64,000 nucleotides of DNA, from contig NZ_CP130701.1 of the NCBI RefSeq assembly GCF_030553075.1, forward strand, positions 1,798,001-1,862,000, written 5' to 3'. This DNA is from Halomonas sp. I5-271120 (GTDB taxonomy: Bacteria > Pseudomonadota > Gammaproteobacteria > Pseudomonadales > Halomonadaceae). Positions 1 to 64,000 of this stretch are shown here, in pieces. The notes below the pieces were generated by a model. The model had not been told where the DNA came from. It was given only the letters and a program-made list of their open reading frames with translations, and did no database searches. Within the stretch, counting starts at the first letter, position 1. Each line of letters begins with the position of its first letter. The translations under genes and the position numbers were made by a program.

Positions 1-716
1 CCTGTTGAGTAAGAGGCATCATCCGAAAGCAACCAAAGGATGGCGTTGGCGACTTCTTCGGCAGTGCCACCGCGTTGCATGGGCACAGACCCTTTCACTC
101 GATCTACCCGGTCCGGCTCACCCCCGCTGGCATGAATATCCGTATAGATAACGCCAGGGCGCACGGCGTTGACTCTGATTCCCACGGGGGCGACCTCTTT
201 TGCCAGGCCAAGAGTAAAGGTGTCGATGGCCCCTTTTGACGCGGCATAGTCCACATACTCGTTGGGAGAGCCAAGCCGGGCGGCAGCCGAGGAGACATTC
301 ACGATCGCGCCGCCCGCACCACCATTCGAGCTAGACATGCGGCGGACCGCTTCACGTGCACAGATAAAGCTGCCGATGACGTTGGTGGCGAAAACACGCC
401 TGAGGCGATCAGCATCGATCTGCTCTACGCGCATGTGCTCCTCTAAGACGCCGGCATTGTTGACCAATGCCGTGACCGGGCCAAAGGCGTCATCGACCTG
501 TTCGAACAGGCGCACCACCTCGGCCTCAACACTCACGTCGGCTGCAAGCGCAATCGCTTCTCCACCTGCTTTAAGAATCTCATCGACAACGGCGGAAGCG
601 GCGGCCTTGTTACGCAGATAGCTGATGCAAACGGCATAGCCAGACTGCGCAGCCAGGCGCGCCGTAGCTGCGCCAATTCCACGGCTACCGCCGGTAACGA
701 TCAGGACCTTTTTCAA
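1..716 (-). CDS. SDR-family oxidoreductase, 3' end cut by window edge
   Basis: A short-chain dehydrogenase/reductase of the classical type that probably reduces or oxidises a carbonyl/alcohol with NAD(P). The first residues after the start read LKKVLIVTGGSRGIGAA, the glycine-rich Rossmann motif. The last visible codons read DASYST, the usual motif about ten residues before the C-terminus of this family, so only a few codons are missing. I chose the TTG at 716 because GGAGG lies 8 nt upstream, and the nearby ATG is in the wrong frame. The substrate cannot be told from the sequence. It reads the same way as the GST gene upstream, 155 bp away. Confidence 0.8.
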   Translation of the reverse strand, partial: MKKVLIVTGGSRGIGAATARLAAQSGYAVCISYLRNKAAASAVVDEILKAGGEAIALAADVSVEAEVVRLFEQVDDAFGPVTALVNNAGVLEEHMRVEQIDADRLRRVFATNVIGSFICAREAVRRMSSSNGGAGGAIVNVSSAAARLGSPNEYVDYAASKGAIDTFTLGLAKEVAPVGIRVNAVRPGVIYTDIHASGGEPDRVDRVKGSVPMQRGGTAEEVANAILWLLSDDASYST

Positions 717-871
717 TGAACATTCCTCCATGCCCTTCATCTTGACCATGCGATATCTCGCGCTTTGTGGCTAACGCTGATGCCCCGCACTGACAGCACG
801 AGTGGGTTACGGAAAGAAGGCTAAGCCGCCATGTACTAGCCGTCGCTTTGCCCGTGATGGTTACCTGGCCA

Positions 872-1468
872 TTAAGCCATGCCTTGGAAATTCGGCAATG
901 AAGCCACTCTGGCAAGCCACGCTTGCACCGAGGGATAGGCTTCCAGATCGAAGCCGCCTTCGTGGGCTACATGCGTGTAGGCATATAGCGAAATATCTGC
1001 AGTGGTGAAGTGCTCCCCCGCTATAAAGGGCGTTTTCCTAAGCTGCTGCTCCATCACTTGCAGCGCCTTGTGCCCGCCAGCTTGCTTTGACTCATACTCC
1101 CCTTTCTTGTCGTCAGGCAGGCCTAGGTATTTATTGATAAAGCGCGCCACGGCAATAAATGGCTCATGGCTGTATTGTTCAAAAAATTGCCATTGCAGCA
1201 CCTGAGCTTGTGCCCAGCGTTCGTCTGGGTAGAGGGCCGACCCACTGGCTAAATAGTTGATAATGGCGTTTGACTCAGCAAGGGTTTTTCCCTGATCCAG
1301 CTCAAGCAAGGGAATTTTGCCATTGGGGTTCCTTGCCAAGAACTCATCATTCTTCGTTTCGTCAGCCAGGATATCGACATCGATCCACTCGTGGTCAATG
1401 TTCAGAAAACTACAAACGAGCTGCACCTTGTAGCAGTTACCTGATTGTCTATCCCCGTAAATTTTCAC
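872..1468 (-). CDS. Glutathione S-transferase family protein
   Basis: A 198-residue cytosolic GST-fold protein. The N-terminal thioredoxin-like half carries NPNGKIPLLEL (cis-proline loop) and LAESNAIINYLA (glutathione-contacting Glu-Ser). The C-terminal all-helical half has TTADISLYAY, the conserved N-capping region. The start is GTG at 1468, preceded by AAAGGAGGG. It probably conjugates or transfers glutathione to small electrophiles; the exact substrate is unknown. It lies upstream of the SDR gene on the same strand, possibly cotranscribed. Confidence 0.8.
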   Translation of the reverse strand: MKIYGDRQSGNCYKVQLVCSFLNIDHEWIDVDILADETKNDEFLARNPNGKIPLLELDQGKTLAESNAIINYLASGSALYPDERWAQAQVLQWQFFEQYSHEPFIAVARFINKYLGLPDDKKGEYESKQAGGHKALQVMEQQLRKTPFIAGEHFTTADISLYAYTHVAHEGGFDLEAYPSVQAWLARVASLPNFQGMA

Positions 1469-1692
1469 GCACCCTCCTTTAGCAGGTAACAGGTATTAGG
1501 CTGCGAGCTCGTTTACTGACCTGAACACGCTCGAGCGTTCAATGAGGATACTGGCGAATTCCCACAGGCAGCACAACCTTGCCGGCTGCTGCCTGACGAG
1601 GAAGTGGTGTGTGTGGAATGAGGAATGAGCGACAGGAGCAGAAAGGTGGCCCGGGCATTGAAGCCCGGGCAGGTGCCTAAGGGCGGTTTGCC
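1469..1692. other. Intergenic gap between GST gene and ALDH operon end
   Basis: This gap holds no convincing gene. Its 3' part contains the hairpin listed at 1649-1670, and the remainder holds the region upstream of the GST gene. Confidence 0.5.
1649..1670 (-). terminator. Putative terminator hairpin after the ten-gene operon
   Basis: Two copies of the self-complementary octamer GCCCGGGC are separated by six bases, about 22 nt past the aldehyde dehydrogenase stop. On the minus strand it is followed by CACCTTTC rather than a clean U-run, so it may be a weak or processed 3' end. Confidence 0.4.
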
Positions 1693-3135
1693 TCAGGCGG
1701 GGCGGGTGACGTAGCGGGTCTCAAGGTAGGCATCGAGGCCTGCAAGGCCGAGCTCGCGACCGATGCCGCTTCTCTTCATGCCGCCCCAACCGAGCCCTGG
1801 TGGCGCCACTTGGCAGCTATTGCACCAGACGTTGCCGGCGGTGAGTCGGCTCGCCAGGACCTCGGCCCGCGCGGCATCGCCTGCGACCACGGTGGCGGCC
1901 AGGCCGAAATCGCTGTCGTTGGCGAGCGCCACCGCTTCGTCGTCGTCCTTTACGGCTCGCGCGCACAGCACCGGGCCGAAGATCTCTTCACGCCACAGGC
2001 GGCTTGTCGCGGGTACATCACGGAACACGCGGGGGGCGACGAAGTAGCCTTGGGCGGGCAGGGCTATCGCATCCGCCGTGGTGGCAACCAGTCCTTCTTC
2101 TTCTGCCATCGCCAGGTAGGCATTCACCCGGTCACGCTGGGCGGCGTTGACCAGCGGACTGAGCGTGGTGGTCGCAAGCTGGGGGTCGCCGGCACTTAGC
2201 TCGACGATGGCGGCGTTCAAGCGCTCAAAGAGCGCCTCGGCGATGCTTTGGTGCACCAGCAGTCGCGAGGTGGCCGAGCACATCTGGCCGGCGTTGTAGC
2301 AGAACCCGGCCAGCACCAGCTCACAGGCCAAGTCGAGGTCGGCGTCTTCGGTGACCACAATCGGCGACTTGCCACCAAGCTCCAGCGACACGTTGCGGGT
2401 GCCCCGGGCGGCGGCGGCCATCACCGCTTCGCCGACGGCATTGCTGCCGGTGAAGGACAGCTTGTCGACGCCCGGGTGGCCGGTAAGCGGCGCGCCTACG
2501 TTTTTGCCATCGCCGTGCACCAGGTTGAAGACCCCGGCCGGCAGGCCAATCGCCACGGCGATCTCGGCCAATGCCTGTTCCGGCAGCGGCGTCACTTCAG
2601 AGGGTTTGAAGACCACCGTGCAGCCGGCAGCCAGCGCTGGGGCGAGTTTCCAGGCGCTGCTGACCAGCGGAAAGTTCCAGGGTGTGATCAGCCCGGCCAC
2701 GCCGGCCGGGTCCTGATAGCGGCGTGAGATCAGCCCCGGCTCGCCGGTGTCCACCGCTTCGCCCTGGCGAGCCTCCAGGCGGCGGGCCTCGCCGGCGTAA
2801 TAGCGATAGCAGGCGATGGCATCGCTGAGGTCCTGTTCGGCTTCGGCGCGGGGCTTGCCGTTGTTGCGGCTGGAGAGTGTCTCGAGTCCCTCGCGGCGGG
2901 CCTCGAGCGCGTCGGCCAGGGCGTCCAGGTAGTCGCCGCGCGCCTTGCCGCCAATCGCCCGCCACTCAGGTAGGGCGCGACGGGCGGCGCTCACCGCGGT
3001 GTCCACGTCCTCCGCCGAGCCTTCCGTGACCTCGGCGATGACGGTCTCGCGGTAAGGGTCGGTGACTGGCAGGCGGCGATCCCCGCGACTCGCGACCCAG
3101 CTGTTGTCAATGAAATGGTGCATCAGTTCTTGCAT
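1693..3135 (-). CDS. Aldehyde dehydrogenase, betaine/amino-aldehyde type
   Basis: A 480-residue NAD(P)-dependent aldehyde dehydrogenase. The catalytic residues fall at Glu252 (SLELGGKSP) and Cys286 (NAGQMCSATS), the same numbering as in Pseudomonas betaine aldehyde dehydrogenase. TPWNFP near residue 151 supplies the oxyanion Asn. The start at 3135 overlaps the end of the upstream permease gene by 13 bp. The reading frame stays open much further upstream, but that part is antisense-frame noise inside the permease gene. As last gene of the operon it would oxidise the aldehyde made by the AruI-like decarboxylase, for example 4-guanidinobutyraldehyde or another cationic omega-aldehyde. The family call is firm; the substrate is inferred from context. 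Confidence 0.85.
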   Translation of the reverse strand: MQELMHHFIDNSWVASRGDRRLPVTDPYRETVIAEVTEGSAEDVDTAVSAARRALPEWRAIGGKARGDYLDALADALEARREGLETLSSRNNGKPRAEAEQDLSDAIACYRYYAGEARRLEARQGEAVDTGEPGLISRRYQDPAGVAGLITPWNFPLVSSAWKLAPALAAGCTVVFKPSEVTPLPEQALAEIAVAIGLPAGVFNLVHGDGKNVGAPLTGHPGVDKLSFTGSNAVGEAVMAAAARGTRNVSLELGGKSPIVVTEDADLDLACELVLAGFCYNAGQMCSATSRLLVHQSIAEALFERLNAAIVELSAGDPQLATTTLSPLVNAAQRDRVNAYLAMAEEEGLVATTADAIALPAQGYFVAPRVFRDVPATSRLWREEIFGPVLCARAVKDDDEAVALANDSDFGLAATVVAGDAARAEVLASRLTAGNVWCNSCQVAPPGLGWGGMKRSGIGRELGLAGLDAYLETRYVTRPA

Positions 3136-3875
3136 GGGCTGCGCTCCTTGCCGCGAAGGGGCAGCCAGCGGTGGCGCGTCGGCTGCATGCCGGGGAAGTA
3201 GTGCTCCACTTGGCGCAGCACTATGGTCAGCACCATGGTCATCGCCAGATAGATGCCGGCGATCAGCATCAGCGGCTCGTAGACCAGGAAGGTCTCGTCG
3301 CGAATGATGTTGGCGGCCTGCAGCAGGTCCATCAGCGCGATGGTCGAGACCAGCGGCACGGATTTCAGCAGCAGGATCATCTCGCCGGTCAGCGTCGGCA
3401 GGCATAGCTGAATGGCGCGGGGCAGCCACAGCCGGAAGAAGACCTGGAAAGGCGACATGCCAAAGGCTCGGCCGGCCTCCCGTTCGCCGGGCGGCACGCT
3501 GAGTAGGGCTCCGCGCAGCACTTCGCCGGAGTAGGCGCCAACGCTCAGAATGAAGGTCAGGGCGCCGTAGAAGAAGGGGTCGCGCAGGATCGGCCAGATG
3601 AGGCTGTCCTGCACTCCGGGGATGCCTTCCAGCAGGCGGCCGACGCCGTAGTAGAAGAAGAACAGCTGCACCAGCAGCGGCGTGCCGCGCATCACGGTGG
3701 TAAAGCCATGAGCGAACCAGGCCAGCGGACGAGGGCCCTTGAGGCGTGCCATGGCGACGGCCACGGCCAGAATCAGGCCGCCTACCGCGGAGACGGCGAC
3801 CAGCCACAGGGTGTTGACGAAGCCTTCGAGCAGATATTCCTGATAGAAGGGATCGGCGAGCCAGGAAAAGTCCAT
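3123..3875 (-). CDS. Polar amino-acid ABC transporter permease (HisM/GlnP type)
   Basis: A 250-residue inner-membrane permease with several hydrophobic helices. It carries the EAA-loop region GEREAGRAFGMSPFQVFFRLWLP, typical of amino-acid importers. I took MDFSWLADPF at 3875 as start: GAGGAGG precedes it, and it sits one base from the stop of the neighbouring permease. It pairs with that permease to form the channel of the importer encoded between 3123 and 6312, fed by the binding protein at 4675-5442. Confidence 0.9.
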   Translation of the reverse strand: MDFSWLADPFYQEYLLEGFVNTLWLVAVSAVGGLILAVAVAMARLKGPRPLAWFAHGFTTVMRGTPLLVQLFFFYYGVGRLLEGIPGVQDSLIWPILRDPFFYGALTFILSVGAYSGEVLRGALLSVPPGEREAGRAFGMSPFQVFFRLWLPRAIQLCLPTLTGEMILLLKSVPLVSTIALMDLLQAANIIRDETFLVYEPLMLIAGIYLAMTMVLTIVLRQVEHYFPGMQPTRHRWLPLRGKERSPCKN

Positions 3876-3876
3876 G

Positions 3877-4590
3877 TCAGGCCTCCTCGGGTGCGGGCTG
3901 GCCACGGCGCACGTAGCGCTCCAGGCGCGCGAAGAGCGCGGTGGAGGTCAGGGTCATCAGCAGGTAGATGACGCCGGCGGCGGCGTAGAACAGGAAGTGG
4001 GCCCGGGTACTGGCGGCGGCCTGCTGAATGGTGAAGAACAGCTCGCTGAAACCGATGACGCTGATCAGGGCGGTGTCCTTGATCAGGATTAGCCACAGAT
4101 TGGACATGCCGGGCAGGGCGTTGGGCAGCATGGCGGGAATCACGATGCGGTGAAAACGCGCCCAGGTGGAGAAGCCGAAGGCGTCGGCCGCCTCTAGCTG
4201 GCCCTTGGGAATGGCCAGGATGGCGCCGCGCAGTACCTCGGTCATGTAGGCGCCCTGGACGAAGGCCAGCACTCCAACGGCGGTAACGAAGCCATTGATG
4301 GCGATCTGGCCAGGCAGCCCCATGGCGTGGATCAGCGCGGTGAGCGCCTGAGAGCCTGCGTAGTAGAGCAGGATGATCAGCAGCAGTTCGGGGACGGCGC
4401 GAACCGCCGTCGAGTAGGCGGTGGCCAGGCCGCGCAGCGGGGCCCAGGGGCTTAAGCGCGCGCTGGCGCCGATCAGGCCCAGCACCAGGCCGATGGCATA
4501 GGCCAGTACGGCGATCTCAAGGGTCGTCAGGGCACCCTGGAGAATGGGGCCGGCCCAGTCGAGCAACCCCTCTTGGGAAACCGTGTTCAT
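3877..4590 (-). CDS. Polar amino-acid ABC transporter permease (HisQ type)
   Basis: A 237-residue permease of the HisQ/HisM family. It has an N-terminal hydrophobic segment (TTLEIAVLAYAIGLVLGLIG) and the EAA-loop sequence GQLEAADAFGFSTWARFHRI. The chosen start MNTVSQEGLL at 4590 has AAGGACG upstream. It is the first of two permeases, and 84 bp with a strong hairpin separate it from the binding-protein gene. It probably forms a heterodimer with the following permease and imports a cationic or polar amino acid. Confidence 0.9.
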   Translation of the reverse strand: MNTVSQEGLLDWAGPILQGALTTLEIAVLAYAIGLVLGLIGASARLSPWAPLRGLATAYSTAVRAVPELLLIILLYYAGSQALTALIHAMGLPGQIAINGFVTAVGVLAFVQGAYMTEVLRGAILAIPKGQLEAADAFGFSTWARFHRIVIPAMLPNALPGMSNLWLILIKDTALISVIGFSELFFTIQQAAASTRAHFLFYAAAGVIYLLMTLTSTALFARLERYVRRGQPAPEEA

Positions 4591-4623
4591 GGTGTGTCGC
4601 GTCCTTGATAAGACAGGGCGAGG

Positions 4624-4651
4624 CCGGCAGGCGGCAATGGCCACCTGCCGG
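4624..4651 (-). promoter_or_regulatory. Stem-loop between binding-protein and permease genes
   Basis: CCGGCAGG at 4624-4631 pairs with CCTGCCGG at 4644-4651. An inner GGC/GCC pair closes a four-base loop. There is no U-run, so it is more likely an mRNA-stabilising or attenuating hairpin than a full terminator. Such elements commonly raise binding-protein expression above that of the permeases. Confidence 0.5.
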
Positions 4652-4674
4652 GCGAACGTCGTCGAGGACCGGGA

Positions 4675-5442
4675 TCAGGTGCAGATGTCGGTGCCGAAGT
4701 ATTCCTCGGACAGGGTGCTGCAGGTGCCGTCGTCACGGACCTGGGTGATGGCTGCATCAATCTTCGTCTTCAGGGCGTCGTCGCCCTTGCGGATGCCGAT
4801 GCCCACGCCTTCGCCGTAGGCCTCGTGGCGCGGGGCGGTGGCCTTGATCTCGTAGCCGTCGGCTTCGTCGCGCTCCAGGAACTCGGTCATGGCGATCTTG
4901 TCGGCCAGGATCACGTCCAAGCGGCCGGCCAGTAGATCACGATTGACCTGTTCGGCCTGATCGTAGAGGCGGATGTCGCCGACGTTGTCGCGCAGGGCGC
5001 GACGGGCATAGGTGGCGTTGGTGGTGGCGGACTGCACGCCAAGCACCAGGCCGTCCAGGCCTTGCGGAACCTCGAGGGCGAGATCGTCGGCGGCCACGAA
5101 GGCGCCCGGCGTGAAGTAATAGGGCTGGCTGAAGTCGATGACCCGTTGGCGTGCCTTGGTGATCGACATCGAGTTCATGATCATGTCGATGCGGCCGGAT
5201 TTCAGCGACGGGATGATGCCGCTCCAGCCGGTGGGGGTGATCTCGCATGCCTCGTCCATGGCCTCGCAGATGGCCATACCCAGCTCAACCTCGAAGCCGG
5301 TCCATTCGCCTGAGGCTGAGGTATAGGTGAAGGGCGGGTAGGGCTCGGCAGAAATGCCGATCTTCAGCGGCTCGGCGGCCTGGGCCGTCATACTCAGGCC
5401 GAGCGTCAGGGCGGCGGCGGTTATCATCAGGGTGCGTTTCAT
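4675..5442 (-). CDS. Periplasmic amino-acid binding protein (HisJ/LAO-like)
   Basis: A 255-residue solute-binding protein with signal peptide MKRTLMITAAALTLGLSMTAQA. It shows the SBP_bac_3 pattern: YPPFTYTSASGEWTGFEVEL at the N-lobe, then DMIMNSMSITKARQR and IDFSQPYYFTPG. These are hallmarks of the lysine/arginine/ornithine/histidine-binding group, so a cationic amino acid or amino-acid-like ligand is likely. AAGGAGA precedes the ATG at 5442. It is the receptor for the importer in this operon. Binding specificity cannot be fixed from sequence reading alone. Confidence 0.9.
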   Translation of the reverse strand: MKRTLMITAAALTLGLSMTAQAAEPLKIGISAEPYPPFTYTSASGEWTGFEVELGMAICEAMDEACEITPTGWSGIIPSLKSGRIDMIMNSMSITKARQRVIDFSQPYYFTPGAFVAADDLALEVPQGLDGLVLGVQSATTNATYARRALRDNVGDIRLYDQAEQVNRDLLAGRLDVILADKIAMTEFLERDEADGYEIKATAPRHEAYGEGVGIGIRKGDDALKTKIDAAITQVRDDGTCSTLSEEYFGTDICT

Positions 5443-5508
5443 TGTGGTCTCCTTGGCTTTTTAAAGCTCTTGTGGGTCTTGCATCAGGGGGGTGTGACAT
5501 CGGCGCTG

Positions 5509-6312
5509 CTAGCAAACGGTCGGTGCCACGAAGTGACGACAGCGCTCGTGATCGCTGTCCTCGAAGACATCGCTCGGGGTGCCGGCGACGCCGACGACAC
5601 CGCGATCGAGAAATACCACCTGGTCGGATACATCTCGGGCGAAGGCCATCTCATGGGTCACCAGCACCATGGTGCGTCCTTCGTCGGCCAGGCCGCGGAT
5701 GACGCTGAGTACCTCGCTGACCCGCTCCGGGTCCAGCGCCGACGTCGGCTCATCGAACAACAGCAGCCGCGGTTCCATGGCCAGCGCGCGGGCGATCGCT
5801 ACCCGCTGCTGCTGGCCGCCGGAAAGATAGGCCGGATAGCTGTCGCGTTTGTCGGCCATGCCGACCCGCTCCAGGTAGTGTTCGGCGAGGGCATTGGCGC
5901 GACGCCGTGACAGGCCCTTGACCCGCATCGGGGCCTCGGTGACGTTGCCAAGCACCGTGAAATGGGGCCAGAGGTTGAACTGCTGGAAGACCATGCTGAC
6001 CTTGGCGCGCAGCCGCTGCAGTTGGCGCCTGTCGAGGCCGACGACGTCGCCCTTGGGGTTGCGGTCGAAGCGAATGGCTTCATCGGCAATCGCCAGTTCG
6101 CCGAGGTTGGGGCGCTCCAGCAGGTTGAGACAGCGCAGCAGGGTGCTCTTGCCCGATCCGCTGGCGCCGATGATGGAGGTGACGCTGCCCTCGGGGACCT
6201 CGAGGGAGACGTCGCGCAGCACCTCGAGGTCGCCGTAGCGCTTGACGAGGTGGCGGGCCTCTACCGCTAGCGTGCTAGAGGCCGACGGAGTGACGTGTAG
6301 CGATGATGTCAT
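5509..6312 (-). CDS. Amino-acid ABC transporter ATPase (HisP/GlnQ type)
   Basis: The energising subunit of the polar amino-acid importer. It shows Walker A GASGSGKS, signature LSGGQQQR, Walker B LLLFDEPTSALD and an H-loop VTHE. I prefer the ATG at 6312 (267 residues), 7 nt after the transaminase stop. An alternative ATG at 6348 would overlap that gene and add a non-conserved leader. It sits in the middle of the operon between the transaminase and the binding protein. Confidence 0.9.
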   Translation of the reverse strand: MTSSLHVTPSASSTLAVEARHLVKRYGDLEVLRDVSLEVPEGSVTSIIGASGSGKSTLLRCLNLLERPNLGELAIADEAIRFDRNPKGDVVGLDRRQLQRLRAKVSMVFQQFNLWPHFTVLGNVTEAPMRVKGLSRRRANALAEHYLERVGMADKRDSYPAYLSGGQQQRVAIARALAMEPRLLLFDEPTSALDPERVSEVLSVIRGLADEGRTMVLVTHEMAFARDVSDQVVFLDRGVVGVAGTPSDVFEDSDHERCRHFVAPTVC

Positions 6313-6319
6313 AGGCGAT

Positions 6320-7528
6320 TCACTCTGCAGTGGAAAGAGCAGCGGCATCTTCCCGCGCCGCTTCGGCGCAGCGCGCCAGACGCTGGCTGGCCGTGCGCAG
6401 ACGGTCTTCGTCGACGGTCAGGCTCAGGCGCACGAAGCCGGCAGCGGAGGGGCCGAAGGCCTCCCCCGACAGCACCGACACGCCCTCGTCGTCGAGCAGG
6501 CGGTCGGCGAAGGCCTGGGAAGAAAGCCCGGTAGCGCGCACGTCGATCATCAGGAACATGCCCGCCGCCGGGGTGATGACGTCGATGGCCGAGCAGTTGG
6601 CGAGTGCGGCGCATACGGCGTCGCGACGCGCCCGGTAGGTCTCGCGCATCAGCTCGCGCTCGGGAAGATCCTGACTGAGGGCATCGCGAGCGGCGTCCTG
6701 GATGAACTCCGGGCAGCCATAGAGCATGCAAAGTGCCAGGTTGGCCATATGGTCGATCAGCTTCTGCGGGCCGAGCACCCAGCCCAGCCGCCAGCCGGTC
6801 ATGGCATGGGACTTGGAGAGGCTGTCGATGACCACGGTGCGGTCGGCCATGACGGGCAGGCTCGCGGCGCAGATGTGTTCGCCCTCGAAGACCAGCTCGG
6901 CGTAGACCTCATCGGAGATCAGCCATAGATCATGGCGATGGCACAGCGCGGCAATGGCGGCCCAGGATTTGGCGTCGATCAGCTGGCCGGTGGGGTTATG
7001 GGGGCTGTTGAGCATGATCGCCCGGGTGCGCGGGGTGATCGCGGCCTCGATGTCGGCGACATCCAGGCGGAAGTCGTCGTCGCCGCGCAGCGGAATGTGC
7101 ACCATGCGGGCGCCGGTGGAGCGCAGCACGGCTTCATAGGTGACGTAGCTCGGCTCGGGGACGATCACCTCGTCGTCGGGGTCGAGCAGGCACTGGGCGG
7201 TGGCATAGAGGCCGCACTGGGCACCCGCCATGACGATCAGCTGATCCGGTGTGGCATTGACGCCGTGGGCGCGATACCGCGCGGCGATGGCCTCGCGCAG
7301 GCCCTGCTTGCCCTGAACGTCGGGATAATGCGTGGCGCCGCCGCGCAGGCTCGCCACTGCACTCTCGACGATCGGTGCCGGGGTCGCGAAGTCCGGGTCG
7401 CCCACCGAGAGCACCGTGATGTCCTCGCCGGCGGCCTTGCGCGCCAGCGCCCGGTTGTGGATATCCCAGGCGGCGGCGCCTTCGCCGGCAATACGCTCGG
7501 TCAGGCGGGAGAATCGCATCGCCGTCAT
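6320..7528 (-). CDS. aruH: AruH-like arginine:pyruvate transaminase
   Basis: A 402-residue fold-type I PLP aminotransferase. It resembles Pseudomonas AruH along its whole length: RIAGEGAAAWDIH at the N-terminus, LSVGDPDFATPAPIV, MLNSPHNPTGQ, the PLP-lysine region DSLSKSHAMTGWRLGWV and FGPSAAGFVRLSL. AruH transfers the alpha-amino group of arginine to pyruvate, giving 2-ketoarginine. GGAGG lies 7 nt before the ATG at 7528, which overlaps the previous stop as ATGA. It shares the operon with an AruI-like decarboxylase and an aldehyde dehydrogenase, the next two steps of the arginine transaminase pathway. A related cationic amino acid cannot be excluded as the true substrate. Confidence 0.8.
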   Translation of the reverse strand: MTAMRFSRLTERIAGEGAAAWDIHNRALARKAAGEDITVLSVGDPDFATPAPIVESAVASLRGGATHYPDVQGKQGLREAIAARYRAHGVNATPDQLIVMAGAQCGLYATAQCLLDPDDEVIVPEPSYVTYEAVLRSTGARMVHIPLRGDDDFRLDVADIEAAITPRTRAIMLNSPHNPTGQLIDAKSWAAIAALCHRHDLWLISDEVYAELVFEGEHICAASLPVMADRTVVIDSLSKSHAMTGWRLGWVLGPQKLIDHMANLALCMLYGCPEFIQDAARDALSQDLPERELMRETYRARRDAVCAALANCSAIDVITPAAGMFLMIDVRATGLSSQAFADRLLDDEGVSVLSGEAFGPSAAGFVRLSLTVDEDRLRTASQRLARCAEAAREDAAALSTAE

Positions 7529-8469
7529 AGGCTGGCCTCCACCGCCGTCAGGGCGTCGTTGCCGTCACGGGTCTCGACGCCCTCGAGGAAGGCGGCCACG
7601 CGCTCGGGGTGGTCGGCCAGCCAGTCATGGGCCACGACGTCGAGGTCGCGTTCCTGAAGGCTGTAGGCGCTGATGAACTCGCTCTGCTCATCGGCCGAGA
7701 ACACGAACTGATCGAGTAGCTGGGTGAGGTTCGGGTTGGCCTCGGCGTAGGCCTTGGAAACGATGGTCTTGACGTCGCTGCGGCCGTTGTCGGGGCCGAA
7801 GACGCCTTGCGGATCGTCGAGGATGCGGGTGTCGTATTCCGGCACCATCCAGTGCGGCGTCCAGCCGTAATACAGTACCCACTTCTGCTCTGCCACGGCG
7901 GATTTGACCATGGACAGCATGCCCGGCGTCGAGGAGGCCGCGATATCCCAGTCGCCAAGACCGTAGGTATTGGCGCTGATGGCGCCGTCGAGCATGTCGG
8001 TGACCGTGGAGCCACTCTCGATGCTGAAAATGCGGCTGTCGAAGCGCTCTGCCACGTCAGGGTCGGCCAGCTGCTCGGCACTGGTGATGCCGGCCTCATA
8101 CACGTAGCCCGGTACGGCGAAGCCCATGCGGGCGCCGTTGACGTTGTTGCCAAGATCGAGGATGGCGCCAGCCTGCATGGCGGCGTCGTAGCTCTCCTGC
8201 TGCGCGGGCAGCCAGCCGGCCAGGAAAGCATCGCTGTCGCCGGTTTGCAGGGTGTTGTAGCCCACCGTCGAGCTGAGTTCCTGGATCTCGATGGTATAGC
8301 CCAGCGGCTTGATGAGCTGCGAGAAAATCTCACTCTTGACGGTCACGCCCGGCCAGGGCGGTACCACCAGGCTGAGGGTGTCGTCCCGGTCGGTGTTGGT
8401 GTCGGCGAGGGCGGGGCCGGCCAGGGCCAGGCTCGCGAGCAGGGTCAGGGTGCTGCGTGACGACTTCAT
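7525..8469 (-). CDS. OpuAC-type quaternary-amine binding protein
   Basis: A 314-residue periplasmic binding protein of the glycine betaine/carnitine/choline class. MKSSRSTLTLLASLALAGPALA is the signal peptide, then VVPPWPGVTVKSEI and WLPAQQESYD, with aromatic-rich WTPHWMVPEYD later. Trp/Tyr residues of this kind usually cage trimethylammonium groups. AAGGAG stands 10 nt before the ATG at 8469. No matching permease or ATPase is in the operon, so it may deliver ligand to a transporter encoded elsewhere. It is a paralogue of the orphan protein at 41067-42014. Its presence suggests the operon handles a quaternary amine, not only arginine. Confidence 0.85.
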   Translation of the reverse strand: MKSSRSTLTLLASLALAGPALADTNTDRDDTLSLVVPPWPGVTVKSEIFSQLIKPLGYTIEIQELSSTVGYNTLQTGDSDAFLAGWLPAQQESYDAAMQAGAILDLGNNVNGARMGFAVPGYVYEAGITSAEQLADPDVAERFDSRIFSIESGSTVTDMLDGAISANTYGLGDWDIAASSTPGMLSMVKSAVAEQKWVLYYGWTPHWMVPEYDTRILDDPQGVFGPDNGRSDVKTIVSKAYAEANPNLTQLLDQFVFSADEQSEFISAYSLQERDLDVVAHDWLADHPERVAAFLEGVETRDGNDALTAVEASL

Positions 8470-8539
8470 GCGTAGACGTCTCCTTATCGTTGTTGTGAGC
8501 CGGCAATGCCGGCCCATGGCGGTTCGAGGCCCCGGGGCG

Positions 8540-10162
8540 TTAGAGCGACGCGGCCCAGGCGGCGGCATCGACCTCAATGATCAGCGGGCTTGCGGCGTCG
8601 TCGAGCCGGCCCAGGGCGTCGTGCAGGCTCGCCGGGTCGGTCACGCTGAGGTAGCGGCAGGCATAGGCCTCGGCCAGGGCACGGAAGTCTGGCGCGGCCA
8701 GGTCCACGCCCAGGTGCGGGATGTCGCTTAGCGACATGTAGCGGCGAATCTCGTCATAGCCGTCGTTGTTCCAGATCACCACGGCGACCGGCCGGCCAAG
8801 GTCGCGGGCGGTGCCGAGCTCGCCGAGCACGAACTGCAGGCCGCCATCGCCGACCAGGGCGACCACCGGCAGGTCGGGCCGTGCCGTGGCGGCGCCAAGG
8901 GCGGCGGGCAGGCCGTAGCCGAGGGTGCCGAAGCCGGTCGCGGCGTTGAACCAGCGACGCGGGGCCGGCATCGAGGCCAAGAAGTTGCCGGCATAGACCG
9001 GGCCCGTGGAATCGCCGACCACGATGGCGTCGGGCAGCGCTGCGCGCAGGGTGGCGTAGAGCGGCACATAGGGCGCGAGCTCCTGGTCGTCGGCGAGGGC
9101 CAGCGCGCCGCGCACCTCGGCGGCCCGGTCGGCACCAGTGCTGGCAGAAGCATGCTGCACAGAGGCATCGGCCGGCTGCTGACTCAACTGACTGAAAAGT
9201 CCGCGCATGGCCTGGCCGGCCTCGGCGAGCATGGCCAGGTCCGCCGCCTGGTTGCGGCCCAACTGCTGAGGGTCGATATCGACCCGGATCAGGCGGCCAT
9301 CGAGCCGGAAACCGCCGTCGAATACCAGGTCGTAGTCGGTCTCGCCGATCTCGGTGCCCAGCGCCAGCACCACGTCGGCCTCGGCGGCCAGCCGCCGAGC
9401 GGCAGGCAGGCTCATGGTGGCGCCCAGATCCAGCGGGTGATCCTGACCCAATACGCCCTTGGCGTTGATGGTGGTGAAGGCCGGGGCATCGAGGCGTTCG
9501 ACCAGTGCCTGAGCCGCCTCGGGAGCGGCGACGGTGCCGCCGCCGAGCAGCACCAGCGGGCGTTCGGCGTTGGCGAGCCAGTCGGCGGCCAGCGCCAGGG
9601 CCTCCGGCGCCGGGGCCGGCGGAAAGACGTGCGCCGGTGAGGGCGAGCCCTCAGGCATCGGTGTTGCCATCACATCGAGCGGGATCTCGATATGCACCGG
9701 GCCCGGGCGGGCGCTCGCGAACACCGCGAAGGCGCGAGCCAGCACTTCTGGCAGTGCCGTCGGCTCATGCAGGGTGTGGCTGAACACGCTGACGCCAGAC
9801 AGCGTCTCGCCCTGATGGGGCATCTCGTGAAGCCGCCCCTGGCCGCGGCCCAGGCTGGCGCGTTGGTTGACGCTCGAGATGACGAGCATCGGCACCGAGT
9901 CGGCCAGCGCCTGGCCCATGGCGGTGGCGATGTTGGTCATGCCGGGCCCGCTGATGATGAAGCAGGCCGCCGGCTTGCCGCTGGCGCGGGCGTAGCCGTC
10001 GGCCATGAAACCGGCGCCCTGTTCATGGCGTGGCGTGATGTGGGCAAGCCCGCTGGTGCCCAGGGCGCGATACAGTTCGATGGTATGCACGCCGGGGATG
10101 CCGAAGGCAGTGTCGACGCCGTAGGCCTCGAGCAGGGCGACGAGTTGCTGGGCACAGGTCAT
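8540..10162 (-). CDS. aruI: AruI-like ThDP-dependent 2-oxoacid decarboxylase
   Basis: A 540-residue thiamine-diphosphate enzyme of the acetolactate-synthase superfamily. The N-terminal PYR domain has FGIPGVHTIEL and the catalytic-Glu region RHEQGAGFMADGYARASG. The C-terminal PP domain has the cofactor/Mg motif VGDGGLQFVLGELG ending in NNDGYDEIRRYM. It is closest to 2-ketoarginine decarboxylase AruI, which turns 5-guanidino-2-oxopentanoate into 4-guanidinobutyraldehyde. It overlaps the preceding HD-domain gene by ATGA, so translation is coupled. Pairing with the AruH-like gene supports the assignment, while the flanking Tmp-like genes leave the substrate open. Confidence 0.75.
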   Translation of the reverse strand: MTCAQQLVALLEAYGVDTAFGIPGVHTIELYRALGTSGLAHITPRHEQGAGFMADGYARASGKPAACFIISGPGMTNIATAMGQALADSVPMLVISSVNQRASLGRGQGRLHEMPHQGETLSGVSVFSHTLHEPTALPEVLARAFAVFASARPGPVHIEIPLDVMATPMPEGSPSPAHVFPPAPAPEALALAADWLANAERPLVLLGGGTVAAPEAAQALVERLDAPAFTTINAKGVLGQDHPLDLGATMSLPAARRLAAEADVVLALGTEIGETDYDLVFDGGFRLDGRLIRVDIDPQQLGRNQAADLAMLAEAGQAMRGLFSQLSQQPADASVQHASASTGADRAAEVRGALALADDQELAPYVPLYATLRAALPDAIVVGDSTGPVYAGNFLASMPAPRRWFNAATGFGTLGYGLPAALGAATARPDLPVVALVGDGGLQFVLGELGTARDLGRPVAVVIWNNDGYDEIRRYMSLSDIPHLGVDLAAPDFRALAEAYACRYLSVTDPASLHDALGRLDDAASPLIIEVDAAAWAASL

Positions 10163-10746
10163 GGCGCTGTCGCCTCCTCGCGGATCGCCGGCAGGCCGCC
10201 GAACGGGTCTCGGTTCAGCACGCGCTCGACCATCGGCACGAAGTGGTCAAGCGGCAGGGTGTCGTAGTCGGGGTCGAAGCTGGCCTGATCCCAGTCGTCG
10301 CAGAAGCGCACCGTGCGCGCATAGGCGGGATGGTCCGCAAACTGCTCGCGTGCGTGGCGATCCAGGCCGAAGAAGTGGCGGTAGTGATAACCCTGAAAGA
10401 GCTCGTGGTGGCGAATCATCCAGGTGTTCAACGGGTCGATGAACGGCTCGAGAATCCCGGCCGCGATCTCGGCATGGTTGGCCGGCGACAGGTCGTCGCC
10501 GATGTCATGCAGCAGGGCGCAGACCACCATTTCCTCGTCGGCACCGTCGCGCAGTGCTCGAGTGGCGGTCTGCAGGCTGTGTTCAAAGCGATCCACCGGA
10601 TAGCCGTGAGTGTCGCCTACCAGGCGGTGAAGGTGCTCGAGCACCCGCCGCGGGGCGTCGGCCACGTAGTCGCGAAAGCGATCATCGATCAGCGCCCACT
10701 CGTCGCGGCGGGCTTCACCGAAATGCCGGAAGCTGGCCTTTATCAT
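10159..10746 (-). CDS. tmpB: TmpB-like HD-domain diiron oxygenase
   Basis: A 195-residue HD-domain protein with the ligand pattern of mixed-valence diiron oxygenases (PhnZ, TmpB, MIOX). The ligands are FEHSLQTA, LLHDIGDDL, SPANHAEIA, IRHHELFQGYHY and a late Asp in FCDDWD. TmpB cleaves the C-P bond of 1-hydroxy-2-(trimethylammonio)ethylphosphonate to glycine betaine and phosphate. Length and motifs fit that small family, not the regulatory HD phosphohydrolases. It overlaps the 2-oxoglutarate oxygenase gene upstream and the decarboxylase gene downstream by ATGA. A 2-oxoglutarate oxygenase next to an HD oxygenase is the known layout of oxidative phosphonate cleavage. The exact substrate is an inference. 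Confidence 0.7.
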   Translation of the reverse strand: MIKASFRHFGEARRDEWALIDDRFRDYVADAPRRVLEHLHRLVGDTHGYPVDRFEHSLQTATRALRDGADEEMVVCALLHDIGDDLSPANHAEIAAGILEPFIDPLNTWMIRHHELFQGYHYRHFFGLDRHAREQFADHPAYARTVRFCDDWDQASFDPDYDTLPLDHFVPMVERVLNRDPFGGLPAIREEATAP

Positions 10747-11894
10747 GCGGCCTCCTCGGCGCTGGCCAGCTGCTGGCGCAGCACCAGACGGCGGCTGGCG
10801 GTGCTGTCGCGATCCACGTAGCCCTGGCGCAGGTGGCGCACGCCGCCGGCCAGCTCGAAGGCGCGACGACCGTGCAGCAGGCGGTAGTTGTCCATGATCA
10901 GCATCTGGCCCGGATCGAGCTTGAGGTTCAGGGTCAGCTCGTCGGAGGTGATCAGCTGGTAGAAGGCCTGACGGGCGGCGTAGTAGCGCGCCAGTTCCTC
11001 GGCGGGCAGTGCCTCGACGCGCTCGGTACGATTGCTGTAGCGCACGCGGAAAATGCGCCCCTGGCTGTCGAGTTCGATCAGCGGTCCCTCGCTCTCAAGC
11101 CAGGTGGTCGCGTCGCGGTAGCGGAAGCCCGGCGAAACCCGGGTCAGGCAGTCGAAGGCCGCCGGGTCGCGCTCACGAAGCAGCTGGGCCGCCCGGTAGC
11201 CGTCGGCCAGGGTGCTGTCGCCGCCGTCGGCGGCATTGGTCAGGCAGTGCAGCCAGATATAGCCGGGAATCGGATCGCGATAGGGGTTGTCGGTATGCGG
11301 TTCCAGGCCGCGCTGGGTCATGGTCAGGTCATAGGCATTGGCCACCGATTTGACGTCGGCAATGCCGCCCCAGTTGGTGCGGCGCAGCGGCCCGACACGC
11401 TCCATCAGCGCCTGCATGCCATCCTCTTCGGTGGGCACACCGGAGACCACGACGAAGCCGTTGCGATGCAGCCCCTCGAGCATCTCGAGCAGGGCGGCAT
11501 CGTCGTCGATGGCGGCGGCGAAGTCAGCATGGTGCGGCTTGGCCCGTTGCGCGTCCCACAGCAGGCGTCCCGGGGCGACGAGGTCATCGGCGCTGGCGCG
11601 GTCACTGCCTTGGCGACTGTCACCGAGCAGCGCGTCCAGCGGGAAGTGAACGTGGTGACCATCGCTGAAGCACAGGGCCAGGGCATCGTCGACCAGCTCA
11701 GCGCGCTCCAGGGCCAGGTCGAGCGGCAGCTCGGCGGCCTCGATCAGCCGCTGGCCGGTGAGAGGGTCCAGCGTCTCGGCATCGGGCGCCCGTTCTCGCA
11801 GCCATAGGGCCGCGAATTCGCGGGGCTGTGCGTCGATGTCGAGGAGCAGGCGCTGTCCGTCGGCGGACAGCGTTGCCTTGGCGCTTGTGGTCAT
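10743..11894 (-). CDS. tmpA: TmpA-like Fe(II)/2-oxoglutarate oxygenase
   Basis: A 383-residue TauD/BBOX-superfamily oxygenase. The iron ligands are in LEPHTDNPYRDP (HxD) and, distally, DNYRLLHGRRAF. The N-terminal BBOX-type domain reads ALWLRERAPDAETLDP and lacks the Cys cluster that binds zinc in animal gamma-butyrobetaine hydroxylase. TmpA hydroxylates 2-(trimethylammonio)ethylphosphonate at C1 and was long misannotated as butyrobetaine hydroxylase. The translationally coupled HD partner favours that role over carnitine synthesis. It is the first gene of the operon, reading away from the divergent regulator at 12098. Confidence 0.7.
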   Translation of the reverse strand: MTTSAKATLSADGQRLLLDIDAQPREFAALWLRERAPDAETLDPLTGQRLIEAAELPLDLALERAELVDDALALCFSDGHHVHFPLDALLGDSRQGSDRASADDLVAPGRLLWDAQRAKPHHADFAAAIDDDAALLEMLEGLHRNGFVVVSGVPTEEDGMQALMERVGPLRRTNWGGIADVKSVANAYDLTMTQRGLEPHTDNPYRDPIPGYIWLHCLTNAADGGDSTLADGYRAAQLLRERDPAAFDCLTRVSPGFRYRDATTWLESEGPLIELDSQGRIFRVRYSNRTERVEALPAEELARYYAARQAFYQLITSDELTLNLKLDPGQMLIMDNYRLLHGRRAFELAGGVRHLRQGYVDRDSTASRRLVLRQQLASAEEAA

Positions 11895-12097
11895 GGCGAT
11901 GAATCTCCGGGTAATGCTGAGAGCCTGTTCCTGAGGCTCCTGGGGCGATGTGCTGTACAGGTGTGCTGTGGCAGATGCGCTGAGGCGTCATTAGCTCCGT
12001 GGCCAGCGGCACCGATGACGCGACTCGCTTTACCCTAGCGGCAGACCGGCCATAGAATTGAACTAAATTAGCCATAAGGTTGATATTTTTGGTCAAT
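11895..12097. promoter_or_regulatory. Divergent promoter region of tmp-aru operon and AraC regulator
   Basis: A 203-bp gap between divergent starts. Its AT-rich end holds two GCCATA elements (12049-12054 and 12071-12076) 22 bp apart on the same face of the helix. It also holds TTGA and TCAA arms around 12080-12096 next to the regulator start. These could be AraC-family half-sites; this is a pattern judgement only. Confidence 0.35.
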
Positions 12098-13102
12098 ATG
12101 AATGACTACTCAGAGGCTTGGCCGTATCCGCGTCCGGATTCGCCGCCGCTGCTCTCGCCCGAGCAGGCCGAGCAAACCCTGGACGTCTGGCTGGTCCCCA
12201 AGTTCTCGATGTTGACGCTGTTCTGCATGCTGGAGCCGCTGCGCGTCGCCAACCGTTTTGGTCGAGATCTCTTTGCCTGGCGACTGCGCTCGATGGATGG
12301 CCAAGGCGTGGTGGCGAGCAACGGCGTCTGCATCGAGGTAAACGGCGATCTGGCCTCGGTGCCTGACGATGCCCACCTGATGGTGGTGTCGTCCTACGAG
12401 GCAGAGGCGGTGGTCACGGCCCGGGAGCGAGCCGTGTTGCGCCGCTTGGCGGCCCATGGTGGGTGGTTGGGCGGCTTGGATACCGCGCCCTTCATCCTGG
12501 CGCGGGCGGGGGTGCTGGAGGGCTGCCGGGTGGCGCTGCACTGGGAAAGCGTGCCGGCCTTTCGCCGCGAGTTTCCGCAGCTACGTGTCAGCCGTGAGCG
12601 TTTCGAAGCCGATGCCACGCGACAGACGGGGGCCGGGGGCACTGCCGGCATCGATATGATGCTGGACCGTATCGCTCGCGATTATGGCCCGGCGCTAGCC
12701 GACGCCGTGGGGCGCCAGCTGGTGCACCATCGCCATGAGGCGTCGTCCGACGATGAGCAGCAGGTGCGCTATGCGGGGCTGCCGCGCAGTGTGGTCAAGA
12801 GCCTGGCGGTGATGGAGGCCAACTTGGCCCAGGCGCTGCCGATTCCGGAGATCTGCCGGATGGTGGGGCAGTCGCAGCGCCAGCTTGCGCGGCTGTTCCT
12901 GGCGCACTTTGGTGAGACGCCCAAGCAGTGCTATCTGGGCATGCGTCTGGACCGGGCGCAGCGTCTGCTCGCCGGCAGCCATTGCCGGGTCACCGAAGCG
13001 GCAATGGCCACTGGCTTCCAGCAGCTGACGCATTTTTCCCGCGCCTATCGCGCCCGTTTCAGCGAGACGCCCAGCCAGACCGCCGCCCGGGGACCGGGCT
13101 AA
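12098..13102 (+). CDS. GlxA/GbdR-like AraC-family regulator
   Basis: A 334-residue transcription regulator. An N-terminal DJ-1/PfpI-like (GATase-1) domain (LVPKFSMLTLFCMLEPLRVANR, then LGGLDTAPFILARAG) is followed by a C-terminal AraC helix-turn-helix pair (ICRMVGQSQRQLARLFLAHFG and AAMATGFQQLTHFSRAYRARF). This architecture is shared by GbdR, CdhR and ArgR-type AraC regulators of glycine betaine, carnitine and arginine catabolism. ATG at 12098 is taken as start. It is divergent from the tmpA-like gene and is the obvious candidate activator of that ten-gene operon. Its effector is unknown. Confidence 0.85.
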   Translation: MNDYSEAWPYPRPDSPPLLSPEQAEQTLDVWLVPKFSMLTLFCMLEPLRVANRFGRDLFAWRLRSMDGQGVVASNGVCIEVNGDLASVPDDAHLMVVSSYEAEAVVTARERAVLRRLAAHGGWLGGLDTAPFILARAGVLEGCRVALHWESVPAFRREFPQLRVSRERFEADATRQTGAGGTAGIDMMLDRIARDYGPALADAVGRQLVHHRHEASSDDEQQVRYAGLPRSVVKSLAVMEANLAQALPIPEICRMVGQSQRQLARLFLAHFGETPKQCYLGMRLDRAQRLLAGSHCRVTEAAMATGFQQLTHFSRAYRARFSETPSQTAARGPG

Positions 13103-13170
13103 GCCTCCTCAGCCCTGTGCCAGCCTCTTTCGCCAGGACGTTTGTCTCAGGGCTCTTCTTTCCGGACGTA

Positions 13171-14403
13171 TCAGGCTTCTGCCGTCAGGCGGCGCCGCCG
13201 TTGGGCGCGCTGCACCATGCGGTAGCGCGAGCGGATCTCGTCGCGCTCCATGTAGCAGCCCTGCAGCCAGCGATGGCCGCTTTGGCCTTCGAAGGCATCC
13301 CGGGCGTGGAGCAGCCGGCGGTTGTCGAAAATCACCAGGTCGCCGGGCCGGTAAGTGAAGCGGATAGCGAAGGCCGGGTCGCGCAACAGCCGCTGGAGCG
13401 TCATCAGCGCCTCATAGGCGGGCTCGATGTCTTCGAAGGCAGCATCCAGTGGGCCACGCAGGAAGTCGGCGATGCGCACCTCGAGCAGCTCACCCCGGGC
13501 GTCGAGGCGGATCATCGGTTCGTGCCAGACGTAGTCGGTGGTCTTGGCGGTGTTGGCGTAGCGCCAGCGCACGCGGGTCAGCGTCGCCCAGGCCTGCGGG
13601 TAGTGGTCGCGCAGCGCCTCGGCGATGGCGAAGCCGTCGAGCATCACGGCCTGGCCGCCCTCCACGCTGTTCTCCAGGCAGTGCAGCATCTGCAGGCCCG
13701 GGTGGTACTCGCGGGTTGGCAGGTCGACGTGGGGCGGCAGGGCGATGGAAGTGTAGGCGTTGGAGTCCGGGTCTGGCTTGGCCTTGACGTCGAACAGCGC
13801 GCCGAAGTTGGTGGGGCGCATCGGGCCGATGCGCCCGGCAATGGCGGAAAGCGAGCCAGGCTCGGTGGGCAGGTTGCGCAACCGCACCAGCCCCTTGCCG
13901 AGCACGCTTTCGAGTGCCGGGGCGAGCATCGCCTCTTCCGCTTCGCTGTCCGGTGCGGTCTCGAGCAGGCCTGATGCGTCGAGGGTATCGGGCCCGCCGT
14001 CCGGGCCACCCAGCCAGGTCGTGACCGGCACCAGCGGCGCTTCCGGGTCGGCGGCCTTGTCATGCTGCTGGTCATAGTCGTTGGCGCGCAGCCAGCCCGG
14101 GTGGAAGCGCAGTCGACGGTCCTCCGGGGTGAAATCCACGCACAGGGCGCCGGCGGCATCGATCTCGGCGCCGGCGATTTCCGGCCAGGCGGGCAGGCTG
14201 GAAAGATCCAGGATGCGCTCGCGGGTCGCCGGGTTGATGGTGGTGTCGTCGGCGGCGTTCTCGCGCAGCCAGATGCTGTGGTAGCGGCTAACGCGGCCGT
14301 CCTTCCAGTGCACGGTCAAAAGGCGCGGCGAGAAGGACACGGCGTCGAGGGCAACATCGATGGGCCAGGCGTCGTAATCGGGGGTGATCGGCAGGTCGGT
14401 CAT
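13171..14403 (-). CDS. Gamma-butyrobetaine hydroxylase-like 2-oxoglutarate oxygenase
   Basis: A 410-residue BBOX-family oxygenase. The iron-binding HxD lies in LPPHVDLPTREYHPG, followed by LQMLHCLENSVEGGQ and the distal His in DNRRLLHARDAFEG. An N-terminal DUF971-like domain (WLRENAADDTTINP) is present but has no zinc-binding cysteines. The animal enzyme converts gamma-butyrobetaine to L-carnitine; here that would feed the adjacent cdh genes. AGGAGG precedes ATG 14403. It lies just downstream of the second AraC-type regulator on the same strand. It is a paralogue of the TmpA-like protein, but its HxD surroundings are closer to BBOX. Confidence 0.75.
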   Translation of the reverse strand: MTDLPITPDYDAWPIDVALDAVSFSPRLLTVHWKDGRVSRYHSIWLRENAADDTTINPATRERILDLSSLPAWPEIAGAEIDAAGALCVDFTPEDRRLRFHPGWLRANDYDQQHDKAADPEAPLVPVTTWLGGPDGGPDTLDASGLLETAPDSEAEEAMLAPALESVLGKGLVRLRNLPTEPGSLSAIAGRIGPMRPTNFGALFDVKAKPDPDSNAYTSIALPPHVDLPTREYHPGLQMLHCLENSVEGGQAVMLDGFAIAEALRDHYPQAWATLTRVRWRYANTAKTTDYVWHEPMIRLDARGELLEVRIADFLRGPLDAAFEDIEPAYEALMTLQRLLRDPAFAIRFTYRPGDLVIFDNRRLLHARDAFEGQSGHRWLQGCYMERDEIRSRYRMVQRAQRRRRLTAEA

Positions 14404-14482
14404 GAGACCTCCTCGGCAATGAGTGACGTTGCGTCAGCATGCCAAGACGGGCGGCAAAGAGAGCGTCTGGATTCGACGCCGA

Positions 14483-15547
14483 CTATGCACGATTCGACAG
14501 TTCGTGATTCGAGGGTTCGTGATTCGAGAACGGACTGTTCGAAGAGGCGCCCGATGGCCGGCCTCGCAGCGCGCTGGGCGTCAGCCCGTGATGGCGACGA
14601 AAGGCCCGGGTAAAGCTTGAGGCCGAGCCGAAGCCGCAGGCCAGCGCGATCTCCATGACGCTGTGGCGTGTCTCCCGCAGCAGCCGGTGGGCATGATCCA
14701 GCCGGCGTGTCATATAGATGCGCTGTGGCGAGGTGCCCAGCTGGCGCACGAAGAGCCGCTCCAGCCGCCGCCAGGAAAGCCCAAGCTCGGCGGCGAGCTC
14801 GGCGATGCCGAGCGGCGTATCCAGGTTGGCTTCCATCAGGGCGATGGCGCGGGTCAGCAGCGGGTCTTCGGGCATCAGCGGGTCGCGCCAGACCGGGTCG
14901 CGCCAGACCGGGTCGCGCTGGCGGCTGGCCGGTCGACGCCCCTGGTCGTGAAGCAGTTGGTCGCACACCCGCTCGGCCAGGTCGTCGCCATGGCGGCGGC
15001 GAATCAAATCGAGGCTCATGTCGATGGCCGAGCTGCCACCGGCGCAGGAGAAGCCCTCGGGCGTCACCTCGTAGAGCGATTCCACGGCGTCGACTCGGGG
15101 AAAGCGGGCCCGGAACTCGGGCAGAGACTCCCAGTGCAGGGTCACGGTCTGATCATCGAGCAGGCCCGCGGCGGCCAGCACCACGCAGCCGGTATCCATG
15201 CCGCCCAGCACGCAGCCTTGTGAAGCGCGCTCGCGCAGCCAGGCAATCAGCGTGTCGTCGATGGCATCGTCGGGGGCGAAGCTCGAGCAGACGGCCAGGC
15301 TCGGGGTCAGCGGGGCATCCTCGAGGCTATGGTCGGCGTCGAGCGCCATGCCGTTGGAGGCCGTTACCGGCCGACCATCGTGGCTGACTACCTCCCAGTG
15401 GAAGAGCGGGCGTCCACTGATGCGGTTGGCGATGCGCAGCGGCTCGATGGCGGAAAAGAAGGCCACCATAGCGAAGCGCGGCAGCAGCAGGAAGCCGATG
15501 GATTCGGGGCTTTGCGCGCTAGAGGTGAGTCGCATGGGGCAGGTCAT
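14483..15547 (-). CDS. GlxA/CdhR-like AraC-family regulator
   Basis: A 354-residue regulator with a DJ-1/PfpI-like N-terminal domain (LLPRFAMVAFFSAIEPLRIAN; GGMDTGCVVLAAAGL) and a C-terminal AraC domain ending CGFGSASSFTRAFRRHHGLTP. It resembles CdhR and GbdR, which sense carnitine-pathway intermediates or glycine betaine. Two oddities come from tandem DNA duplications: the interdomain linker repeats WRDPVWRDP, and the C-terminal tail repeats SNHEP/SNHEL. It stands between cdhB and the BBOX-like gene on the same strand, suggesting it controls one or both. The ATG at 15547 is a best guess; 15535 is an alternative. Confidence 0.85.
   Translation of the reverse strand: MTCPMRLTSSAQSPESIGFLLLPRFAMVAFFSAIEPLRIANRISGRPLFHWEVVSHDGRPVTASNGMALDADHSLEDAPLTPSLAVCSSFAPDDAIDDTLIAWLRERASQGCVLGGMDTGCVVLAAAGLLDDQTVTLHWESLPEFRARFPRVDAVESLYEVTPEGFSCAGGSSAIDMSLDLIRRRHGDDLAERVCDQLLHDQGRRPASRQRDPVWRDPVWRDPLMPEDPLLTRAIALMEANLDTPLGIAELAAELGLSWRRLERLFVRQLGTSPQRIYMTRRLDHAHRLLRETRHSVMEIALACGFGSASSFTRAFRRHHGLTPSALRGRPSGASSNSPFSNHEPSNHELSNRA
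14499..14530. repeat. 15-bp tandem duplication at regulator 3' end
   Basis: TTCGTGATTCGAGGG-like units occur just over twice in tandem, encoding the repeated Asn-His-Glu tail of the regulator at 14483-15547. Confidence 0.7.
14880..14918. repeat. 15-bp tandem repeat inside AraC-type regulator
   Basis: The unit GGGTCGCGCCAGACC is present about 2.6 times without mismatch. It adds WRDPV units to the linker between sensory and DNA-binding domains, keeping the frame. Confidence 0.85.
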
Positions 15548-15719
15548 CGTCGCAAGAGAGGCGTCGACGAGTGTAGCGCCCAGTCAATCCGTTGCAACAC
15601 GGCAAGTGAGGAAGAGCCTCCGCGAAGACGGCGGCCAGGACAGGCCACACATTCGAGCCAAACAGGCAGGCCGGCGACGCAGGCGTCGCCGACCCGTATG
15701 GCGCCGGATGCCGGTGGCG

Positions 15720-16178
15720 TCAGCGCTTGCCCGACGGCAGGCCGATGCTGCGGCCGGCGAGTTCCGGCCAGGTGTCGGCCTGGGGCAGGGTGTCGATGGC
15801 CGCGTCCACGGCGCCGGGAAAGGGCGCGGGACGATCATTGACCGAGTCGATACCCATCAGCATCTGCTCGCTCGAGGCCAGCAGGTTGCCTGCCGTGTCC
15901 TGCATCGTGAACAGGACGTGCAGGCGCTTGGCATCGCGCTCGAGCAGCGTCACGTCGATGCACAGCGCCTGGTGCTCGTGAGCGGCGCGGCGATAGCAAA
16001 GATGCGTCTCGAGGGTATAGATGGTGTAGCCATGCCGCTGGCGGCCCTCTGCATCCAGGCCGATGCGCTCCATCAGCGCCTCGACGCCCAGCGAGAAGGC
16101 CCGCGCGTACTCGGCGTCATTCATGTGGCCGTTGTAGTCGACCCACTCCGGGAGCACCTGTGTGTCGAGCAGTGCCAT
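15720..16178 (-). CDS. cdhB: Betainyl-CoA thioesterase (hotdog fold)
   Basis: A 152-residue 4HBT-type thioesterase with the hotdog signature WVDYNGHMNDAEYARAF near the N-terminus. In carnitine degradation CdhB hydrolyses betainyl-CoA to glycine betaine and CoA. The start at 16178 shares one base with the stop of the dehydrogenase gene, so the two are translationally coupled. The order cdhC-cdhA-cdhB matches the Pseudomonas carnitine operon. The family call is clear and the substrate follows from context. Confidence 0.85.
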   Translation of the reverse strand: MALLDTQVLPEWVDYNGHMNDAEYARAFSLGVEALMERIGLDAEGRQRHGYTIYTLETHLCYRRAAHEHQALCIDVTLLERDAKRLHVLFTMQDTAGNLLASSEQMLMGIDSVNDRPAPFPGAVDAAIDTLPQADTWPELAGRSIGLPSGKR

Positions 16179-17149
16179 CAGATGCGTCCTTCCAGGCCTT
16201 CGGCCTCGGGCCAGTACTTCTGCACAAGGTCGAGCAGTTCGACCAGGAAGTCATCGCGGCGGCGGTCGAGTTCGGCGACCGGGCGGCCGGCGGCCTGGTG
16301 CTCGCAGCCTTCGACCACCTTGTCGATGAGCTCATCGGTGAGCTCCGGTGCTTCGAGCTTGGTCCAGGGCAGCTTCAGTGCCGGGCCGAACTGCTCGAGC
16401 ATGTGGCGCATGCCCTGCTCGCCGCCCGCCAGGTGGAAGGTCATGAAAGTGCCCATCAGCGACCAGCGCAGGCCACAGCCATAGACCACGGCAGCATCGA
16501 TCTCTTCGGTGGTGGCCACTCCGTCATTGACCAGGTGCAGGGCCTCGCGCCACAGCGCCTCCATCAGGCGGTCGGCGATATGCCCTTCGATCTCGCGCTT
16601 GACCACCAGCGGACGCATTGCCATCGCCTGGTAGAGCCGCTGCGCGTTGGCCAGATGGTCGGGGCTGGTGGCCTCGCCGCCCACCAGCTCGACCAGCGGC
16701 AGCAGATAGACCGGGTTGAAGGGGTGGGCGACGATCACCCGCCCCGGCGCCCTTGTACAATCCTGTTGCAGGTCCGTGGGCTTGAAGCCCGAGGTGGACG
16801 AGCCGATCACCACGTCCGGCGCTGCCGCGGCGTCGATGGCGGCCAGGATTTCGCGCTTGAGCTCGAGGCGTTCAGGCACGTTCTCCTGGATCAGGTCGGC
16901 TCCTTCCACGGCGGCTTCCAGGCTGTCGACGAAGCTGAGCCGAGCGGGGTCGGCGCCTTCGGCTAGGCCCAGCTTCTCGAGCGAGGCCCAGGCGTTGTCG
17001 ACGAAGGCGCGGGTGCGCTCGGGGGCCTGCGGGTCAGGATCGAAGGCCACCACGTCGAAACCACGGGCCAGGGCCCTCGCGATCCAGCCGTTGCCGATGA
17101 CGCCGGTGCCGATGACGGCCAGTTTCTTCGTCGAGAGTTGCTGGCTCAT
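16178..17149 (-). CDS. cdhA: L-carnitine 3-dehydrogenase
   Basis: A 323-residue NAD-dependent dehydrogenase of the 3-hydroxyacyl-CoA dehydrogenase superfamily. The Rossmann motif [17 protein letters not shown] is followed by an Asp that should select NAD (VVAFDPDPQ). [17 protein letters not shown] is the family's conserved His-Pro-Phe-Asn segment. It oxidises L-carnitine to 3-dehydrocarnitine. It overlaps the upstream cdhC by ATGA and the downstream thioesterase by one base. Length matches known carnitine dehydrogenases without the fused thioesterase domain. Confidence 0.9.
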
Positions 17150-18057
17150 GCCTCACCTCCTGTGACGATCTGACCGGTCTTGGGGTCGCGCAGCTTGAGG
17201 TGGGCGCGGGTTTCGGCGGGTGTCATGGTACGGCCGCCGAGGTTCTCGATGATGCCGGACGCTTTCTCGACCAGGCTTGCGTTGGTGGCCGGTACGCCCT
17301 TGCTGAGATACAGGTTGTCTTCAAGGCCGACGCGGGCGTGGCCGCCGAGCAGCATCGCCTGAGCGACCATCGGCATCTGGTGACGGCCGATGCCGAAGGC
17401 TGCCCAGTTGGCGGTTTCCGGCAGCTTGTTGCGCATCGCCAGCATGGTCTCGGTGTCGGCCTCGGCGCCCCAGGGAATACCCAGGCACAGCTGGAACAGC
17501 GGGTCGCCGTCGAGGAGACCTTCCTTCTGCAGCTGGCGGGCGAACCAGACATGGCCCAGATCGAAGCACTCGAGCTCCGGTTTCACGCCGGCGGCCTGCA
17601 CCAGGCGAGCGTGTTCGCGCAGCCAGTCGGCGGTGTTGATGTAGACCATGTCGCCGAAGTTGAGGCTGCCGCAGTCCAGGGTGCACAGCTCAGGCAGCAG
17701 CTCGGCCACCGGCGCATGGCGCTCGGCCGGGGTCTGCATGTCGGTGCCCGGGCCGCCGCGGGTCGGGTCCGCGGCGTCGGGGATCCAGTCGCCGCCGCCG
17801 CCGGCGGTGATGTTCATGACGATGTCGGTATCAGACTCGCGGACGCGCTCCATTACCTCGCGGAAGTGCTCGGTGGAGTGGCTGATGCCGCCAGTCTCGG
17901 GGTCGCGGACGTGGATATGCGCCACGCTGGCGCCGGCCTTGGCGGCCGCGATGCAGTCGTCGGCGATCTGCTTGGGGGTGACCGGTACGTTGGGGTTCTT
18001 GTCGGCGGTATCGCCGGCGCCGGTAATGGCACAGGTCAGGATGACATTAGAGTTCAT
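17146..18057 (-). CDS. cdhC: Dehydrocarnitine cleavage enzyme (BKACE family)
   Basis: A 303-residue beta-keto acid cleavage enzyme. [11 protein letters not shown] is the zinc-binding HxH strand, and [16 protein letters not shown] and [12 protein letters not shown] are further core motifs. With acetyl-CoA it cleaves 3-dehydrocarnitine to betainyl-CoA and acetoacetate. I chose ATG 18057 (GGAG 9 nt upstream); in-frame ATGs at 18063 and 18072 add a few residues. It is the first gene of the carnitine operon and shows no fusion. Confidence 0.88.
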
Positions 18058-18377
18058 GGTCATCGGCTCCATTGCTGAATATGCCCTTAGTCTCGGCTAT
18101 GTTAGGCGCTAGTTATGTGCGTAAAGCGCCATTTAATTGATGAGAAGCGTCAGTTATGGCGCCGCGCATGCCGCATATGAGATTGCCCCACACGAGATTG
18201 CCCCGCTCGCGCTTTCCCCACGAGTTTTCCCCATAAGCTTTCCCCATGAGAGTGCCGCACATGAGAGGCTAAACTGAGCTCAGGCTGTGCGAGAAGTACG
18301 GCGAGAAGTACGGCGAGAAGTACGGCGAGAGGCGCGGCGAGTCATTGGTCATCGAAAGACGTTAAGAGGAGACGGCG
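18058..18377. promoter_or_regulatory. Promoter gap of the carnitine operon, with repeats
   Basis: A 320-bp non-coding region between the divergent cdhC and lipoprotein genes. Close to cdhC are two direct repeats, GCGCTAGTTATG (18106-18117) and GCGTCAGTTATG (18147-18158), 41 bp apart. They are candidate sites for a GlxA/AraC regulator. Farther right, 18174-18262 holds degenerate units around GAGATTGCCCC/CTTTCCCCA, then the 12-bp repeats listed at 18291-18338. No gene is evident. Confidence 0.5.
18291..18338. repeat. 12-bp tandem repeat upstream of lipoprotein gene
   Basis: GAGAAGTACGGC occurs three times exactly, followed by one degenerate copy. It lies in the 5' region of the lipoprotein gene, just before its ribosome-binding site. 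Confidence 0.85.
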
Positions 18378-18881
18378 ATGGGCATGCGGGGCGAACGGTG
18401 GCGAGGGCGGGCTGTTCTTTCTCGGTTGGGGCGGGTTCCTGTGGTACTGGCCCCGTTGGGGCTAGTGCTGATGGGGTTTGTCCTTGTGAGCATGATGGCG
18501 GGCTGCGCCACGCCCGCTACCCGTGAGGCGCAGGCCATCGAGCTGGTGCCCGGTGAATCGCGCGACGGCTGGCTGGGGCCGGGCGTCGATGTCTATGCCT
18601 TTACCCTCTCGGCCCCGGCGCAGGTGACGCTCGAAAGCGAGACGCCGGCCAGCGGCTGGACGCTTGACCCCAACGCCACCCTGTTCGATGCCAGGGGGCA
18701 GGTGGTGGCCCGTGACTGGCGCAGTGGCGAGGGGGAGAACTTCCGCCTGACCCGCGCACTGCCGGCCGGCCGCTGGTATCTGGAGGTCAGCGACGGCGGC
18801 GGCTGCACGATCATGGCGGAGGACTGCGAGGCACACCGTCGCTATTCGGTCCGACTAGACGTCGAGACGGTGATGCCATGA
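18378..18881 (+). CDS. Putative lipoprotein with pre-peptidase-like beta domain
   Basis: A 167-residue predicted lipoprotein. A long basic N-region precedes a hydrophobic stretch ending in a plausible lipobox, MMAGC. The mature part (YAFTLSAPAQVTLESE, LPAGRWYLEVSDGGGC) resembles the beta-sandwich pre-peptidase C-terminal (PPC) fold found on secreted proteins. GAGGAG precedes the ATG at 18378. The basic leader is longer than usual, and a start further in is possible. No enzymatic role is visible. It stands alone, followed by 15-bp tandem repeats. Confidence 0.6.
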   Translation: MGMRGERWRGRAVLSRLGRVPVVLAPLGLVLMGFVLVSMMAGCATPATREAQAIELVPGESRDGWLGPGVDVYAFTLSAPAQVTLESETPASGWTLDPNATLFDARGQVVARDWRSGEGENFRLTRALPAGRWYLEVSDGGGCTIMAEDCEAHRRYSVRLDVETVMP

Positions 18882-18908
18882 GCCCGTAACGCCCTGAACC
18901 CGAAACGC

Positions 18909-18953
18909 CAGGAGCCGGTAAGCCAGGAGCCGGTAAGCCAGGAGCCGGTAAGC
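18909..18953. repeat. 15-bp tandem repeat after lipoprotein gene
   Basis: CAGGAGCCGGTAAGC is present three times exactly, preceded by two degenerate units starting right after the lipoprotein stop. Confidence 0.9.
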
Positions 18954-19055
18954 CATGAAACGGGACGCGGCCGGGGAGCCGGCTTCTCGCGCCGGCCGCC
19001 ACCGTGTACCGTGAGAGCAGATTATTGGCCAACAAGACGGGGAAGCGAACCAACC

Positions 19056-19673
19056 ATGCAAGCCACACTCGGGGTTACCCCCTACCGGATCGCCTGGCGT
19101 TCGGCCATCCTGCTGCTCGTCGCCATGCTGCTGACGGGCTGCGGCGTGAACAACCTGCCGACCTATGACGAGCAGGTGAAGTCAGCCTGGTCGCAGGTCG
19201 AGAACCAGTATCAGCGGCGAGCCGACCTGATCCCCAATCTGGTAGAGACCGTCAAGGGATACGCGCGGCAGGAGCAGGAGACGCTGACGGCGGTGATCGA
19301 AGCCCGCTCAAAGGCGACGTCAATCCAGGTCGACGAGAGTATCCTCAACAATCCCGAGAAGCTGCGTCAGTTCCAGCAGGCGCAGGGTGAACTCTCCAGT
19401 GCCCTGAGCCGGCTGATGGCGGTCTCGGAGCGTTACCCGGATCTCAAGTCCAACCAGAACTTCCTGGCGCTACAGTCCCAGCTCGAAGGCACCGAGAACC
19501 GCATCGCGGTCGCGCGCCGCGACTTCATCGCCGCGGTCGAGCGCTACAACACCGAGATTCGCACCTTCCCGGGGCGTCTCTGGCATAGCCTCCTGTACAG
19601 CGACATGGAGCTGCGCGAGAACTTCGAAGCCACAGCGACCGACGCCGATCAGGCGCCTGAGGTGTCCTTCTGA
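19056..19673 (+). CDS. lemA: LemA family protein
   Basis: A 205-residue LemA protein. The N-terminal membrane segment ends with lipobox-like LLTGC, and the helical domain has the family motif VENQYQRRADLIPNLVETVKGYA. Function is poorly defined; LemA proteins are envelope-anchored and typically precede TPM-domain genes, as here. I took MQATLGV at 19056 as start. The stop overlaps the ATG of the next gene (TGATG), so the pair is coupled. Confidence 0.9.
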   Translation: MQATLGVTPYRIAWRSAILLLVAMLLTGCGVNNLPTYDEQVKSAWSQVENQYQRRADLIPNLVETVKGYARQEQETLTAVIEARSKATSIQVDESILNNPEKLRQFQQAQGELSSALSRLMAVSERYPDLKSNQNFLALQSQLEGTENRIAVARRDFIAAVERYNTEIRTFPGRLWHSLLYSDMELRENFEATATDADQAPEVSF

Positions 19674-20422
19674 TGCGGCTGTTCCGGCAACTTCCCGTCG
19701 TCTTACTGCTGCTCGTGGCGCTGGGCGCCCAGGCACAGCAGTCCGAATTCCCGGAGCTCACCGGTCGTGTCGTCGATCAGGCCGACATGCTCGATGCCGC
19801 TGACGAAACGCGTCTGACCGAGATGTTGGCGGCGCATGAGCAGGCCACCACCGAGCAGGTGGTGGTGGCCACGCTGCCGAACCTCCAGGGGCGCACCATC
19901 GAGGAGTACGGCTATCAGCTGGGGCGCCACTGGGGTATAGGGCAGAAGGGCGAGGACAACGGCGCGCTGCTGATCGTGGCCCGTGACGAGCGCAAACTGC
20001 GCATTGAGGTAGGCTATGGTCTCGAAGGGCGCCTGACCGATGCGCAGTCCTCGCTGATCATCAACCAGGTGATCACGCCGGCTTTCCAGCAGGGGGATTT
20101 CGCCCGCGGCATCCTAGAAGGCACCCAGGCGATGATCCAGGTATTGGGGGGCGATCCGCTCGCCACCTCGGCTCCGACAGCTGAACAGGGCAAGCAGGGC
20201 CCGGATGGTCCGAAGTCGGTGCTGTTCTTCCTTTTGCTGCTCGCCGTCACCGGGTTCCTGCGTGGTGGTCGAGGCGGTCGCGGACTGCTGGGCGGGCTGC
20301 TGCTGGGGGCCGCGCTGGGTGGCCGAGGCGGCCACGGTGGCGGCGGAGGTCTCGGCGGTGGCGGAGGCTTCAGCGGCGGTGGCGGCGGTTTCGGGGGCGG
20401 TGGCGCCTCCGGTGGCTGGTAA
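19673..20422 (+). CDS. TPM-domain membrane protein with Gly-rich tail (YgcG-like)
   Basis: A 249-residue protein with signal peptide MRLFRQLPVVLLLLVALGAQA and a periplasmic TPM domain (residues about 30-160, with GRVVDQADML and LRIEVGYGLEGRLTDAQ). It then has one transmembrane helix near 180-200 and a glycine-rich tail such as GGRGGHGGGGGLGGGGGF. TPM domains are linked to photosystem repair in plants and membrane-associated functions in bacteria. It is coupled to lemA upstream and followed 27 bp later by a second TPM gene. Confidence 0.88.
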   Translation: MRLFRQLPVVLLLLVALGAQAQQSEFPELTGRVVDQADMLDAADETRLTEMLAAHEQATTEQVVVATLPNLQGRTIEEYGYQLGRHWGIGQKGEDNGALLIVARDERKLRIEVGYGLEGRLTDAQSSLIINQVITPAFQQGDFARGILEGTQAMIQVLGGDPLATSAPTAEQGKQGPDGPKSVLFFLLLLAVTGFLRGGRGGRGLLGGLLLGAALGGRGGHGGGGGLGGGGGFSGGGGGFGGGGASGGW

Positions 20423-20449
20423 ATCCTTTCAAGCGAGTACAGATACCCC

Positions 20450-21067
20450 ATGGCGTTATTGAGCGACAGCGAGCAGCGAAAGGTAGCCGAGACGATAAAG
20501 CGAGTCGAGCAGGAGACCGATGCCGAATTGGTCACCGTGCTGGCCGCCCAGGCCGATGACTACGCCTATATCCCACTGCTGTGGGCCGGCATTCTGGCCC
20601 TGGTGGTTCCCGGCGCGATCAACTACTTCCCGGGCTGGTGGGACGCCACCACGCTACTGCTGGTCCAGTGGGCCACCTTTGTGGTGGCGGCCCTGGTGTG
20701 CCGTAGGCCCGCGGTCACCACCCGTCTCATCCCCCGTTCGGTTCGCCACTGGCGCGCCGCGAACCTGGCCCGCCGCCAGTTCCTCGAGCAGAACCTGCAC
20801 CACACCGAGGCCGGCACCGGGATGCTGATTTTCGTTTCTGAGGCCGAGCGCTACGTGGAAATTCTGGTCGACCGAGGCATTTCCGAGCGTCTCAGCGACG
20901 ATACGTGGCAGGACATCGTCGCCGACTTTACCCGTCACGTCCGCCAGGGGCAGACGGGACAGGGGTTCGTGGAATGTATCGAGTCATGCGGCCAGCACCT
21001 CAAGCGTGAGTTGCCCGCCACCCACCCGCGCGACGAGCTGCCCAACCGTCTGGTGATTCTCGACTAG
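20450..21067 (+). CDS. TPM-domain membrane protein, short form
   Basis: A 205-residue protein of the same LemA/TPM cluster. Residues 1-35 hold the first part of the TPM domain (VAETIKRVEQETDAELVTVL). Two transmembrane helices follow (around 40-85), then the second part (YVEILVDRGISERLSDDTW). This split arrangement is usual for the third gene of lemA-TPM-TPM clusters. No signal peptide is seen. A joint role with LemA at the membrane is likely; the biochemical activity is unknown. Confidence 0.82.
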   Translation: MALLSDSEQRKVAETIKRVEQETDAELVTVLAAQADDYAYIPLLWAGILALVVPGAINYFPGWWDATTLLLVQWATFVVAALVCRRPAVTTRLIPRSVRHWRAANLARRQFLEQNLHHTEAGTGMLIFVSEAERYVEILVDRGISERLSDDTWQDIVADFTRHVRQGQTGQGFVECIESCGQHLKRELPATHPRDELPNRLVILD

Positions 21068-21105
21068 CCGAGCCGCTCGCCGTTCACTGGCTACTCATTC
21101 TCCAT

Positions 21106-21822
21106 TCAAAAATAGGCGCTGGGCGGCTGCTCGGCGTCGTCGTTTGGCGTGGCGGCCTCATGGCACTGCCGCGCCGCCCGGTCGAGGGCGATGGCTGCGC
21201 CCGGTAGCTGAAAAGTCAGATACCAGGGTTCAGTGCCGTTCTCGATCTGAAGGCGCAGGGTGTCACCCACGTGCAGTTCGTGCAGCAACCGAAAGGGGGC
21301 TGCATTGGTGAAGCTCACGTAGGCGCCGTTATCGCCGCGCTCCTTGGCAAGCGTCGTCGGCCCGGCGTGGGGCGTGAAGCGGTCGACGCGCAGGGCGGCG
21401 TCGGCACTGACGGTCTCGTCGCGGCTTGCCACCTCGCCCATGTCGACCCGCAGCTCCAGCCGCGGCCGACACTCGGGCGGCGTGAAATCCACAGAAAAGG
21501 CGGTGCCCGGCATGTCGTAGCTGTTGCTGGCCCGGTAGGTGCGCTCCTCGCCGAGTACCAGCGTCATCGACGCCCAGTGGCCTGCCGCCTCGATACCTTG
21601 CTGGTTGTACATCAGCGCCATGGCCGGCGTAGAAAGCCCACCCGCGAGAGTGATGAGCGCCAGGGTTCTCACCTTCAGGGCTCGCAGCTTCCGTGTTCTC
21701 ACCTGCACTGTTCTCAGCTTCAGTGTTCTCAACTTCAGTGTTCTTACCTGCAATGCGCTCACCTTCAGCGCTGTCAGCGTCCGAGTCATCAGGGCCTGCA
21801 TGGCGCGCATCCTTTCGGTCAT
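21106..21822 (-). CDS. Secreted protein of unknown function with repeat-extended N-terminus
   Basis: I do not recognise the family. The mature part (about 180 residues) has features of a periplasmic beta-rich domain, including a Cys-containing TPPECRPRLELRVDMGEV and a late Cys. It is preceded by a signal-peptide-like segment TLALITLAGGLSTPAMA. Upstream of that are about eight five-residue Lys/Arg units of the form LKxRT, coded by 15-bp tandem repeats. The ATG at 21822 includes all of them. A GTG just before RTLALITLAGG would give an ordinary signal peptide and may be the true start. It is convergent with the TPM gene. Confidence 0.55.
   Translation of the reverse strand: MTERMRAMQALMTRTLTALKVSALQVRTLKLRTLKLRTVQVRTRKLRALKVRTLALITLAGGLSTPAMALMYNQQGIEAAGHWASMTLVLGEERTYRASNSYDMPGTAFSVDFTPPECRPRLELRVDMGEVASRDETVSADAALRVDRFTPHAGPTTLAKERGDNGAYVSFTNAAPFRLLHELHVGDTLRLQIENGTEPWYLTFQLPGAAIALDRAARQCHEAATPNDDAEQPPSAYF
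21665..21785. repeat. Degenerate 15-bp tandem repeats at a gene 5' end
   Basis: About eight units resembling AGTGTTCTCAACTTC lie in phase with the reading frame of the minus-strand gene at 21106-21822. They encode its basic five-residue repeats. Confidence 0.75.
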
Positions 21823-22159
21823 TCCTGTCTCCCGTCCAGCTCATCTGCGGTTGATCGTGCGGCCAAGCATACGATATCGCCGCGCAGGGCGGCAGCCCAT
21901 TGCCCCGGCGTGGGATGGCTTCGAAGGAGGCCGGCATTCGGCAACAAACCGCGATGGCGATTAAAGCTGGCGGCGCTTTTGCCGATAGTGCGTTAGCTAT
22001 TGCCCATTATTGCATCGTGCACAAAGGAATTGATGGCAAGGTAATTCTTGTACAAAAATTATATATTATTTAGACTTTGTACATGTTGGCCTTGTGACCG
22101 GGCGAAGGGTTGTCCACGGTGCATGAGCTTTCTTCGACACGCCAGATAGGAACAGCACT
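21823..22159. other. Gap between secreted-protein gene and chemoreceptor
   Basis: A 337-bp region without a supported gene. It contains the sigma-28-type promoter listed at 21962-21988 and an AT-rich stretch around 22050-22080. The latter is the probable 5' leader of the chemoreceptor mRNA. Confidence 0.5.
21962..21988 (+). promoter_or_regulatory. Sigma-28 (FliA)-type promoter of chemoreceptor gene
   Basis: TAAA at 21962-21965, a 15-bp spacer and GCCGATAG at 21981-21988 match the flagellar sigma-28 consensus TAAA-N15-GCCGATAA with one mismatch. It points at the chemoreceptor 170 bp downstream. Confidence 0.7.
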
Positions 22160-23890
22160 GTGAAAACCATTTTTTCGTGGCTGCGGGGAACGACGATACG
22201 TGCCCGTATGACCGCCGGCTTTGCCAGCGTCCTCTTGTTGATGGTCATCCTGACCGCTGAAGGGGTGCGTGAGGTCAACATGATTGACCACAGCATGAAG
22301 GTCATCAACGACGTCAACAGCGTCAAGCAGCAGTACGCGGTCGACTACCGGGGCAGCGTCCACGACCGCTCCGTTGCCCTGCGCGATGCAGTACTCATTC
22401 ACGACGACACCAAGCTTGAACCGGTGATCGCCGACATCAGGCGCCTCGAGGGGAACTATCGCGAGGCCGCCGCCGGTATGAAGGAGCTTTTCGCCTCGCG
22501 GGACGACATCACCGCCGAGGAGCGTAGTGGCCTGGCCGATATCCAGACTATCGAAGCCAAGACCATGCCGTTGATCGACCAGGTGATTGAGCTTCGCCAG
22601 ACCGGCAAGACCGATGCCGCTGAACGGCTGCTGCTTGATCAGGCTGCGCCGGCCTTTACCACCTGGCTCAACACCATCAACGCGTTCATCACCCTGCAGG
22701 AGCAGCTCAACGAGGCAGAGACCGGCTTTGCTCGTAACATCGCCGAGAATTTCCAGATCACCATGCTGGCCCTGTGCTTCGGTGCCCTGGTGATCGGTGG
22801 CCTGGTCGCCACGCTGCTGACTAGCCTGCTACTGCGCGAGTTCGGCGCTGAGCCTTATAAGGTCAAGGCCTTCGCAGAGGCCGTGGGTCGCGGTGACCTG
22901 ACTCGCAAGGTGACGCTAAAGCCTCAGTATCGCCACAGCATCATGGCGTCTCAGATGGAAATGGCAGCGCAGCTGCAAAGGACCGTACTGGACGTGCGTC
23001 AGTCCGCTGAGTCAGTGGCCACCAACAGCGAGCAGATCGCCGAAGGCAACAACGAGCTGTCGTCGCGCACCGAGCAGCAGGCCAGCTCTCTGGCCGAGAC
23101 CGCTTCGGCCATGGAGGAGCTTGGCAGCACCGTTCAGCAGAACGCCGATAACGCCGTGGAAGCCCGCAAGCAGGCGGCCAACGCCTCGAAGGTTGCCGAG
23201 GATGGCGGCGAAGTCGTCGCCAAAGTGGTGCAGACCATGCGCGATATCGACGGCAGCTCCAACGAAGTGGCCGATATCATTTCGATGATCGATGGCATCG
23301 CCTTCCAGACCAACATCCTGGCGCTCAACGCCTCTGTCGAGGCGGCACGTGCCGGCGAGCATGGCCGCGGCTTTGCCGTGGTAGCCCAGGAAGTTCGCGA
23401 ACTGGCCAGCCGCTCCGCGGCGGCGGCCAAGGAGATCAATACGCTGATCACCGCCAATCGCGAGCGCGTCATTGAGGGCACAGAGCTGGCCTCTCAGGCG
23501 GGCAAGACCACCGAGCAGATCGTCGCCTCCGTCAAGCGGGTTACCGAACTGATGGAAGAAATCAGCAGCGCCACCGCCGAGCAGAGCGATGGGGTGCAGC
23601 AGGCTGGCGAAGCCGTGAACCAGATGGATCAGGTGACCCAGCAGAACGCCACGCTGGTCCAAGAGAGCGCCACGGCGTCCAACAATCTCAAGGAGCGCGC
23701 GCATCAGCTGATGGACCTGATGTCGGCCTTCCAGCTTGGCGAAGTCTCGCAGCAGGCTGTTCGGCAAACGTCGGATCGAGCTCTGCCGTCGGCTTCGAGG
23801 CAGTCAGGCCAGCAGCAGGCATCGTCTCATCGCCTGCCGAGTGCCGGTAATCGCGCTCAGCAACGCGAGACCGAGTGGGAAGAGTTCTAA
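22160..23890 (+). CDS. Methyl-accepting chemotaxis protein
   Basis: A 576-residue Tsr/Tar-type chemoreceptor. The first transmembrane helix lies at about 15-32 and a four-helix-bundle-like periplasmic domain spans about 35-190. The second helix is near 195-215, followed by a HAMP linker and the cytoplasmic methylation/signalling domain. The signalling tip holds [20 protein letters not shown]. The C-terminus is EWEEF, a CheR/CheB-tethering pentapeptide like NWETF. The start is GTG at 22160 with AGGAA upstream. The ligand cannot be read from the sequence. Expression from the upstream sigma-28-like promoter would link it to motility. Confidence 0.92.
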
Positions 23891-23920
23891 CGCCGTTGCT
23901 GTTCGATGCAGGCATCACCA

Positions 23921-23947
23921 AACGACCGCCCGAGGGCGGTCGTTTTT
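23921..23947 (+). terminator. Rho-independent terminator of the chemoreceptor gene
   Basis: AACGACCGCCC and GGGCGGTCGTT form an 11-bp stem, followed by a T-run. Confidence 0.85.
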
Positions 23948-24102
23948 ATGTGGGTAAGGGGCGCTGACATTGGGTAGAGCGGGGTGGGGCGAGAGTTCCT
24001 GTGGGACTGATGCGGGTGACATGGCCCTGTCATGGGCCAACCTCTAGTATGATCAGCGTGCTGATCGTCGACGTTATTCGACAAAGACGAGGTCAGGGCG
24101 CG

Positions 24103-24333
24103 CTAGATGGATTGTCCTGCGGTCGGCTGTCCAGTGGCAGGCTGCCCGGCAGTGAGGGCTTGCCGGCGTTTGACCCGCTCCCAGGCCTTTTCATGAAAGA
24201 AATAGGCGACAGTGTTTACCGCAGGCTCGGTCAGAGCGATGACGCCGCCCAGCACCCAGCTACCGGTCAGCAGGTAGGTCACCGTGAAGGCTACGGAAAA
24301 GTGGACGATAGCGAAGGTAGCGGTCTTGATCAT
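24103..24333 (-). CDS. DUF2061-family small membrane protein
   Basis: A 76-residue protein with two hydrophobic segments (IVHFSVAFTVTYLLTG and GGVIALTEPAVNTVAYFFHE). HEKAWERVKR closes the core, as in DUF2061 proteins. The C-terminal tail repeats GQPATGQPTAGQ. I chose ATG 24333 with GGAG 9 nt upstream over a longer frame that reads through the promoter. Function is unknown. An iron-regulator-like box lies upstream. Confidence 0.75.
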   Translation of the reverse strand: MIKTATFAIVHFSVAFTVTYLLTGSWVLGGVIALTEPAVNTVAYFFHEKAWERVKRRQALTAGQPATGQPTAGQSI

Positions 24334-24379
24334 GTCGGGGACTCCGTCAAGAGCTCTGGTAAGCGTTGGCCTCACTATA

Positions 24380-24396
24380 AGAGAGTGATTCTCATT
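24380..24396 (-). promoter_or_regulatory. Possible Fur box upstream of DUF2061 gene
   Basis: On the minus strand AATGAGAATCACTCTCT matches the 7-1-7 Fur consensus at about ten of fifteen positions and sits 50-60 bp upstream of the DUF2061 start. This is pattern evidence only. Confidence 0.35.
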
Positions 24397-24592
24397 TATA
24401 AAAACAGTTGCAATTATCTTTCCCATAGCTCTTGGCTATTAAATCTTGGCGATTAGTGCTTGGCCATTAGCGTTTTGCGATGACTTTTCCATGCCGGGAC
24501 TCGCGACAGTGGACAGGCCGGTCGCGATCGGCATACTGAGACTAGAAGCGGTAACATGTTGGAAACAGCAGGGAACTCAGGGGATAACGACA

Positions 24593-25696
24593 ATGCGGGA
24601 TATAACAACAAGGCTACCCGCCACCCGGTCACGGCCGTGGCGTGCAACGACACCACTCATGATGAGTGTCTTTATGGGCATGATGCTGATGCTGATAGGG
24701 GGCGTGGCACAGGCCGATAACCCGCGCTACGCGGGGCTCGTCGCCGACGCGGCGAGCGGCGAAGTGGTCTATGCGGAAAACGAAGAGGCCCGTCGCTATC
24801 CGGCCTCGCTGACCAAGATGATGACGCTCTATCTGCTGTTCGAGGCCATCGAGCAGGGACGGCTGGATATTGATGATGCCTTGCCGGTCTCCACCCATGC
24901 GGCCTCGATGCCGGCCTCAAAGCTGTGGCTGCGCGCCGGCGACAGCATCCGGGTGGGCGACGTCATTCCTGCACTGGTGGTGCGCTCGGCCAACGATGTG
25001 GCCGTGGTGGTGGCCGAGGCCCTGGGCGGCAGCGAAACCGCCTTCGCTCAGCTCATGACCGTTAGGGCACGCAGGATGGGAATGGAGTCGACGCGTTTTC
25101 GCAACGCTTCCGGGTTGCCTGATGATGCCCAGGTCACCACCGCGCGGGACATGGCTACCCTGGCCGTCGCCCTGATGCGAGACTTCCCTGAGTACTACGG
25201 CGAATTCTCACGCACCGAGTTCGTCTTCCGCGGCAAGCGCCAGCGCGGGCACAATCGGCTATTGAACAACTATCCCGGCGCCGACGGCCTCAAGACCGGC
25301 TTCATCCGTGCCTCAGGCTTCAACGTGGCGACTTCGGCCGTGCGTGACGATCGGCGCCTCATTGCCGTGGTGATGGGCGGCTTCACCTCCCGCTCGCGGG
25401 ATGAACACATGGCCGACCTGCTCGATCGCGGCTTCGCCCGATTGGGCCTACAGGAGCGCACAGACTGGCTGGCGGATACCGATATTTCCGGCCCCATCGC
25501 CTCGCTGCCACCCCTTGCCGTTGATCCGAGCCGGGCCAATATGCCGGCTCTGCTGGCCTCGGTGGAAGCCGAGCCTGTCGCTCGTCTGGCGTCCAACGCC
25601 GTGGACCCGATCCGGGCCCTGATGGAGCGTAACGCCCAGGGGGATGGCGGCAGTGCCTGGGGCTTGCAGAATGCCAGCCAGGACATGGCGCGCTAG
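24593..25696 (+). CDS. D-alanyl-D-alanine carboxypeptidase (S11, DacA/DacD type)
   Basis: A 367-residue penicillin-binding carboxypeptidase that trims the terminal D-Ala of peptidoglycan stem peptides. All three active-site motifs are present: SLTK (nucleophile Ser), SAN and KTG in LKTGFIRASG. A hydrophobic signal region (MSVFMGMMLMLIGGVAQA) precedes the domain. The start at 24593 has AGGGGA 8 nt upstream. The frame is open further upstream, but without conservation. It lacks an obvious amphipathic membrane anchor at the C-terminus. Confidence 0.9.
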   Translation: MRDITTRLPATRSRPWRATTPLMMSVFMGMMLMLIGGVAQADNPRYAGLVADAASGEVVYAENEEARRYPASLTKMMTLYLLFEAIEQGRLDIDDALPVSTHAASMPASKLWLRAGDSIRVGDVIPALVVRSANDVAVVVAEALGGSETAFAQLMTVRARRMGMESTRFRNASGLPDDAQVTTARDMATLAVALMRDFPEYYGEFSRTEFVFRGKRQRGHNRLLNNYPGADGLKTGFIRASGFNVATSAVRDDRRLIAVVMGGFTSRSRDEHMADLLDRGFARLGLQERTDWLADTDISGPIASLPPLAVDPSRANMPALLASVEAEPVARLASNAVDPIRALMERNAQGDGGSAWGLQNASQDMAR

Positions 25697-25782
25697 CGAG
25701 TTAACCCAGCCGATTAACGTTAACTAGACCGCCAATGGCTCGCCCAGAGGCGATGCCCTGCAACGAAGAGCCCCGCGCAACG

Positions 25783-25820
25783 AAAAGCCCCCGCCGTGTT
25801 CGACACGACGGGGGCTTTGC
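25783..25820. terminator. Bidirectional terminator between carboxypeptidase and histidine kinase
   Basis: AAAAGCCCCCGCCGTGTTCG is followed by the complementary CGACGGGGGCTTT. An A-run on the left and a T-run on the right allow termination of both converging genes. Confidence 0.85.
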
Positions 25821-25856
25821 TTTGGGCTTTGCTTTGGGCTTCGCGGCGGGTATCCC

Positions 25857-27377
25857 TCAACTCGCCGGCATGGGGGGAATGGCCTCCTGCGGCAGCACTA
25901 CTCTGACCCGCAGACCGCCCTGCGGCGCGCCCTCCAGCGCCAGTTCACCGCCATGACGCTGCACCAGGCGGTCGACGATGGAGAGCCCCAGTCCTGCCCT
26001 GGCTCCCGGGCCGGCGCGATGGAAGCGTTCGATTACCTTGCGGCGCTCTGCGGCCGGAATGCCGGGGCCCTGGTCGTCAACGACCAGTGTGAAATGCGGT
26101 GATGCATGGCGTGGGTCAGCTCCCTTATCCGTGCTGTGCTCTTTGCTGTGCCCCGTGTTTTGAGGGGTGCTGTGCGTCGCGCTCGGGTCGGCATGCGGGG
26201 CGGTGCTTGGCTCGACGCTGAGCGCGACGCGCACGGTTGAGCCCGCCGGGGAATGGTGCAGGGCATTGCCGACCAGGTTCTGCACCAAGGTATCGACGCA
26301 GCCGGGCTCGGTGGTGAGTCGCCAATCCTGAGTCTCGTCGGCGTCGAGCTGAAGTTCCAGCGACGCTTCGCCAGCCAGTGGGGAGAGTTTGGCCAGGGCC
26401 TCGCGGGTTTCGCTGAGCAGGTCGATCCGTTGGCGCGGATGGTCGGCATCCTGATCGGGGTCGAGCCTGGCCAGCGTCAGCAGCTGCGAGACCAGCCGAG
26501 TCGCTCGCTCGACGCCGGCCTGCAGCTGGTCCAGCGACTCCCGGCGGTCGTCGGGCTGGGTGGTGTCGCGAGCGTTCTGGGCATGCAGGCCAAGCACGGC
26601 AAGTGGCGTGCGCAGCTCATGGGCGGCATCGGCGATGAAGCGCTTCTCGCGGGTGCGCAGGCCGCGAATCTGATCGAGCAGCCGGTTCAGCGCGCCGGTA
26701 ATGGTATCCAGCTCCTGCGGCAGGGGGGCCAGCATCAGCGGCTGCAGGTTGTGCGGGTCGCGTTCTCGGATCTGTTGCGCCATGCGCGATAGCGGCTTGA
26801 GCCCCCAGCCGATTGCCCACCACAGCAGCAGCGCCAGCACCGGCAGGCCGATCAGGTCAGGGATCAGGGTACGCAGGGCGATCAGGGTCACCAGTTCGCC
26901 ACGTACGTCCTCACGTTCCGCCACCACCACCTTGAGCCCCGGTGATGCGGAGTCCGCGGGGGCGGTGAGGGCGAAGATCCGCCACTCGAAGTCGCCGATC
27001 TCGGCGCTCTCGTAGCCGTCGCGATGGACCTCCAGCGGCGATTGCGGGGCCCGCGCCGAGCGCAGCAGCAGCTGGTCCTGCTGCCAGACCTGAAACACCA
27101 GCTTGCTCTCGTAGCGGTGGCCGGCGACGTCCATGTCGGCGCTGTCGGCGCGCGCCAGAGCACGGTCCAGGCTCGCGAGCAGGCCGGCACGCTGTTCCTG
27201 GGCCAGCGGTGCCTGCATCAGCCCCTGGATCAGCCGCGCGTTCTGCGCCAGGCGTGCATCGAACAGTTCCTCGACCTCGTGGGTGGCGTCCCGATAGCTG
27301 GTGATGCCGATGACCAGCATGCTGGTCGCGAACATCAGCAGCACCAGGCCGAGGGTGCGGCGCCGAATCGAGGTCAT
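25857..27377 (-). CDS. Sensor histidine kinase (QseC/PmrB-like)
   Basis: A 506-residue inner-membrane kinase. It has a transmembrane helix at about 10-28, a periplasmic sensor of about 130 residues, a second helix and a HAMP linker. The phospho-acceptor lies in DAAHELRTPLAVLGLHAQ and the ATPase domain has DDQGPGIP and GLGLSIVDRLVQRHGG. Between the N box and the first G box lies a low-complexity insert of roughly 35 residues rich in His, Ser and Thr. It overlaps the response-regulator gene by ATGA. The signal is unknown. Confidence 0.9.
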   Translation of the reverse strand: MTSIRRRTLGLVLLMFATSMLVIGITSYRDATHEVEELFDARLAQNARLIQGLMQAPLAQEQRAGLLASLDRALARADSADMDVAGHRYESKLVFQVWQQDQLLLRSARAPQSPLEVHRDGYESAEIGDFEWRIFALTAPADSASPGLKVVVAEREDVRGELVTLIALRTLIPDLIGLPVLALLLWWAIGWGLKPLSRMAQQIRERDPHNLQPLMLAPLPQELDTITGALNRLLDQIRGLRTREKRFIADAAHELRTPLAVLGLHAQNARDTTQPDDRRESLDQLQAGVERATRLVSQLLTLARLDPDQDADHPRQRIDLLSETREALAKLSPLAGEASLELQLDADETQDWRLTTEPGCVDTLVQNLVGNALHHSPAGSTVRVALSVEPSTAPHADPSATHSTPQNTGHSKEHSTDKGADPRHASPHFTLVVDDQGPGIPAAERRKVIERFHRAGPGARAGLGLSIVDRLVQRHGGELALEGAPQGGLRVRVVLPQEAIPPMPAS

Positions 27378-28063
27378 GAGGCGCCGTTACCGGGACTGTC
27401 GCTCGGCTTGTCGAGCACATAGCCGATGCCACGCACGGTGCGAATCAGCCCCGGAAACAGCTTGCGGCGCAGGTGGTGCACGTGGACCTCGATGGCGTTG
27501 CTCTCCACGTCCTCGTCCCAGCCATAGATCACGCTGGCCAGAGTGTCGCGGGTGAAGACGCGACCCGGATGACTCAGGAATTCCTGCAGCAGGGTGAATT
27601 CGCGCCGGGATAGATTGATCGGCTCGCCCTGGTAGCTGACCTGGTGTTCGGCGGCATCGAGGCGGATGCCGTGGACCTCGAGAGCGCTGTTTATCTGGCC
27701 GTGGCTGCGCCGCAGCAGGGCGCGCAGGCGAGCCTTGAGCTCAGCGACCTCGAAGGGCTTGACCAGGTAGTCGTCGGCGCCGGCATCCAGGCCGTTGATG
27801 CGATCCTCAATGCCGTCCCGGGCGGTCAGCACCAATACCGGCACCGGGTTGTCGCGCCCGCGCAGCTGCTTGAGCAGGCTCATGCCGTCGAGCTTGGGCA
27901 GCCCCAGGTCGAGGATCACCACGTCGAAGGGTTCGCCGTCGTTGAGGGTGGCCAGGGCCGAGCGGCCATCGCCCAGCACATCGACGGTGTAATGTTCGGA
28001 TTTAAGCGCCAGACGAATGCCCGATGCCAGGCTGGGGTCGTCCTCGACCAGCAGTACTCGCAT
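27374..28063 (-). CDS. OmpR-family response regulator
   Basis: A 229-residue two-component regulator. The receiver domain has LLVEDD, the phospho-acceptor Asp in VVILDLGLPKLDG and the conserved Lys in DYLVKPFEVAEL. The C-terminal winged helix reads LSRREFTLLQEFLSHPG and VHHLRRKLFPGLIRTVRGIGY. It is translationally coupled to the kinase gene downstream. QseB/PmrA-like systems often respond to cations or envelope stress; the target genes are not visible. Confidence 0.92.
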   Translation of the reverse strand: MRVLLVEDDPSLASGIRLALKSEHYTVDVLGDGRSALATLNDGEPFDVVILDLGLPKLDGMSLLKQLRGRDNPVPVLVLTARDGIEDRINGLDAGADDYLVKPFEVAELKARLRALLRRSHGQINSALEVHGIRLDAAEHQVSYQGEPINLSRREFTLLQEFLSHPGRVFTRDTLASVIYGWDEDVESNAIEVHVHHLRRKLFPGLIRTVRGIGYVLDKPSDSPGNGAS

Positions 28064-28179
28064 GCCTGCTCCCTGTAGATCGTGTGAATGGGGCGGCGGT
28101 CCGCGCCGGCCGCCAACGACGAACGCGGCCCTCGTCTGCCGAGGGCCGCGCCTGATGCCAACTCGCCTCTGCGTTCAGT

Positions 28180-28884
28180 CTACGGCAGCTGGTCGAGCAA
28201 TGCCTGGATCTCCTCGCGACGCCCGCGATCGGCGAGCTCGCGCCCGGGGCGTGGCGGTGCCTCAAGGGCCTGCTCCAGGGCCTGGCGGGCCTCGGCGTTG
28301 CGGCCCTGCTGGTGCAGATAGTCGCCCCAGAAGTACAGGCTGTCGATCCCGTCCGGGTTGAACTTCAGCGCCTGTCGCAGGTGCCACTCGGCCTTGTCGT
28401 CGTCGCCAAAGGCCAGTGGCCAGCCAGGCACCTGATAATACAGCGCGCCGAGACTGGTATACGCCGAGCCGTCGAGAGCCGCTGGGTCCAGATCGATGGC
28501 GGTTTCCAGGTCATCTCGCGCAGCCTTGACCAACGACAGGGCGCCGAGCCCGCCCTTGGCGCCGGCCTCGGTCGAGCGCACGATGCCGGCCCAGACATAC
28601 AGCTCGGCGGCCTTAGGGTAGCGAGTCAGATAACCGTCGGCCTCGTGCTCCAGGGTCTCGAAGGCCTTGGCCTGTGCGTCGTCCGGCATCTGATAGTGAA
28701 TCTCGGCCCAGCGCTGCTGGAGCTTGTGCACGGCATCCTCGACGGCGGGTTCCATGGCAAAGGCGGGCAGGCTTGCCAGGGCCAGCAGGCCGGCAGACAG
28801 GACGCCGGTCAATGCGGCAGTGAGACCGGCGGTGCGCCGGCCATGGCGGGCCTGCGATCGAGCTTGGAAGGAGTGGGTGCGCAT
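28180..28884 (-). CDS. Periplasmic TPR-like protein
   Basis: A 234-residue protein with a long signal peptide ending LPAFAMEP. Helical TPR-like repeats follow (YPKAAELYVWAGIVRSTEAG, LDPAALDGSAYTSLGALYYQ, HLRQALKFNPDGIDSLYFWG, QGRNAEARQALEQAL). GAGGAAG precedes the ATG at 28884, 10 nt past the stop of the SDR gene, so it looks like the last member of the cluster starting at 32699. Probably a scaffold; the partner is unknown. Confidence 0.7.
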   Translation of the reverse strand: MRTHSFQARSQARHGRRTAGLTAALTGVLSAGLLALASLPAFAMEPAVEDAVHKLQQRWAEIHYQMPDDAQAKAFETLEHEADGYLTRYPKAAELYVWAGIVRSTEAGAKGGLGALSLVKAARDDLETAIDLDPAALDGSAYTSLGALYYQVPGWPLAFGDDDKAEWHLRQALKFNPDGIDSLYFWGDYLHQQGRNAEARQALEQALEAPPRPGRELADRGRREEIQALLDQLP

Positions 28885-28894
28885 GGCGTCTTCC

Positions 28895-29746
28895 TCAGGG
28901 CTTGCCGACGAAGCGGCGAATGATCGGCAGCTGGCGATGCAGGGCGCGATCGACCACCCGCGGCACGATGGCGTTGAGTCGTACGAAGAGGCCTTCTGGC
29001 CAGCCCACCTGGGTCTCCTCGCGCTGTCCTTCGATGGCGCGGCGCACGGCTCTAGCCACCCGCTCCGGGGTGTCCATGGTGGTGCCGAGCGCCTCGTTCA
29101 TGGCTTCCACCTCGGGGCTGTTCATGGCGGTCCGGGTCGCGCGCGGGGCGACATACAGCACCCGCACCCGAGTATCGGCCAGCTCACGGCGCAGCGCCTG
29201 GGAAAAGCCGCGCATCGCGAACTTGGTGGCGCAGTAGGTGGCCTGCGACGGATAGCCGATGGCGCCGAAGGTCGAGCCGACATTGACCAGTTGACCCTGA
29301 CGGGCCGCCATCAGCTGCGGCAGCAGCTGATGGATCAGCTGCAGGGTGGCGGTCAGGTTGACGTTGATCAGCGCGGCGATGCTGTCGTCGGCCTCGTTCT
29401 CGAACAGGCCGACATGGTTGATGCCGGCCGCGTTGATCAGCACGTTGCAGTCGGCACGCCGCGCCGCCTCGACCAGACGAGCCCGAGCATCGGCGTCGGT
29501 CAGGTCGGCGGCCAACACGCTGATGTGCTCGGGGTTCTCGGCCGCCAGGGCGGCCAGGGTCTCGTCGTTGCGACCGCTGGCCAGCACCTGTGCACCGGTG
29601 GCGGCCAGCTCCTTGACCAGAGCACGCCCGATGCCGCCGCTGGCGCCGGTGACCAGGATGCGCTGTGCCGGCCAGCCGCCCACGAGGGTAGGCTTCCTGA
29701 ACCAGGGCCTGGACAAGGGCTTGGACAAACGCTTAGACCAGCGCAT
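28895..29746 (-). CDS. SDR-family oxidoreductase of the 29-33 kb cluster
   Basis: A 283-residue short-chain dehydrogenase. TGASGGIGRAL is the cofactor loop, NVLINAAGINH the Asn-Ala-Gly motif, a Ser lies in NVGSTFGAIG and YCATKFAMRGF is the catalytic Tyr-x-x-x-Lys. The start at 29746 has GGGAG upstream and overlaps the preceding gene by 14 bp. A C-terminal extension of about 50 residues (VGWPEGLFVRLNAIVPRVVD) is usual for membrane-associated fatty-acyl or sterol-like SDRs. It would reduce or oxidise the product made by the AMP ligase and redox enzyme upstream. Confidence 0.85.
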   Translation of the reverse strand: MRWSKRLSKPLSRPWFRKPTLVGGWPAQRILVTGASGGIGRALVKELAATGAQVLASGRNDETLAALAAENPEHISVLAADLTDADARARLVEAARRADCNVLINAAGINHVGLFENEADDSIAALINVNLTATLQLIHQLLPQLMAARQGQLVNVGSTFGAIGYPSQATYCATKFAMRGFSQALRRELADTRVRVLYVAPRATRTAMNSPEVEAMNEALGTTMDTPERVARAVRRAIEGQREETQVGWPEGLFVRLNAIVPRVVDRALHRQLPIIRRFVGKP

Positions 29747-30425
29747 CAGCGAGCTCCCGGGTGACATCGCCGCCGCCGCAGGCCGCTTCGACGCCGCGGA
29801 ACATGGCGCCGTACAGGCGGTAGACCATGGCGGCGGTGTCGATCACCGCGGCCAGGTCGTCCTCGTCGAGACGTTCGATGAGCGACTCGAAGAAGGCCAT
29901 GTGGCCGATATCCAGGCTGCCGTGGGAGAGCAGGTAGCTAAAGGCCTCCTTGGGCAGACCGAGGTTCTGCTGGAGCGCCTCGGCGGCCTGGGTGGCCAGC
30001 GCCGTACTGGTGCCTTCCAGCACCAGCACCATGCCGAAGAAGCCGACCGGGTTGTCGTGGGTGATCACGTCGCGCACATGGCCGACCATCAGCCGGGTCG
30101 CCGGCGCCGGAGTGGCGGCCACCACGGCATCGGGATCGCCGCCCGCGGCGCGAATGTCATCCAGAACCCAGTGCTCGTGGCCGTGCTCCTCGTCGATGTA
30201 CTCCACCAGGGCATCGCGCAGCCACCCCTTGTCGGCGGGCAGGCGGGCGCCGCAGGCCATCATCAATGGCACGGTGTAGCGCACGTGGTGATAGGCCTGG
30301 CCGAGGAAGGCCAGGTATTCGGCGTGGCTGACCTCGCCGCGCTGGGCGCGCTGCAATAGCGGGATGGCCAGCATGGCCTCGCGTTCGGTCTGGGTGTCGG
30401 CGAGCAGGCGTTGGTAGGCGCTCAT
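29733..30425 (-). CDS. Iron-containing redox enzyme (TenA/heme-oxygenase-like fold)
   Basis: A 230-residue all-helical protein of the iron-containing redox enzyme group. Metal-ligand candidates are in YIDEEHGHEHWVLDD, HGSLDIGHMAFFESLI and AYHHVRYTVPLMM. Relatives with this fold are di-iron oxidases acting on fatty acids or amino acids (for example UndA, CADD). AGGAG precedes the ATG at 30425, which overlaps the ligase stop by ATGA. The context (acyl-AMP ligase upstream, SDR downstream) suggests it acts on an activated or free acid. No substrate can be named. Confidence 0.75.
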   Translation of the reverse strand: MSAYQRLLADTQTEREAMLAIPLLQRAQRGEVSHAEYLAFLGQAYHHVRYTVPLMMACGARLPADKGWLRDALVEYIDEEHGHEHWVLDDIRAAGGDPDAVVAATPAPATRLMVGHVRDVITHDNPVGFFGMVLVLEGTSTALATQAAEALQQNLGLPKEAFSYLLSHGSLDIGHMAFFESLIERLDEDDLAAVIDTAAMVYRLYGAMFRGVEAACGGGDVTRELADALV

Positions 30426-31939
30426 GAGGCGGCTCCTGTGGAATAGGAAGAAGGCGTGGCGGACGAAGGCGTCGACGTGATGGTCGATTCGGCCTCGGCG
30501 GTCAGCCAGTCGCGGTAGGCCTCGAGCACGCTCGTGCGCCGTAGGCGGCCATTGGCGGTGAGTTGGTCATTGGCCGGGGTAAAGGGCGTCGCGCGCCGCC
30601 AGGCGTGCACCCGGGCATAGTCGGGCAGCCGGGCATTGGCCGCGGTGATGGCCGCGCTCAGGGTGTCATCGCCGGTGCTTGGGTCCCGGGGGACGATCAG
30701 CGCCCGGTTGTGGTCTAGCGCTTCGCCGTGCACTAGGGCCTGGGCGATCATGGGCTGCAGGGCGAGTTCGGATTCGACCCACTGAGGGTCGACGTTGCGA
30801 CCGTAGGCGGTGATGAAGACATCGCGCCGGCGGCCGTCGAGGTGCAACCGCTCGCCTTCCGGGCCAGGCTCGAGGCGGCCCAGATCACCACTTGAATACC
30901 AGGCGCCGATGGGGGCTTCGCCCAGGTAGCCAAGCATGGTGGCTCCCTTGATTTCGACTTCGCCGCTGGCTGAGAGGCGTACCTCGGCATGGGGCAGCGG
31001 GCGGCCGACGCCGTCGGCCGATTCGCCGGGTCGGTTCAGGCACACCACAGAGGCGCACTCCGAAAGCCCGTAGCCCTCGAAGACCGGCCAGCCGCGCTCT
31101 TCCGCCTGGGCAAGCAGGGCCGGGGCCAGTCGGGCACCGCCCGCCGCGACGAAGGACAGGCTCTCGGGCGCCTCGGGCGCGACCGCCAGCAGGGCCTGAA
31201 GCAGCTGCGGTACCAGAATCAGGCTCTGGGGCTTAACGGATTCGATGACCGACATCGCGGTGCGCGGGCAGAAGCCGCTGGCACCCTGCCAGCCAAGCGT
31301 CGCGGTGTCTGGAAGGTGGCAGGTCGCGCCGAGCCATAGCGGGACATAGAGCCCGCCGATGTTCTCGAGCAGCGTCGCCAGCGGCAGCATGGCCAGGTGA
31401 CGACAGATGTCGAGGGGCGCGACGAGGGTGGCAATGCTCTCGGCGACCCGCAGCATGGCCGCGCTATCGAGACACACCCCCTTGGGTGCGCCGCTGGTGC
31501 CGGAGGTGAAGGTGATCTTGGCGGTGCCCGCATGCATCTCGGGAGGCTTGCCGACCGTTCGGCAGGCGGTGGCGCCATCGGCGCTCGGGGCGAAGCCGAG
31601 CGCCGTCGCCTCATCGGCAGCGCCGATCCAGCTATCCAGCCCCGCGCTTGCTACCAGATGCTTTCGCTGTGACGCCGAGAAGAAGCCCGGCACTGGAACT
31701 GCCACCCGCTCATCGCTGAGCAAGGCGAGATCCCACAGCGCCCAATCGATACCGTTATCCAGCGCCAGGCCAACGCGCCGGGCATCCAGCGCCGCCAGCC
31801 GTTCACGGCGCCGATCGACCTCGGCGAGCAGCTCGCCGTAGCTCAGCTGTGCCTGCCCGTCGTCCAGGGCGATGCGGTTGGGCCAGGTCCGGGCATGCTC
31901 TGCCAGGGCCGTGAGGAAACGCTGACGTTCAGCGGACAT
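30422..31939 (-). CDS. AMP-binding acyl/aryl ligase
   Basis: A 505-residue adenylate-forming enzyme. ITFTSGTSGAPKG is the P-loop, FEGYGLSECASVV the aromatic/ATP motif, WYSSGDLGRLE the conserved Asp and GRRRDVFITAYGRNVDP the hinge of the C-terminal subdomain. It activates a carboxylic acid as the acyl-adenylate, then possibly as a thioester. GAGGGAGGG precedes the ATG at 31939, which overlaps the end of the hemolysin-like gene by 11 bp. It is the core enzyme of the five-gene cluster. Confidence 0.85.
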   Translation of the reverse strand: MSAERQRFLTALAEHARTWPNRIALDDGQAQLSYGELLAEVDRRRERLAALDARRVGLALDNGIDWALWDLALLSDERVAVPVPGFFSASQRKHLVASAGLDSWIGAADEATALGFAPSADGATACRTVGKPPEMHAGTAKITFTSGTSGAPKGVCLDSAAMLRVAESIATLVAPLDICRHLAMLPLATLLENIGGLYVPLWLGATCHLPDTATLGWQGASGFCPRTAMSVIESVKPQSLILVPQLLQALLAVAPEAPESLSFVAAGGARLAPALLAQAEERGWPVFEGYGLSECASVVCLNRPGESADGVGRPLPHAEVRLSASGEVEIKGATMLGYLGEAPIGAWYSSGDLGRLEPGPEGERLHLDGRRRDVFITAYGRNVDPQWVESELALQPMIAQALVHGEALDHNRALIVPRDPSTGDDTLSAAITAANARLPDYARVHAWRRATPFTPANDQLTANGRLRRTSVLEAYRDWLTAEAESTITSTPSSATPSSYSTGAAS

Positions 31940-32699
31940 GGCTGCCCTCCCTCTGGCGGCTGGGCAGCAGGCCCTGCGACTCGAGGTTGGCATAGGCAAG
32001 CGCCAGCGAGCCGCCCATCACCCAGGGCACCAGATCATAGTAGCTGCCCCAGGCCTCGCGGCTCTGGGCTGACAGGCGTGCCGGGTCGGCCAGCGCCAGG
32101 GGGCTCGCGGAAAGCCCCAGCCGGCGAAAACCATTGCGCACCGCCGGGGTGGCGGTGAAGACCAGCCAGGCATAGCCCTCTTCGTGCAGCTGCTCGATCA
32201 AGTGCAGGATCAGGGCGCGCTGCAGCCCTGGCCGATTACAGGCCAGGTTGCCGATTTCGACGATGCTTGAGCGCTCCACCGGCTGGCCGAAGGACTCACT
32301 CAGGGCCCGCTCGATGGAGGTGTCGAGGTAGGTCTCGAGAAACAGGGGGGAGTCGTCGGCGCACTGGGCGCCGACCGCCGCCTGAGGAAGCTCGCCCTGC
32401 CAGAGGCCCAGCAGGCGTGTCAGAAAGTGGCTGACCTGAGCGCCGTGATCGCACGCGAAGCGCTCCCGGATCAGGGTCTCAAGCGCTGACTGCTGATGCC
32501 GGTTCTCGGCGATATGCCAGGATAGCGGCGCCACTGCCTGTGGTCCTTCGCTGTCGCAAGGCCGCTCGACCGAGCTCACACCGGGCAGCGGGTCGGGCAG
32601 GGTGCCTGACAGCGTGCTGGAGAGGGTGCCTGATACAGTGCCGCCGGTTAGGCTTTCTGGCAGTGCGTCGAGCAGGGGTGTGGCTTGGTGATAGGGCAT
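31929..32699 (-). CDS. Thermostable-hemolysin family protein (GNAT-like)
   Basis: A 256-residue protein matching the Vibrio thermostable hemolysin family. Its core ESFGQPVERSSIVEIGNLAC and RPGLQRALILHLIEQLHEEGYAWLVFTATP looks like an acyl-transferase (GNAT) fold more than a pore-forming toxin. A Pro/Ser/Thr-rich N-terminal region (SGTLSSTLSGTLPDPLPG) arises from duplicated DNA. The start at 32699 is set by GGAGG 8 nt upstream; an ATG 15 bp earlier contains that site and is unlikely. It is the first gene of the cluster and overlaps the ligase gene. The name is historical; function here is open. Confidence 0.8.
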   Translation of the reverse strand: MPYHQATPLLDALPESLTGGTVSGTLSSTLSGTLPDPLPGVSSVERPCDSEGPQAVAPLSWHIAENRHQQSALETLIRERFACDHGAQVSHFLTRLLGLWQGELPQAAVGAQCADDSPLFLETYLDTSIERALSESFGQPVERSSIVEIGNLACNRPGLQRALILHLIEQLHEEGYAWLVFTATPAVRNGFRRLGLSASPLALADPARLSAQSREAWGSYYDLVPWVMGGSLALAYANLESQGLLPSRQREGSHVR

Positions 32700-32794
32700 C
32701 AGGGTCGCCTCCATGAGCTTCCCTGATAGTGTGGGTGGGCTGGCTTAACGCCGGCTTAAGATAGTCGCCCTTATCCGAATATTAGCGGACATCT

Positions 32795-33097
32795 TCAACA
32801 GCGGATGTAGCCCCATCCTGCGGCCTGATGCTCGGCCAGCGTGACCACTGCCGCCTCGACTTCCTCAATGCCTGCCGCGTTCTCAAGCCCTTGGGCCGCC
32901 AGCGAGTTGCGACACAGCCGCAGCAACGGGTCGGTGGCCGCATCGGGTGTTTCCAGCGCTGCCGCGACACCGCCGCCGTTGGCCACGATCAGCACCTTAG
33001 CGTCCGGGCGCGCGGCCAGCAGATTGACGGCATTGCGCCGGGCCCTGGCAAGCGAGGCGGGGGTGGGGGCGTGCAGCAGTACGTTGAGGGTCGACAT
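32795..33097 (-). CDS. DsrE-family small protein
   Basis: A 100-residue DsrE/DsrF-like protein (MSTLNVLLHAPTPASLARARRNAVNLL then KVLIVANGGGVAAAL, LCRNSLAAQGL). Family members work in sulfur relay or have unknown roles. The Cys in RLCRNSL is in the usual position, and a second Cys ends the protein. GGAG precedes the ATG at 33097. It is monocistronic in appearance. Confidence 0.78.
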   Translation of the reverse strand: MSTLNVLLHAPTPASLARARRNAVNLLAARPDAKVLIVANGGGVAAALETPDAATDPLLRLCRNSLAAQGLENAAGIEEVEAAVVTLAEHQAAGWGYIRC

Positions 33098-33295
33098 GGC
33101 GGGACTCCAGGCGTGATGTACAAGCGTGATGTAAAGGCGGAATGGAAGGGACCGATAAGGCGGATGTTCAAGACGGTTGAGAAAGACGGCTCAGCGTGAT
33201 CGTTGAAGCAGACCGCTTAGGCTGCAAGTTCAAGCCGCCTTTTCAGGCCGCCCGGTCAAACCGCCCTTTCAGGCGGCCTGATCAGAATAAGCGTA
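33098..33295. other. Gap with short inverted repeats before ABC operon end
   Basis: A 198-bp stretch with no gene. Around 33232-33275 it holds repeated CCGCC(C)TTTCAGGC(C/G)G blocks that can pair. They may form the 3' end of the ABC operon mRNA, but without a clear U-run. Confidence 0.35.
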
Positions 33296-34117
33296 TCAGG
33301 AGGATTCATCGGCAGCCGAGGTGCCGATCAGGCCTTCGATGCGCTGCACGCAATCGGCGAAGCCGGCGTGCTCGCGGCGCTCCTCCTTGGGCAACGCAAC
33401 ATCGACCACATCCCTCATGCCGGCGGGGGCATCGTCCGTTCCTCCGCCCAGCACCAGCACCCGGTCGGCCAGCAGCACGGCCTCCTCGATATCGTGGGTG
33501 ACGAAGACGATTGCCGCCTCGCTGCGACGACGCAGGTCGACGAGCTCGGTCTGCAGGCGCCGCCGGGTGATGGCATCCAGCGCCGAGAAGGGCTCGTCCA
33601 TGAACAGCACTCGCGGCCGCACGGCCAGTGCCCGGGCGATGCCGACCCGCTGCTGCTGGCCGCCGGACAGGGTGTGCGGCCAGCGCTCGGCATAGCCATC
33701 GAGCCCGACCAGTGCCAGGGGCTCCAGGGCGCGCTTGCGTCGCTGGGCCTTCGATAGCGCCAGGCCCTCGAGGCCCAACTCAACGTTGGCGCGCACCCGG
33801 CGCCAGGGGAACAGCCGCGGCGCCTGGAAGACCATCGACCAGGCCCGGGTGTCGGCGCTGTTGCCGGCGGGGATCTCGACCTGCCCCTGACGGGGCGCAA
33901 TCAGCCCGGCCAGGGCGCGCAGCAGGGTCGACTTGCCGACCCCGGAGGCACCGACCACCGCGACGAACTCCCGGGGCTGCACCTCGAGGTCGACGCCCGA
34001 CAGGATGGTCGTGCCATCGAAGCCGAGGCTGACACCCCGGGCGCGCAGCACCGCCGTGGGTGACGCATTCAGAGAGGACGCATCGTCTAGTGAAGGGGTA
34101 TCGCTCAGGGTTGCCAC
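33296..34117 (-). CDS. Nitrate/sulfonate/taurine-type ABC transporter ATPase
   Basis: A 273-residue ATPase of the SsuB/TauB/NrtD class. It has Walker A GASGVGKSTLLRALAG, signature LSGGQQQRVGIARAL, Walker B VLFMDEPFSALD and H-loop FVTHDIEEAV. It energises the importer formed with the permease and binding protein next to it, overlapping the permease gene by 13 bp. Which oxyanion or sulfonate is carried is not resolved. Confidence 0.9.
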   Translation of the reverse strand: MATLSDTPSLDDASSLNASPTAVLRARGVSLGFDGTTILSGVDLEVQPREFVAVVGASGVGKSTLLRALAGLIAPRQGQVEIPAGNSADTRAWSMVFQAPRLFPWRRVRANVELGLEGLALSKAQRRKRALEPLALVGLDGYAERWPHTLSGGQQQRVGIARALAVRPRVLFMDEPFSALDAITRRRLQTELVDLRRRSEAAIVFVTHDIEEAVLLADRVLVLGGGTDDAPAGMRDVVDVALPKEERREHAGFADCVQRIEGLIGTSAADESS

Positions 34118-34866
34118 CGCAGCATCCTCCGTTGGACGACCATGAACAGCGCATCGAACAGCGCATAGAGACCGGCGATGGTCAGCATGTAGACCACTAC
34201 GATATCGGTAGCCAGCAGGCCCGAGGCCTCCATCATGCGCTGACCGATGCCGGGAATGCCGAACAGCTCGGCGGCGACCACTGTCATCCAGCCCTGTCCA
34301 AGGCCGGCGCGCAGGCCGCCGAGGATGCCCGGCGCCGCGGCCGGCAGGCTGACCTTGGCCAGGCGGTCCACGAAGCGCTGCTGGCCGAAGGCGAGGGCGA
34401 CCTCGTCATAGCCCGGGTCCACCGAGCTCACCGCGCTGTAGCTGGTGAAGTAATTGATCCAGAACACGCCGATGCTGATGATGAAGGCCGCCGCGGTGGG
34501 ATTGACGCCGAACCAGATGATGGCGAACGGAATCCAGGCCAGCGGCGGAATCGGCCGCAGCAGCCGGGCGAGCCAGGCGTGCAGGGCATTGAAGGTCGGC
34601 ACCAGAGCCGCGCCGACGCCGACCATGATGCCCAGCAGCGAGCCGATCGCCACGCCAACGGCGTAGTGCGACAGGCTGGAGCGCACCACCTCGAACCAGA
34701 TGCCGTCGGCGATCTCCGCCCAGAACACGCCGGGAATGCTCGACGGCAAGGGTACCAGGTTGCCCGGCAGCAGGCCGGCGCGCAGGCTCGCCTCCCACAG
34801 GGCAATGAAGCCGGCCAGGCCCAGGGCGCTGATCAGCAGACGGCGGGGGCGCGACAGCCGAATCAC
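34105..34866 (-). CDS. Nitrate/sulfonate/taurine-type ABC permease
   Basis: A 253-residue inner-membrane permease with about six hydrophobic helices (GLAGFIALWEASLRAGLLPG at the N-terminus). The EAA-loop region reads DEVALAFGQQRFVDRLAKVSLPAAAPGI. It overlaps the binding-protein gene by 4 bp (ATGA) and the ATPase gene by 13 bp, so all three subunits are coupled. SsuC/TauC family; substrate unknown. Confidence 0.9.
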   Translation of the reverse strand: MIRLSRPRRLLISALGLAGFIALWEASLRAGLLPGNLVPLPSSIPGVFWAEIADGIWFEVVRSSLSHYAVGVAIGSLLGIMVGVGAALVPTFNALHAWLARLLRPIPPLAWIPFAIIWFGVNPTAAAFIISIGVFWINYFTSYSAVSSVDPGYDEVALAFGQQRFVDRLAKVSLPAAAPGILGGLRAGLGQGWMTVVAAELFGIPGIGQRMMEASGLLATDIVVVYMLTIAGLYALFDALFMVVQRRMLRWQP

Positions 34867-35924
34867 GGCGCGCTGGTCTCGGCGTCGTTGCCCTTGGCCA
34901 GTGCGGCGCTGGCCGCGTCATACAGGCCGGTGTCGAACAGCGCATCGATGTCCACCGACTGGCGCAGGGTGCCGTTGTCGAGCTGGAAGTCGCGCATCAC
35001 CCGGGTCGCGTCGATGATCGCGTGCGGGTCGCTCAGGTAGTTGGACGACGGCGAGCGCAGAGCGGTCTCGACGGTGGCCAGCGGCACCAGGCGCTTGCCG
35101 ACGAACTCGCGGACATGGGGCGCGGCCCGCTCGGGATCGTCGATCAGCATGTTGGTGGCGCTGATGTGCAGCGTCATCAGCCGCTGCATCGCGTCGGGGG
35201 CATCGGCGAGCACGCTCTCGCGGGCGGCCAGCACGGCGCCGGGCTGGTTGGGCAGCATGTCGCCGCCGCGAGCGACGACACGAGCGCTGTCGTCGCGCTC
35301 CTGCACGGTGGTCAGGATCGGCTCGAGGATCGAGGCGGCATCCACGGCGCCGGCAAGCAGCGCCTGCTGCACCCGGTCGGCGCCCATGGCGACGATGTCC
35401 ACGCTATCCAGCGACAGGCCGAGCTGCTGGGTCAGGTAGTAGCGCAGTACGGTGTCCGGCACCGAGCCCTTGGGGAAGGTGGCGATCTTGGGCTTGCGGC
35501 CCTGGGTCTTCGTGAAGTGGGCGATCGCCTCCTGGGCGGTGGCGTTCTCGAACTCGCCGGCGAAGTCGCCGCGGGCCACCAGGCCGATCTGTTCCTTGAT
35601 GCTGGCGGCCAGCACCTTGATGGGCACGCCGTTGGCGCGCGCCACCATGGCCGGACCTATGCCGAAGTACATGACATCCAGCTCGCCGGAGGCCAGCGCC
35701 TGAACCATGGCCGGGCCGCTGGAGAAACGGGTCAGCTCAAGATCGAGGCCCGCCTCCTCGGTCCAGCCTTCGCCTTCCATGACGAACAGCTGCGCGACGG
35801 GCAGGATCGGCATGTAGCCGACCTGAAGGGTAGTGACGTCATCAGCGTCTTGTGCTTGGGCCAGGCTGGGCAGGGCGAGCAACAACAGGGCCATGGCGCC
35901 CAGGCGGCGGGTGAAGCGCAACAT
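34863..35924 (-). CDS. ABC binding protein, SsuA/TauA/NrtA class
   Basis: A 353-residue periplasmic binding protein. The signal peptide is MLRFTRRLGAMALLLLALPSLAQA. Then come LQVGYMPILPVAQLFVMEGE and LDLELTRFSSGPAMVQALASGELDVMYFGIGPAM, characteristic of aliphatic sulfonate/taurine/nitrate or riboflavin-precursor-type receptors. I chose ATG 35924 (GGAG 8 nt upstream) over a TTG two codons earlier. It is first in its operon. No monooxygenase or sulfur-metabolism gene is adjacent that would reveal the ligand. Confidence 0.88.
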   Translation of the reverse strand: MLRFTRRLGAMALLLLALPSLAQAQDADDVTTLQVGYMPILPVAQLFVMEGEGWTEEAGLDLELTRFSSGPAMVQALASGELDVMYFGIGPAMVARANGVPIKVLAASIKEQIGLVARGDFAGEFENATAQEAIAHFTKTQGRKPKIATFPKGSVPDTVLRYYLTQQLGLSLDSVDIVAMGADRVQQALLAGAVDAASILEPILTTVQERDDSARVVARGGDMLPNQPGAVLAARESVLADAPDAMQRLMTLHISATNMLIDDPERAAPHVREFVGKRLVPLATVETALRSPSSNYLSDPHAIIDATRVMRDFQLDNGTLRQSVDIDALFDTGLYDAASAALAKGNDAETSAP

Positions 35925-36022
35925 GAGCAATCTCCGGAAGGCGAAAAGGGCCGCCGATCATATCGGCTGGATCAGTGGCTCGGAAAGTTCTGCTAGGACG
36001 ATTTGCTTATAACCTTATCGAT

Positions 36023-36062
36023 AAAAAGCAGACCGCCGCCCCAGGGGGCGGCGGTCTGCTGC
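36023..36062 (-). terminator. Strong terminator downstream of peroxiredoxin gene
   Basis: AGCAGACCGCCGCC pairs with GGCGGCGGTCTGCT around a short CCAGG-type loop. On the minus strand the stem is followed by a T-run (TTTTTATC), so it ends the peroxiredoxin transcript. Confidence 0.9.
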
Positions 36063-36137
36063 CGGTTGTCAGCGTTCACGCTGGGCGTGCAGCGGTCGGG
36101 CCGCACGCGTTGAGATGTCCGGCGCTGGGTTCTTGCC

Positions 36138-36776
36138 TCAGCCCTTGTTGGGCTGCTTGGTAACGCGCAGGTAGGGCTTCTGCTCGTCCCAGCCGTTCGG
36201 GAACAAGGTCTTGGCTTCTTCATTGCTGACGGCAGGCACGATGATGCAGTCATCGCCGTCGCGCCAGTTGACCGGGGTGGCCACCTTGTAGCCGTCGGTG
36301 AGCTGCAGGCTGTCGAGCACCCGAAGGATTTCGTCAAAGTTGCGCCCGGTGCTGGCCGGGTAGGTGAGGGTCAGGCGCAGCTTCTTGTTGGGGTCGATGA
36401 TGAAGACACTGCGCACCGTCAGGGTGTCGTTGGCCTTGGGATGAATCATGCCGTACAGGTCGCTGACCTTGCGATCGGCATCGGCCAGCAGCGGGAAGTT
36501 CAGCGCCTGGCCCTGAGTCTCCTGGATGTCGCCGACCCAGGCCTTGTGATCGTCAAGCGGGTCCACCGACAGGCCGATCGCCTTGGTGTGGCGCTTGTCG
36601 AACTCGGGCTTGAGGCGCGAGACCTCGCCAAGCTCGGTGGTGCAGACCGGGGTGAAATCCTTGGGGTGCGAGAAAAGGATCACCCAGCTGTCGCCGGCCC
36701 ACTCATGAAAGTTGATCGGGCCGTCGGTGCTGTCTTGGGTGAAGTCTGGAGCGATATCGCCAAGTTGCAGAGCCAT
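36138..36776 (-). CDS. 1-Cys peroxiredoxin (Prx6 type)
   Basis: A 212-residue thiol peroxidase. The peroxidatic Cys45 sits in PKDFTPVCTTELGE. No resolving Cys of the AhpC type is seen, and the C-terminal extension PAVSNEEAKTLFPNGW is typical of the Prx6 subfamily. It reduces hydrogen peroxide and organic hydroperoxides in the cytosol. AAGGAGG precedes the ATG at 36776, and a strong terminator follows, so the gene is monocistronic. Confidence 0.93.
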   Translation of the reverse strand: MALQLGDIAPDFTQDSTDGPINFHEWAGDSWVILFSHPKDFTPVCTTELGEVSRLKPEFDKRHTKAIGLSVDPLDDHKAWVGDIQETQGQALNFPLLADADRKVSDLYGMIHPKANDTLTVRSVFIIDPNKKLRLTLTYPASTGRNFDEILRVLDSLQLTDGYKVATPVNWRDGDDCIIVPAVSNEEAKTLFPNGWDEQKPYLRVTKQPNKG

Positions 36777-36944
36777 GCTGTCCTCCTTGGAAGTCTGTGA
36801 TCATCACATCTTGCCTCTCCTCCTATATCAGGACGAGGAGGCCGGGAAACAAGGCCTACCATAAGCCGATTTCCCATAAGGATATGGTGAAAAATAACCC
36901 GCGAGTCATGATGGCGTCGCGGCCAGCGCCGCTTGCCAGCGTTT

Positions 36945-37451
36945 TCAGGGGGCCGGCGCGGCGGCACCGAGGAAACGCTTCTGCCAGTAGTCCAGGTCCA
37001 GCGAGGTCGTGGTGACCTGTCGCCCGCGTCCCGGGGCGTGAATCATCTGGCCGTTGCCTGCATAGATGCCCACATGGCTGGCGCGGCTACCGCGGCCGAA
37101 GAACAAGAGATCTCCCGGGCGTGCCGCCTCGATAGGTGGTAGAGCTCGGTACTGATCATCGGCGGTGCGCGGTACGTGAAGCCCTGCCGCGCGGTAGCTG
37201 ACCAGCACCAGCCCCGAGCAGTCGAGCCCGTTTGTCGAGGCGCCGCCCCAGCGGTAGGGCGTGCCGAGGGCATCGCGGGCCTGGTCGAGCACCAGCACCC
37301 GCTCGATGGAGAGCCCTGCATCACGATCGTTGGTGGCGAGCCGGGGCCCGGCACAGCCGGAAAGCAGCGTCATCAGAAGCAGTGTCAACAGAAACGGTGT
37401 CAGCAGATCTACCAGCCTGGCGCGTCGAGATGTAGGAAGAAGCCTGTGCAT
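36945..37451 (-). CDS. NlpC/P60-family lipoprotein endopeptidase
   Basis: A 168-residue predicted peptidoglycan endopeptidase. A lipobox LLSGC follows the N-terminal hydrophobic segment. The NlpC/P60 catalytic Cys is in NGLDCSGLVLVSY and the His in ASHVGIYAGNGQMIHAPG. It would cut stem-peptide bonds in the periplasm, like Spr/MepS. The start is uncertain. The 18-bp repeats just upstream provide three more in-frame ATGs (37469, 37487, 37505) and no clear Shine-Dalgarno sequence. I used the last ATG, before MHRLLPTSRRARLVDLLT. Confidence 0.8.
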   Translation of the reverse strand: MHRLLPTSRRARLVDLLTPFLLTLLLMTLLSGCAGPRLATNDRDAGLSIERVLVLDQARDALGTPYRWGGASTNGLDCSGLVLVSYRAAGLHVPRTADDQYRALPPIEAARPGDLLFFGRGSRASHVGIYAGNGQMIHAPGRGRQVTTTSLDLDYWQKRFLGAAAPAP

Positions 37452-37520
37452 GTCGTCGTGTCTGTCCATGTCGTCGTGTCTGTCCATGTCGTCGTGCCTG
37501 TCCATGTCGTCGTGTCTAGG
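37449..37520. repeat. 18-bp tandem repeat carrying start codons of NlpC/P60 gene
   Basis: Four copies of an 18-bp unit beginning CATGTCGTCGTGTC. On the minus strand each copy holds an ATG in the same frame, giving MDRHDD repeats if translation starts upstream. Confidence 0.9.
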
Positions 37521-37809
37521 CCGGTTGGCGCGATAGCGCTGTCGGCACATTGCCGAGGTGAAGATGGACGGCACAGGCCACTCGCAGCATAGAGGCCAGA
37601 TTGGGAACGCTGCCCTTTTCTGCGATGACTTCGCCATAGAGCTTGCTGATAAAGCGCCCGGCCGTCATGCCCTGATCGCTTGCCAGGCAGTCGAGGATAT
37701 CCCAGAACTCGTTTTCCAGCCTGACGCTGGTCACGCTGCCCTGCAGGCGGACCGAGCGGGTGGTGCTTTCATAGCGCTTGGGGTGCGTTGACGCATAAAC
37801 ATGACACAT
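37516..37809 (-). CDS. Ribbon-helix-helix domain protein
   Basis: A 97-residue protein with a ribbon-helix-helix DNA-binding fold of the RHH_4 type. SVTSVRLENEFWDILDCLA forms the strand and first helix, and SVPNLASMLRVACAVHLHL the second. The leading MCHVYASTHPKRYES is common in proteobacterial members. Probably a small transcription regulator with unknown target. Its 3' end abuts the repeats upstream of the NlpC/P60 gene. Confidence 0.75.
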   Translation of the reverse strand: MCHVYASTHPKRYESTTRSVRLQGSVTSVRLENEFWDILDCLASDQGMTAGRFISKLYGEVIAEKGSVPNLASMLRVACAVHLHLGNVPTALSRQPA

Positions 37810-38055
37810 GGAGATACCCGCCGCAGAGGATGGTAATTATTTCTACATTAGCTTCGCTCTGAGCAGAGAGCCATGTCGAAGCGCTTAACTTCTACCTTCG
37901 GCTAAGTAGTAATCCGCTGTTACCCCAGCCCTCTATTTCAGGCATAGCCTCAGAACAAGATGCCTCCGTGCCGCTGGCATGGTGAGACATCAAAGCCTGG
38001 GAGGTCGCCGCGTGATGCTGTGTCCTCATCGTTTGATTCCATGGGGAGAACCGCC

Positions 38056-38622
38056 ATGCCGTCCACATCGCTATCACGCCGCACCTTTCTGCAAACGACC
38101 GGCGGTGCCCTGGTGGGTACTTTGGCCTTCGCCAGTGGACCTATCGCCCTGCTGGCACCCAGTCGTAGCTGGGCCATGCCGCTCGATGTGCTGGGTTCCC
38201 ACGACGGCGAGGTGCTGCTTCAGGTCACTAAACACCTGTTCCCGCATCCAGGCCTCGAGGATGCCGTCTATGCCTTCGTGGTCAAGGACCTGGACCGTGC
38301 CGCCGAGGCTGAGGCGAACCGAACGCTGCTCCAGGGTGGAATCAAGGCCCTCGATGATGATGCCAGCGGCGATTGGCTGGCGCTCGCGCCAGATGATCAG
38401 TACCTGCGGGTCGCCTCGCTGGAGGGCACGCCCTTCTTCGAGAAGGTTCGTTCCACTGCCATCGTCTCGCTATACAACAATCCCTTGGCCTTCACCCATT
38501 TCGGCTACCAGGGCGAGGAGGGCGACAAGGGCTACCTCTACAACGGGTTCAGTGACCTGACCTGGCTGCCTGAGCCGCCACAGCCTGCCAACGGCTATAT
38601 GCCCGGCGAAGTGCCGTCCTGA
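38056..38622 (+). CDS. Tat-exported small subunit of GMC dehydrogenase (subunit-3-like)
   Basis: A 188-residue protein with a twin-arginine leader SRRTFLQTTGGALVGTLAFA. It resembles the gluconate 2-dehydrogenase subunit 3 family, the small partner of periplasmic FAD-linked sugar dehydrogenases. GGGGAG lies 7 nt before the ATG at 38056. It is followed 44 bp later by the GMC oxidoreductase gene, which has no leader of its own and is presumably carried out with this subunit. No cytochrome subunit is adjacent. Confidence 0.75.
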   Translation: MPSTSLSRRTFLQTTGGALVGTLAFASGPIALLAPSRSWAMPLDVLGSHDGEVLLQVTKHLFPHPGLEDAVYAFVVKDLDRAAEAEANRTLLQGGIKALDDDASGDWLALAPDDQYLRVASLEGTPFFEKVRSTAIVSLYNNPLAFTHFGYQGEEGDKGYLYNGFSDLTWLPEPPQPANGYMPGEVPS

Positions 38623-38666
38623 GCCCTAAAAAAGATAAAAAACGATACAAGTAGAGGAGAGCCATC

Positions 38667-40250
38667 ATGGCCATGACTGACAACCAGGCACGCTTCCAGC
38701 ATGACGACGATCAGGTGGCAGTGATCATCGGTTCCGGCGCCGGAGGGGGCACACTCGCTAACGAGCTTGCCCAGCAGGGCATTGATGTCGTCGTGCTCGA
38801 GGCCGGCGCGATTCATACCCGCGACGACTTTCTGGCCGACGAATGGGCGTCTTTCAGCCAGCTGGCGTGGCTGGATCCACGAACCACGTCCGGCAGCTTT
38901 CGGCTGGCCAAGGATTTCCCCAATCTGCCGGCCTGGATCGTCAAGTCGGTGGGAGGCACCACGGTGCATTGGGCCGGCGCCAGCCTGCGCATTCAGCCCC
39001 ATGAATTTAGAGCCCTGAGCGAATACGGCAAGGTCGAGGGTGCCAACCTGCTCGATTGGCCGGTGACCTATGATGAGCTGGCGCCCTATTACGCGCGAGC
39101 CGAGGACCGCATGGGCGTTACCCGGACCAATGACATTCCCGGCCTGCCGGGCAACAACAACTTCCATGTGATGTACGCCGGTGCCAAGAACCTGGGCTAT
39201 GAATGCGACACCGGACACATGGCGATCAACAGCCAGATCCGGGATGGCCGGGCGTCCTGTCAGCAGCGCGGCTTCTGCTTCCAGGGCTGCCGCACCGGCG
39301 CCAAGTGGTCGACGCTTTACACCGAGCTGCCGGCGGCGATCGCCACAGGCCACATGGAGCTGCGGCCCCAGTCGCATGTGGCCAATATCGAGCATGATGC
39401 CCAGGGCAGGGTGACAGGCGTGGTCTATTTCGATGCCAATGGGGATCAGCAGCGTCAAAAGGCGCGGCTGGTGGCCGTTGCCGGGAATTCACTGGAAACA
39501 CCGCGGCTGCTTCTCAATTCGGCGTCATCGCTGTTTCCAGATGGTCTTGCCAACAGTTCAGGCCAGGTCGGTCGCAATTACATGCGTCACACCACCGGTT
39601 CGGTGTATGCCACCTTCGACGACCCGGTCCACATGTATCGTGGCACCACCATGGCCGGGATCATTTCCGACGAAGCGCATCATGATGCCTCGCGCGGTTT
39701 TGTCGGCGGCTATGAGATGGAAACCTTATCGTTGGGTCTGCCGTTCATGGCCGCTTTCCTCGATCCCGGCGCCTGGGGAAGTGACTTCACGGGCGCGCTC
39801 GACCAGTACGACCATATGGCTGGCATGTGGCTGGTCGGCGAGGACATGCCCAGGGAAAGCAATCGCATCACGCTGAATGCCGACGTCAAGGATGCCTTCG
39901 GCATGCCGGTGGCCAACGTCCACTACGATGACCATCCCAATGACATTGCGATGCGCGAGCATGCCTATCGTCAAGGCTCGGCGATCTACGAATCGGTAGG
40001 GGCCAAGAACATCTATCGCACACCGCCCTACCCCTCGACGCACAACCTGGGGTCGTGCCGCATGAGCCAGCGCGCCCAGGATGGGGTCTGTAACGGCTTC
40101 GGACAGAGCCATGATATTCCTAACCTTTTCATCTCCGATGGTAGCCAGTTTACGACGTCGGCGGCAGAGAACCCGACGCTGACCATCGTCTCGCTGGCGA
40201 TTCGCCAAGCCGAGCATATCGGCCAGCTGATGAAGGAGGGTGCCATCTAG
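38667..40250 (+). CDS. GMC-family FAD oxidoreductase, catalytic subunit
   Basis: A 527-residue glucose-methanol-choline oxidoreductase. The FAD-binding motif is IIGSGAGGGTLANELAQQG with the acidic end VVVLEAG. GGTTVHWAGASLR follows, and the C-terminal active-site region is YPSTHNLGSCRM then ENPTLTIVSLAIR. It probably oxidises an alcohol or sugar in the periplasm and passes electrons to the respiratory chain. GAGGAG precedes the start; an ATG two codons later is equally possible. It forms a two-gene unit with the Tat subunit upstream. Confidence 0.87.
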   Translation: MAMTDNQARFQHDDDQVAVIIGSGAGGGTLANELAQQGIDVVVLEAGAIHTRDDFLADEWASFSQLAWLDPRTTSGSFRLAKDFPNLPAWIVKSVGGTTVHWAGASLRIQPHEFRALSEYGKVEGANLLDWPVTYDELAPYYARAEDRMGVTRTNDIPGLPGNNNFHVMYAGAKNLGYECDTGHMAINSQIRDGRASCQQRGFCFQGCRTGAKWSTLYTELPAAIATGHMELRPQSHVANIEHDAQGRVTGVVYFDANGDQQRQKARLVAVAGNSLETPRLLLNSASSLFPDGLANSSGQVGRNYMRHTTGSVYATFDDPVHMYRGTTMAGIISDEAHHDASRGFVGGYEMETLSLGLPFMAAFLDPGAWGSDFTGALDQYDHMAGMWLVGEDMPRESNRITLNADVKDAFGMPVANVHYDDHPNDIAMREHAYRQGSAIYESVGAKNIYRTPPYPSTHNLGSCRMSQRAQDGVCNGFGQSHDIPNLFISDGSQFTTSAAENPTLTIVSLAIRQAEHIGQLMKEGAI

Positions 40251-40336
40251 GCCAGCCTGCGCATTACACGGGGGTGGAAGTTGTCCCGGGCCGCCCCCAT
40301 ACCCTAATCAACTGCAATGACCAGAAGGGAGATCCC

Positions 40337-40870
40337 ATGAGCTTTACCGGAGAGCAGCACCCCGGCGTTCAGGCGCCAACCGCCGAGTCCCAGGGCTTTC
40401 GCCTCAACCACACCATGGTGCGGGTCAAGGACCCTGCCAAGTCGCTGGCCTTCTATACCCGCGTGTTCGGCATGCGCGTGCTGCGCAAGCTGGACTTCGA
40501 GGAACTCGGCTTCTCGCTGTACTTCCTGGCGCGGCTCGAGGACGGCGACCAGGTGCCTGAAGACCAGCGGGAGCGCACCGTCTGGACCTTCAGCCAGAAG
40601 GGCCTGCTCGAGCTGACCCACAACTGGGGCACCGAGAACCAGGAGGACTTCGCCTACCACGACGGCAACGCCGAACCTCAGGGCTTTGGCCACATCTGCT
40701 TTTCTGTGCCGGACCTGGACGCTGCCGTTGAATGGTTCGACGCCAATGAGGTCGAGTTCATCAAGCGCGCCGATCAGGGCAAGATGAAGGACGTGGTCTT
40801 CGTCAAGGACGTCGACGGCTACTGGATCGAGATCGTCGAAGCCGCGCGCCTGGCCAGCATTGGGGACTGA
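40337..40870 (+). CDS. gloA: Lactoylglutathione lyase (glyoxalase I)
   Basis: A 177-residue glyoxalase I. The metal ligands fit the pattern His in LNHTMVRVKDPAKSLAFY, Glu in LLELTHNWGTE, His in GFGHICFSVPDLD and Glu in DGYWIEIVE. The insert between the half-domains is of the long, eukaryote-like zinc type. It converts the methylglyoxal-glutathione hemithioacetal to S-lactoylglutathione. AAGGGAG lies before ATG 40337, and a terminator follows at about 40946. Confidence 0.9.
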   Translation: MSFTGEQHPGVQAPTAESQGFRLNHTMVRVKDPAKSLAFYTRVFGMRVLRKLDFEELGFSLYFLARLEDGDQVPEDQRERTVWTFSQKGLLELTHNWGTENQEDFAYHDGNAEPQGFGHICFSVPDLDAAVEWFDANEVEFIKRADQGKMKDVVFVKDVDGYWIEIVEAARLASIGD

Positions 40871-40945
40871 CTTGAGGACGGAATTGGCGACTGAGTCGGT
40901 GATTGAGCCGGCGACCTAGGCATAACCTTGCCAAAAGGCGTCAGA

Positions 40946-40975
40946 AACGCTCCGCCCCATGCGGGGCGTTTTTTG
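40946..40975 (+). terminator. Rho-independent terminator after glyoxalase gene
   Basis: CGCCCC and GGGGCG form a stem around a four-base loop, with AAACGC/GCGTTT extension and a T-run. Confidence 0.8.
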
Positions 40976-41066
40976 CGACCAACGCTAGATAGGAGTAGCG
41001 TTGCGCCGAACCCATTCATGGCATGATCTGCCAAGGATTCATCCCTTGAACAATCCCTACCGTCCC

Positions 41067-42014
41067 ATGACTCGCATCCTCGCCAGCGGCCTCATCGCCG
41101 CCCCCCTGGCTCTGCTGCCGGCTCTCGCCTCCGCTGATGAAAGCGCCGAGATCCGCTTCGCCACGCCGTCCTGGCCGGGCGTCACGGTCAAGACCCAGCT
41201 CGCCGCCGAGCTGCTGACGGCACTTGGCTATGAGCCCCGCCAGCAGGAAATTGGCGCGACTATCGCTTACGAGGCGCTGAACCTGAATGAAGTCGACGCC
41301 TTCATGGCGGCCTGGCTGCCCGCTCAGCAGCCGATGTTCGAAGCGTCAATGAAAAAGGGCACCCTGGTCGACCTGGGCAACAACGTCGATGGCGCCCTGA
41401 TCGGCTTCGCCGTGCCGCGTTACGTGGCCGAGGCCGGCGTGAAGCAGGTCGGTGACCTGGACAAGCCGGAATTCGCCGATAAGTTCGGTCGTGAAATCTA
41501 CTCCATCGAAGTCGGCTCCGGCATGAGCGACACGCTCAACGGCGCCATCGACAACGACACCTATGGCCTGGGTGACTGGAAGCCGGTGGAAACGTCCACG
41601 CCGGGCATGCTCAGTGCCGTCAAGAACGCCATCAACAATGATGAGTGGATCGTCTTCGCCGGCTGGACGCCGCACTGGATGAACATCGAATACGATGTGG
41701 TCTATCTCGAAGACACCGAGGACATGTGGGGCCCGGACGGTGGCGGCAGTGATGTCCGTACGCTGCTCAACAAGCCCTATTCCGAGTCGCATCCCAATGC
41801 GACCCGCCTGCTCGATCAGCTGACCTTCAGCGCCGACGATCAAAGCGCGATGATCTACGAGTTCAGCTTTGAAGAGCGTGACTCGGACGACGTCGCGATC
41901 GAGTGGATCAACCAGCATCCGGATCGTATCGAAGCCTTTGTAGATGGCGTGACCACCATCGACGGCAAGCCGGCCTGGCCTGCCCTGCAGGAAGCCTTCG
42001 ACTTCGAGTCCTGA
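41067..42014 (+). CDS. Orphan OpuAC-type quaternary-amine binding protein
   Basis: A 315-residue periplasmic binding protein with signal peptide MTRILASGLIAAPLALLPALASA. It then has FATPSWPGVTVKTQLAAELL, WLPAQQPMFE and AGWTPHWMNIEYD, the aromatic ligand-cage pattern of glycine betaine/choline/carnitine receptors. It is a paralogue of the protein at 7525-8469. No permease or ATPase is adjacent and a terminator follows directly, so it must serve a transporter elsewhere. Confidence 0.87.
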   Translation: MTRILASGLIAAPLALLPALASADESAEIRFATPSWPGVTVKTQLAAELLTALGYEPRQQEIGATIAYEALNLNEVDAFMAAWLPAQQPMFEASMKKGTLVDLGNNVDGALIGFAVPRYVAEAGVKQVGDLDKPEFADKFGREIYSIEVGSGMSDTLNGAIDNDTYGLGDWKPVETSTPGMLSAVKNAINNDEWIVFAGWTPHWMNIEYDVVYLEDTEDMWGPDGGGSDVRTLLNKPYSESHPNATRLLDQLTFSADDQSAMIYEFSFEERDSDDVAIEWINQHPDRIEAFVDGVTTIDGKPAWPALQEAFDFES

Positions 42015-42072
42015 TCGCTTCGCTGCTGCCCTGACGTCAGGGCAAGCTAGCAACGACAACGTTAGAAACGAT

Positions 42073-42101
42073 AAAAGACCGCCTTCGGGCGGTCTTTTTT
42101 T
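42073..42101 (+). terminator. Terminator after orphan binding-protein gene
   Basis: AAAAGACCGCC TTCG GGCGGTCTTTTTTT: a perfect stem with a UUCG tetraloop and T-run, A-run on the other side. Confidence 0.93.
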
Positions 42102-42108
42102 GTGCGCC

Positions 42109-42180
42109 AGGACCTATCTGTCAGGACTGGTTCGTCAGGGCCTATCTGTCAGGACTGATTTGTCAGCACTGGTTCGTAAA
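42109..42180. repeat. Degenerate tandem repeat between convergent genes
   Basis: Units built from CTATCTGTCAGGACTG and GGTTCGTCAGG alternate about four times with mismatches. They lie between the terminator at 42073 and the stop of the DUF6482-like gene. Confidence 0.6.
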
Positions 42181-42255
42181 GACTCACTTCGCAAGATCCG
42201 TTCGTCGGGCCCCGATCATCGGACCTCGTTTGTCATGGAGTGCATGTCACCGGGC

Positions 42256-42618
42256 TTAACGAAAGGCGATGCGGGTGCCGTAGGTGAGCATTTCCTCGGC
42301 GGTGATCGGTTTGCTGGGCACGCCGATCATCTCGTCACCGCACTGGTCGGCCCAGGTCAGCACGCCGTGAGTCAGGCCCAACGACCCCATCAGGTCGCGG
42401 ATTTCGCCGGTGCCCTTGAAGGTACAGACACTCCCTGACCCGTCGACCAGGCTCGATATGCCGTTGGCATGATGGAAGCGCACCGAATAGATGCCATCCA
42501 TGGATTTGACCTCGACAATCGGCGACATGCCCTGATGAAGGGCGTGGGAGAGGCTGGCGAGAGTGAACTGCGCCTCGGGCACGGGATAGTCTTGGATGGA
42601 AGTGTCGTCGGCGGCCAT
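42256..42618 (-). CDS. DUF6482-like small protein
   Basis: A 120-residue protein that resembles DUF6482 proteins in its core SPIVEVKSMDGIYSVRFHHANG and in the ending GVLTWADQCGDEMIGVPSKP. It has no signal peptide or membrane segment. Function is unknown. AT-rich sequence with TTGTACAATTAATGT lies upstream as a possible promoter. The family name is from recall of the pattern and should be treated as tentative. Confidence 0.55.
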   Translation of the reverse strand: MAADDTSIQDYPVPEAQFTLASLSHALHQGMSPIVEVKSMDGIYSVRFHHANGISSLVDGSGSVCTFKGTGEIRDLMGSLGLTHGVLTWADQCGDEMIGVPSKPITAEEMLTYGTRIAFR

Positions 42619-42873
42619 GGCGGTGGGCTCCAGTAGAGAAGTTGTACAATTAATGTAGAACTAATTGGCCGACTGTCCAGTGCTTTGTGAGTCGCTGAAA
42701 GCTAAATCAAAGCCCGCTGATGAGCGATAGAGCGTTGCACGCGAGCCGCGCAGCGAGCTGGTCCTCTGCACTGGTCTCTAGTTTCGGCCCCTTAGCTCCT
42801 GCCCTTAACACCGGCTCCGGGCGCTGTACAAGTTATGTGGTTGGTTGATCTGTTGATGGTTGAGACGGTGAGC
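42619..42873. other. Gap upstream of DUF6482-like gene
   Basis: 255 bp between the DUF6482-like start and the AttH-like stop. The first 60 bp are AT-rich and promoter-like. I see no gene or clear terminator in the rest. Confidence 0.45.
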
Positions 42874-44235
42874 TCAGTAGCCGGTCATTTCCAGATAGCC
42901 TTCCCCGCGCGGCCGGCCGTTGGGGCCTTCGACCGTCACCGCGCCTTCCCAGTAGGGCACTTGAGTCGTCATCCAGCGGTTGGGGTCGCGTGCGGCGACC
43001 GTCAGGTCGAGCCCATGACCTGGCACTTCGAGTCGCCAGCGGGTGGGTAGCCGCCGACCGGCCACCGAGCTCTCGGCGAGTGGGGTCAGTGAGAGCTCGG
43101 TGGGCCCGAGTGGTCTGAGGGTGCCATCGGCACTGATCAGGCTGCCGGACAGGTAGTCACCGGTATCGCCTTGCGCTTCTCCTTCATCTGCCACGCCACC
43201 CCGCAGGCGAAAGGCCATCAGCTTGGTGCCATCGGCGAGATGCAGCGACAGCCAGTCCCAGCCCTGCTGGGCCTCGCCGAGCAGCTGGCTGCTCCATTCC
43301 CGGTCGAGCCAGGCCTGGCCGCTGACGCGATGGGTGGCGCCGTTAAGCGTCACGTCGCCCTCGACCCGGTAGAAGGGCTGGCTGTAATAGTAGGACCCCT
43401 GACCGTCGGCGGCCTTCTGGCTGAAACCGGCCTCGCCGTGGGCGACGAGAGGGCCCTCGGCGGTCAGCGTCAGCCGATAGCCGCTGGTGTCATCCAACGT
43501 GGCAGTAACGCTCAGCTGGCTCAGAGCATCGACAGTGCTGGGGATAGTGCTGGGGATAGTGCTTGGGATAGTGCTTGGGATAGTCCTTGAGGTAGTGCTG
43601 GGTGCGGTGCCGGTCATCTGCCAGTCGTCGACCCAGGCGGCGAAGGGCTCTGCGCGCACGCCCGCCGGGCCGGCAAGGCCGCCCGTGCTGCCGCGTGACA
43701 GGCGTTCGGCGACTACATGTTGATCGCCCCGGGAGACGGCGGCGTGGGCCATCCATAGCTGGTTCGAGGTCCATGGATTGGTTGCGCTGGCGTTCACGTC
43801 CGGGAACGTAGTCGTAGAGCCGGCTTCATTGCTCGCGCCATGATGAGCAGCAGGCGGCGCCAGCGCCTGGCGAAACAGCGTCCATTGCACGCCAAGCGGC
43901 CGGCCGTTGTCATCGTGAAGGTTGGCGGTGAGGTACCACCATTCGGTACGAAAGCCGGGATGGGCGCCGTGGTCCTTGGGAAAGCGCAGCGCCTGGCCGG
44001 GCCTCGCTTGCGTGAAGCCATCGGCCGCGCGGCCAAGGCCCGCGAAGCCGCCGTTCGACGCCTGGATTGTGGACGCCTGTGCTGTGGGAGGAGGCGAATG
44101 GCGTGTCGGCCAAGCCAGCAGCGCGAGGCTAACAGCAAGCCCCAGCACCAGAGCCAGCACCAGCCCCGCCAGTACCAGGCGCTTCCAGCGCACAGGGTGA
44201 GTGAAAAGGCGGCGTAGCGGCGAGCGACGGTTCAT
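42874..44235 (-). CDS. AttH/CrtC-like secreted lipocalin-domain protein
   Basis: A 453-residue protein with an N-terminal membrane anchor (residues about 20-42) and a double lipocalin-like domain of the AttH/carotenoid-hydratase superfamily. The domain is marked by FPKDHGAHPGFRTEWWYLTANL, then GEAGFSQKA and WLDREWSSQLLGEAQQGWDW. The conserved Trp-Trp-Tyr motif is present. A TIPST unit repeats four times near residue 210-230 from a 12-bp DNA repeat. It overlaps the FtsX-type permease gene by ATGA and so belongs to its ABC system. Activity is unproven in this family when paired with an ABC exporter. Confidence 0.82.
   Translation of the reverse strand: MNRRSPLRRLFTHPVRWKRLVLAGLVLALVLGLAVSLALLAWPTRHSPPPTAQASTIQASNGGFAGLGRAADGFTQARPGQALRFPKDHGAHPGFRTEWWYLTANLHDDNGRPLGVQWTLFRQALAPPAAHHGASNEAGSTTTFPDVNASATNPWTSNQLWMAHAAVSRGDQHVVAERLSRGSTGGLAGPAGVRAEPFAAWVDDWQMTGTAPSTTSRTIPSTIPSTIPSTIPSTVDALSQLSVTATLDDTSGYRLTLTAEGPLVAHGEAGFSQKAADGQGSYYYSQPFYRVEGDVTLNGATHRVSGQAWLDREWSSQLLGEAQQGWDWLSLHLADGTKLMAFRLRGGVADEGEAQGDTGDYLSGSLISADGTLRPLGPTELSLTPLAESSVAGRRLPTRWRLEVPGHGLDLTVAARDPNRWMTTQVPYWEGAVTVEGPNGRPRGEGYLEMTGY
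43531..43605. repeat. 12-bp tandem repeat inside AttH-like gene
   Basis: GCTGGGGATAGT-like units occur four to five times, with C/T variation, encoding TIPS repeats in frame. Confidence 0.85.
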
Positions 44236-46796
44236 GAGGCGGAGAACTCCTCGAGCAACTGGCGGGGCGGCGCGCGCCATAGCCGCCAGGCGGGCAGCGC
44301 GGCGGCCAGCAGGGCCACCAGCACGGCGAGCCCCAACGCTTGCGCCCAGGCCGCGGGGAAGACGTGCAGCGGCAGCCGCCAGCCGAAGGCGGCGACATTG
44401 ATCTCGGCGACTAAGGCCCAGTTCAGCGCGATCCCCAGCGGCAGCGCCAGCAGCGCCGTGGCCAGCGCTAGGCCACCGAGCTGGGCGAGTGTCACACCGA
44501 GCAGGGTGGTGCGGCCAAGGCCCAGCGCCCACAGCGGCGCCAGCCGGGCGCGGCGCTCGCGGGCCTGGGCGAGCAGGCCGGTGAACAGCGCCAGTGCGGC
44601 GACGCCAAGCGTCAGGCCGGTCAGCGCCCGGGTCACGGCGAAGGTGCGCTCGAAGACCTGGCGGGCCTGACGATGCAGGCTGCGCTGGTCGATCAGCGAC
44701 GGTGCTGGCGCTTCGCCCGCCGCCGGCAGGGGGCGCGTCAGCGCCTGGCGAAGGGCGGCTTCATCGGCCGTCGCCAGCCCCGGGGTGAGCACCAGCCCCA
44801 TTGAGCCAGGCCTGGCCGCAAAGCGTGTGATCAGGTATTCCACCGAGAGGGTCACCTCGCCGCGGGGGTTGCCGTAGTCCGGGTAGATGCCTGCCACCCG
44901 CGCGGTGAAGGGCCCGCTGGGGCTTGCCAAGGTCAGCATGTCGCCCGGGGCCAGGCCGGTGGCGATCGCCAACTGCTCGTTGATCAGCGCCTCGCCCTCG
45001 CCAAGCGCCTGCCAGGCCGCCGCGCGGTCGTTCAGGGTGGCCAGCAGCGGCCAGCTTGCGGTCAGCGCCGGGTCTGGCGTGATGCCCTGCAGGGCCACCG
45101 GGCGCTCGCCCTCTGCGCGGATCAGGCGTGTCTCGGCCTCGCGGCGCTCGAGCAGGGTGGCGATATCGGGGCGGGCCTCGAGCCAGTCGCGCCAGGTGTC
45201 ATAGGCCGCCGGCGGCGGGCGCAGGTAAAGATCGGCGACCAGGCGCTGGTCGAGCCAGTCGAGAAAGGTCAGGCGAAAGCCGCCGACCATGCCGGCGACG
45301 CCGAGATTGGTGGCAAGCGCCAGCAGCAGCGCCATCATCGCGAGCTGCAGCCGGGGCAGCTGCAGTTGAAGGTCGGCCAGCGCCCAGCGAATCAGGGCGC
45401 TGCGAGGCGAGTTACCACGCAGCGATTGTTTGAGGCCTTCCAGGGCCGCACCCAGCAGCACCGGCAGGCTCAGCGCGCTGCCGGCGAGCGCCAGCGCGAC
45501 CATGGCGAAACCGGCGATTAGGCTTGGCGTGCCGGAGGGCGTCGGCCAGGCCCACAGCGCGAGCGCTGCCAGCCAGGCTAAGGTGGCGAACCCCGCCTGG
45601 CGCTTGTGCTGGCGGCGACTGTCCGCGCGGGAAGGCTGGGCGTGACCGAGGGCGAGGATGTCCAGCCGTGCGGTGCGCCACAGCATCCCGAGGCCCGCGG
45701 TCGCCAGGCCGCCCAGGGTGATGGCAAGGCTACCGGCCCAGAAATGCCAGGGCAGTGACAGGCTAGCCCCGACCGACGCCGAGAAGAGCGCCTGGAGGCT
45801 TGCCGCTACGTCCGGCAGCAGCACGCTTGCCAGCCACAGCCCGGCGAGAATACCGGGCAGGGTGCCGGCCAGCCCCAGCAAGGTGAGCTCGATGGCCAGC
45901 AGGGCGACCAGGGTACGCCCCGGCACACCCAGGGCGCGCATGGTACGCAACAGCCCCAGGCGCTGCTCCAGAGCGAGGCCCAGGGCGGCATGCACGATCA
46001 GCAGTCCTACCACCAGCGCCAGCAGGCCCATGGCGGTCAGGTTGAGGTGGAAGCTCTCGGTCAGCTGGCCGGGCGACAGCCCCTGGGCAGCAGGCGTTCG
46101 TCGGTAAGCCTCGGGCAGTGCTGCCTTGGTGCCCGGGGCCAACAGCAGGGTATCGATGCGAGTGCCGCGCTCGAGCAGGTCGGCGGCGCGGGCGATATCC
46201 ATCACCAGAGTGCCCGGCGGCAGCTGGGCGTCGGTGGCAAGCGGCGGCAGACGCTCGCCGCCTGCGGTGATAAGCCGTTTCCCTGGAGAGATATTGAGGG
46301 TGGCCAGCGTCTCGGGGGCGAGCCGAGCCTGGCCGGGAGGCTGCAGCAGGCTGGTAGGGTTGCCGCCACTGCTTTCATGACTATTTCCACCAGCGCCGTT
46401 CCCACCGACGCCGCCCACCGGCAGGCTGAGCGGCTCGATGCCCAGCACGCTCAGGCGCACGCCGCCTTGAAGCTCAACGGCGCCTTCGATCAGCGGCGAT
46501 ACCGGCAGGCCGGCGCGGCGCAGCGTGGTGAAGTCGGCGTAGGTCAGGGGCTCGCCGTCATGGCGTTCGAGGCGCTCAAGGCTGGGTGAAAGCAGCGCTT
46601 CGGCGCGGGCGTAGCTGTCGCGGGCCGAGGCGTTGATCGCCTGCACGCCGCTCCACAGGGCACTGGCCACCCACAGCCCGACCAGCAGCATGGCCAGCTG
46701 CCCCGGATGACGGCGATAGTGAGAAAGCAGCGTGACCAGCGCGGTGCGGGCCATGACTAGATGAGGAGCCAGGTGAGGGGAGCCGCGCCTGGCCAT
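44232..46796 (-). CDS. FtsX-like ABC transporter permease, fused type
   Basis: An 854-residue permease with two FtsX-type membrane modules. It has an N-terminal helix (GQLAMLLVGLWVASALWSGVQ), a periplasmic domain, three helices near residues 265-370, additional central helices, a second periplasmic domain and three C-terminal helices. This layout is found in AttFG/YbbP-like lipid or lipoprotein exporters. The start overlaps the ATPase stop (TGATG) and the stop overlaps the AttH-like start (ATGA), so all three are one operon. The cargo is unknown. Confidence 0.85.
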   Translation of the reverse strand: MARRGSPHLAPHLVMARTALVTLLSHYRRHPGQLAMLLVGLWVASALWSGVQAINASARDSYARAEALLSPSLERLERHDGEPLTYADFTTLRRAGLPVSPLIEGAVELQGGVRLSVLGIEPLSLPVGGVGGNGAGGNSHESSGGNPTSLLQPPGQARLAPETLATLNISPGKRLITAGGERLPPLATDAQLPPGTLVMDIARAADLLERGTRIDTLLLAPGTKAALPEAYRRTPAAQGLSPGQLTESFHLNLTAMGLLALVVGLLIVHAALGLALEQRLGLLRTMRALGVPGRTLVALLAIELTLLGLAGTLPGILAGLWLASVLLPDVAASLQALFSASVGASLSLPWHFWAGSLAITLGGLATAGLGMLWRTARLDILALGHAQPSRADSRRQHKRQAGFATLAWLAALALWAWPTPSGTPSLIAGFAMVALALAGSALSLPVLLGAALEGLKQSLRGNSPRSALIRWALADLQLQLPRLQLAMMALLLALATNLGVAGMVGGFRLTFLDWLDQRLVADLYLRPPPAAYDTWRDWLEARPDIATLLERREAETRLIRAEGERPVALQGITPDPALTASWPLLATLNDRAAAWQALGEGEALINEQLAIATGLAPGDMLTLASPSGPFTARVAGIYPDYGNPRGEVTLSVEYLITRFAARPGSMGLVLTPGLATADEAALRQALTRPLPAAGEAPAPSLIDQRSLHRQARQVFERTFAVTRALTGLTLGVAALALFTGLLAQARERRARLAPLWALGLGRTTLLGVTLAQLGGLALATALLALPLGIALNWALVAEINVAAFGWRLPLHVFPAAWAQALGLAVLVALLAAALPAWRLWRAPPRQLLEEFSAS

Positions 46797-47464
46797 CAGT
46801 GGGCCTCCTCGACCAGCAGCCGGCCATGGGAAAGCACCAGGCGCCGCTCCAGGCGGCTCGCTACCCGCGCACTGTGGGTCACCATCAACAGCGCACAGCC
46901 GCTGTCGCGGACCAGTTCCAGCAGCAACGTCAGCACTGTCTCGGCGCTGGTCTCATCCAGGTTGCCGGTGGGCTCATCGGCGAGCAGCAACGCCGGGCGC
47001 CCGGCCAGAGCGCGGCCGATGGCGAGGCGCTGCTGCTGGCCACCGGAGAGCTGTTCGGGGTAGCGGTCGGCCATCTCGGCAAGCCCCAGCCGCGTCAGCA
47101 ACTCCTGGCTCCAGACCGGCGTCTCGCGCCCTGCCAGGCGAGCCTGCAGGGTGAGGTTATCGGCGACCGACAGACTCGGCACCAGATGGAACTGCTGGAA
47201 AACCAGCCCCAGCCGGTTGCGGCGCAGGGCGGCGCGTGCGGGTTCGCTTGCCGTCGAGAGACGTTGGCCGTCGAGGGTGATCTCGCCGCTATCGGGGGTA
47301 TCGAGGCCGGCGGCCAGGTGCAGCAGGGTCGACTTACCGCTGCCGGACTCGCCCATCAGCGCCAGGCTTGCCCCAGCGGCAAGCGTGAGGTCGACGCCGT
47401 CGAGCACCGCCAGTGGCCCCTGCGGGGTGGCGTAGGCCTTGCGGATATCGCGCATCTCGAGCAT
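46796..47464 (-). CDS. LolD/MacB-type ABC ATPase
   Basis: A 222-residue ATPase with Walker A GESGSGKSTLLHLAAGLD, signature LSGGQQQRLAIGRAL and Walker B LLLADEPTGNLDE. The LDE/D pattern after Walker B is typical of LolD/MacB/FtsE-like mechanotransmission ATPases. It is the first gene of the FtsX/AttH operon. Confidence 0.9.
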   Translation of the reverse strand: MLEMRDIRKAYATPQGPLAVLDGVDLTLAAGASLALMGESGSGKSTLLHLAAGLDTPDSGEITLDGQRLSTASEPARAALRRNRLGLVFQQFHLVPSLSVADNLTLQARLAGRETPVWSQELLTRLGLAEMADRYPEQLSGGQQQRLAIGRALAGRPALLLADEPTGNLDETSAETVLTLLLELVRDSGCALLMVTHSARVASRLERRLVLSHGRLLVEEAH

Positions 47465-47507
47465 GACGCCTCCTGGCGAGCGGTGAGCCTTGCTGACAGC
47501 ATCCCAT

Positions 47508-47535
47508 AAAAAAGGCGCCCCCCGCAGGGAGCGCC
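47508..47535 (-). terminator. Terminator of the zinc-importer operon
   Basis: GGCGCTCCC and the complementary GGGGGCGCC (minus-strand reading) form a stem followed by a run of six to seven T's. Confidence 0.85.
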
Positions 47536-47566
47536 AAAGGAAGTAGCTCTTGTCGCGTGTTAATGC

Positions 47567-48592
47567 TCAGTGTTCATGCTCATGTTCATGTTCAGACGCA
47601 TGGTCGGCCTGATGGCCGGCTACGCCCAGGGCATCATGCAGCACGCGGGCGTTATGGCGCATCATGCCCAGATAGGTCGAGGCCTCGCCTTCGGCCGATA
47701 GCGAGCCGGAATACAGGGTGCCGGCGATCGGCAGGCCGGTTTCCTCGGCGAGCTGTTCGAGGGTCGCGGTGCTGGTCATGCTCTCGTTGAACAGCGCGCT
47801 GATGCCTTCGTCACGGATGACGTCGATCAGTCGGGCCAGGTCGGCCGCCGAGGGCTCGGCCGAAGTGGAAAGCCCGGTCGGCGACAGGAAGCTGATGCCA
47901 TAGGCGTTGGCGAAGTAGTCGAAGGCCTCATGACCGGTGATCACGCTGCTGCTGGCGGGCACCTCAGCGAGCAGGGCGTGAAGCTCCTCGTCCAGTGCAG
48001 TGATGGCCTCGCTGTAGCGGCTGGCGTTGGTGCGGTAGGCGTCGGCATGCGCCGGGTCGGCGGCGATCAGACCATCGCGGATGTTGGCGACATAGGTGGT
48101 CGCATTGCGTAAATCCTGCCAGGCGTGGGGGTCCGGGCTGCCCTGTGCATGGTCATGGCCGCTGTGATCGTGCTCTTGGCCGTGGGCGTGAGCCTCATGA
48201 TCGCCGTGGTCGTGTCCCTGGAAGGTCAATGGACTGATGCCGTCCGTGGCGGTCACCAGGGCGCCGTCATAATCGCTGGCGGTGATCAGCCGCTCCATCC
48301 AGCCCTCGTAGTTCAGGCCGTTGAAGACCACCAGATCGGCCTTGGCGACCGCGCGAGCCTCGGTGGGGCTCGGCGAGAACATATGCGGGTCGCTGTCGGG
48401 GCCGACCAGCGCAGTGACCGCGACGTGCTCGCCGCCGACCTGCTCGACCATATCGGCGAGCACGCTGAAGCTCGCCACTACATTGATAGGTTCGTCGTCG
48501 ATAGGCTCAGCGGCGTACAGCGGCGAGCTGGCAAGCGTTACGGCAAGGCTGGCGGCAACCAGGCTAAGCCCGAAGGGGAGAGTGTGGCGCAT
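47567..48592 (-). CDS. znuA: Zinc-binding periplasmic receptor
   Basis: A 341-residue cluster A-I metal receptor. The signal peptide ends SSPLYA. Metal-site residues lie in DSDPHMFSPSP, PDPHAWQDLRN, VITGHEAFDYFANAYG and the late NESMTS segment. A His/Asp-rich loop (HDHGDHEAHAHGQEHDHSGHDH, residues about 120-142) and a His-rich tail are typical of zinc receptors. I chose ATG 48592 before RHTLPFGLSL. It is last in the znu operon. The Zur-like box upstream of the operon supports zinc over manganese. Confidence 0.9.
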   Translation of the reverse strand: MRHTLPFGLSLVAASLAVTLASSPLYAAEPIDDEPINVVASFSVLADMVEQVGGEHVAVTALVGPDSDPHMFSPSPTEARAVAKADLVVFNGLNYEGWMERLITASDYDGALVTATDGISPLTFQGHDHGDHEAHAHGQEHDHSGHDHAQGSPDPHAWQDLRNATTYVANIRDGLIAADPAHADAYRTNASRYSEAITALDEELHALLAEVPASSSVITGHEAFDYFANAYGISFLSPTGLSTSAEPSAADLARLIDVIRDEGISALFNESMTSTATLEQLAEETGLPIAGTLYSGSLSAEGEASTYLGMMRHNARVLHDALGVAGHQADHASEHEHEHEH

Positions 48593-48700
48593 ATCATGAG
48601 TCTCTTGGTTAGAGGGACGGTTGGATGGCATAGGCGGCCGCAGGGTCCGCCGGCCGTGCGCGGCACGATGGCATCTGCAGCAGTCGGTTTGAGCCAGGCA

Positions 48701-49591
48701 CTACTGGGCTTCGCGAGGCTCCAGCGGTGCATCACGGCGGCGAAGCCTCGCCAGCAGGCTGTTGTAGCGCCCCAGCAGTGCCGAGAGCACATAGCAGGCC
48801 CCGGCGAGCAGGATGATGCTCGGCCCCGAGGGCAGTTCCAGGTGATAGGAGAGCAGCAACCCGCCGCTGGTGGCGAACATGGCCAGCAGAATGCCCAGGC
48901 CGATCAGCCCCTCGAGGCGCTTTGACCAGAAACGGGCAGTAGTGGCCGGCAGCATCATCAGGCCCACCGCCATCAGGGTGCCCAGCGTCTGAAAGCCGGC
49001 CGTCAGGTTGAGCACCACCAGCCCCAAAAAGACGCCATGCACCAGGCCGCCGGCCATGCCCTGACCGCGCAGAAACAGCGGGTCCAGGCATTCGACCACC
49101 AGCGCACGGAACACCACTGCAAGCACCACCACGATCAGCGTGCTGATGGCCGCGATCAGTACCAGGGCGGTGGAATCCACGGCGAGGATCGAACCGAACA
49201 GCACATGGGTCAGGTCTACGCTGCTGCCGCCCAGCGACACCAGCATCACCCCGCCGGCCAGCGAAATCAGGAAGAAGCTGGCCATTGCCGAGTCTTCCCG
49301 GTGGCCGCTCATGTGCGAAACGCTGCCGGCGAGTCCGGCGACGAGCAGCCCCGAGAGAATGCCACCCAGGCTCATCGCCGGCAGCGAGAAGCCCGCCATC
49401 AGAAAACCCAGCGCCACCCCGGGCAGGATGGCGTGCGCCATGGCATCGCCGATCAGGCTCATGCCGCGCAGCATCAAAAAGACCCCCAGCGCCGGGGCGG
49501 CCAGCGACAGTGCCAGCCCCGCGACCAGCGCCCGTTGCATGAAGCCGTAGTCGAAGGGCGCGAGGAAGAGGCTATTCAGCAGTTCGAGCAT
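48701..49591 (-). CDS. znuB: Zinc ABC transporter permease
   Basis: A 296-residue ABC-3 family permease with about eight hydrophobic helices. MLRGMSLIGDAMAHAILPGVALG near residues 40-65 is the family's conserved cytoplasmic loop, and FQTLGTLMAVGLMMLPATTA a later one. It overlaps the ATPase gene by 20 bp. It forms the channel through which ZnuA-delivered zinc enters. Confidence 0.9.
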   Translation of the reverse strand: MLELLNSLFLAPFDYGFMQRALVAGLALSLAAPALGVFLMLRGMSLIGDAMAHAILPGVALGFLMAGFSLPAMSLGGILSGLLVAGLAGSVSHMSGHREDSAMASFFLISLAGGVMLVSLGGSSVDLTHVLFGSILAVDSTALVLIAAISTLIVVVLAVVFRALVVECLDPLFLRGQGMAGGLVHGVFLGLVVLNLTAGFQTLGTLMAVGLMMLPATTARFWSKRLEGLIGLGILLAMFATSGGLLLSYHLELPSGPSIILLAGACYVLSALLGRYNSLLARLRRRDAPLEPREAQ

Positions 49592-50312
49592 GGGGCGCGT
49601 CCGTAGGGTGAGTCGGCTTCAATGGCGGCAGCGATTGCAGGCCGCCCTGTCGGTGGTCGATAACGGCCTGGGGCGTGCTCCATTGGGCGTGGCCGTCGGC
49701 CAGCAGCAGCACCTCGTCGGCGAGCCGGGTCAGCTGGTCCAGATCGTGGAGCACCACCAGGATGGTGGTGCCCTGACGCGCCATGTCCCGCAGCACCCCA
49801 GTCAGCACCTCGACGGTTTCGATATCGACATTGGCGAAGGGCTCGTCGAGCAGCAGCAGTTCGGCTTCCTGCATAAGCGTGCGGCCGAACAGGGCGCGCT
49901 GGCGTTGACCGCCGGAGAGCTCGCCCAGCGGACGGTGCGACAGATGCGAGATACCCAGCCGCGCCATCACCTCCCGCGCCTTGCGATAGTGGGGGCCGCA
50001 GTAGCCCTTGAGCGCCCCATGGCTTGGCCAGGTGCCGGTCATTACCAGCTCTTCCACGCTCATCGGAAAGGACAGGTCCAGCGCCAGCTGCTGGGGCAGC
50101 CAGGCTCGGCGCTCCCTGGGCACGGCGCACTCAATGCGACCCTGGGAGGGTTTGAGCAGGCTCATGATGCCCTGGATCAGCGTGCTCTTGCCTGCGCCAT
50201 TGGGGCCGATCAGCGCCGTGATGGCGCCATCCGGAAACTGTCCCTCGACGTGTTCGAGCACGGTACGGCCGCCCTGGGCGAGGCTGACATCGTGCAGTGC
50301 CAGGCGCGCCAT
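49572..50312 (-). CDS. znuC: Zinc ABC transporter ATPase
   Basis: A 246-residue ATPase with Walker A LIGPNGAGKSTLIQG, signature GELSGGQRQRALFGRTL and Walker B LLLLDEPFANVD. The start ATG at 50312 shares its A with the TGA stop of the small upstream reading frame, implying coupled translation. A longer reading to 50351 would cover that small gene and is less likely. Confidence 0.9.
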   Translation of the reverse strand: MARLALHDVSLAQGGRTVLEHVEGQFPDGAITALIGPNGAGKSTLIQGIMSLLKPSQGRIECAVPRERRAWLPQQLALDLSFPMSVEELVMTGTWPSHGALKGYCGPHYRKAREVMARLGISHLSHRPLGELSGGQRQRALFGRTLMQEAELLLLDEPFANVDIETVEVLTGVLRDMARQGTTILVVLHDLDQLTRLADEVLLLADGHAQWSTPQAVIDHRQGGLQSLPPLKPTHPTDAPHARTAE

Positions 50313-50458
50313 CAGGACCACCACCCTGCGGCCCAGGACACCGCGAGCCACAGCACCGCCAGCGGCGCCGCAGCCAGCAGCAGGCGCCGCGCCCAGGACA
50401 GCGACATCAGTGAGAAATGACAGGGGCCTTCCGGCCGGTGGTGGTGGCGATGTGCCAT
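50312..50458 (-). CDS. 48-residue His-rich membrane peptide coupled to znuC
   Basis: A small frame starting MAHRHHHRPEG that continues into one hydrophobic helix (LLLAAAPLAVLWLAVSWAAGWW). Its stop overlaps the znuC start as TGATG. His residues before a single membrane span, and position directly behind the Zur-like box, suggest a small accessory of zinc import. I know no characterised homologue. Coding status rests on position, coupling and composition, not on homology. Confidence 0.55.
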   Translation of the reverse strand: MAHRHHHRPEGPCHFSLMSLSWARRLLLAAAPLAVLWLAVSWAAGWWS

Positions 50459-50510
50459 GGTGCGATCTCTTAGGATTGGGCTTGAAACGGTGGCTTGAAA
50501 CGAGAGCGAA

Positions 50511-50526
50511 GGTTATAACATAACAA
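50511..50526 (-). promoter_or_regulatory. Zur-like operator upstream of the znu operon
   Basis: GGTTATAACATAACA matches the gammaproteobacterial Zur palindrome (TGTTATAATATAACA) at nearly every position. It lies about 55 bp upstream of the first codon of the zinc operon. Confidence 0.75.
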
Positions 50527-50686
50527 TTGCTATTGAGGCTAGAGGGCGAGAAAGAAGGAAGCCGCCAGTCATCACTACATTCGAGCAGAGCGGTCGACGT
50601 TGACCAAGGGGGAGTAGCACACCAGAGCGGCAGAATGCTTAGATGGTTTACCCCTTCCGATTGGCATAAGCAGGCAGGTACTAGTC

Positions 50687-51667
50687 ATGGATGACTTCTC
50701 CCCTAGCGACATGAAGACGATCCTGCATTCCAAGCGGGCTAACCTCTATTACCTTCAGCATTGTCGTGTGCTGGTTAATGGCGGTCGCGTCGAGTACGTC
50801 ACCGATGAAGGGAAGCGCTCGCGTTACTGGAATATTCCGATTGCCAATACCACGTCACTGTTACTGGGAACAGGGACGTCTATCACTCAGGCGGCCATGC
50901 GTGAGCTGGCCAAGGCCGGCGTGTTGGTGGGGTTTTGCGGCGGCGGCGGGACACCGCTGTTTGCGGCCAACGAAGTCGATGTGGATGTCGCCTGGCTGAC
51001 GCCGCAGAGTGAGTACCGACCCACCGAATACCTGCAGCACTGGGTGCGATTCTGGTTTGATGACGATAAGCGATTGGAAGCGGCGCGATGTTTCCAACGA
51101 GCCAGACTCGCTCAGGTCGAACGCCTTTGGCTTGAACCGCGCTTCCAGCGCGATAGCGGCTTCACCCCGAGCAAGGCCGAGCTGGGCATGCTGATGACCC
51201 GCAGTCGAGAAGCGATCGATCTTGCTGCCGACACCACCGCCTTGTTGACCGAAGAAGCCCGACTCACCAAGCAGCTATTCCGGCTGGCCAGCCATGCTGC
51301 CGACTACGGCGAGTTTACCCGCGTCAAACGTGGGCAAGGGGCGGACCCGGCCAACCGTTTTCTCGACCACGGTAATTACCTGGCCTACGGGCTGGCCGCC
51401 ACCGCGACCTGGGTGCTGGGTATTCCTCATGGACTGGCAGTACTGCACGGCAAAACGCGACGCGGTGGGCTCGTATTCGATGTTGCCGACCTGATCAAGG
51501 ATGCCGTGATCTTGCCGCAGGCGTTCATTTCCGCAAGCCGCGGGGACGAGGAGCAGGAGTTTCGCCAGGCCTGTATCGACCGGCTCACGCAGGTCGAAGC
51601 GCTCGATTTCATGATCGACACGCTGAAATCGACGGCCGAGCGCCTTGGGAATGAGGCGCTGGTATGA
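50687..51667 (+). CDS. cas1: CRISPR integrase Cas1, type I-F
   Basis: A 326-residue Cas1. The opening SDMKTILHSKRANLYYLQHC and GGGGTPLFAANEVDVDVAWL are type I-F features. The active-site region includes RFLDHGNYLAYGLAATA, GIPHGLAVLHGKTRRGGLVF and DVADLIKDAVILPQAF. With the Cas2 domain of the next protein it integrates new spacers at the leader end of the array. The stop overlaps the cas2-3 start as ATGA. Confidence 0.97.
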   Translation: MDDFSPSDMKTILHSKRANLYYLQHCRVLVNGGRVEYVTDEGKRSRYWNIPIANTTSLLLGTGTSITQAAMRELAKAGVLVGFCGGGGTPLFAANEVDVDVAWLTPQSEYRPTEYLQHWVRFWFDDDKRLEAARCFQRARLAQVERLWLEPRFQRDSGFTPSKAELGMLMTRSREAIDLAADTTALLTEEARLTKQLFRLASHAADYGEFTRVKRGQGADPANRFLDHGNYLAYGLAATATWVLGIPHGLAVLHGKTRRGGLVFDVADLIKDAVILPQAFISASRGDEEQEFRQACIDRLTQVEALDFMIDTLKSTAERLGNEALV

Positions 51668-54600
51668 ATGTGCTTCTGGTCTCGCAGTGTCGCAAGAACG
51701 CGTTGAAGCAGACACGCCGCGTTCTCGACCAGTTTGCCGAGCGGCGCGGAGAGCGCACCTGGCAAACCCCGATTACTAAGGCTGGGCTCGACACGCTCCG
51801 CAAACTGCTGCGCCAATCCGCCCGCAAGAATACCGCCGTCGCCTGCCACTGGATCCGTGGTCACGATCACAGCGAGCTTTTGTGGATCGTGGGCGATGCC
51901 TCCCAGTTCAACGCTCGCGGCGGTGCGCCGACCAATACCTCGCGGCGTAATATCCTGCGTACGGAAGACGAGAACGACTGGCACAGCGGCCAGCTGATTC
52001 ATCTGCTGGCCTCCATGGCCGCGCTATTGCACGACCTCGGAAAAGCCAGCCAAGCGTTTCAGGATCGACTCAATGGCCGTTTAGAAGAGCGTAACCGTTA
52101 CCGCCATGAGTGGGTGTCACTACGGCTGCTACAGGCGTTCGTCGGCGAAGATGACGACCCCAGCTGGCTTGCACGCCTAGAAAAGCCAACCGCGGAAGAC
52201 GATGCTTGCTGGCTGAACCGTCTGATTCGCGATGGCGTAGATGAATCTGCCAGCGACAGTGCACCGTTTAGCCAATTGCCACCGCTGGCGGCGGCGATTG
52301 GTTGGCTGGTCGTCAGTCACCACCGGCTGCCGGCTCTGCCCGCCACCGATGAAATTGGCGCCCAGAAATGGGTGGGCGCCAGAGCCCATCTGAACGCGGG
52401 AAACCTGCCCACGCTTCCCCAGGCGATTACTGCCGCCTGGAACGAGCGGGTGGAACCAGCGGCCTTTGAACGCGTGGCCCCTTACTGGACATTTCCGCAT
52501 GGCCTGCCGGTCACCGAAGCGGCCTGGCGTGAACGCAGCCGGCGCCTGGCACGCCAGCTTCAGCAGATACGCAGCGACGCGTCACCGCTCGAGTCGCCCT
52601 ACGTCATGCATCTGGCCCGACTTTCGCTGATGCTGGGCGATCATTACTACTCCAGCCTCAAGGACCAGGGGCGCTTGAATGGCCAATGGTCGCTCGATTT
52701 CTACGCCAATACGTCCAATCACCAAGGTAAGCGGCGCCTCAGCCAACCGTTGACCGAACACTTGCTCGGCGTGACCCGAAGCGTCGGTGAAATTACACAC
52801 CACCTGCCGGGAATGGAGACAGCGCTACCCAGGATTGCTCGACACAAGGGCTTCAAGGCGCGCAGCCGTGATGCGCGCTTTCGCTGGCAGGACAAAGCGT
52901 TCGACCTGGCAACCGGGCTTCGTGATAAGAGCCATCGCCAGGGTTTTTTCGGCATCAATATGGCTTCGACCGGCTGTGGCAAGACCATCGCCAACGGCCG
53001 GATCTTCTATGCGTTGAGCGACCCAGAGTCGGGGGCGCGCTTCACCATCGCGCTGGGGCTTCGCACCTTGACGCTGCAAACCGGTCAGGCCTATCGCGAG
53101 CGCTTGGGGCTGGGGAGCGACGATCTCGCCATTCGCGTCGGCGGCTCAGCCAGCAGGGCGCTGTTCAATCAACAACAGCTCGAGCATCAGCAGCGCGATT
53201 TTGGCGGCTCTGAATCTCGTGCCAGCCTGCTGGATGAACAAGCCCACGTGCATTTCGAAGGCAATCTCGGTGATCACCCCTTGCTAGCTAAGGCCGTTGC
53301 CGACCCTCACACCCAAGGGCTGATCAATGCGCCGATCCTGGTGTGCACCGTCGATCACCTGATGCCCGCTACCGAAAGCCTGCGAGGCGGCCATCAGATC
53401 GCCCCGATGCTGCGCTTGATGAGCGGTGACCTGGTGCTTGATGAGCCCGACGATTTCGATACCGCTGACCTTCCGGCGCTGACTCGGCTCGTCTATTGGG
53501 CAGGCATGCTTGGTTCAAGAGTGCTGCTTTCATCTGCCACCTTGCCACCGGCGCTGGTGCGCGGCCTGTTTGAAGCGTATCTCAGCGGGAGGGCCGAGTA
53601 TCAGCGCCATCGTGGCACCCCGGGGGCGCCGGTCCATCCAGTGTGTGCCTGGTTCGATGAGCATGGCTGTACGCACAGCGACGGTGATGATGGCATCGCG
53701 TTTGACGCCGCGCATCATGCCTTTGCCCGCCGTCGAGCCGACAAGCTGAGCAAGCAGCCAGCGGTGAGGCGCGGCCGAATCGTGCCTCTTATCGCCCCGT
53801 CGGCTCATCCGGATGCCGTTCATCAAGTGGTGGCTGACACCCTACTCAGTGAAGCGCTGACACTTCATGCGCAGCATCACAGTGTTGATCCGCATAGCCA
53901 AAAAAGGGTCAGCTTCGGCCTCGTGAGAATGGCCAACATCGAACCCTTGGTCGCCGTGGCCCAGGCGCTATATCGCGCCGACATTACCAGTGGCTACCAG
54001 ATCCATCTGTGCGTTTATCACTCGCAGTATCCTCTGGTGCTGCGCTCGCGATTGGAAGCCCGGCTCGACAGAGCACTGGACCGGCGCGATGAAAACGCCG
54101 TCTTCGATCTGCCCGATATTCGCTCCCGACTGGACAGTAGCGAGGCAGTGAATCAGCTATTCCTGGTGCTAGGTTCACCCGTCACGGAAGTTGGTCGCGA
54201 TCACGATTACGATTGGGCCATCGTCGAGCCATCTTCGATGCGCTCGATCATCCAGCTCGCCGGTCGGGTGCTTCGGCATCGCCCAACGCCGGTCAAGACG
54301 CCGAACATCGCGCTGCTCAATGCCAACGTGAAGTCCCTCAAACGGCAGCAAGCAGCCTTCAGTCGTCCGGGCTTTGAAACCGAAAAACTCTGGCCGCTGA
54401 GTCAACACCGGCTGGAAACGCTACTGCGTCAGGAGGAGTTTGATTCTATTGACTCACGCCCCCGTCTGCTGCCGGCCGAAGCTTTGGAACCCACTCAGAA
54501 ACTCGTTGATCTCGAACATGCTCGCCTAGCGTCGCTGATGGTCGAGGGCGCTGCATCTGCTCCCGGCCAACGGCGGCGCAAGCGACGGGGTGAACCCCAG

Positions 54601-55017
54601 CAGACCGAACTGGGGGCCTATCTGTTTTATCGCACGCCGGCGATGACGCTCGGCGCCGTGCCGATACAGCAGCAGCCCTTTCGCGAAGATAACGAAGCAG
54701 ACAGCGAATTCGTGCTATTGCCAGACGAAAACGAAGAGGAATTCGGCTTTTGGCGCAGCGACCGGCAAGGCAAGGACGAGCGGCTGGTGCCCGTCGAATC
54801 CGAGCTGGATCGATTGCCGGACGAGGCCATCCGCCATCCGCGTGTCACGCCGTGGAACGAACCGGACTATATGGCCGCGCTCGCCGATCAGGCCGACGCG
54901 ATGGGCATGGATATTGAGCGCTGCGCACATCGTTTCGGTCGCATTCGCCTAAAAACGAACCGCGCTCCGCAGGGCTGGCATTTTCATCCAGCGCTGGGAT
55001 TCGTACGTAAAAAATAA
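51664..55017 (+). CDS. cas3: Cas2-Cas3 fusion nuclease-helicase, type I-F
   Basis: A 1117-residue fusion. Residues about 1-95 are the Cas2-like domain. The HD nuclease follows with LLHDLGKAS at 121-129. The SF2 helicase shows Walker A ASTGCGKT near 435, DEPDDFD near 595, SSATLPP near 625 and motif VI QLAGRVLRHR near 865. It degrades DNA recognised by the Csy complex and joins Cas1 in spacer acquisition. All motifs look intact. It is coupled to cas1 and followed 25 bp later by cas8f. Confidence 0.96.
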   Translation: MNVLLVSQCRKNALKQTRRVLDQFAERRGERTWQTPITKAGLDTLRKLLRQSARKNTAVACHWIRGHDHSELLWIVGDASQFNARGGAPTNTSRRNILRTEDENDWHSGQLIHLLASMAALLHDLGKASQAFQDRLNGRLEERNRYRHEWVSLRLLQAFVGEDDDPSWLARLEKPTAEDDACWLNRLIRDGVDESASDSAPFSQLPPLAAAIGWLVVSHHRLPALPATDEIGAQKWVGARAHLNAGNLPTLPQAITAAWNERVEPAAFERVAPYWTFPHGLPVTEAAWRERSRRLARQLQQIRSDASPLESPYVMHLARLSLMLGDHYYSSLKDQGRLNGQWSLDFYANTSNHQGKRRLSQPLTEHLLGVTRSVGEITHHLPGMETALPRIARHKGFKARSRDARFRWQDKAFDLATGLRDKSHRQGFFGINMASTGCGKTIANGRIFYALSDPESGARFTIALGLRTLTLQTGQAYRERLGLGSDDLAIRVGGSASRALFNQQQLEHQQRDFGGSESRASLLDEQAHVHFEGNLGDHPLLAKAVADPHTQGLINAPILVCTVDHLMPATESLRGGHQIAPMLRLMSGDLVLDEPDDFDTADLPALTRLVYWAGMLGSRVLLSSATLPPALVRGLFEAYLSGRAEYQRHRGTPGAPVHPVCAWFDEHGCTHSDGDDGIAFDAAHHAFARRRADKLSKQPAVRRGRIVPLIAPSAHPDAVHQVVADTLLSEALTLHAQHHSVDPHSQKRVSFGLVRMANIEPLVAVAQALYRADITSGYQIHLCVYHSQYPLVLRSRLEARLDRALDRRDENAVFDLPDIRSRLDSSEAVNQLFLVLGSPVTEVGRDHDYDWAIVEPSSMRSIIQLAGRVLRHRPTPVKTPNIALLNANVKSLKRQQAAFSRPGFETEKLWPLSQHRLETLLRQEEFDSIDSRPRLLPAEALEPTQKLVDLEHARLASLMVEGAASAPGQRRRKRRGEPQQTELGAYLFYRTPAMTLGAVPIQQQPFREDNEADSEFVLLPDENEEEFGFWRSDRQGKDERLVPVESELDRLPDEAIRHPRVTPWNEPDYMAALADQADAMGMDIERCAHRFGRIRLKTNRAPQGWHFHPALGFVRKK

Positions 55018-55042
55018 TGTAGAGCAACGCAAAGGGAGCTTT

Positions 55043-56410
55043 ATGAGCGAAGAAACTGACGGCTCGCCACCGACATCGTTGAAGGGGCTCATTCAGGAGT
55101 TTGTCCATGACCGTTTTGCCACCAAAACGGAGAAGCTCGCGCCGGACGATCCCGCCTATCTCAAGCTGCAGCAACAGTTCGAACTGCAGACCTGGCTGGC
55201 CGATGCCGCGCGGCGTGTCGGTCAGTTGCAGGTCGTCACGCACTCGCTAAAGGCGATCCATCCTGAGGCGAAGGGCACCAACCTTTATGTCGAGCCCGGT
55301 CAACTTCACGGGAAAGAGGGGGTCGGAAGCCACTGCTTGCCCACTGATTTCGAGGGTGACGTCGTTGGCAATGCCGCCGCGCTGGATGTCTATAAATTCC
55401 TGAAACTGCGATGGCAAGGGGGTTCGCTGCTGGAACTAGCACTCGAGAACGATGAATCGCTGATCGACGCGCTAAGTGAGGATCGGGCCGAGGCGCAAGC
55501 CTGGGTGCATGCTTTCGCCGGTATCGTCGAACCGAAGGGCACTCCCAGTTCGCATGCGCGCGGCAAGCAGATTTACTGGCTGGTCGGTGATGAGCCAACC
55601 GACAACGCCAGTTATCACTTGCTGGCGCCTCTTTATGCCACCGCCCTCACGCATCGCTTCTACGCCCAGGTCAGCCCCAACACCTGGTTCTTTGGCGATC
55701 ACAACAAGGCGGCGCGTAAGGCGTTGCGTGAACGAACCGCCTTCGAAGGTGGCTACACGAGCTATCCCAACCTTGCCGTACAAAAGCTTGGTGGCACCAA
55801 GCCGCAGAATATCTCTCAGCTTAATAGCGAACGTGGCGGTCAGAATTACCTGCTGGCCTCGTTGCCGCCTACCTGGACCTCACGCGAGGTCTATGCCCCG
55901 ATGCGCGACGTGTTCAAGGCGTTCAAGGGTCGTCCAGAGGTCCGGAGGATTATTGGCGAATTGAAACGCCTTCTGGAAACAGACCGCACCAGGAGCAGGG
56001 GTGCGCTCGATATGCGCGATGACCTGACCGCGATGCTGGTCGATGAGCTGATGCTGTTCACACTCGATATCCATTCGCTGGCGCCTGGCTGGACAGCTGA
56101 TGAGAGGTGCCAGCTCGCGCAGGAGGAGCAGTATTGGCTGGACCCTTTGCGGGGGCAGGAGGATGCCGACTTCGACGATGCCCGCCGCCGCAACGACTGG
56201 CATGAAGCTGTGAGTTCACGCGCAGCCAATTGGCTCAATCGTGAGCTGAACCATAACAGCCTACTGAGCTTTGGTGATGCGGAACATCATCATTGGAAGA
56301 GTCAGTTCGAGGGCATGGTGACCGAGTTCCGCCGCCAGGTGGACGACCTGCAGGATGCACTGCGCGATGACGTCGATGATCCCGACGACCCGGAAGGAGA
56401 AGCCGCATGA
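55043..56410 (+). CDS. cas8f: Csy1/Cas8f, large subunit of type I-F Cascade
   Basis: A 455-residue Csy1 protein; GGTKPQNISQLNSERGGQNYLL is a recognisable family segment. It binds the 5' handle of the crRNA with Cas5f and contacts the PAM. AAGGGAG precedes the ATG. Its stop overlaps the cas5f start as ATGA. Length is normal for the family. Confidence 0.94.
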   Translation: MSEETDGSPPTSLKGLIQEFVHDRFATKTEKLAPDDPAYLKLQQQFELQTWLADAARRVGQLQVVTHSLKAIHPEAKGTNLYVEPGQLHGKEGVGSHCLPTDFEGDVVGNAAALDVYKFLKLRWQGGSLLELALENDESLIDALSEDRAEAQAWVHAFAGIVEPKGTPSSHARGKQIYWLVGDEPTDNASYHLLAPLYATALTHRFYAQVSPNTWFFGDHNKAARKALRERTAFEGGYTSYPNLAVQKLGGTKPQNISQLNSERGGQNYLLASLPPTWTSREVYAPMRDVFKAFKGRPEVRRIIGELKRLLETDRTRSRGALDMRDDLTAMLVDELMLFTLDIHSLAPGWTADERCQLAQEEQYWLDPLRGQEDADFDDARRRNDWHEAVSSRAANWLNRELNHNSLLSFGDAEHHHWKSQFEGMVTEFRRQVDDLQDALRDDVDDPDDPEGEAA

Positions 56411-57393
56411 TCAATCACCTTCTGGTGCTTCCCCGGCTGCGTATTCAAAACGCCAACGCCATTTCAAGCCCGATGACCTGGGGCTTTCCCGCCATGAGTG
56501 CCTTCATGGGTACCATGCAGGCGCTGGAGCGTAATCTGCCCGATGACATCAAGCTGGTCTTCAACGAGGTCGGCGTGGTGTGTCATCACATTGAGCCCCA
56601 GGTCACGCAGGGGGGCTTTACCCGCGCCTTTCATCTCACTCGCAACCCGGTGGATAAATCCGGTGGCACAGCAGCCATCGTCGAGGAGGGCCGCGCGCAC
56701 CTGGAAATCTCGCTGCTGGTGGGAGTCGAGTCCGAAGGCGATGACCTGAGCAGTGCTGAACGCCGCCAGGTAATCGCCCAAACCTTGTTTGATCAGGTGT
56801 TGGGCATGCGCATTGCGGGCGGCAGTGTGATGCCGTCTCGACCCGGCGAGCGGCGCCACCGCCCAGCGTTGATCAGCTTCGATGCCAGCGAGGACGAAAA
56901 CGCCAAGCAGTGGCGCCGAATCAAACGCCGGCTGTTGCCGGGCTTTGCGCTGGTGTCGCGCGATGATCGGCTGGTCGAGCACACCGCGATGTTTCAAGCG
57001 CAGAACGATCAAGCGACTGCGCTGGATGCCTGGCTCGATCTCTGCCGGTTAAACCACGAATGCCGGGTTGTAGAAGAGACAAACGCAAAAGACGGCGAGC
57101 AAAGGGAAGCGGTGCACTGGGGGATTCGTCGCCCCTATCCCGGCTGGCTAGTGCCGATCCCCGTCGGTTATAGCGCCATCTCCGAGCTTTTTAAGGCCGG
57201 TGAAGTGGCCAACGCTCGCGATGCCGACACGCTGTTTCAGTTTGTCGAAAGCCTCTACTCGATTGGCGAATGGGTCAGCCCCCATCGCATCCAAGACCCC
57301 GAAGCGCTGCTCTGGTACGTCGACAACGACCTAGAGGCAGGAAGCTATCGGCTGAATAACGACTACAGCCTCGCCACAGCACACGTCGAATGA
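56407..57393 (+). CDS. cas5f: Csy2/Cas5f
   Basis: A 328-residue Csy2. The N-terminus [29 protein letters not shown] is typical, and ISFDASEDE and [19 protein letters not shown] follow. It pairs with Cas8f at the 5' end of the crRNA. It is translationally coupled to cas8f. Confidence 0.94.
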
Positions 57394-57407
57394 CAAGGAG
57401 CTTCATC

Positions 57408-58442
57408 ATGGCCAAGAACGATACTCTCAAGACCGCTTCCGTCCTCGCTTTCGAGCGCAAGCTCGACCCCTCCGATGCACTGTTCAGCGCCGGCAACTGG
57501 GATGAGCGGGACCAATATAATCAGTGGAGCAGCATCCCCGTTGGCGAAAAATCGGTACGCGGCACCATTTCCAATCGCTTGAAGGTCAAGGACCAGGACC
57601 CGGCCAAGCTGGATGCAGCCATCGAGAACCCCAACCTGCAGACCGTCGACGTCGCCGCGCTGCCTCATAGTGCCGACACCCTGGCCGTCCGCTTTACCCT
57701 GCGGGTACTGGCGGGCGCCGGTAAGCCCTCGGCCTGCAATAACGCCGAGTACCAGCGCAAGTTGAAGCAGACCGTTGACGGCTACGTCAGCGAGCATGGC
57801 TTTGGAGAGCTCGCACACCGCTATGCCTGCAATCTCGCCAACGGTCGTTTCCTGTGGCGTAACCGTGTGGGTGCCGAGCAAGTGGAAGTCATGGTCAGCC
57901 AGATGAAGGGTGGCCAGACAGAGAAGACGTGGACCTTCAACGCACTCGACTACTCGCTGCGCGATTTCGAGGGTAGCCAAGCCACGCGCGAACTTGGTGG
58001 GCTGATCAATGATGCGCTTGCCGGTAAGAGCTACCTGCTGCTGGATGTGGTGGCGTTCGCCCGAGTGGGTGCCGGTCAGGAAGTCTTCCCCTCGCAGGAG
58101 CTGATTCTGGATCGTTCGCGCGGCGACAAGAGCAAGACGCTTTACAAGATCGGTGATAACGATAACGCCGCCATCCACTCCCAGAAGCTGGGCAATGCCA
58201 TTCGCACCATTGATACCTGGTACCCGGCACCCAGCGATGACAGCGACCTCGGCCCGATCGCTATCGAGCCCTACGGCTCCGTGACCACCCAGGGCAGCGC
58301 CTACCGCCAGCCCAAGCAAAAGGTGGATTTCTATTCACTGCTGGATAACTGGTTGCTCAAGGATCAGGCGCCTGCCGCCGAACAGCAGCACTTCGTCATG
58401 GCCACGCTGATTCGTGGCGGTGTCTTCGGCGATGCGGGGTAA
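57408..58442 (+). CDS. cas7f: Csy3/Cas7f backbone subunit
   Basis: A 344-residue Csy3. [20 protein letters not shown] at the N-terminus and [16 protein letters not shown] in the middle are family features. Six copies normally form the helical backbone along the spacer. AAGGAG lies 7 nt before the ATG at 57408; an in-frame ATG 18 bp upstream overlaps cas5f and is less likely. Confidence 0.95.
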
Positions 58443-58445
58443 GCC

Positions 58446-59015
58446 ATGGATCACTATCTCGACATTCGCCTGCGACCCGACCCGGATTTTCCGGAAGCGA
58501 TGTTGATGGGTGCGCTTTACAGCAAGCTGCACCGGGCCCTTTATGACCTGGATGCGAATGACATCGGCATTAGCCTGCCGGACCACAAAAACGGCGTGCG
58601 TGCTCGCACGCCGGGCAACCGACTGCGGCTGCATAGCGGCAAGGAACGGCTGGAACAACTGATGGCTGTGTCCTGGCTGACGGGTATGCGGGACCATGTG
58701 CAACTCGAAGTCGTCCAGTCGGTGCCAGAAAAGGTGAGTTACCGGGTTGTTCGGCGCAAGCAGTTCAATACCGGAAGCCCCAGCCGGGCAAAGCGGTATG
58801 CCAAGCGTCACGACATCGGCATCGACGAAGCCCAGCGTTTGATGGAAAAGCCTGCTGAACGTCAAATCGCCTTGCCATTCGTGCAAGTCAGTAGCCGTTC
58901 AAGCGGGCAGCGGTTCGCCTTGTTTATTGAGCATGGCAAAGCGCAGCCACAACCCAGCTCCGGGCGCTTTAACCATTATGGCTTGAGCACGGAAGCAACC
59001 GTGCCCTGGTTCTGA
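58446..59015 (+). CDS. cas6f: Csy4/Cas6f crRNA endoribonuclease
   Basis: A 189-residue Cas6f aligning end to end with Pseudomonas Csy4. It shows MDHYLDIRLRPDPDFP, the catalytic His in SKLHRAL, an Arg-rich RNA-binding helix region SPSRAKRYAKRHD and the C-terminus FNHYGLSTEATVPWF. It cuts each repeat after the small hairpin, leaving an 8-nt handle. It starts 3 nt after the cas7f stop. Confidence 0.96.
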   Translation: MDHYLDIRLRPDPDFPEAMLMGALYSKLHRALYDLDANDIGISLPDHKNGVRARTPGNRLRLHSGKERLEQLMAVSWLTGMRDHVQLEVVQSVPEKVSYRVVRRKQFNTGSPSRAKRYAKRHDIGIDEAQRLMEKPAERQIALPFVQVSSRSSGQRFALFIEHGKAQPQPSSGRFNHYGLSTEATVPWF

Positions 59016-59144
59016 CCCTTTTTCCGAGCGTTTTTATAGAGCTCGGAAAAACAATGAGTTAGCGACGCCTCCGAAAAAAGGGAGGCGTCGCGCTTTACGG
59101 CTATTGCTCTTTAATAATCAGAGGTTTAGCTTGAAAAGGCTCTA
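59016..59144 (+). promoter_or_regulatory. CRISPR leader with two perfect inverted repeats
   Basis: The 129 bp between cas6f and the first repeat hold two hairpins. TTTTCCGAGC/GCTCGGAAAA (59020-59029 with 59041-59050) lies just past the cas6f stop. GCGACGCCTCC/GGAGGCGTCGC (59062-59072 with 59081-59091) has an eight-base loop. An AT-rich segment (CTTTAATAATCAGAGG) precedes the array. The region probably ends the cas transcript and supplies the array promoter and integration site. Confidence 0.7.
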
Positions 59145-62100
59145 GTTCGCTGCCGCCCAGGCAGCTCAGAAAACGGTAATGCTGTATCCCGCTGCTAGCG
59201 CCGCGTTCGCTGCCGCCCAGGCAGCTCAGAAAAGTCGCAGAACACAGCGACCACCCCCCCCCCGGTTCGCTGCCGCCCAGGCAGCTCAGAAATTGTCCGG
59301 CGTCGTGCGTGGGTAGTCGTAGACGTTCGCTGCCGCCCAGGCAGCTCAGAAAGAGAAGGAAAAGCCCGTACCGCACAATGCTGGGTTCGCTGCCGCCCAG
59401 GCAGCTCAGAAATATTACGATGCCCACCAGATTACGCCCCGGTGGTTCGCTGCCGCCCAGGCAGCTCAGAAAGAGCGGGTCAAGATCGACGCTGATGCGG
59501 TACTGTTCGCTGCCGCCCAGGCAGCTCAGAAAATCACCCGCGCCCGCGGTAACCGGTAGGAAATGTTCGCTGCCGCCCAGGCAGCTCAGAAAAAGCAAGC
59601 CAGCGTGCTTGCCTATGCCGCCGTGTTCGCTGCCGCCCAGGCAGCTCAGAAAGCTGAACCACTGCCACATGACGCCAGTGATCTGTTCGCTGCCGCCCAG
59701 GCAGCTCAGAAACGCAGCCGTAGAGCGCGACGACATGGGGTGCTGTTCGCTGCCGCCCAGGCAGCTCAGAAAATCGGAGCGCGGGCCGTCAGTGACCACC
59801 TGAAGTTCGCTGCCGCCCAGGCAGCTCAGAAAACCAAGCACACCGTCACATTCAGTCAGGCGGAGTTCGCTGCCGCCCAGGCAGCTCAGAAATGAGATTT
59901 TGCGGAACACGCAGTAAGCAGCCCGTTCGCTGCCGCCCAGGCAGCTCAGAAATCGATGGCGCGGGCGATGAGACCCGGCACGATGTTCGCTGCCGCCCAG
60001 GCAGCTCAGAAAACTTCCGGTTATGGACGGCGCGGCCAGCATGAGTTCGCTGCCGCCCAGGCAGCTCAGAAAAAGCAGCGTTGTCGGCATTGGTCGCCGG
60101 GCTGGTTCGCTGCCGCCCAGGCAGCTCAGAAATTCTCTTCGCCGATCAGCAAGCCTTTGTCGTTGTTCGCTGCCGCCCAGGCAGCTCAGAAATGGTCCCA
60201 GCCATCCCGACGCCAGTTGTCGCTGTTCGCTGCCGCCCAGGCAGCTCAGAAATTCATCGCCCGGCCAGTCGCGGCGCCCGTCGAGTTCGCTGCCGCCCAG
60301 GCAGCTCAGAAACCGTGGAAATGGAGCCGGTTTCGAGAAAGTGGGTTCGCTGCCGCCCAGGCAGCTCAGAAACGCAGGGCGCCCATGACGGCGGCGACGT
60401 TTTGGTTCGCTGCCACCCAGGCAGCTCAGAAAAAGTACATCAGCAAAAACATCAACGGCCAGCAATGTTCGCTGCCGCCCAGGCAGCTCAGAAAGAATCC
60501 TCGGGCCGGACGTGACGCCCCGCGCAGTTCGCTGCCGCCCAGGCAGCTCAGAAATCTCCCATGCTGTCCCTGCTATTGCCTTTCCAGTTCGCTGCCGCCC
60601 AGGCAGCTCAGAAATGCTGCTGTGGAGTAGACGCCGGGGGCGTACTCGTTCGCTGCCGCCCAGGCAGCTCAGAAATTCTCTCGTACTCCTCTTTACCGAT
60701 ACCGAAAGTTCGCTGCCGCCCAGGCAGCTCAGAAATTCAGCCATCGGCTGTACGTGGTGAAGCGCAAGTTCGCTGCCGCCCAGGCAGCTCAGAAATGCAT
60801 CATCGCCATAGCGGCGTTGAACTGCTCGTTCGCTGCCGCCCAGGCAGCTCAGAAAGGCTGGGCGATGGCGACATCAAGAACGCAGCCGTTCGCTGCCGCC
60901 CAGGCAGCTCAGAAAAATCATCACCGACGATTGCGCCAACCACATCAGTTCGCTGCCGCCCAGGCAGCTCAGAAAAACCCACTCGCTGAATGGCCTGGTG
61001 GATGCCCGTTCGCTGCCGCCCAGGCAGCTCAGAAAAACTCATCCATCTCTAGCCGGTCATTCTTGATGTTCGCTGCCGCCCAGGCAGCTCAGAAACCGAT
61101 GCCCGCTCTATTCTCAGCCGAACGGGCGTTCGCTGCCGCCCAGGCAGCTCAGAAAACAAGCGCGGGGTCAGGAACTTCTCGCGCTCAGTTCGCTGCCGCC
61201 CAGGCAGCTCAGAAAAGGAGGCGACCGGGCATGAGTCGCACGAGGTCGTTCGCTGCCGCCCAGGCAGCTCAGAAATTTCTGTTGTGGACTCTGGATTTAG
61301 CGCCGTGGTTCGCTGCCGCCCAGGCAGCTCAGAAATCTGTGCGACGGGCTCTTTCTATTGAGGTATCGTTCGCTGCCGCCCAGGCAGCTCAGAAAATGAC
61401 CCTGCCGCTAGACAACAGCGGCAGTAAGTTCGCTGCCGCCCAGGCAGCTCAGAAATCGCCATGGTGTTCGCCATCGGCACTGACCCCGTTCGCTGCCGCC
61501 CAGGCAGCTCAGAAAGCGCCTCCCAGCGAGATACGCGGCGAGGTCGTGTTCGCTGCCGCCCAGGCAGCTCAGAAAATCGCCGACAGCCGCTATAAGGCTT
61601 ACAAGGAGTTCGCTGCCGCCCAGGCAGCTCAGAAATGATCGCAGGTGGTGATGAGATGTGGAGAGCCGTTCGCTGCCGCCCAGGCAGCTCAGAAAGCCCG
61701 GCAGTCTCGTTTCGTGGATAACAAGGCGTTCGCTGCCGCCCAGGCAGCTCAGAAAACTGGTACGACGAAGTTGCTCGCACACCCCAAGTTCGCTGCCGCC
61801 CAGGCAGCTCAGAAAGATCGCGCTGGCTGAAATCGCTGGTTTTGGTCGTTCGCTGCCGCCCAGGCAGCTCAGAAACGGATCGAGCGCGAAGAAGATCGCA
61901 AGGCCCGCGTTCGCTGCCGCCCAGGCAGCTCAGAAATTGCTCCCGCACTTTGCGGGCCTCCCGCCAGAGTTCGCTGCCGCCCAGGCAGCTCAGAAATGTT
62001 CAGCAGTAGCGCACAACCGCCCAGGAAGGTTCGCTGCCGCCCAGGCAGCTCAGAAATTAGATACCGGCGAAAGTATCCAGATACTCGAGTTCGCTGCCGC

Positions 62101-64000
62101 CCAGGCAGCTCAGAAACGCGAGGGCCAGCGCGTCGCCGCGATACAGGGGTTCGCTGCCGCCCAGGCAGCTCAGAAATCGCCGGACACCTGCTGTGACCGA
62201 AAGTCGCCGTTCGCTGCCGCCCAGGCAGCTCAGAAAGCTGAAATCACGCGCCACCGGCAGCATGACGTGTTCGCTGCCGCCCAGGCAGCTCAGAAATATG
62301 CTCCCGGCGAGACGGCGGGCGAGCAAAACGTTCGCTGCCGCCCAGGCAGCTCAGAAATCTATCCGGTTTTTCCTGCCCGCTATCGCGGGGTTCGCTGCCG
62401 CCCAGGCAGCTCAGAAACAGCCGCGCCAGTCGGGCGGGTATGAGTCGGGGTTCGCTGCCGCCCAGGCAGCTCAGAAAATGGCCGACGCCATGGCCAAGCA
62501 CACCGCGCAGTTCGCTGCCGCCCAGGCAGCTCAGAAAATACAACCCCCTATCTATCGCGTCAGCAGCAGGTTCGCTGCCGCCCAGGCAGCTCAGAAAGCT
62601 TTCACGTCGTGCATAAAGGCACGGCCCGAGTTCGCTGCCGCCCAGGCAGCTCAGAAAGTTGCAAGCGCGGCCATGAATGCCCCGGGAAAGTTCGCTGCCG
62701 CCCAGGCAGCTCAGAAAGATGACCTGCCGCGCGTCGACGTGACCGGCACGTTCGCTGCCGCCCAGGCAGCTCAGAAAACCTGGAACTCGGCGATCAGATC
62801 CTTGATGCCGTTCGCTGCCGCCCAGGCAGCTCAGAAACTGGAGAAGCTAGGGGAGTGGGCGCAAGGCCTAGTTCGCTGCCGCCCAGGCAGCTCAGAAATT
62901 GGGACGTGACGTTCCAATGCGAAGCATAGCGTTCGCTGCCGCCCAGGCAGCTCAGAAAAGGGCCAGCGCCACGCCCATAACGGCGAGTTCGTTCGCTGCC
63001 GCCCAGGCAGCTCAGAAAAAGCAGGCCCACCACGGCGGGGGCTGCGGCCAGTTCGCTGCCGCCCAGGCAGCTCAGAAATTTGCGAGGGGCTGCAACGCAC
63101 TTCGGCGCAGGTTCGCTGCCGCCCAGGCAGCTCAGAAAATCTCTAGCGCCTCGCTGTGCGCCTGGCTGCTGTTCGCTGCCGCCCAGGCAGCTCAGAAAGT
63201 GCTGCTGATAGGGGAATAGGCTTAGGTGGAGTTCGCTGCCGCCCAGGCAGCTCAGAAACAAGCCCGCCAGCTAGTCGAGCAGTGGGGCAAGTTCGCTGCC
63301 GCCCAGGCAGCTCAGAAAAAGGCATGGGCGGCGGCCTCGCCGGTCAGGCGGTTCGCTGCCGCCCAGGCAGCTCAGAAAGCTCGAAAAGCCGCCGAGGCCG
63401 AGGGCGTCACGTTCGCTGCCGCCCAGGCAGCTCAGAAAAACCGGCGTGCCGGCGGCGGCCGCACTGATTCGTTCGCTGCCGCCCAGGCAGCTCAGAAATG
63501 CGAAACCAACAGGGCTATCGAGATCATCCTGTTCGCTGCCGCCCAGGCAGCTCAGAAATCCTTGCGATGCTCGTTCAGATAGGCATCCAGGTTCGCTGCC
63601 GCCCAGGCAGCTCAGAAACATTGCTGCACGGTCTGTGCAGACACGCCAAGGTTCGCTGCCGCCCAGGCAGCTCAGAAACACTCCATTCCGTCATCGCTCT
63701 CTCCTCCCGTGTTCGCTGCCGCCCAGGCAGCTCAGAAAAAGCTCGAGGCGCTGATGGAGGGTGAATGCGAGTTCGCTGCCGCCCAGGCAGCTCAGAAAAC
63801 TACTGCGGGAGCATGGTCGAGCTAGTCAGCGTTCGCTGCCGCCCAGGCAGCTCAGAAACAATTCCGACAACTCGGCCAGCGTGTACTCCTGTTCGCTGCC
63901 GCCCAGGCAGCTCAGAAAAGCACGGCGAGCAGCTCGCGCTGAAGCATGTTGTTCGCTGCCGCCCAGGCAGCTCAGAAATGGAAGCGCTCGGCCGTTGCCG
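59145..64000 (+). CRISPR. Type I-F CRISPR array, at least 81 repeats, continues past the window
   Basis: A 28-nt repeat beginning GTTCGCTGCC and ending GGCAGCTCAGAAA. The inner CTGCC/GGCAG forms the Cas6f hairpin and leaves handle CTCAGAAA. I count 81 repeats (first 59145-59172, last 63951-63978), 80 full spacers and a 22-nt partial one. Spacers are 32 nt except spacer 22 (34 nt) and spacers 25, 46, 53 and 62 (33 nt). Every repeat is identical except repeat 22 (60405-60432), with G to A at 60415. No two spacers are identical. Orientation follows the cas genes, with the newest spacers at the left. Confidence 0.98.

Follow-up and report, generated by a model that had tools for sequence, protein, structure and literature searches.

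Several described systems resemble parts of the locus reported here. The arginine transaminase pathway proceeds through AruH/AruI, an aldehyde dehydrogenase and guanidinobutyrase; in Pseudomonas carnitine catabolism CaiX is the receptor and the cdh genes encode the enzymes. The P. aeruginosa genes caiX-cdhCAB, with the divergent cdhR, are described as taking carnitine to glycine betaine (PMC5806209). The TmpA/TmpB pathway converts trimethylammonioethylphosphonate into glycine betaine, TmpA placing a hydroxyl group on C1 and TmpB acting as the 1-hydroxy-2-trimethylaminoethylphosphonate oxygenase. Among HD mixed-valent diiron oxygenases, a C-P bond is cleaved by PhnZ of the PhnY/PhnZ system, whereas myo-inositol oxygenase (MIOX) cleaves its substrate at a C-C bond (PMC8177086). 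Eukaryotes make carnitine from N6,N6,N6-trimethyllysine (TML) with trimethyllysine dioxygenase, an aldolase, ALDH9A1 and BBOX, by way of gamma-butyrobetaine (PMC6487263). Lastly, a precedent for bacterial conversion of TML into delta-valerobetaine (DVB) is the DavB/DavA system of gut bacteria (PMC8976029), which uses a lysine 2-monooxygenase and an amidase.

The DNA that we analysed, a window of 64,000 nt from Halomonas sp. I5-271120 (GCF_030553075.1, NZ_CP130701.1, 1,798,001-1,862,000 of the forward strand), carries a ten-gene operon on its minus strand at 1693-11894 of the window, with all ten genes placed as in the initial annotation. First in transcription order is TmpA-I (10743-11894), an Fe/2OG oxygenase of the TmpA/BBOX family, followed by HD-I (10159-10746), an HD-domain diiron-oxygenase-like protein, a ThDP-dependent 2-oxoacid decarboxylase (8540-10162), an OpuAC-type (choline/betaine) periplasmic receptor (7525-8469; PF04069, 188.7 bits; TIGR03414, 229 bits, below the cut-off of 379) and a class I/II PLP aminotransferase (6320-7528; PF00155, 239 bits). 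Then come a polar amino-acid ABC importer ATPase (5509-6312), an SBP_bac_3 receptor of the lysine/arginine/ornithine type (4675-5442; PF00497; TIGR01096, 217 bits, below the cut-off of 256), a HisQ-like permease (3877-4590) and a HisM-like permease (3123-3875), the ATPase and both permeases being assigned from translation and position; an aldehyde dehydrogenase is tenth (1693-3135; PF00171, 512 bits). Overlaps of 4 nt join TmpA to HD, HD to ThDP and the OpuAC receptor to the aminotransferase, the last with the aminotransferase start at 7528.

This arrangement, a cluster of salt-loving bacteria, was largely kept in the best 80 of 95 related loci found in named genomes, compared over neighbourhoods of about 10 kb. 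The HD-I type occurs in 77 of these 80, and TmpA adjoins it in 76 of the 77, the contig ending at that point in the 77th. Within the 77 HD-I loci we found a divergent AraC-type regulator in 75, the aminotransferase in 69, the OpuAC receptor in 67, importer genes in 59-60 and the aldehyde dehydrogenase in only 33; the ThDP gene is present in 57, in all of which TmpA, HD and ThDP stand together in that order. A gamma-butyrobetaine-type hydroxylase accompanies 54 of the loci, carnitine dehydrogenase 34, a BKACE gene 31 and a class II aldolase, which has no role in the scheme proposed below, 22. Salinicola keeps the aminotransferase without the ThDP gene in 10 of 11 loci. Saccharospirillum impatiens, which belongs to another family, has the carnitine cassette, hydroxylase, TmpA, HD, ThDP, aminotransferase and importer in identical order, in a stretch without the OpuAC receptor and the aldehyde dehydrogenase. 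Given its conservation over the 77 HD-I loci, the gene arrangement is not due to chance.

The two oxygenases had been taken for the known pair acting on trimethylammonioethylphosphonate. In a profile search TmpA-I reached 448.6 bits against the TmpA model NF049936 (cut-off 400); it shares the HTDNPYR[DE]P stretch with true TmpA rows, and many of its relatives are named TmpA by NCBI. In the tree, however, it falls into a clade of its own (13 rows, support 100/100) and does not group with the 13 TmpA genes that adjoin a true TmpB; the true TmpA clade (100/100) consists of 17 rows, namely the solved enzyme, these 13 genes and three second copies. HD-I matches PF01966 and has an HD-oxygenase-like fold with PhnZ and TmpB as its best structural matches, and six metal-ligand residues, matched to those of PhnZ/TmpB by alignment, are invariant in 62 aligned sequences. 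Yet it scored 47 bits against the TmpB model NF049941 (cut-off 300), as compared with 308-364 bits for the 13 true TmpB proteins in 398 genomes, and the YxGE, HVxAKR and LSxxSxxSLxLQGG stretches of TmpB/PhnZ-like rows are absent from it. Where these enzymes have the YxxE substrate loop, whose role is described in PMC8177086, HGYPVDR stands in all 15 HD-I proteins listed; YLGE was found there in 11 of 13 TmpB, the other two having been missed by the search pattern. Judged by fold and ligands, HD-I is an HD oxygenase in form, but not TmpB. HD relatives without TmpA are common, which weighs against the scheme proposed below: among 398 genomes from the phylum, 59 carry such a relative, and a TmpA-type gene was seen in one of 20 such loci examined.

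In short, neither protein lies inside the verified phosphonate group, TmpA-I by the tree and HD-I by profile score and motifs. We regard it as highly improbable that the pair is a divergent TmpA/TmpB which turns trimethylammonioethylphosphonate, or a close phosphonate, into glycine betaine, the amino-acid route encoded in the same operon having nothing to do with it. The product of the pair would join the same glycine betaine pool, but the co-occurrence with hydroxylase and carnitine genes, by which the operon also differs from the TmpA/TmpB pathway, would be left without a reason.

The ThDP enzyme scored 763 bits against NF005712, the model of 5-guanidino-2-oxopentanoate decarboxylase (cut-off 500), and a ureohydrolase-linked paralog in the same genome scored 764 bits; the model does not separate the two. 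In the tree the operon enzymes group separately (98/97), as neighbours of the AruI type that is linked to a ureohydrolase, and are 60-63% identical to the genome's paralog. A ureohydrolase stands beside that paralog in its own genome (TIGR01230, 214 bits, cut-off 174) and in all of 14 selected arginine-type loci, whereas none was found near the best 80 of the 95 related loci or in the window. The idea that the operon's AruI-like enzyme is the linked arginine type was rejected, as the second genome copy adjoins the ureohydrolase and the operon enzyme belongs to its own clade.

The arginine-type loci have their own aldehyde dehydrogenase in 12 of 14 cases, and the operon-type aminotransferase is absent from all 14, so that the operon aminotransferase could also serve arginine; none of its 25 best NCBIfam matches shown reached the cut-off. 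The operon aldehyde dehydrogenase is nearer to the arginine-type one in 4 loci, and its best NCBIfam matches are the betaine-aldehyde and aminobutyraldehyde dehydrogenases, both below cut-off. Human ALDH9A1 is described as preferring trimethylaminobutyraldehyde, guanidinobutyraldehyde having also been assayed (PMC6487263). It could be argued that the substrate is arginine or some other guanidino compound, which the aminotransferase, the AruI-like enzyme and the aldehyde dehydrogenase turn into 4-guanidinobutyrate, with the oxygenase pair acting on 4-guanidinobutyrate or on something else, and the decarboxylase score and the type of the SBP_bac_3 receptor are in line with this. We nonetheless consider it improbable: the operon has enzyme classes in common with the arginine transaminase pathway, but differs in its ThDP clade and in having no ureohydrolase, and a betaine-type receptor, a GbdR/CdhR-type regulator and carnitine genes are present instead.

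These neighbours, at 12098-18072, are not reported in the initial annotation, which stopped at 11894. Divergent from the operon is a GATase1/AraC regulator of the GbdR/CdhR type on the plus strand (12098-13102; NF052371 GbdR, 210 bits, below the cut-off of 480). On the minus strand follow a gamma-butyrobetaine-hydroxylase-like Fe/2OG oxygenase (13171-14403), a second regulator of the same type (14483-15547; NF052371, 285 bits, again below 480) and a carnitine cassette. The cassette comprises a thioesterase-like protein (15720-16178) that aligns with the C-terminal portion of the carnitine 3-dehydrogenase model (NF005716, 105 bits), an L-carnitine dehydrogenase above its cut-off (16178-17149; NF005471, 441 bits against 414) and a BKACE-family cleavage enzyme (17146-18072; best NCBIfam match 3-keto-5-aminohexanoate cleavage enzyme, 261 bits against 382), the thioesterase and BKACE proteins being below the cut-offs of the models matched. 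The hydroxylase forms a separate clade (100/100) and, at 322 bits, remains below the TIGR02409 cut-off of 415, so its BBOX name comes from context only; the genome's second BBOX-like protein scores slightly higher (343 bits). Likeness to Pseudomonas carnitine catabolism (caiX-cdhCAB, CdhR, GbdR) lies in the carnitine dehydrogenase, BKACE-type and thioesterase-like genes and the GATase1-AraC regulators, here extended by the hydroxylase and the ten-gene operon. Among 151 sampled genomes of the family, this hydroxylase type is present in 64 of the 65 with HD-I and in 2 of the 86 without it. Within the seven genera that hold both kinds, counted over genomes with a genus given, the figures are 45/45 and 2/43 (stratified p 2e-16). 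Of the two genomes with the hydroxylase and no HD-I, one also has the carnitine cassette.

We lean slightly towards the view that the operon and the neighbouring block form a single catabolic route from TML through carnitine to glycine betaine. TML would be taken up by the ABC importer and transaminated to 6-(trimethylammonio)-2-oxohexanoate, in which the distance between cationic centre and carboxylate equals that in 2-ketoarginine; the AruI-related ThDP enzyme would decarboxylate this to 5-trimethylammoniopentanal, and the aldehyde dehydrogenase would oxidise the latter to DVB, whose import the OpuAC-type receptor could also help. TmpA-I may then hydroxylate DVB at C2, and HD-I, as a relative of PhnZ, TmpB and MIOX, may convert 2-hydroxy-DVB with O2 into gamma-butyrobetaine (R-CHOH-COOH + O2 -> R-COOH + CO2 + H2O), C1 being lost as CO2. 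The neighbouring hydroxylase would yield carnitine, and the carnitine dehydrogenase, BKACE and thioesterase would lead on to glycine betaine. A joint route of transamination, decarboxylation, oxidation to a shortened acid, hydroxylation and cleavage for a cationic or trimethylated amino acid, with TML as one candidate, had been put forward in the initial annotation; with TML as best candidate it fits the carnitine-type neighbours, the co-occurrence and the separate ureohydrolase-linked AruI cluster. The statement there that no intermediate is common to the two halves is not supported, since DVB could play this part. Start and intermediate would be those of DavB/DavA, with transaminase, ThDP decarboxylase and aldehyde dehydrogenase in place of its enzymes and with onward degradation; TML, gamma-butyrobetaine and carnitine would be shared with eukaryotic carnitine synthesis, TML reaching gamma-butyrobetaine by other steps and other enzymes.

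More tentative, at somewhat less than an even chance, is the stronger claim that this route has no step in common with the eukaryotic one before gamma-butyrobetaine, and that HD-I represents a new class of HD diiron oxygenase, which together with a dedicated Fe/2OG hydroxylase makes up a module for one-carbon acid shortening (alpha-oxidation). The literature covered describes no HD oxygenase with a 2-hydroxy acid as substrate, and the proposed C1-C2 cleavage would set HD-I apart from PhnZ and MIOX; known HD oxygenases do cleave the bond beside the hydroxylated carbon, which would suit a 2-hydroxy acid. Mammalian BBOX is described as hydroxylating DVB at C3 to 3-hydroxy-DVB (PMC11773067), which would allow a route without shortening. 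The pair could hydroxylate DVB elsewhere, for example at C3, or its substrate could be a quaternary compound that is taken up and has no connection with the amino-acid half, the cluster being a loose betaine-catabolic collection under GbdR/CdhR-like control. For a second copy of the TmpA/HD pair in the genome, the only companions are a regulator, a class II aldolase and a receptor of the betaine type, and the operon-type ThDP gene is missing from 23 of the 65 HD-I genomes. We think this unlikely, however, in view of the fixed order of TmpA, HD and ThDP in every HD-I locus that holds ThDP, and because HD-I occurs in each of the 40 genomes where a ThDP hit has at least 68% identity.

If the route from TML to glycine betaine is correct, it would lead from trimethyllysine to carnitine in bacteria; L-carnitine biosynthesis is stated in a 2021 paper not to have been observed in prokaryotes (PMC8085414). 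It would also consume delta-valerobetaine, which is formed by gut bacteria and has been linked to obesity and cardiac hypertrophy (PMC11773067, PMC8976029). The route suggests, too, that many relatives are wrongly named TmpA. Besides C-P and inositol cleavage, the reactions of HD diiron oxygenases would include the shortening of plain 2-hydroxy acids, and, should the alpha-oxidation module hold, the wider HD relatives would be 2-hydroxyacid oxygenases with other partners.

Every gene of the ten-gene operon proposed in the initial annotation (1693-11894) was confirmed on the minus strand, with a 4-nt overlap at three junctions. The operon encodes a TmpA-like Fe/2OG oxygenase (TmpA-I, 11894-10743; NF049936, 448.6 bits, cut-off 400), its HD-domain partner (HD-I, 10746-10159; PF01966), a ThDP enzyme placed in the 2-ketoarginine decarboxylase subfamily by its score of 763 bits on NF005712 (cut-off 500) and, as judged by family scores, an OpuAC-type receptor, a class I/II aminotransferase, a lysine/arginine/ornithine-type receptor and an aldehyde dehydrogenase; an importer ATPase and two permeases were assigned from translation and position. 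The extent up to 11894 thus stands, but the genes past the divergent regulator had been missed. This GATase1-AraC regulator (12098-13102, plus strand) is followed by a gamma-butyrobetaine-hydroxylase-like (BBOX-like) Fe/2OG enzyme (13171-14403, hereafter the hydroxylase), a second GATase1-AraC regulator (14483-15547) and, at 15720-18072, a cassette of a thioesterase-like protein, an L-carnitine dehydrogenase (NF005471, 441 bits against a cut-off of 414) and a BKACE-type cleavage enzyme. We take the three cassette types to be the counterparts of cdhCAB. In P. aeruginosa, a caiX-cdhCAB operon with a divergent cdhR is described as converting carnitine to glycine betaine (PMC5806209). The carnitine genes beside the operon strengthen the original suggestion of trimethyllysine as one candidate substrate: it would be converted to delta-valerobetaine, hydroxylated at C2 and shortened by one carbon by the HD enzyme to gamma-butyrobetaine, which would then yield carnitine and glycine betaine. 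A scan of 1400-12400 gave one promoter-like and two terminator-like sites, which does not exceed the number in shuffled sequence. Elsewhere in the window of this 4.04-Mb genome, what by eye is another OpuAC-type receptor (41046-42014) lies behind GMC-oxidoreductase-like genes (38056-40870), and a CRISPR-like array (59325-63978; 28-nt repeat GTTCGCTGCCGCCCAGGCAGCTCAGAAA) is preceded by six large genes (50687-59015) that are type I-F cas-like by layout and length.

The oxygenase pair had at first been likened to the TmpA/TmpB enzymes of phosphonate breakdown, a label that we no longer retain. True TmpB was found in 13 of 398 genomes of the phylum, scoring 308-364 bits (cut-off 300) and in all 13 loci adjoining a TmpA that shares 58-65% identity with the solved enzyme from Leisingera, whereas the window HD protein reaches 47 bits on the same model. 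The tree separates the window TmpA and its relatives, as a clade of 13 rows (100/100), from the clade of true TmpA (17 rows, 100/100); L176, tagged as true TmpA, has an HD neighbour below the TmpB cut-off, lies outside the true clade and is not treated as true TmpA. Three pairs of rows (L193/L161, L194/L162, L196/L168) are identical genes entered twice, and a long row with a wrong start (L195) was left out. The HD motifs differ as well. Three stretches recur in the TmpB and PhnZ-like rows displayed: a loop of the YxGE kind, HVxAKR and LSxxSxxSLxLQGG. The HD-I proteins instead carry HGYPVDR at the loop (15/15 listed) and RHHELFQGYHYR in place of HVxAKR (6/6 aligned), and the alignment gives the third stretch no counterpart in them. 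According to a review, the YxxE-loop glutamate of PhnZ and TmpB comes close enough to the amine of the substrate for a hydrogen bond (PMC8177086). In TmpA-I, for its part, the TmpA stretch HTDNPYR[DE]P is retained, and WGG[IV]ADV stands in the place of YGxxFEV of the true TmpA rows; from these motifs we infer that the retained stretch may bind the acid group, while the replacement would open up the amine pocket so that it can take a longer chain. HD score, TmpA tree, TmpB survey and HD motifs together led us to set the phosphonate pathway aside. Many TmpA-I proteins are named 2-trimethylaminoethylphosphonate dioxygenase by NCBI (P0004-P0119), probably on account of scores above the NF049936 cut-off, and this is likely a misnaming. 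The Pfam MIOX model did not match the window HD protein and gave weak scores, below its cut-off of 25, for one relative (24.7 bits) and for the HD protein of a distant pair in L041 (19.2 bits); in a Foldseek search with the HD protein, MIOX appeared at E 0.29 only.

That distant pair belongs to a third type, TmpA-II/HD-II (L041:8606-10347, L059:8541-10281, L063:9614-11385), and TmpA-II is the nearest neighbour of the TmpA-I clade in the tree (94/91). The pairs in L041 and L063 have a LysR-like neighbour, and in L063 a protein resembling, by eye from its sequence start, Rieske-type glycine betaine monooxygenase is not far off. The genome under study itself holds a second copy of the operon's pair (L009:2115-6861, genome 1777115-1781861; TmpA 67% and HD 81% identical), together with an OpuAC receptor, a class II aldolase and a divergent regulator. 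In L077 (9629-11100) an HD-family gene overlaps by 4 nt a gene that by eye is PhyH-like (phytanoyl-CoA hydroxylase type), possibly an independent Fe/2OG and HD pair. In L078 (7596-12541) an HD-II-like protein without TmpA is flanked by BKACE-like (52%) and carnitine-dehydrogenase-like (47%) genes, with a GlxA/CdhR-like regulator adjoining. In two proteobacteria that are more distant (L067:9731-11103, L073:8816-10250) the HD gene stands directly next to a class II aldolase gene, and in two Moorena bins (L157, L158) an HD relative (51-53%) has one or two neighbouring genes that weakly resemble TmpA (25%). Across 20 HD-relative loci from 19 more distant genomes we found few common neighbours beyond those of close kin (the HD gene of L079 was uncalled). 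HD relatives without TmpA are common, a point against the proposed route.

Conservation of the operon was examined in the best 80 of 95 loci from a scan of named genomes, 77 of which carry the HD-I type (66-99% identity); among these 80, the closest named match of the window HD protein is from Onishia taeanensis (99%). TmpA adjoins HD-I in 76/77 loci, the exception (L119) being at a contig end. By tblastn within about 10 kb, the 77 HD-I loci contain the GATase1-AraC regulator in 75 cases, the aminotransferase in 69, the OpuAC receptor in 67, the importer ATPase, its receptor and the first permease in 60 each, the second permease in 59, the ThDP gene in 57 and the hydroxylase in 54; carnitine dehydrogenase and BKACE follow with 34 and 31. 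Less easily reconciled with the route, the aldehyde dehydrogenase is present in just 33, and the class II aldolase, present in 22, has no role in the scheme. Record titles give thirteen genera for these loci, including Salinicola, Chromohalobacter, Cobetia, Modicisalibacter and Kushneria; Halomonas elongata (L097) carries the operon. Salinicola fits the scheme less well: the aminotransferase is present without the ThDP gene in 10/11 of its loci, and operon-type ThDP is absent from all 11 of its sampled HD-I genomes. In Saccharospirillum impatiens, from another family (L116), gene order is unchanged from the cassette and the hydroxylase through TmpA, HD and ThDP to the aminotransferase and the importer, while the OpuAC receptor and aldehyde dehydrogenase are absent from the stretch examined. 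Its ThDP enzyme groups within the operon clade, which is what a joint move of the whole block would produce.

The subfamily of the ThDP enzyme would point to arginine. This genome, however, has a second gene of that kind (2,016,034-2,017,662, L191), 63% identical and clustered with an aldehyde dehydrogenase and an agmatinase-family ureohydrolase (TIGR01230, 214 bits, cut-off 174). In L191 and 13 loci hand-picked from the paralog matches, the ureohydrolase adjoins the paralog in 14/14 and an aldehyde dehydrogenase of the L191 type is present in 12/14; near the 80 HD-I-scan loci the ureohydrolase was found in none, nor is it in the window. The operon ThDP enzymes form a clade of their own (98/97) beside 13 of the 14 ureohydrolase-linked enzymes (100/99), the fork joining the two being weaker (90/70); the fourteenth (L219) falls outside, and four rows labelled as other are second copies of linked rows. 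We therefore set the arginine pathway aside. The operon-type aminotransferase is absent from all 14 arginine-type loci, so that of the operon could serve arginine too. As judged from the structures, the cationic centre lies equally far from the carboxylate in 2-oxo-trimethyllysine and 2-ketoarginine, so that a switch between the two substrates is readily conceivable. A parallel comes from human ALDH9A1, which is reported to prefer trimethylaminobutyraldehyde and has also been assayed with guanidinobutyraldehyde (PMC6487263). N-trimethylornithine was set aside as a less likely amino acid, since its keto acid is one carbon too short for the 2-ketoarginine analogy and it would yield gamma-butyrobetaine, leaving the oxygenase pair unused.

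Lastly, co-occurrence was assessed in 151 sampled genomes of the family, with matches of at least 296 bits counted as HD-I and those over 550 bits as the hydroxylase. HD-I is present in 65, the hydroxylase in 66 and both in 64. The sole HD-I genome without hydroxylase (G105) is a 320-contig assembly; the hydroxylase occurs without HD-I in G124 and G126, the latter also with the carnitine cassette (L197). The unstratified test on all 151 genomes ignores relatedness; in the 88 genomes with a stated genus that belong to the seven genera holding both kinds of genome, the hydroxylase is found in 45/45 HD-I genomes against 2/43 others (genus-stratified p 2e-16). Together with the conservation across 77 loci, these tests reject a chance neighbourhood. 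The name of the hydroxylase rests on context, because it scores below the BBOX cut-off and a second BBOX-like protein is encoded elsewhere in the genome (L192:8456-9637, 343 bits). Mammalian BBOX is described as hydroxylating delta-valerobetaine at C3 (PMC11773067), and the same reaction here would give a different route. Operon-type ThDP was assigned at 68% identity or more to 40 genomes, each of which has HD-I, and to two further HD-I genomes by its adjoining HD gene (G117, G006), since paralogs reach 66% and identity alone cannot separate the two near the threshold. It is missing from 23/65 HD-I genomes.

Among the top entries listed in a search of the open-access literature, there was no description of this trimethyllysine-to-carnitine route. 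Four Cobetia HD-I genomes (G030, G045, G057, G079) are without operon-type ThDP and two (G006, G068) have it, one only in part, so the front half of the route seems to have been lost or gained inside one genus. On balance we lean towards the whole route, in which these bacteria would convert trimethyllysine through carnitine to glycine betaine. Its boldest form is a serious but somewhat doubtful proposal: that the steps before gamma-butyrobetaine may be unlike the eukaryotic ones, and that HD-I may represent a new class of HD diiron oxygenase shortening an acid by one carbon.
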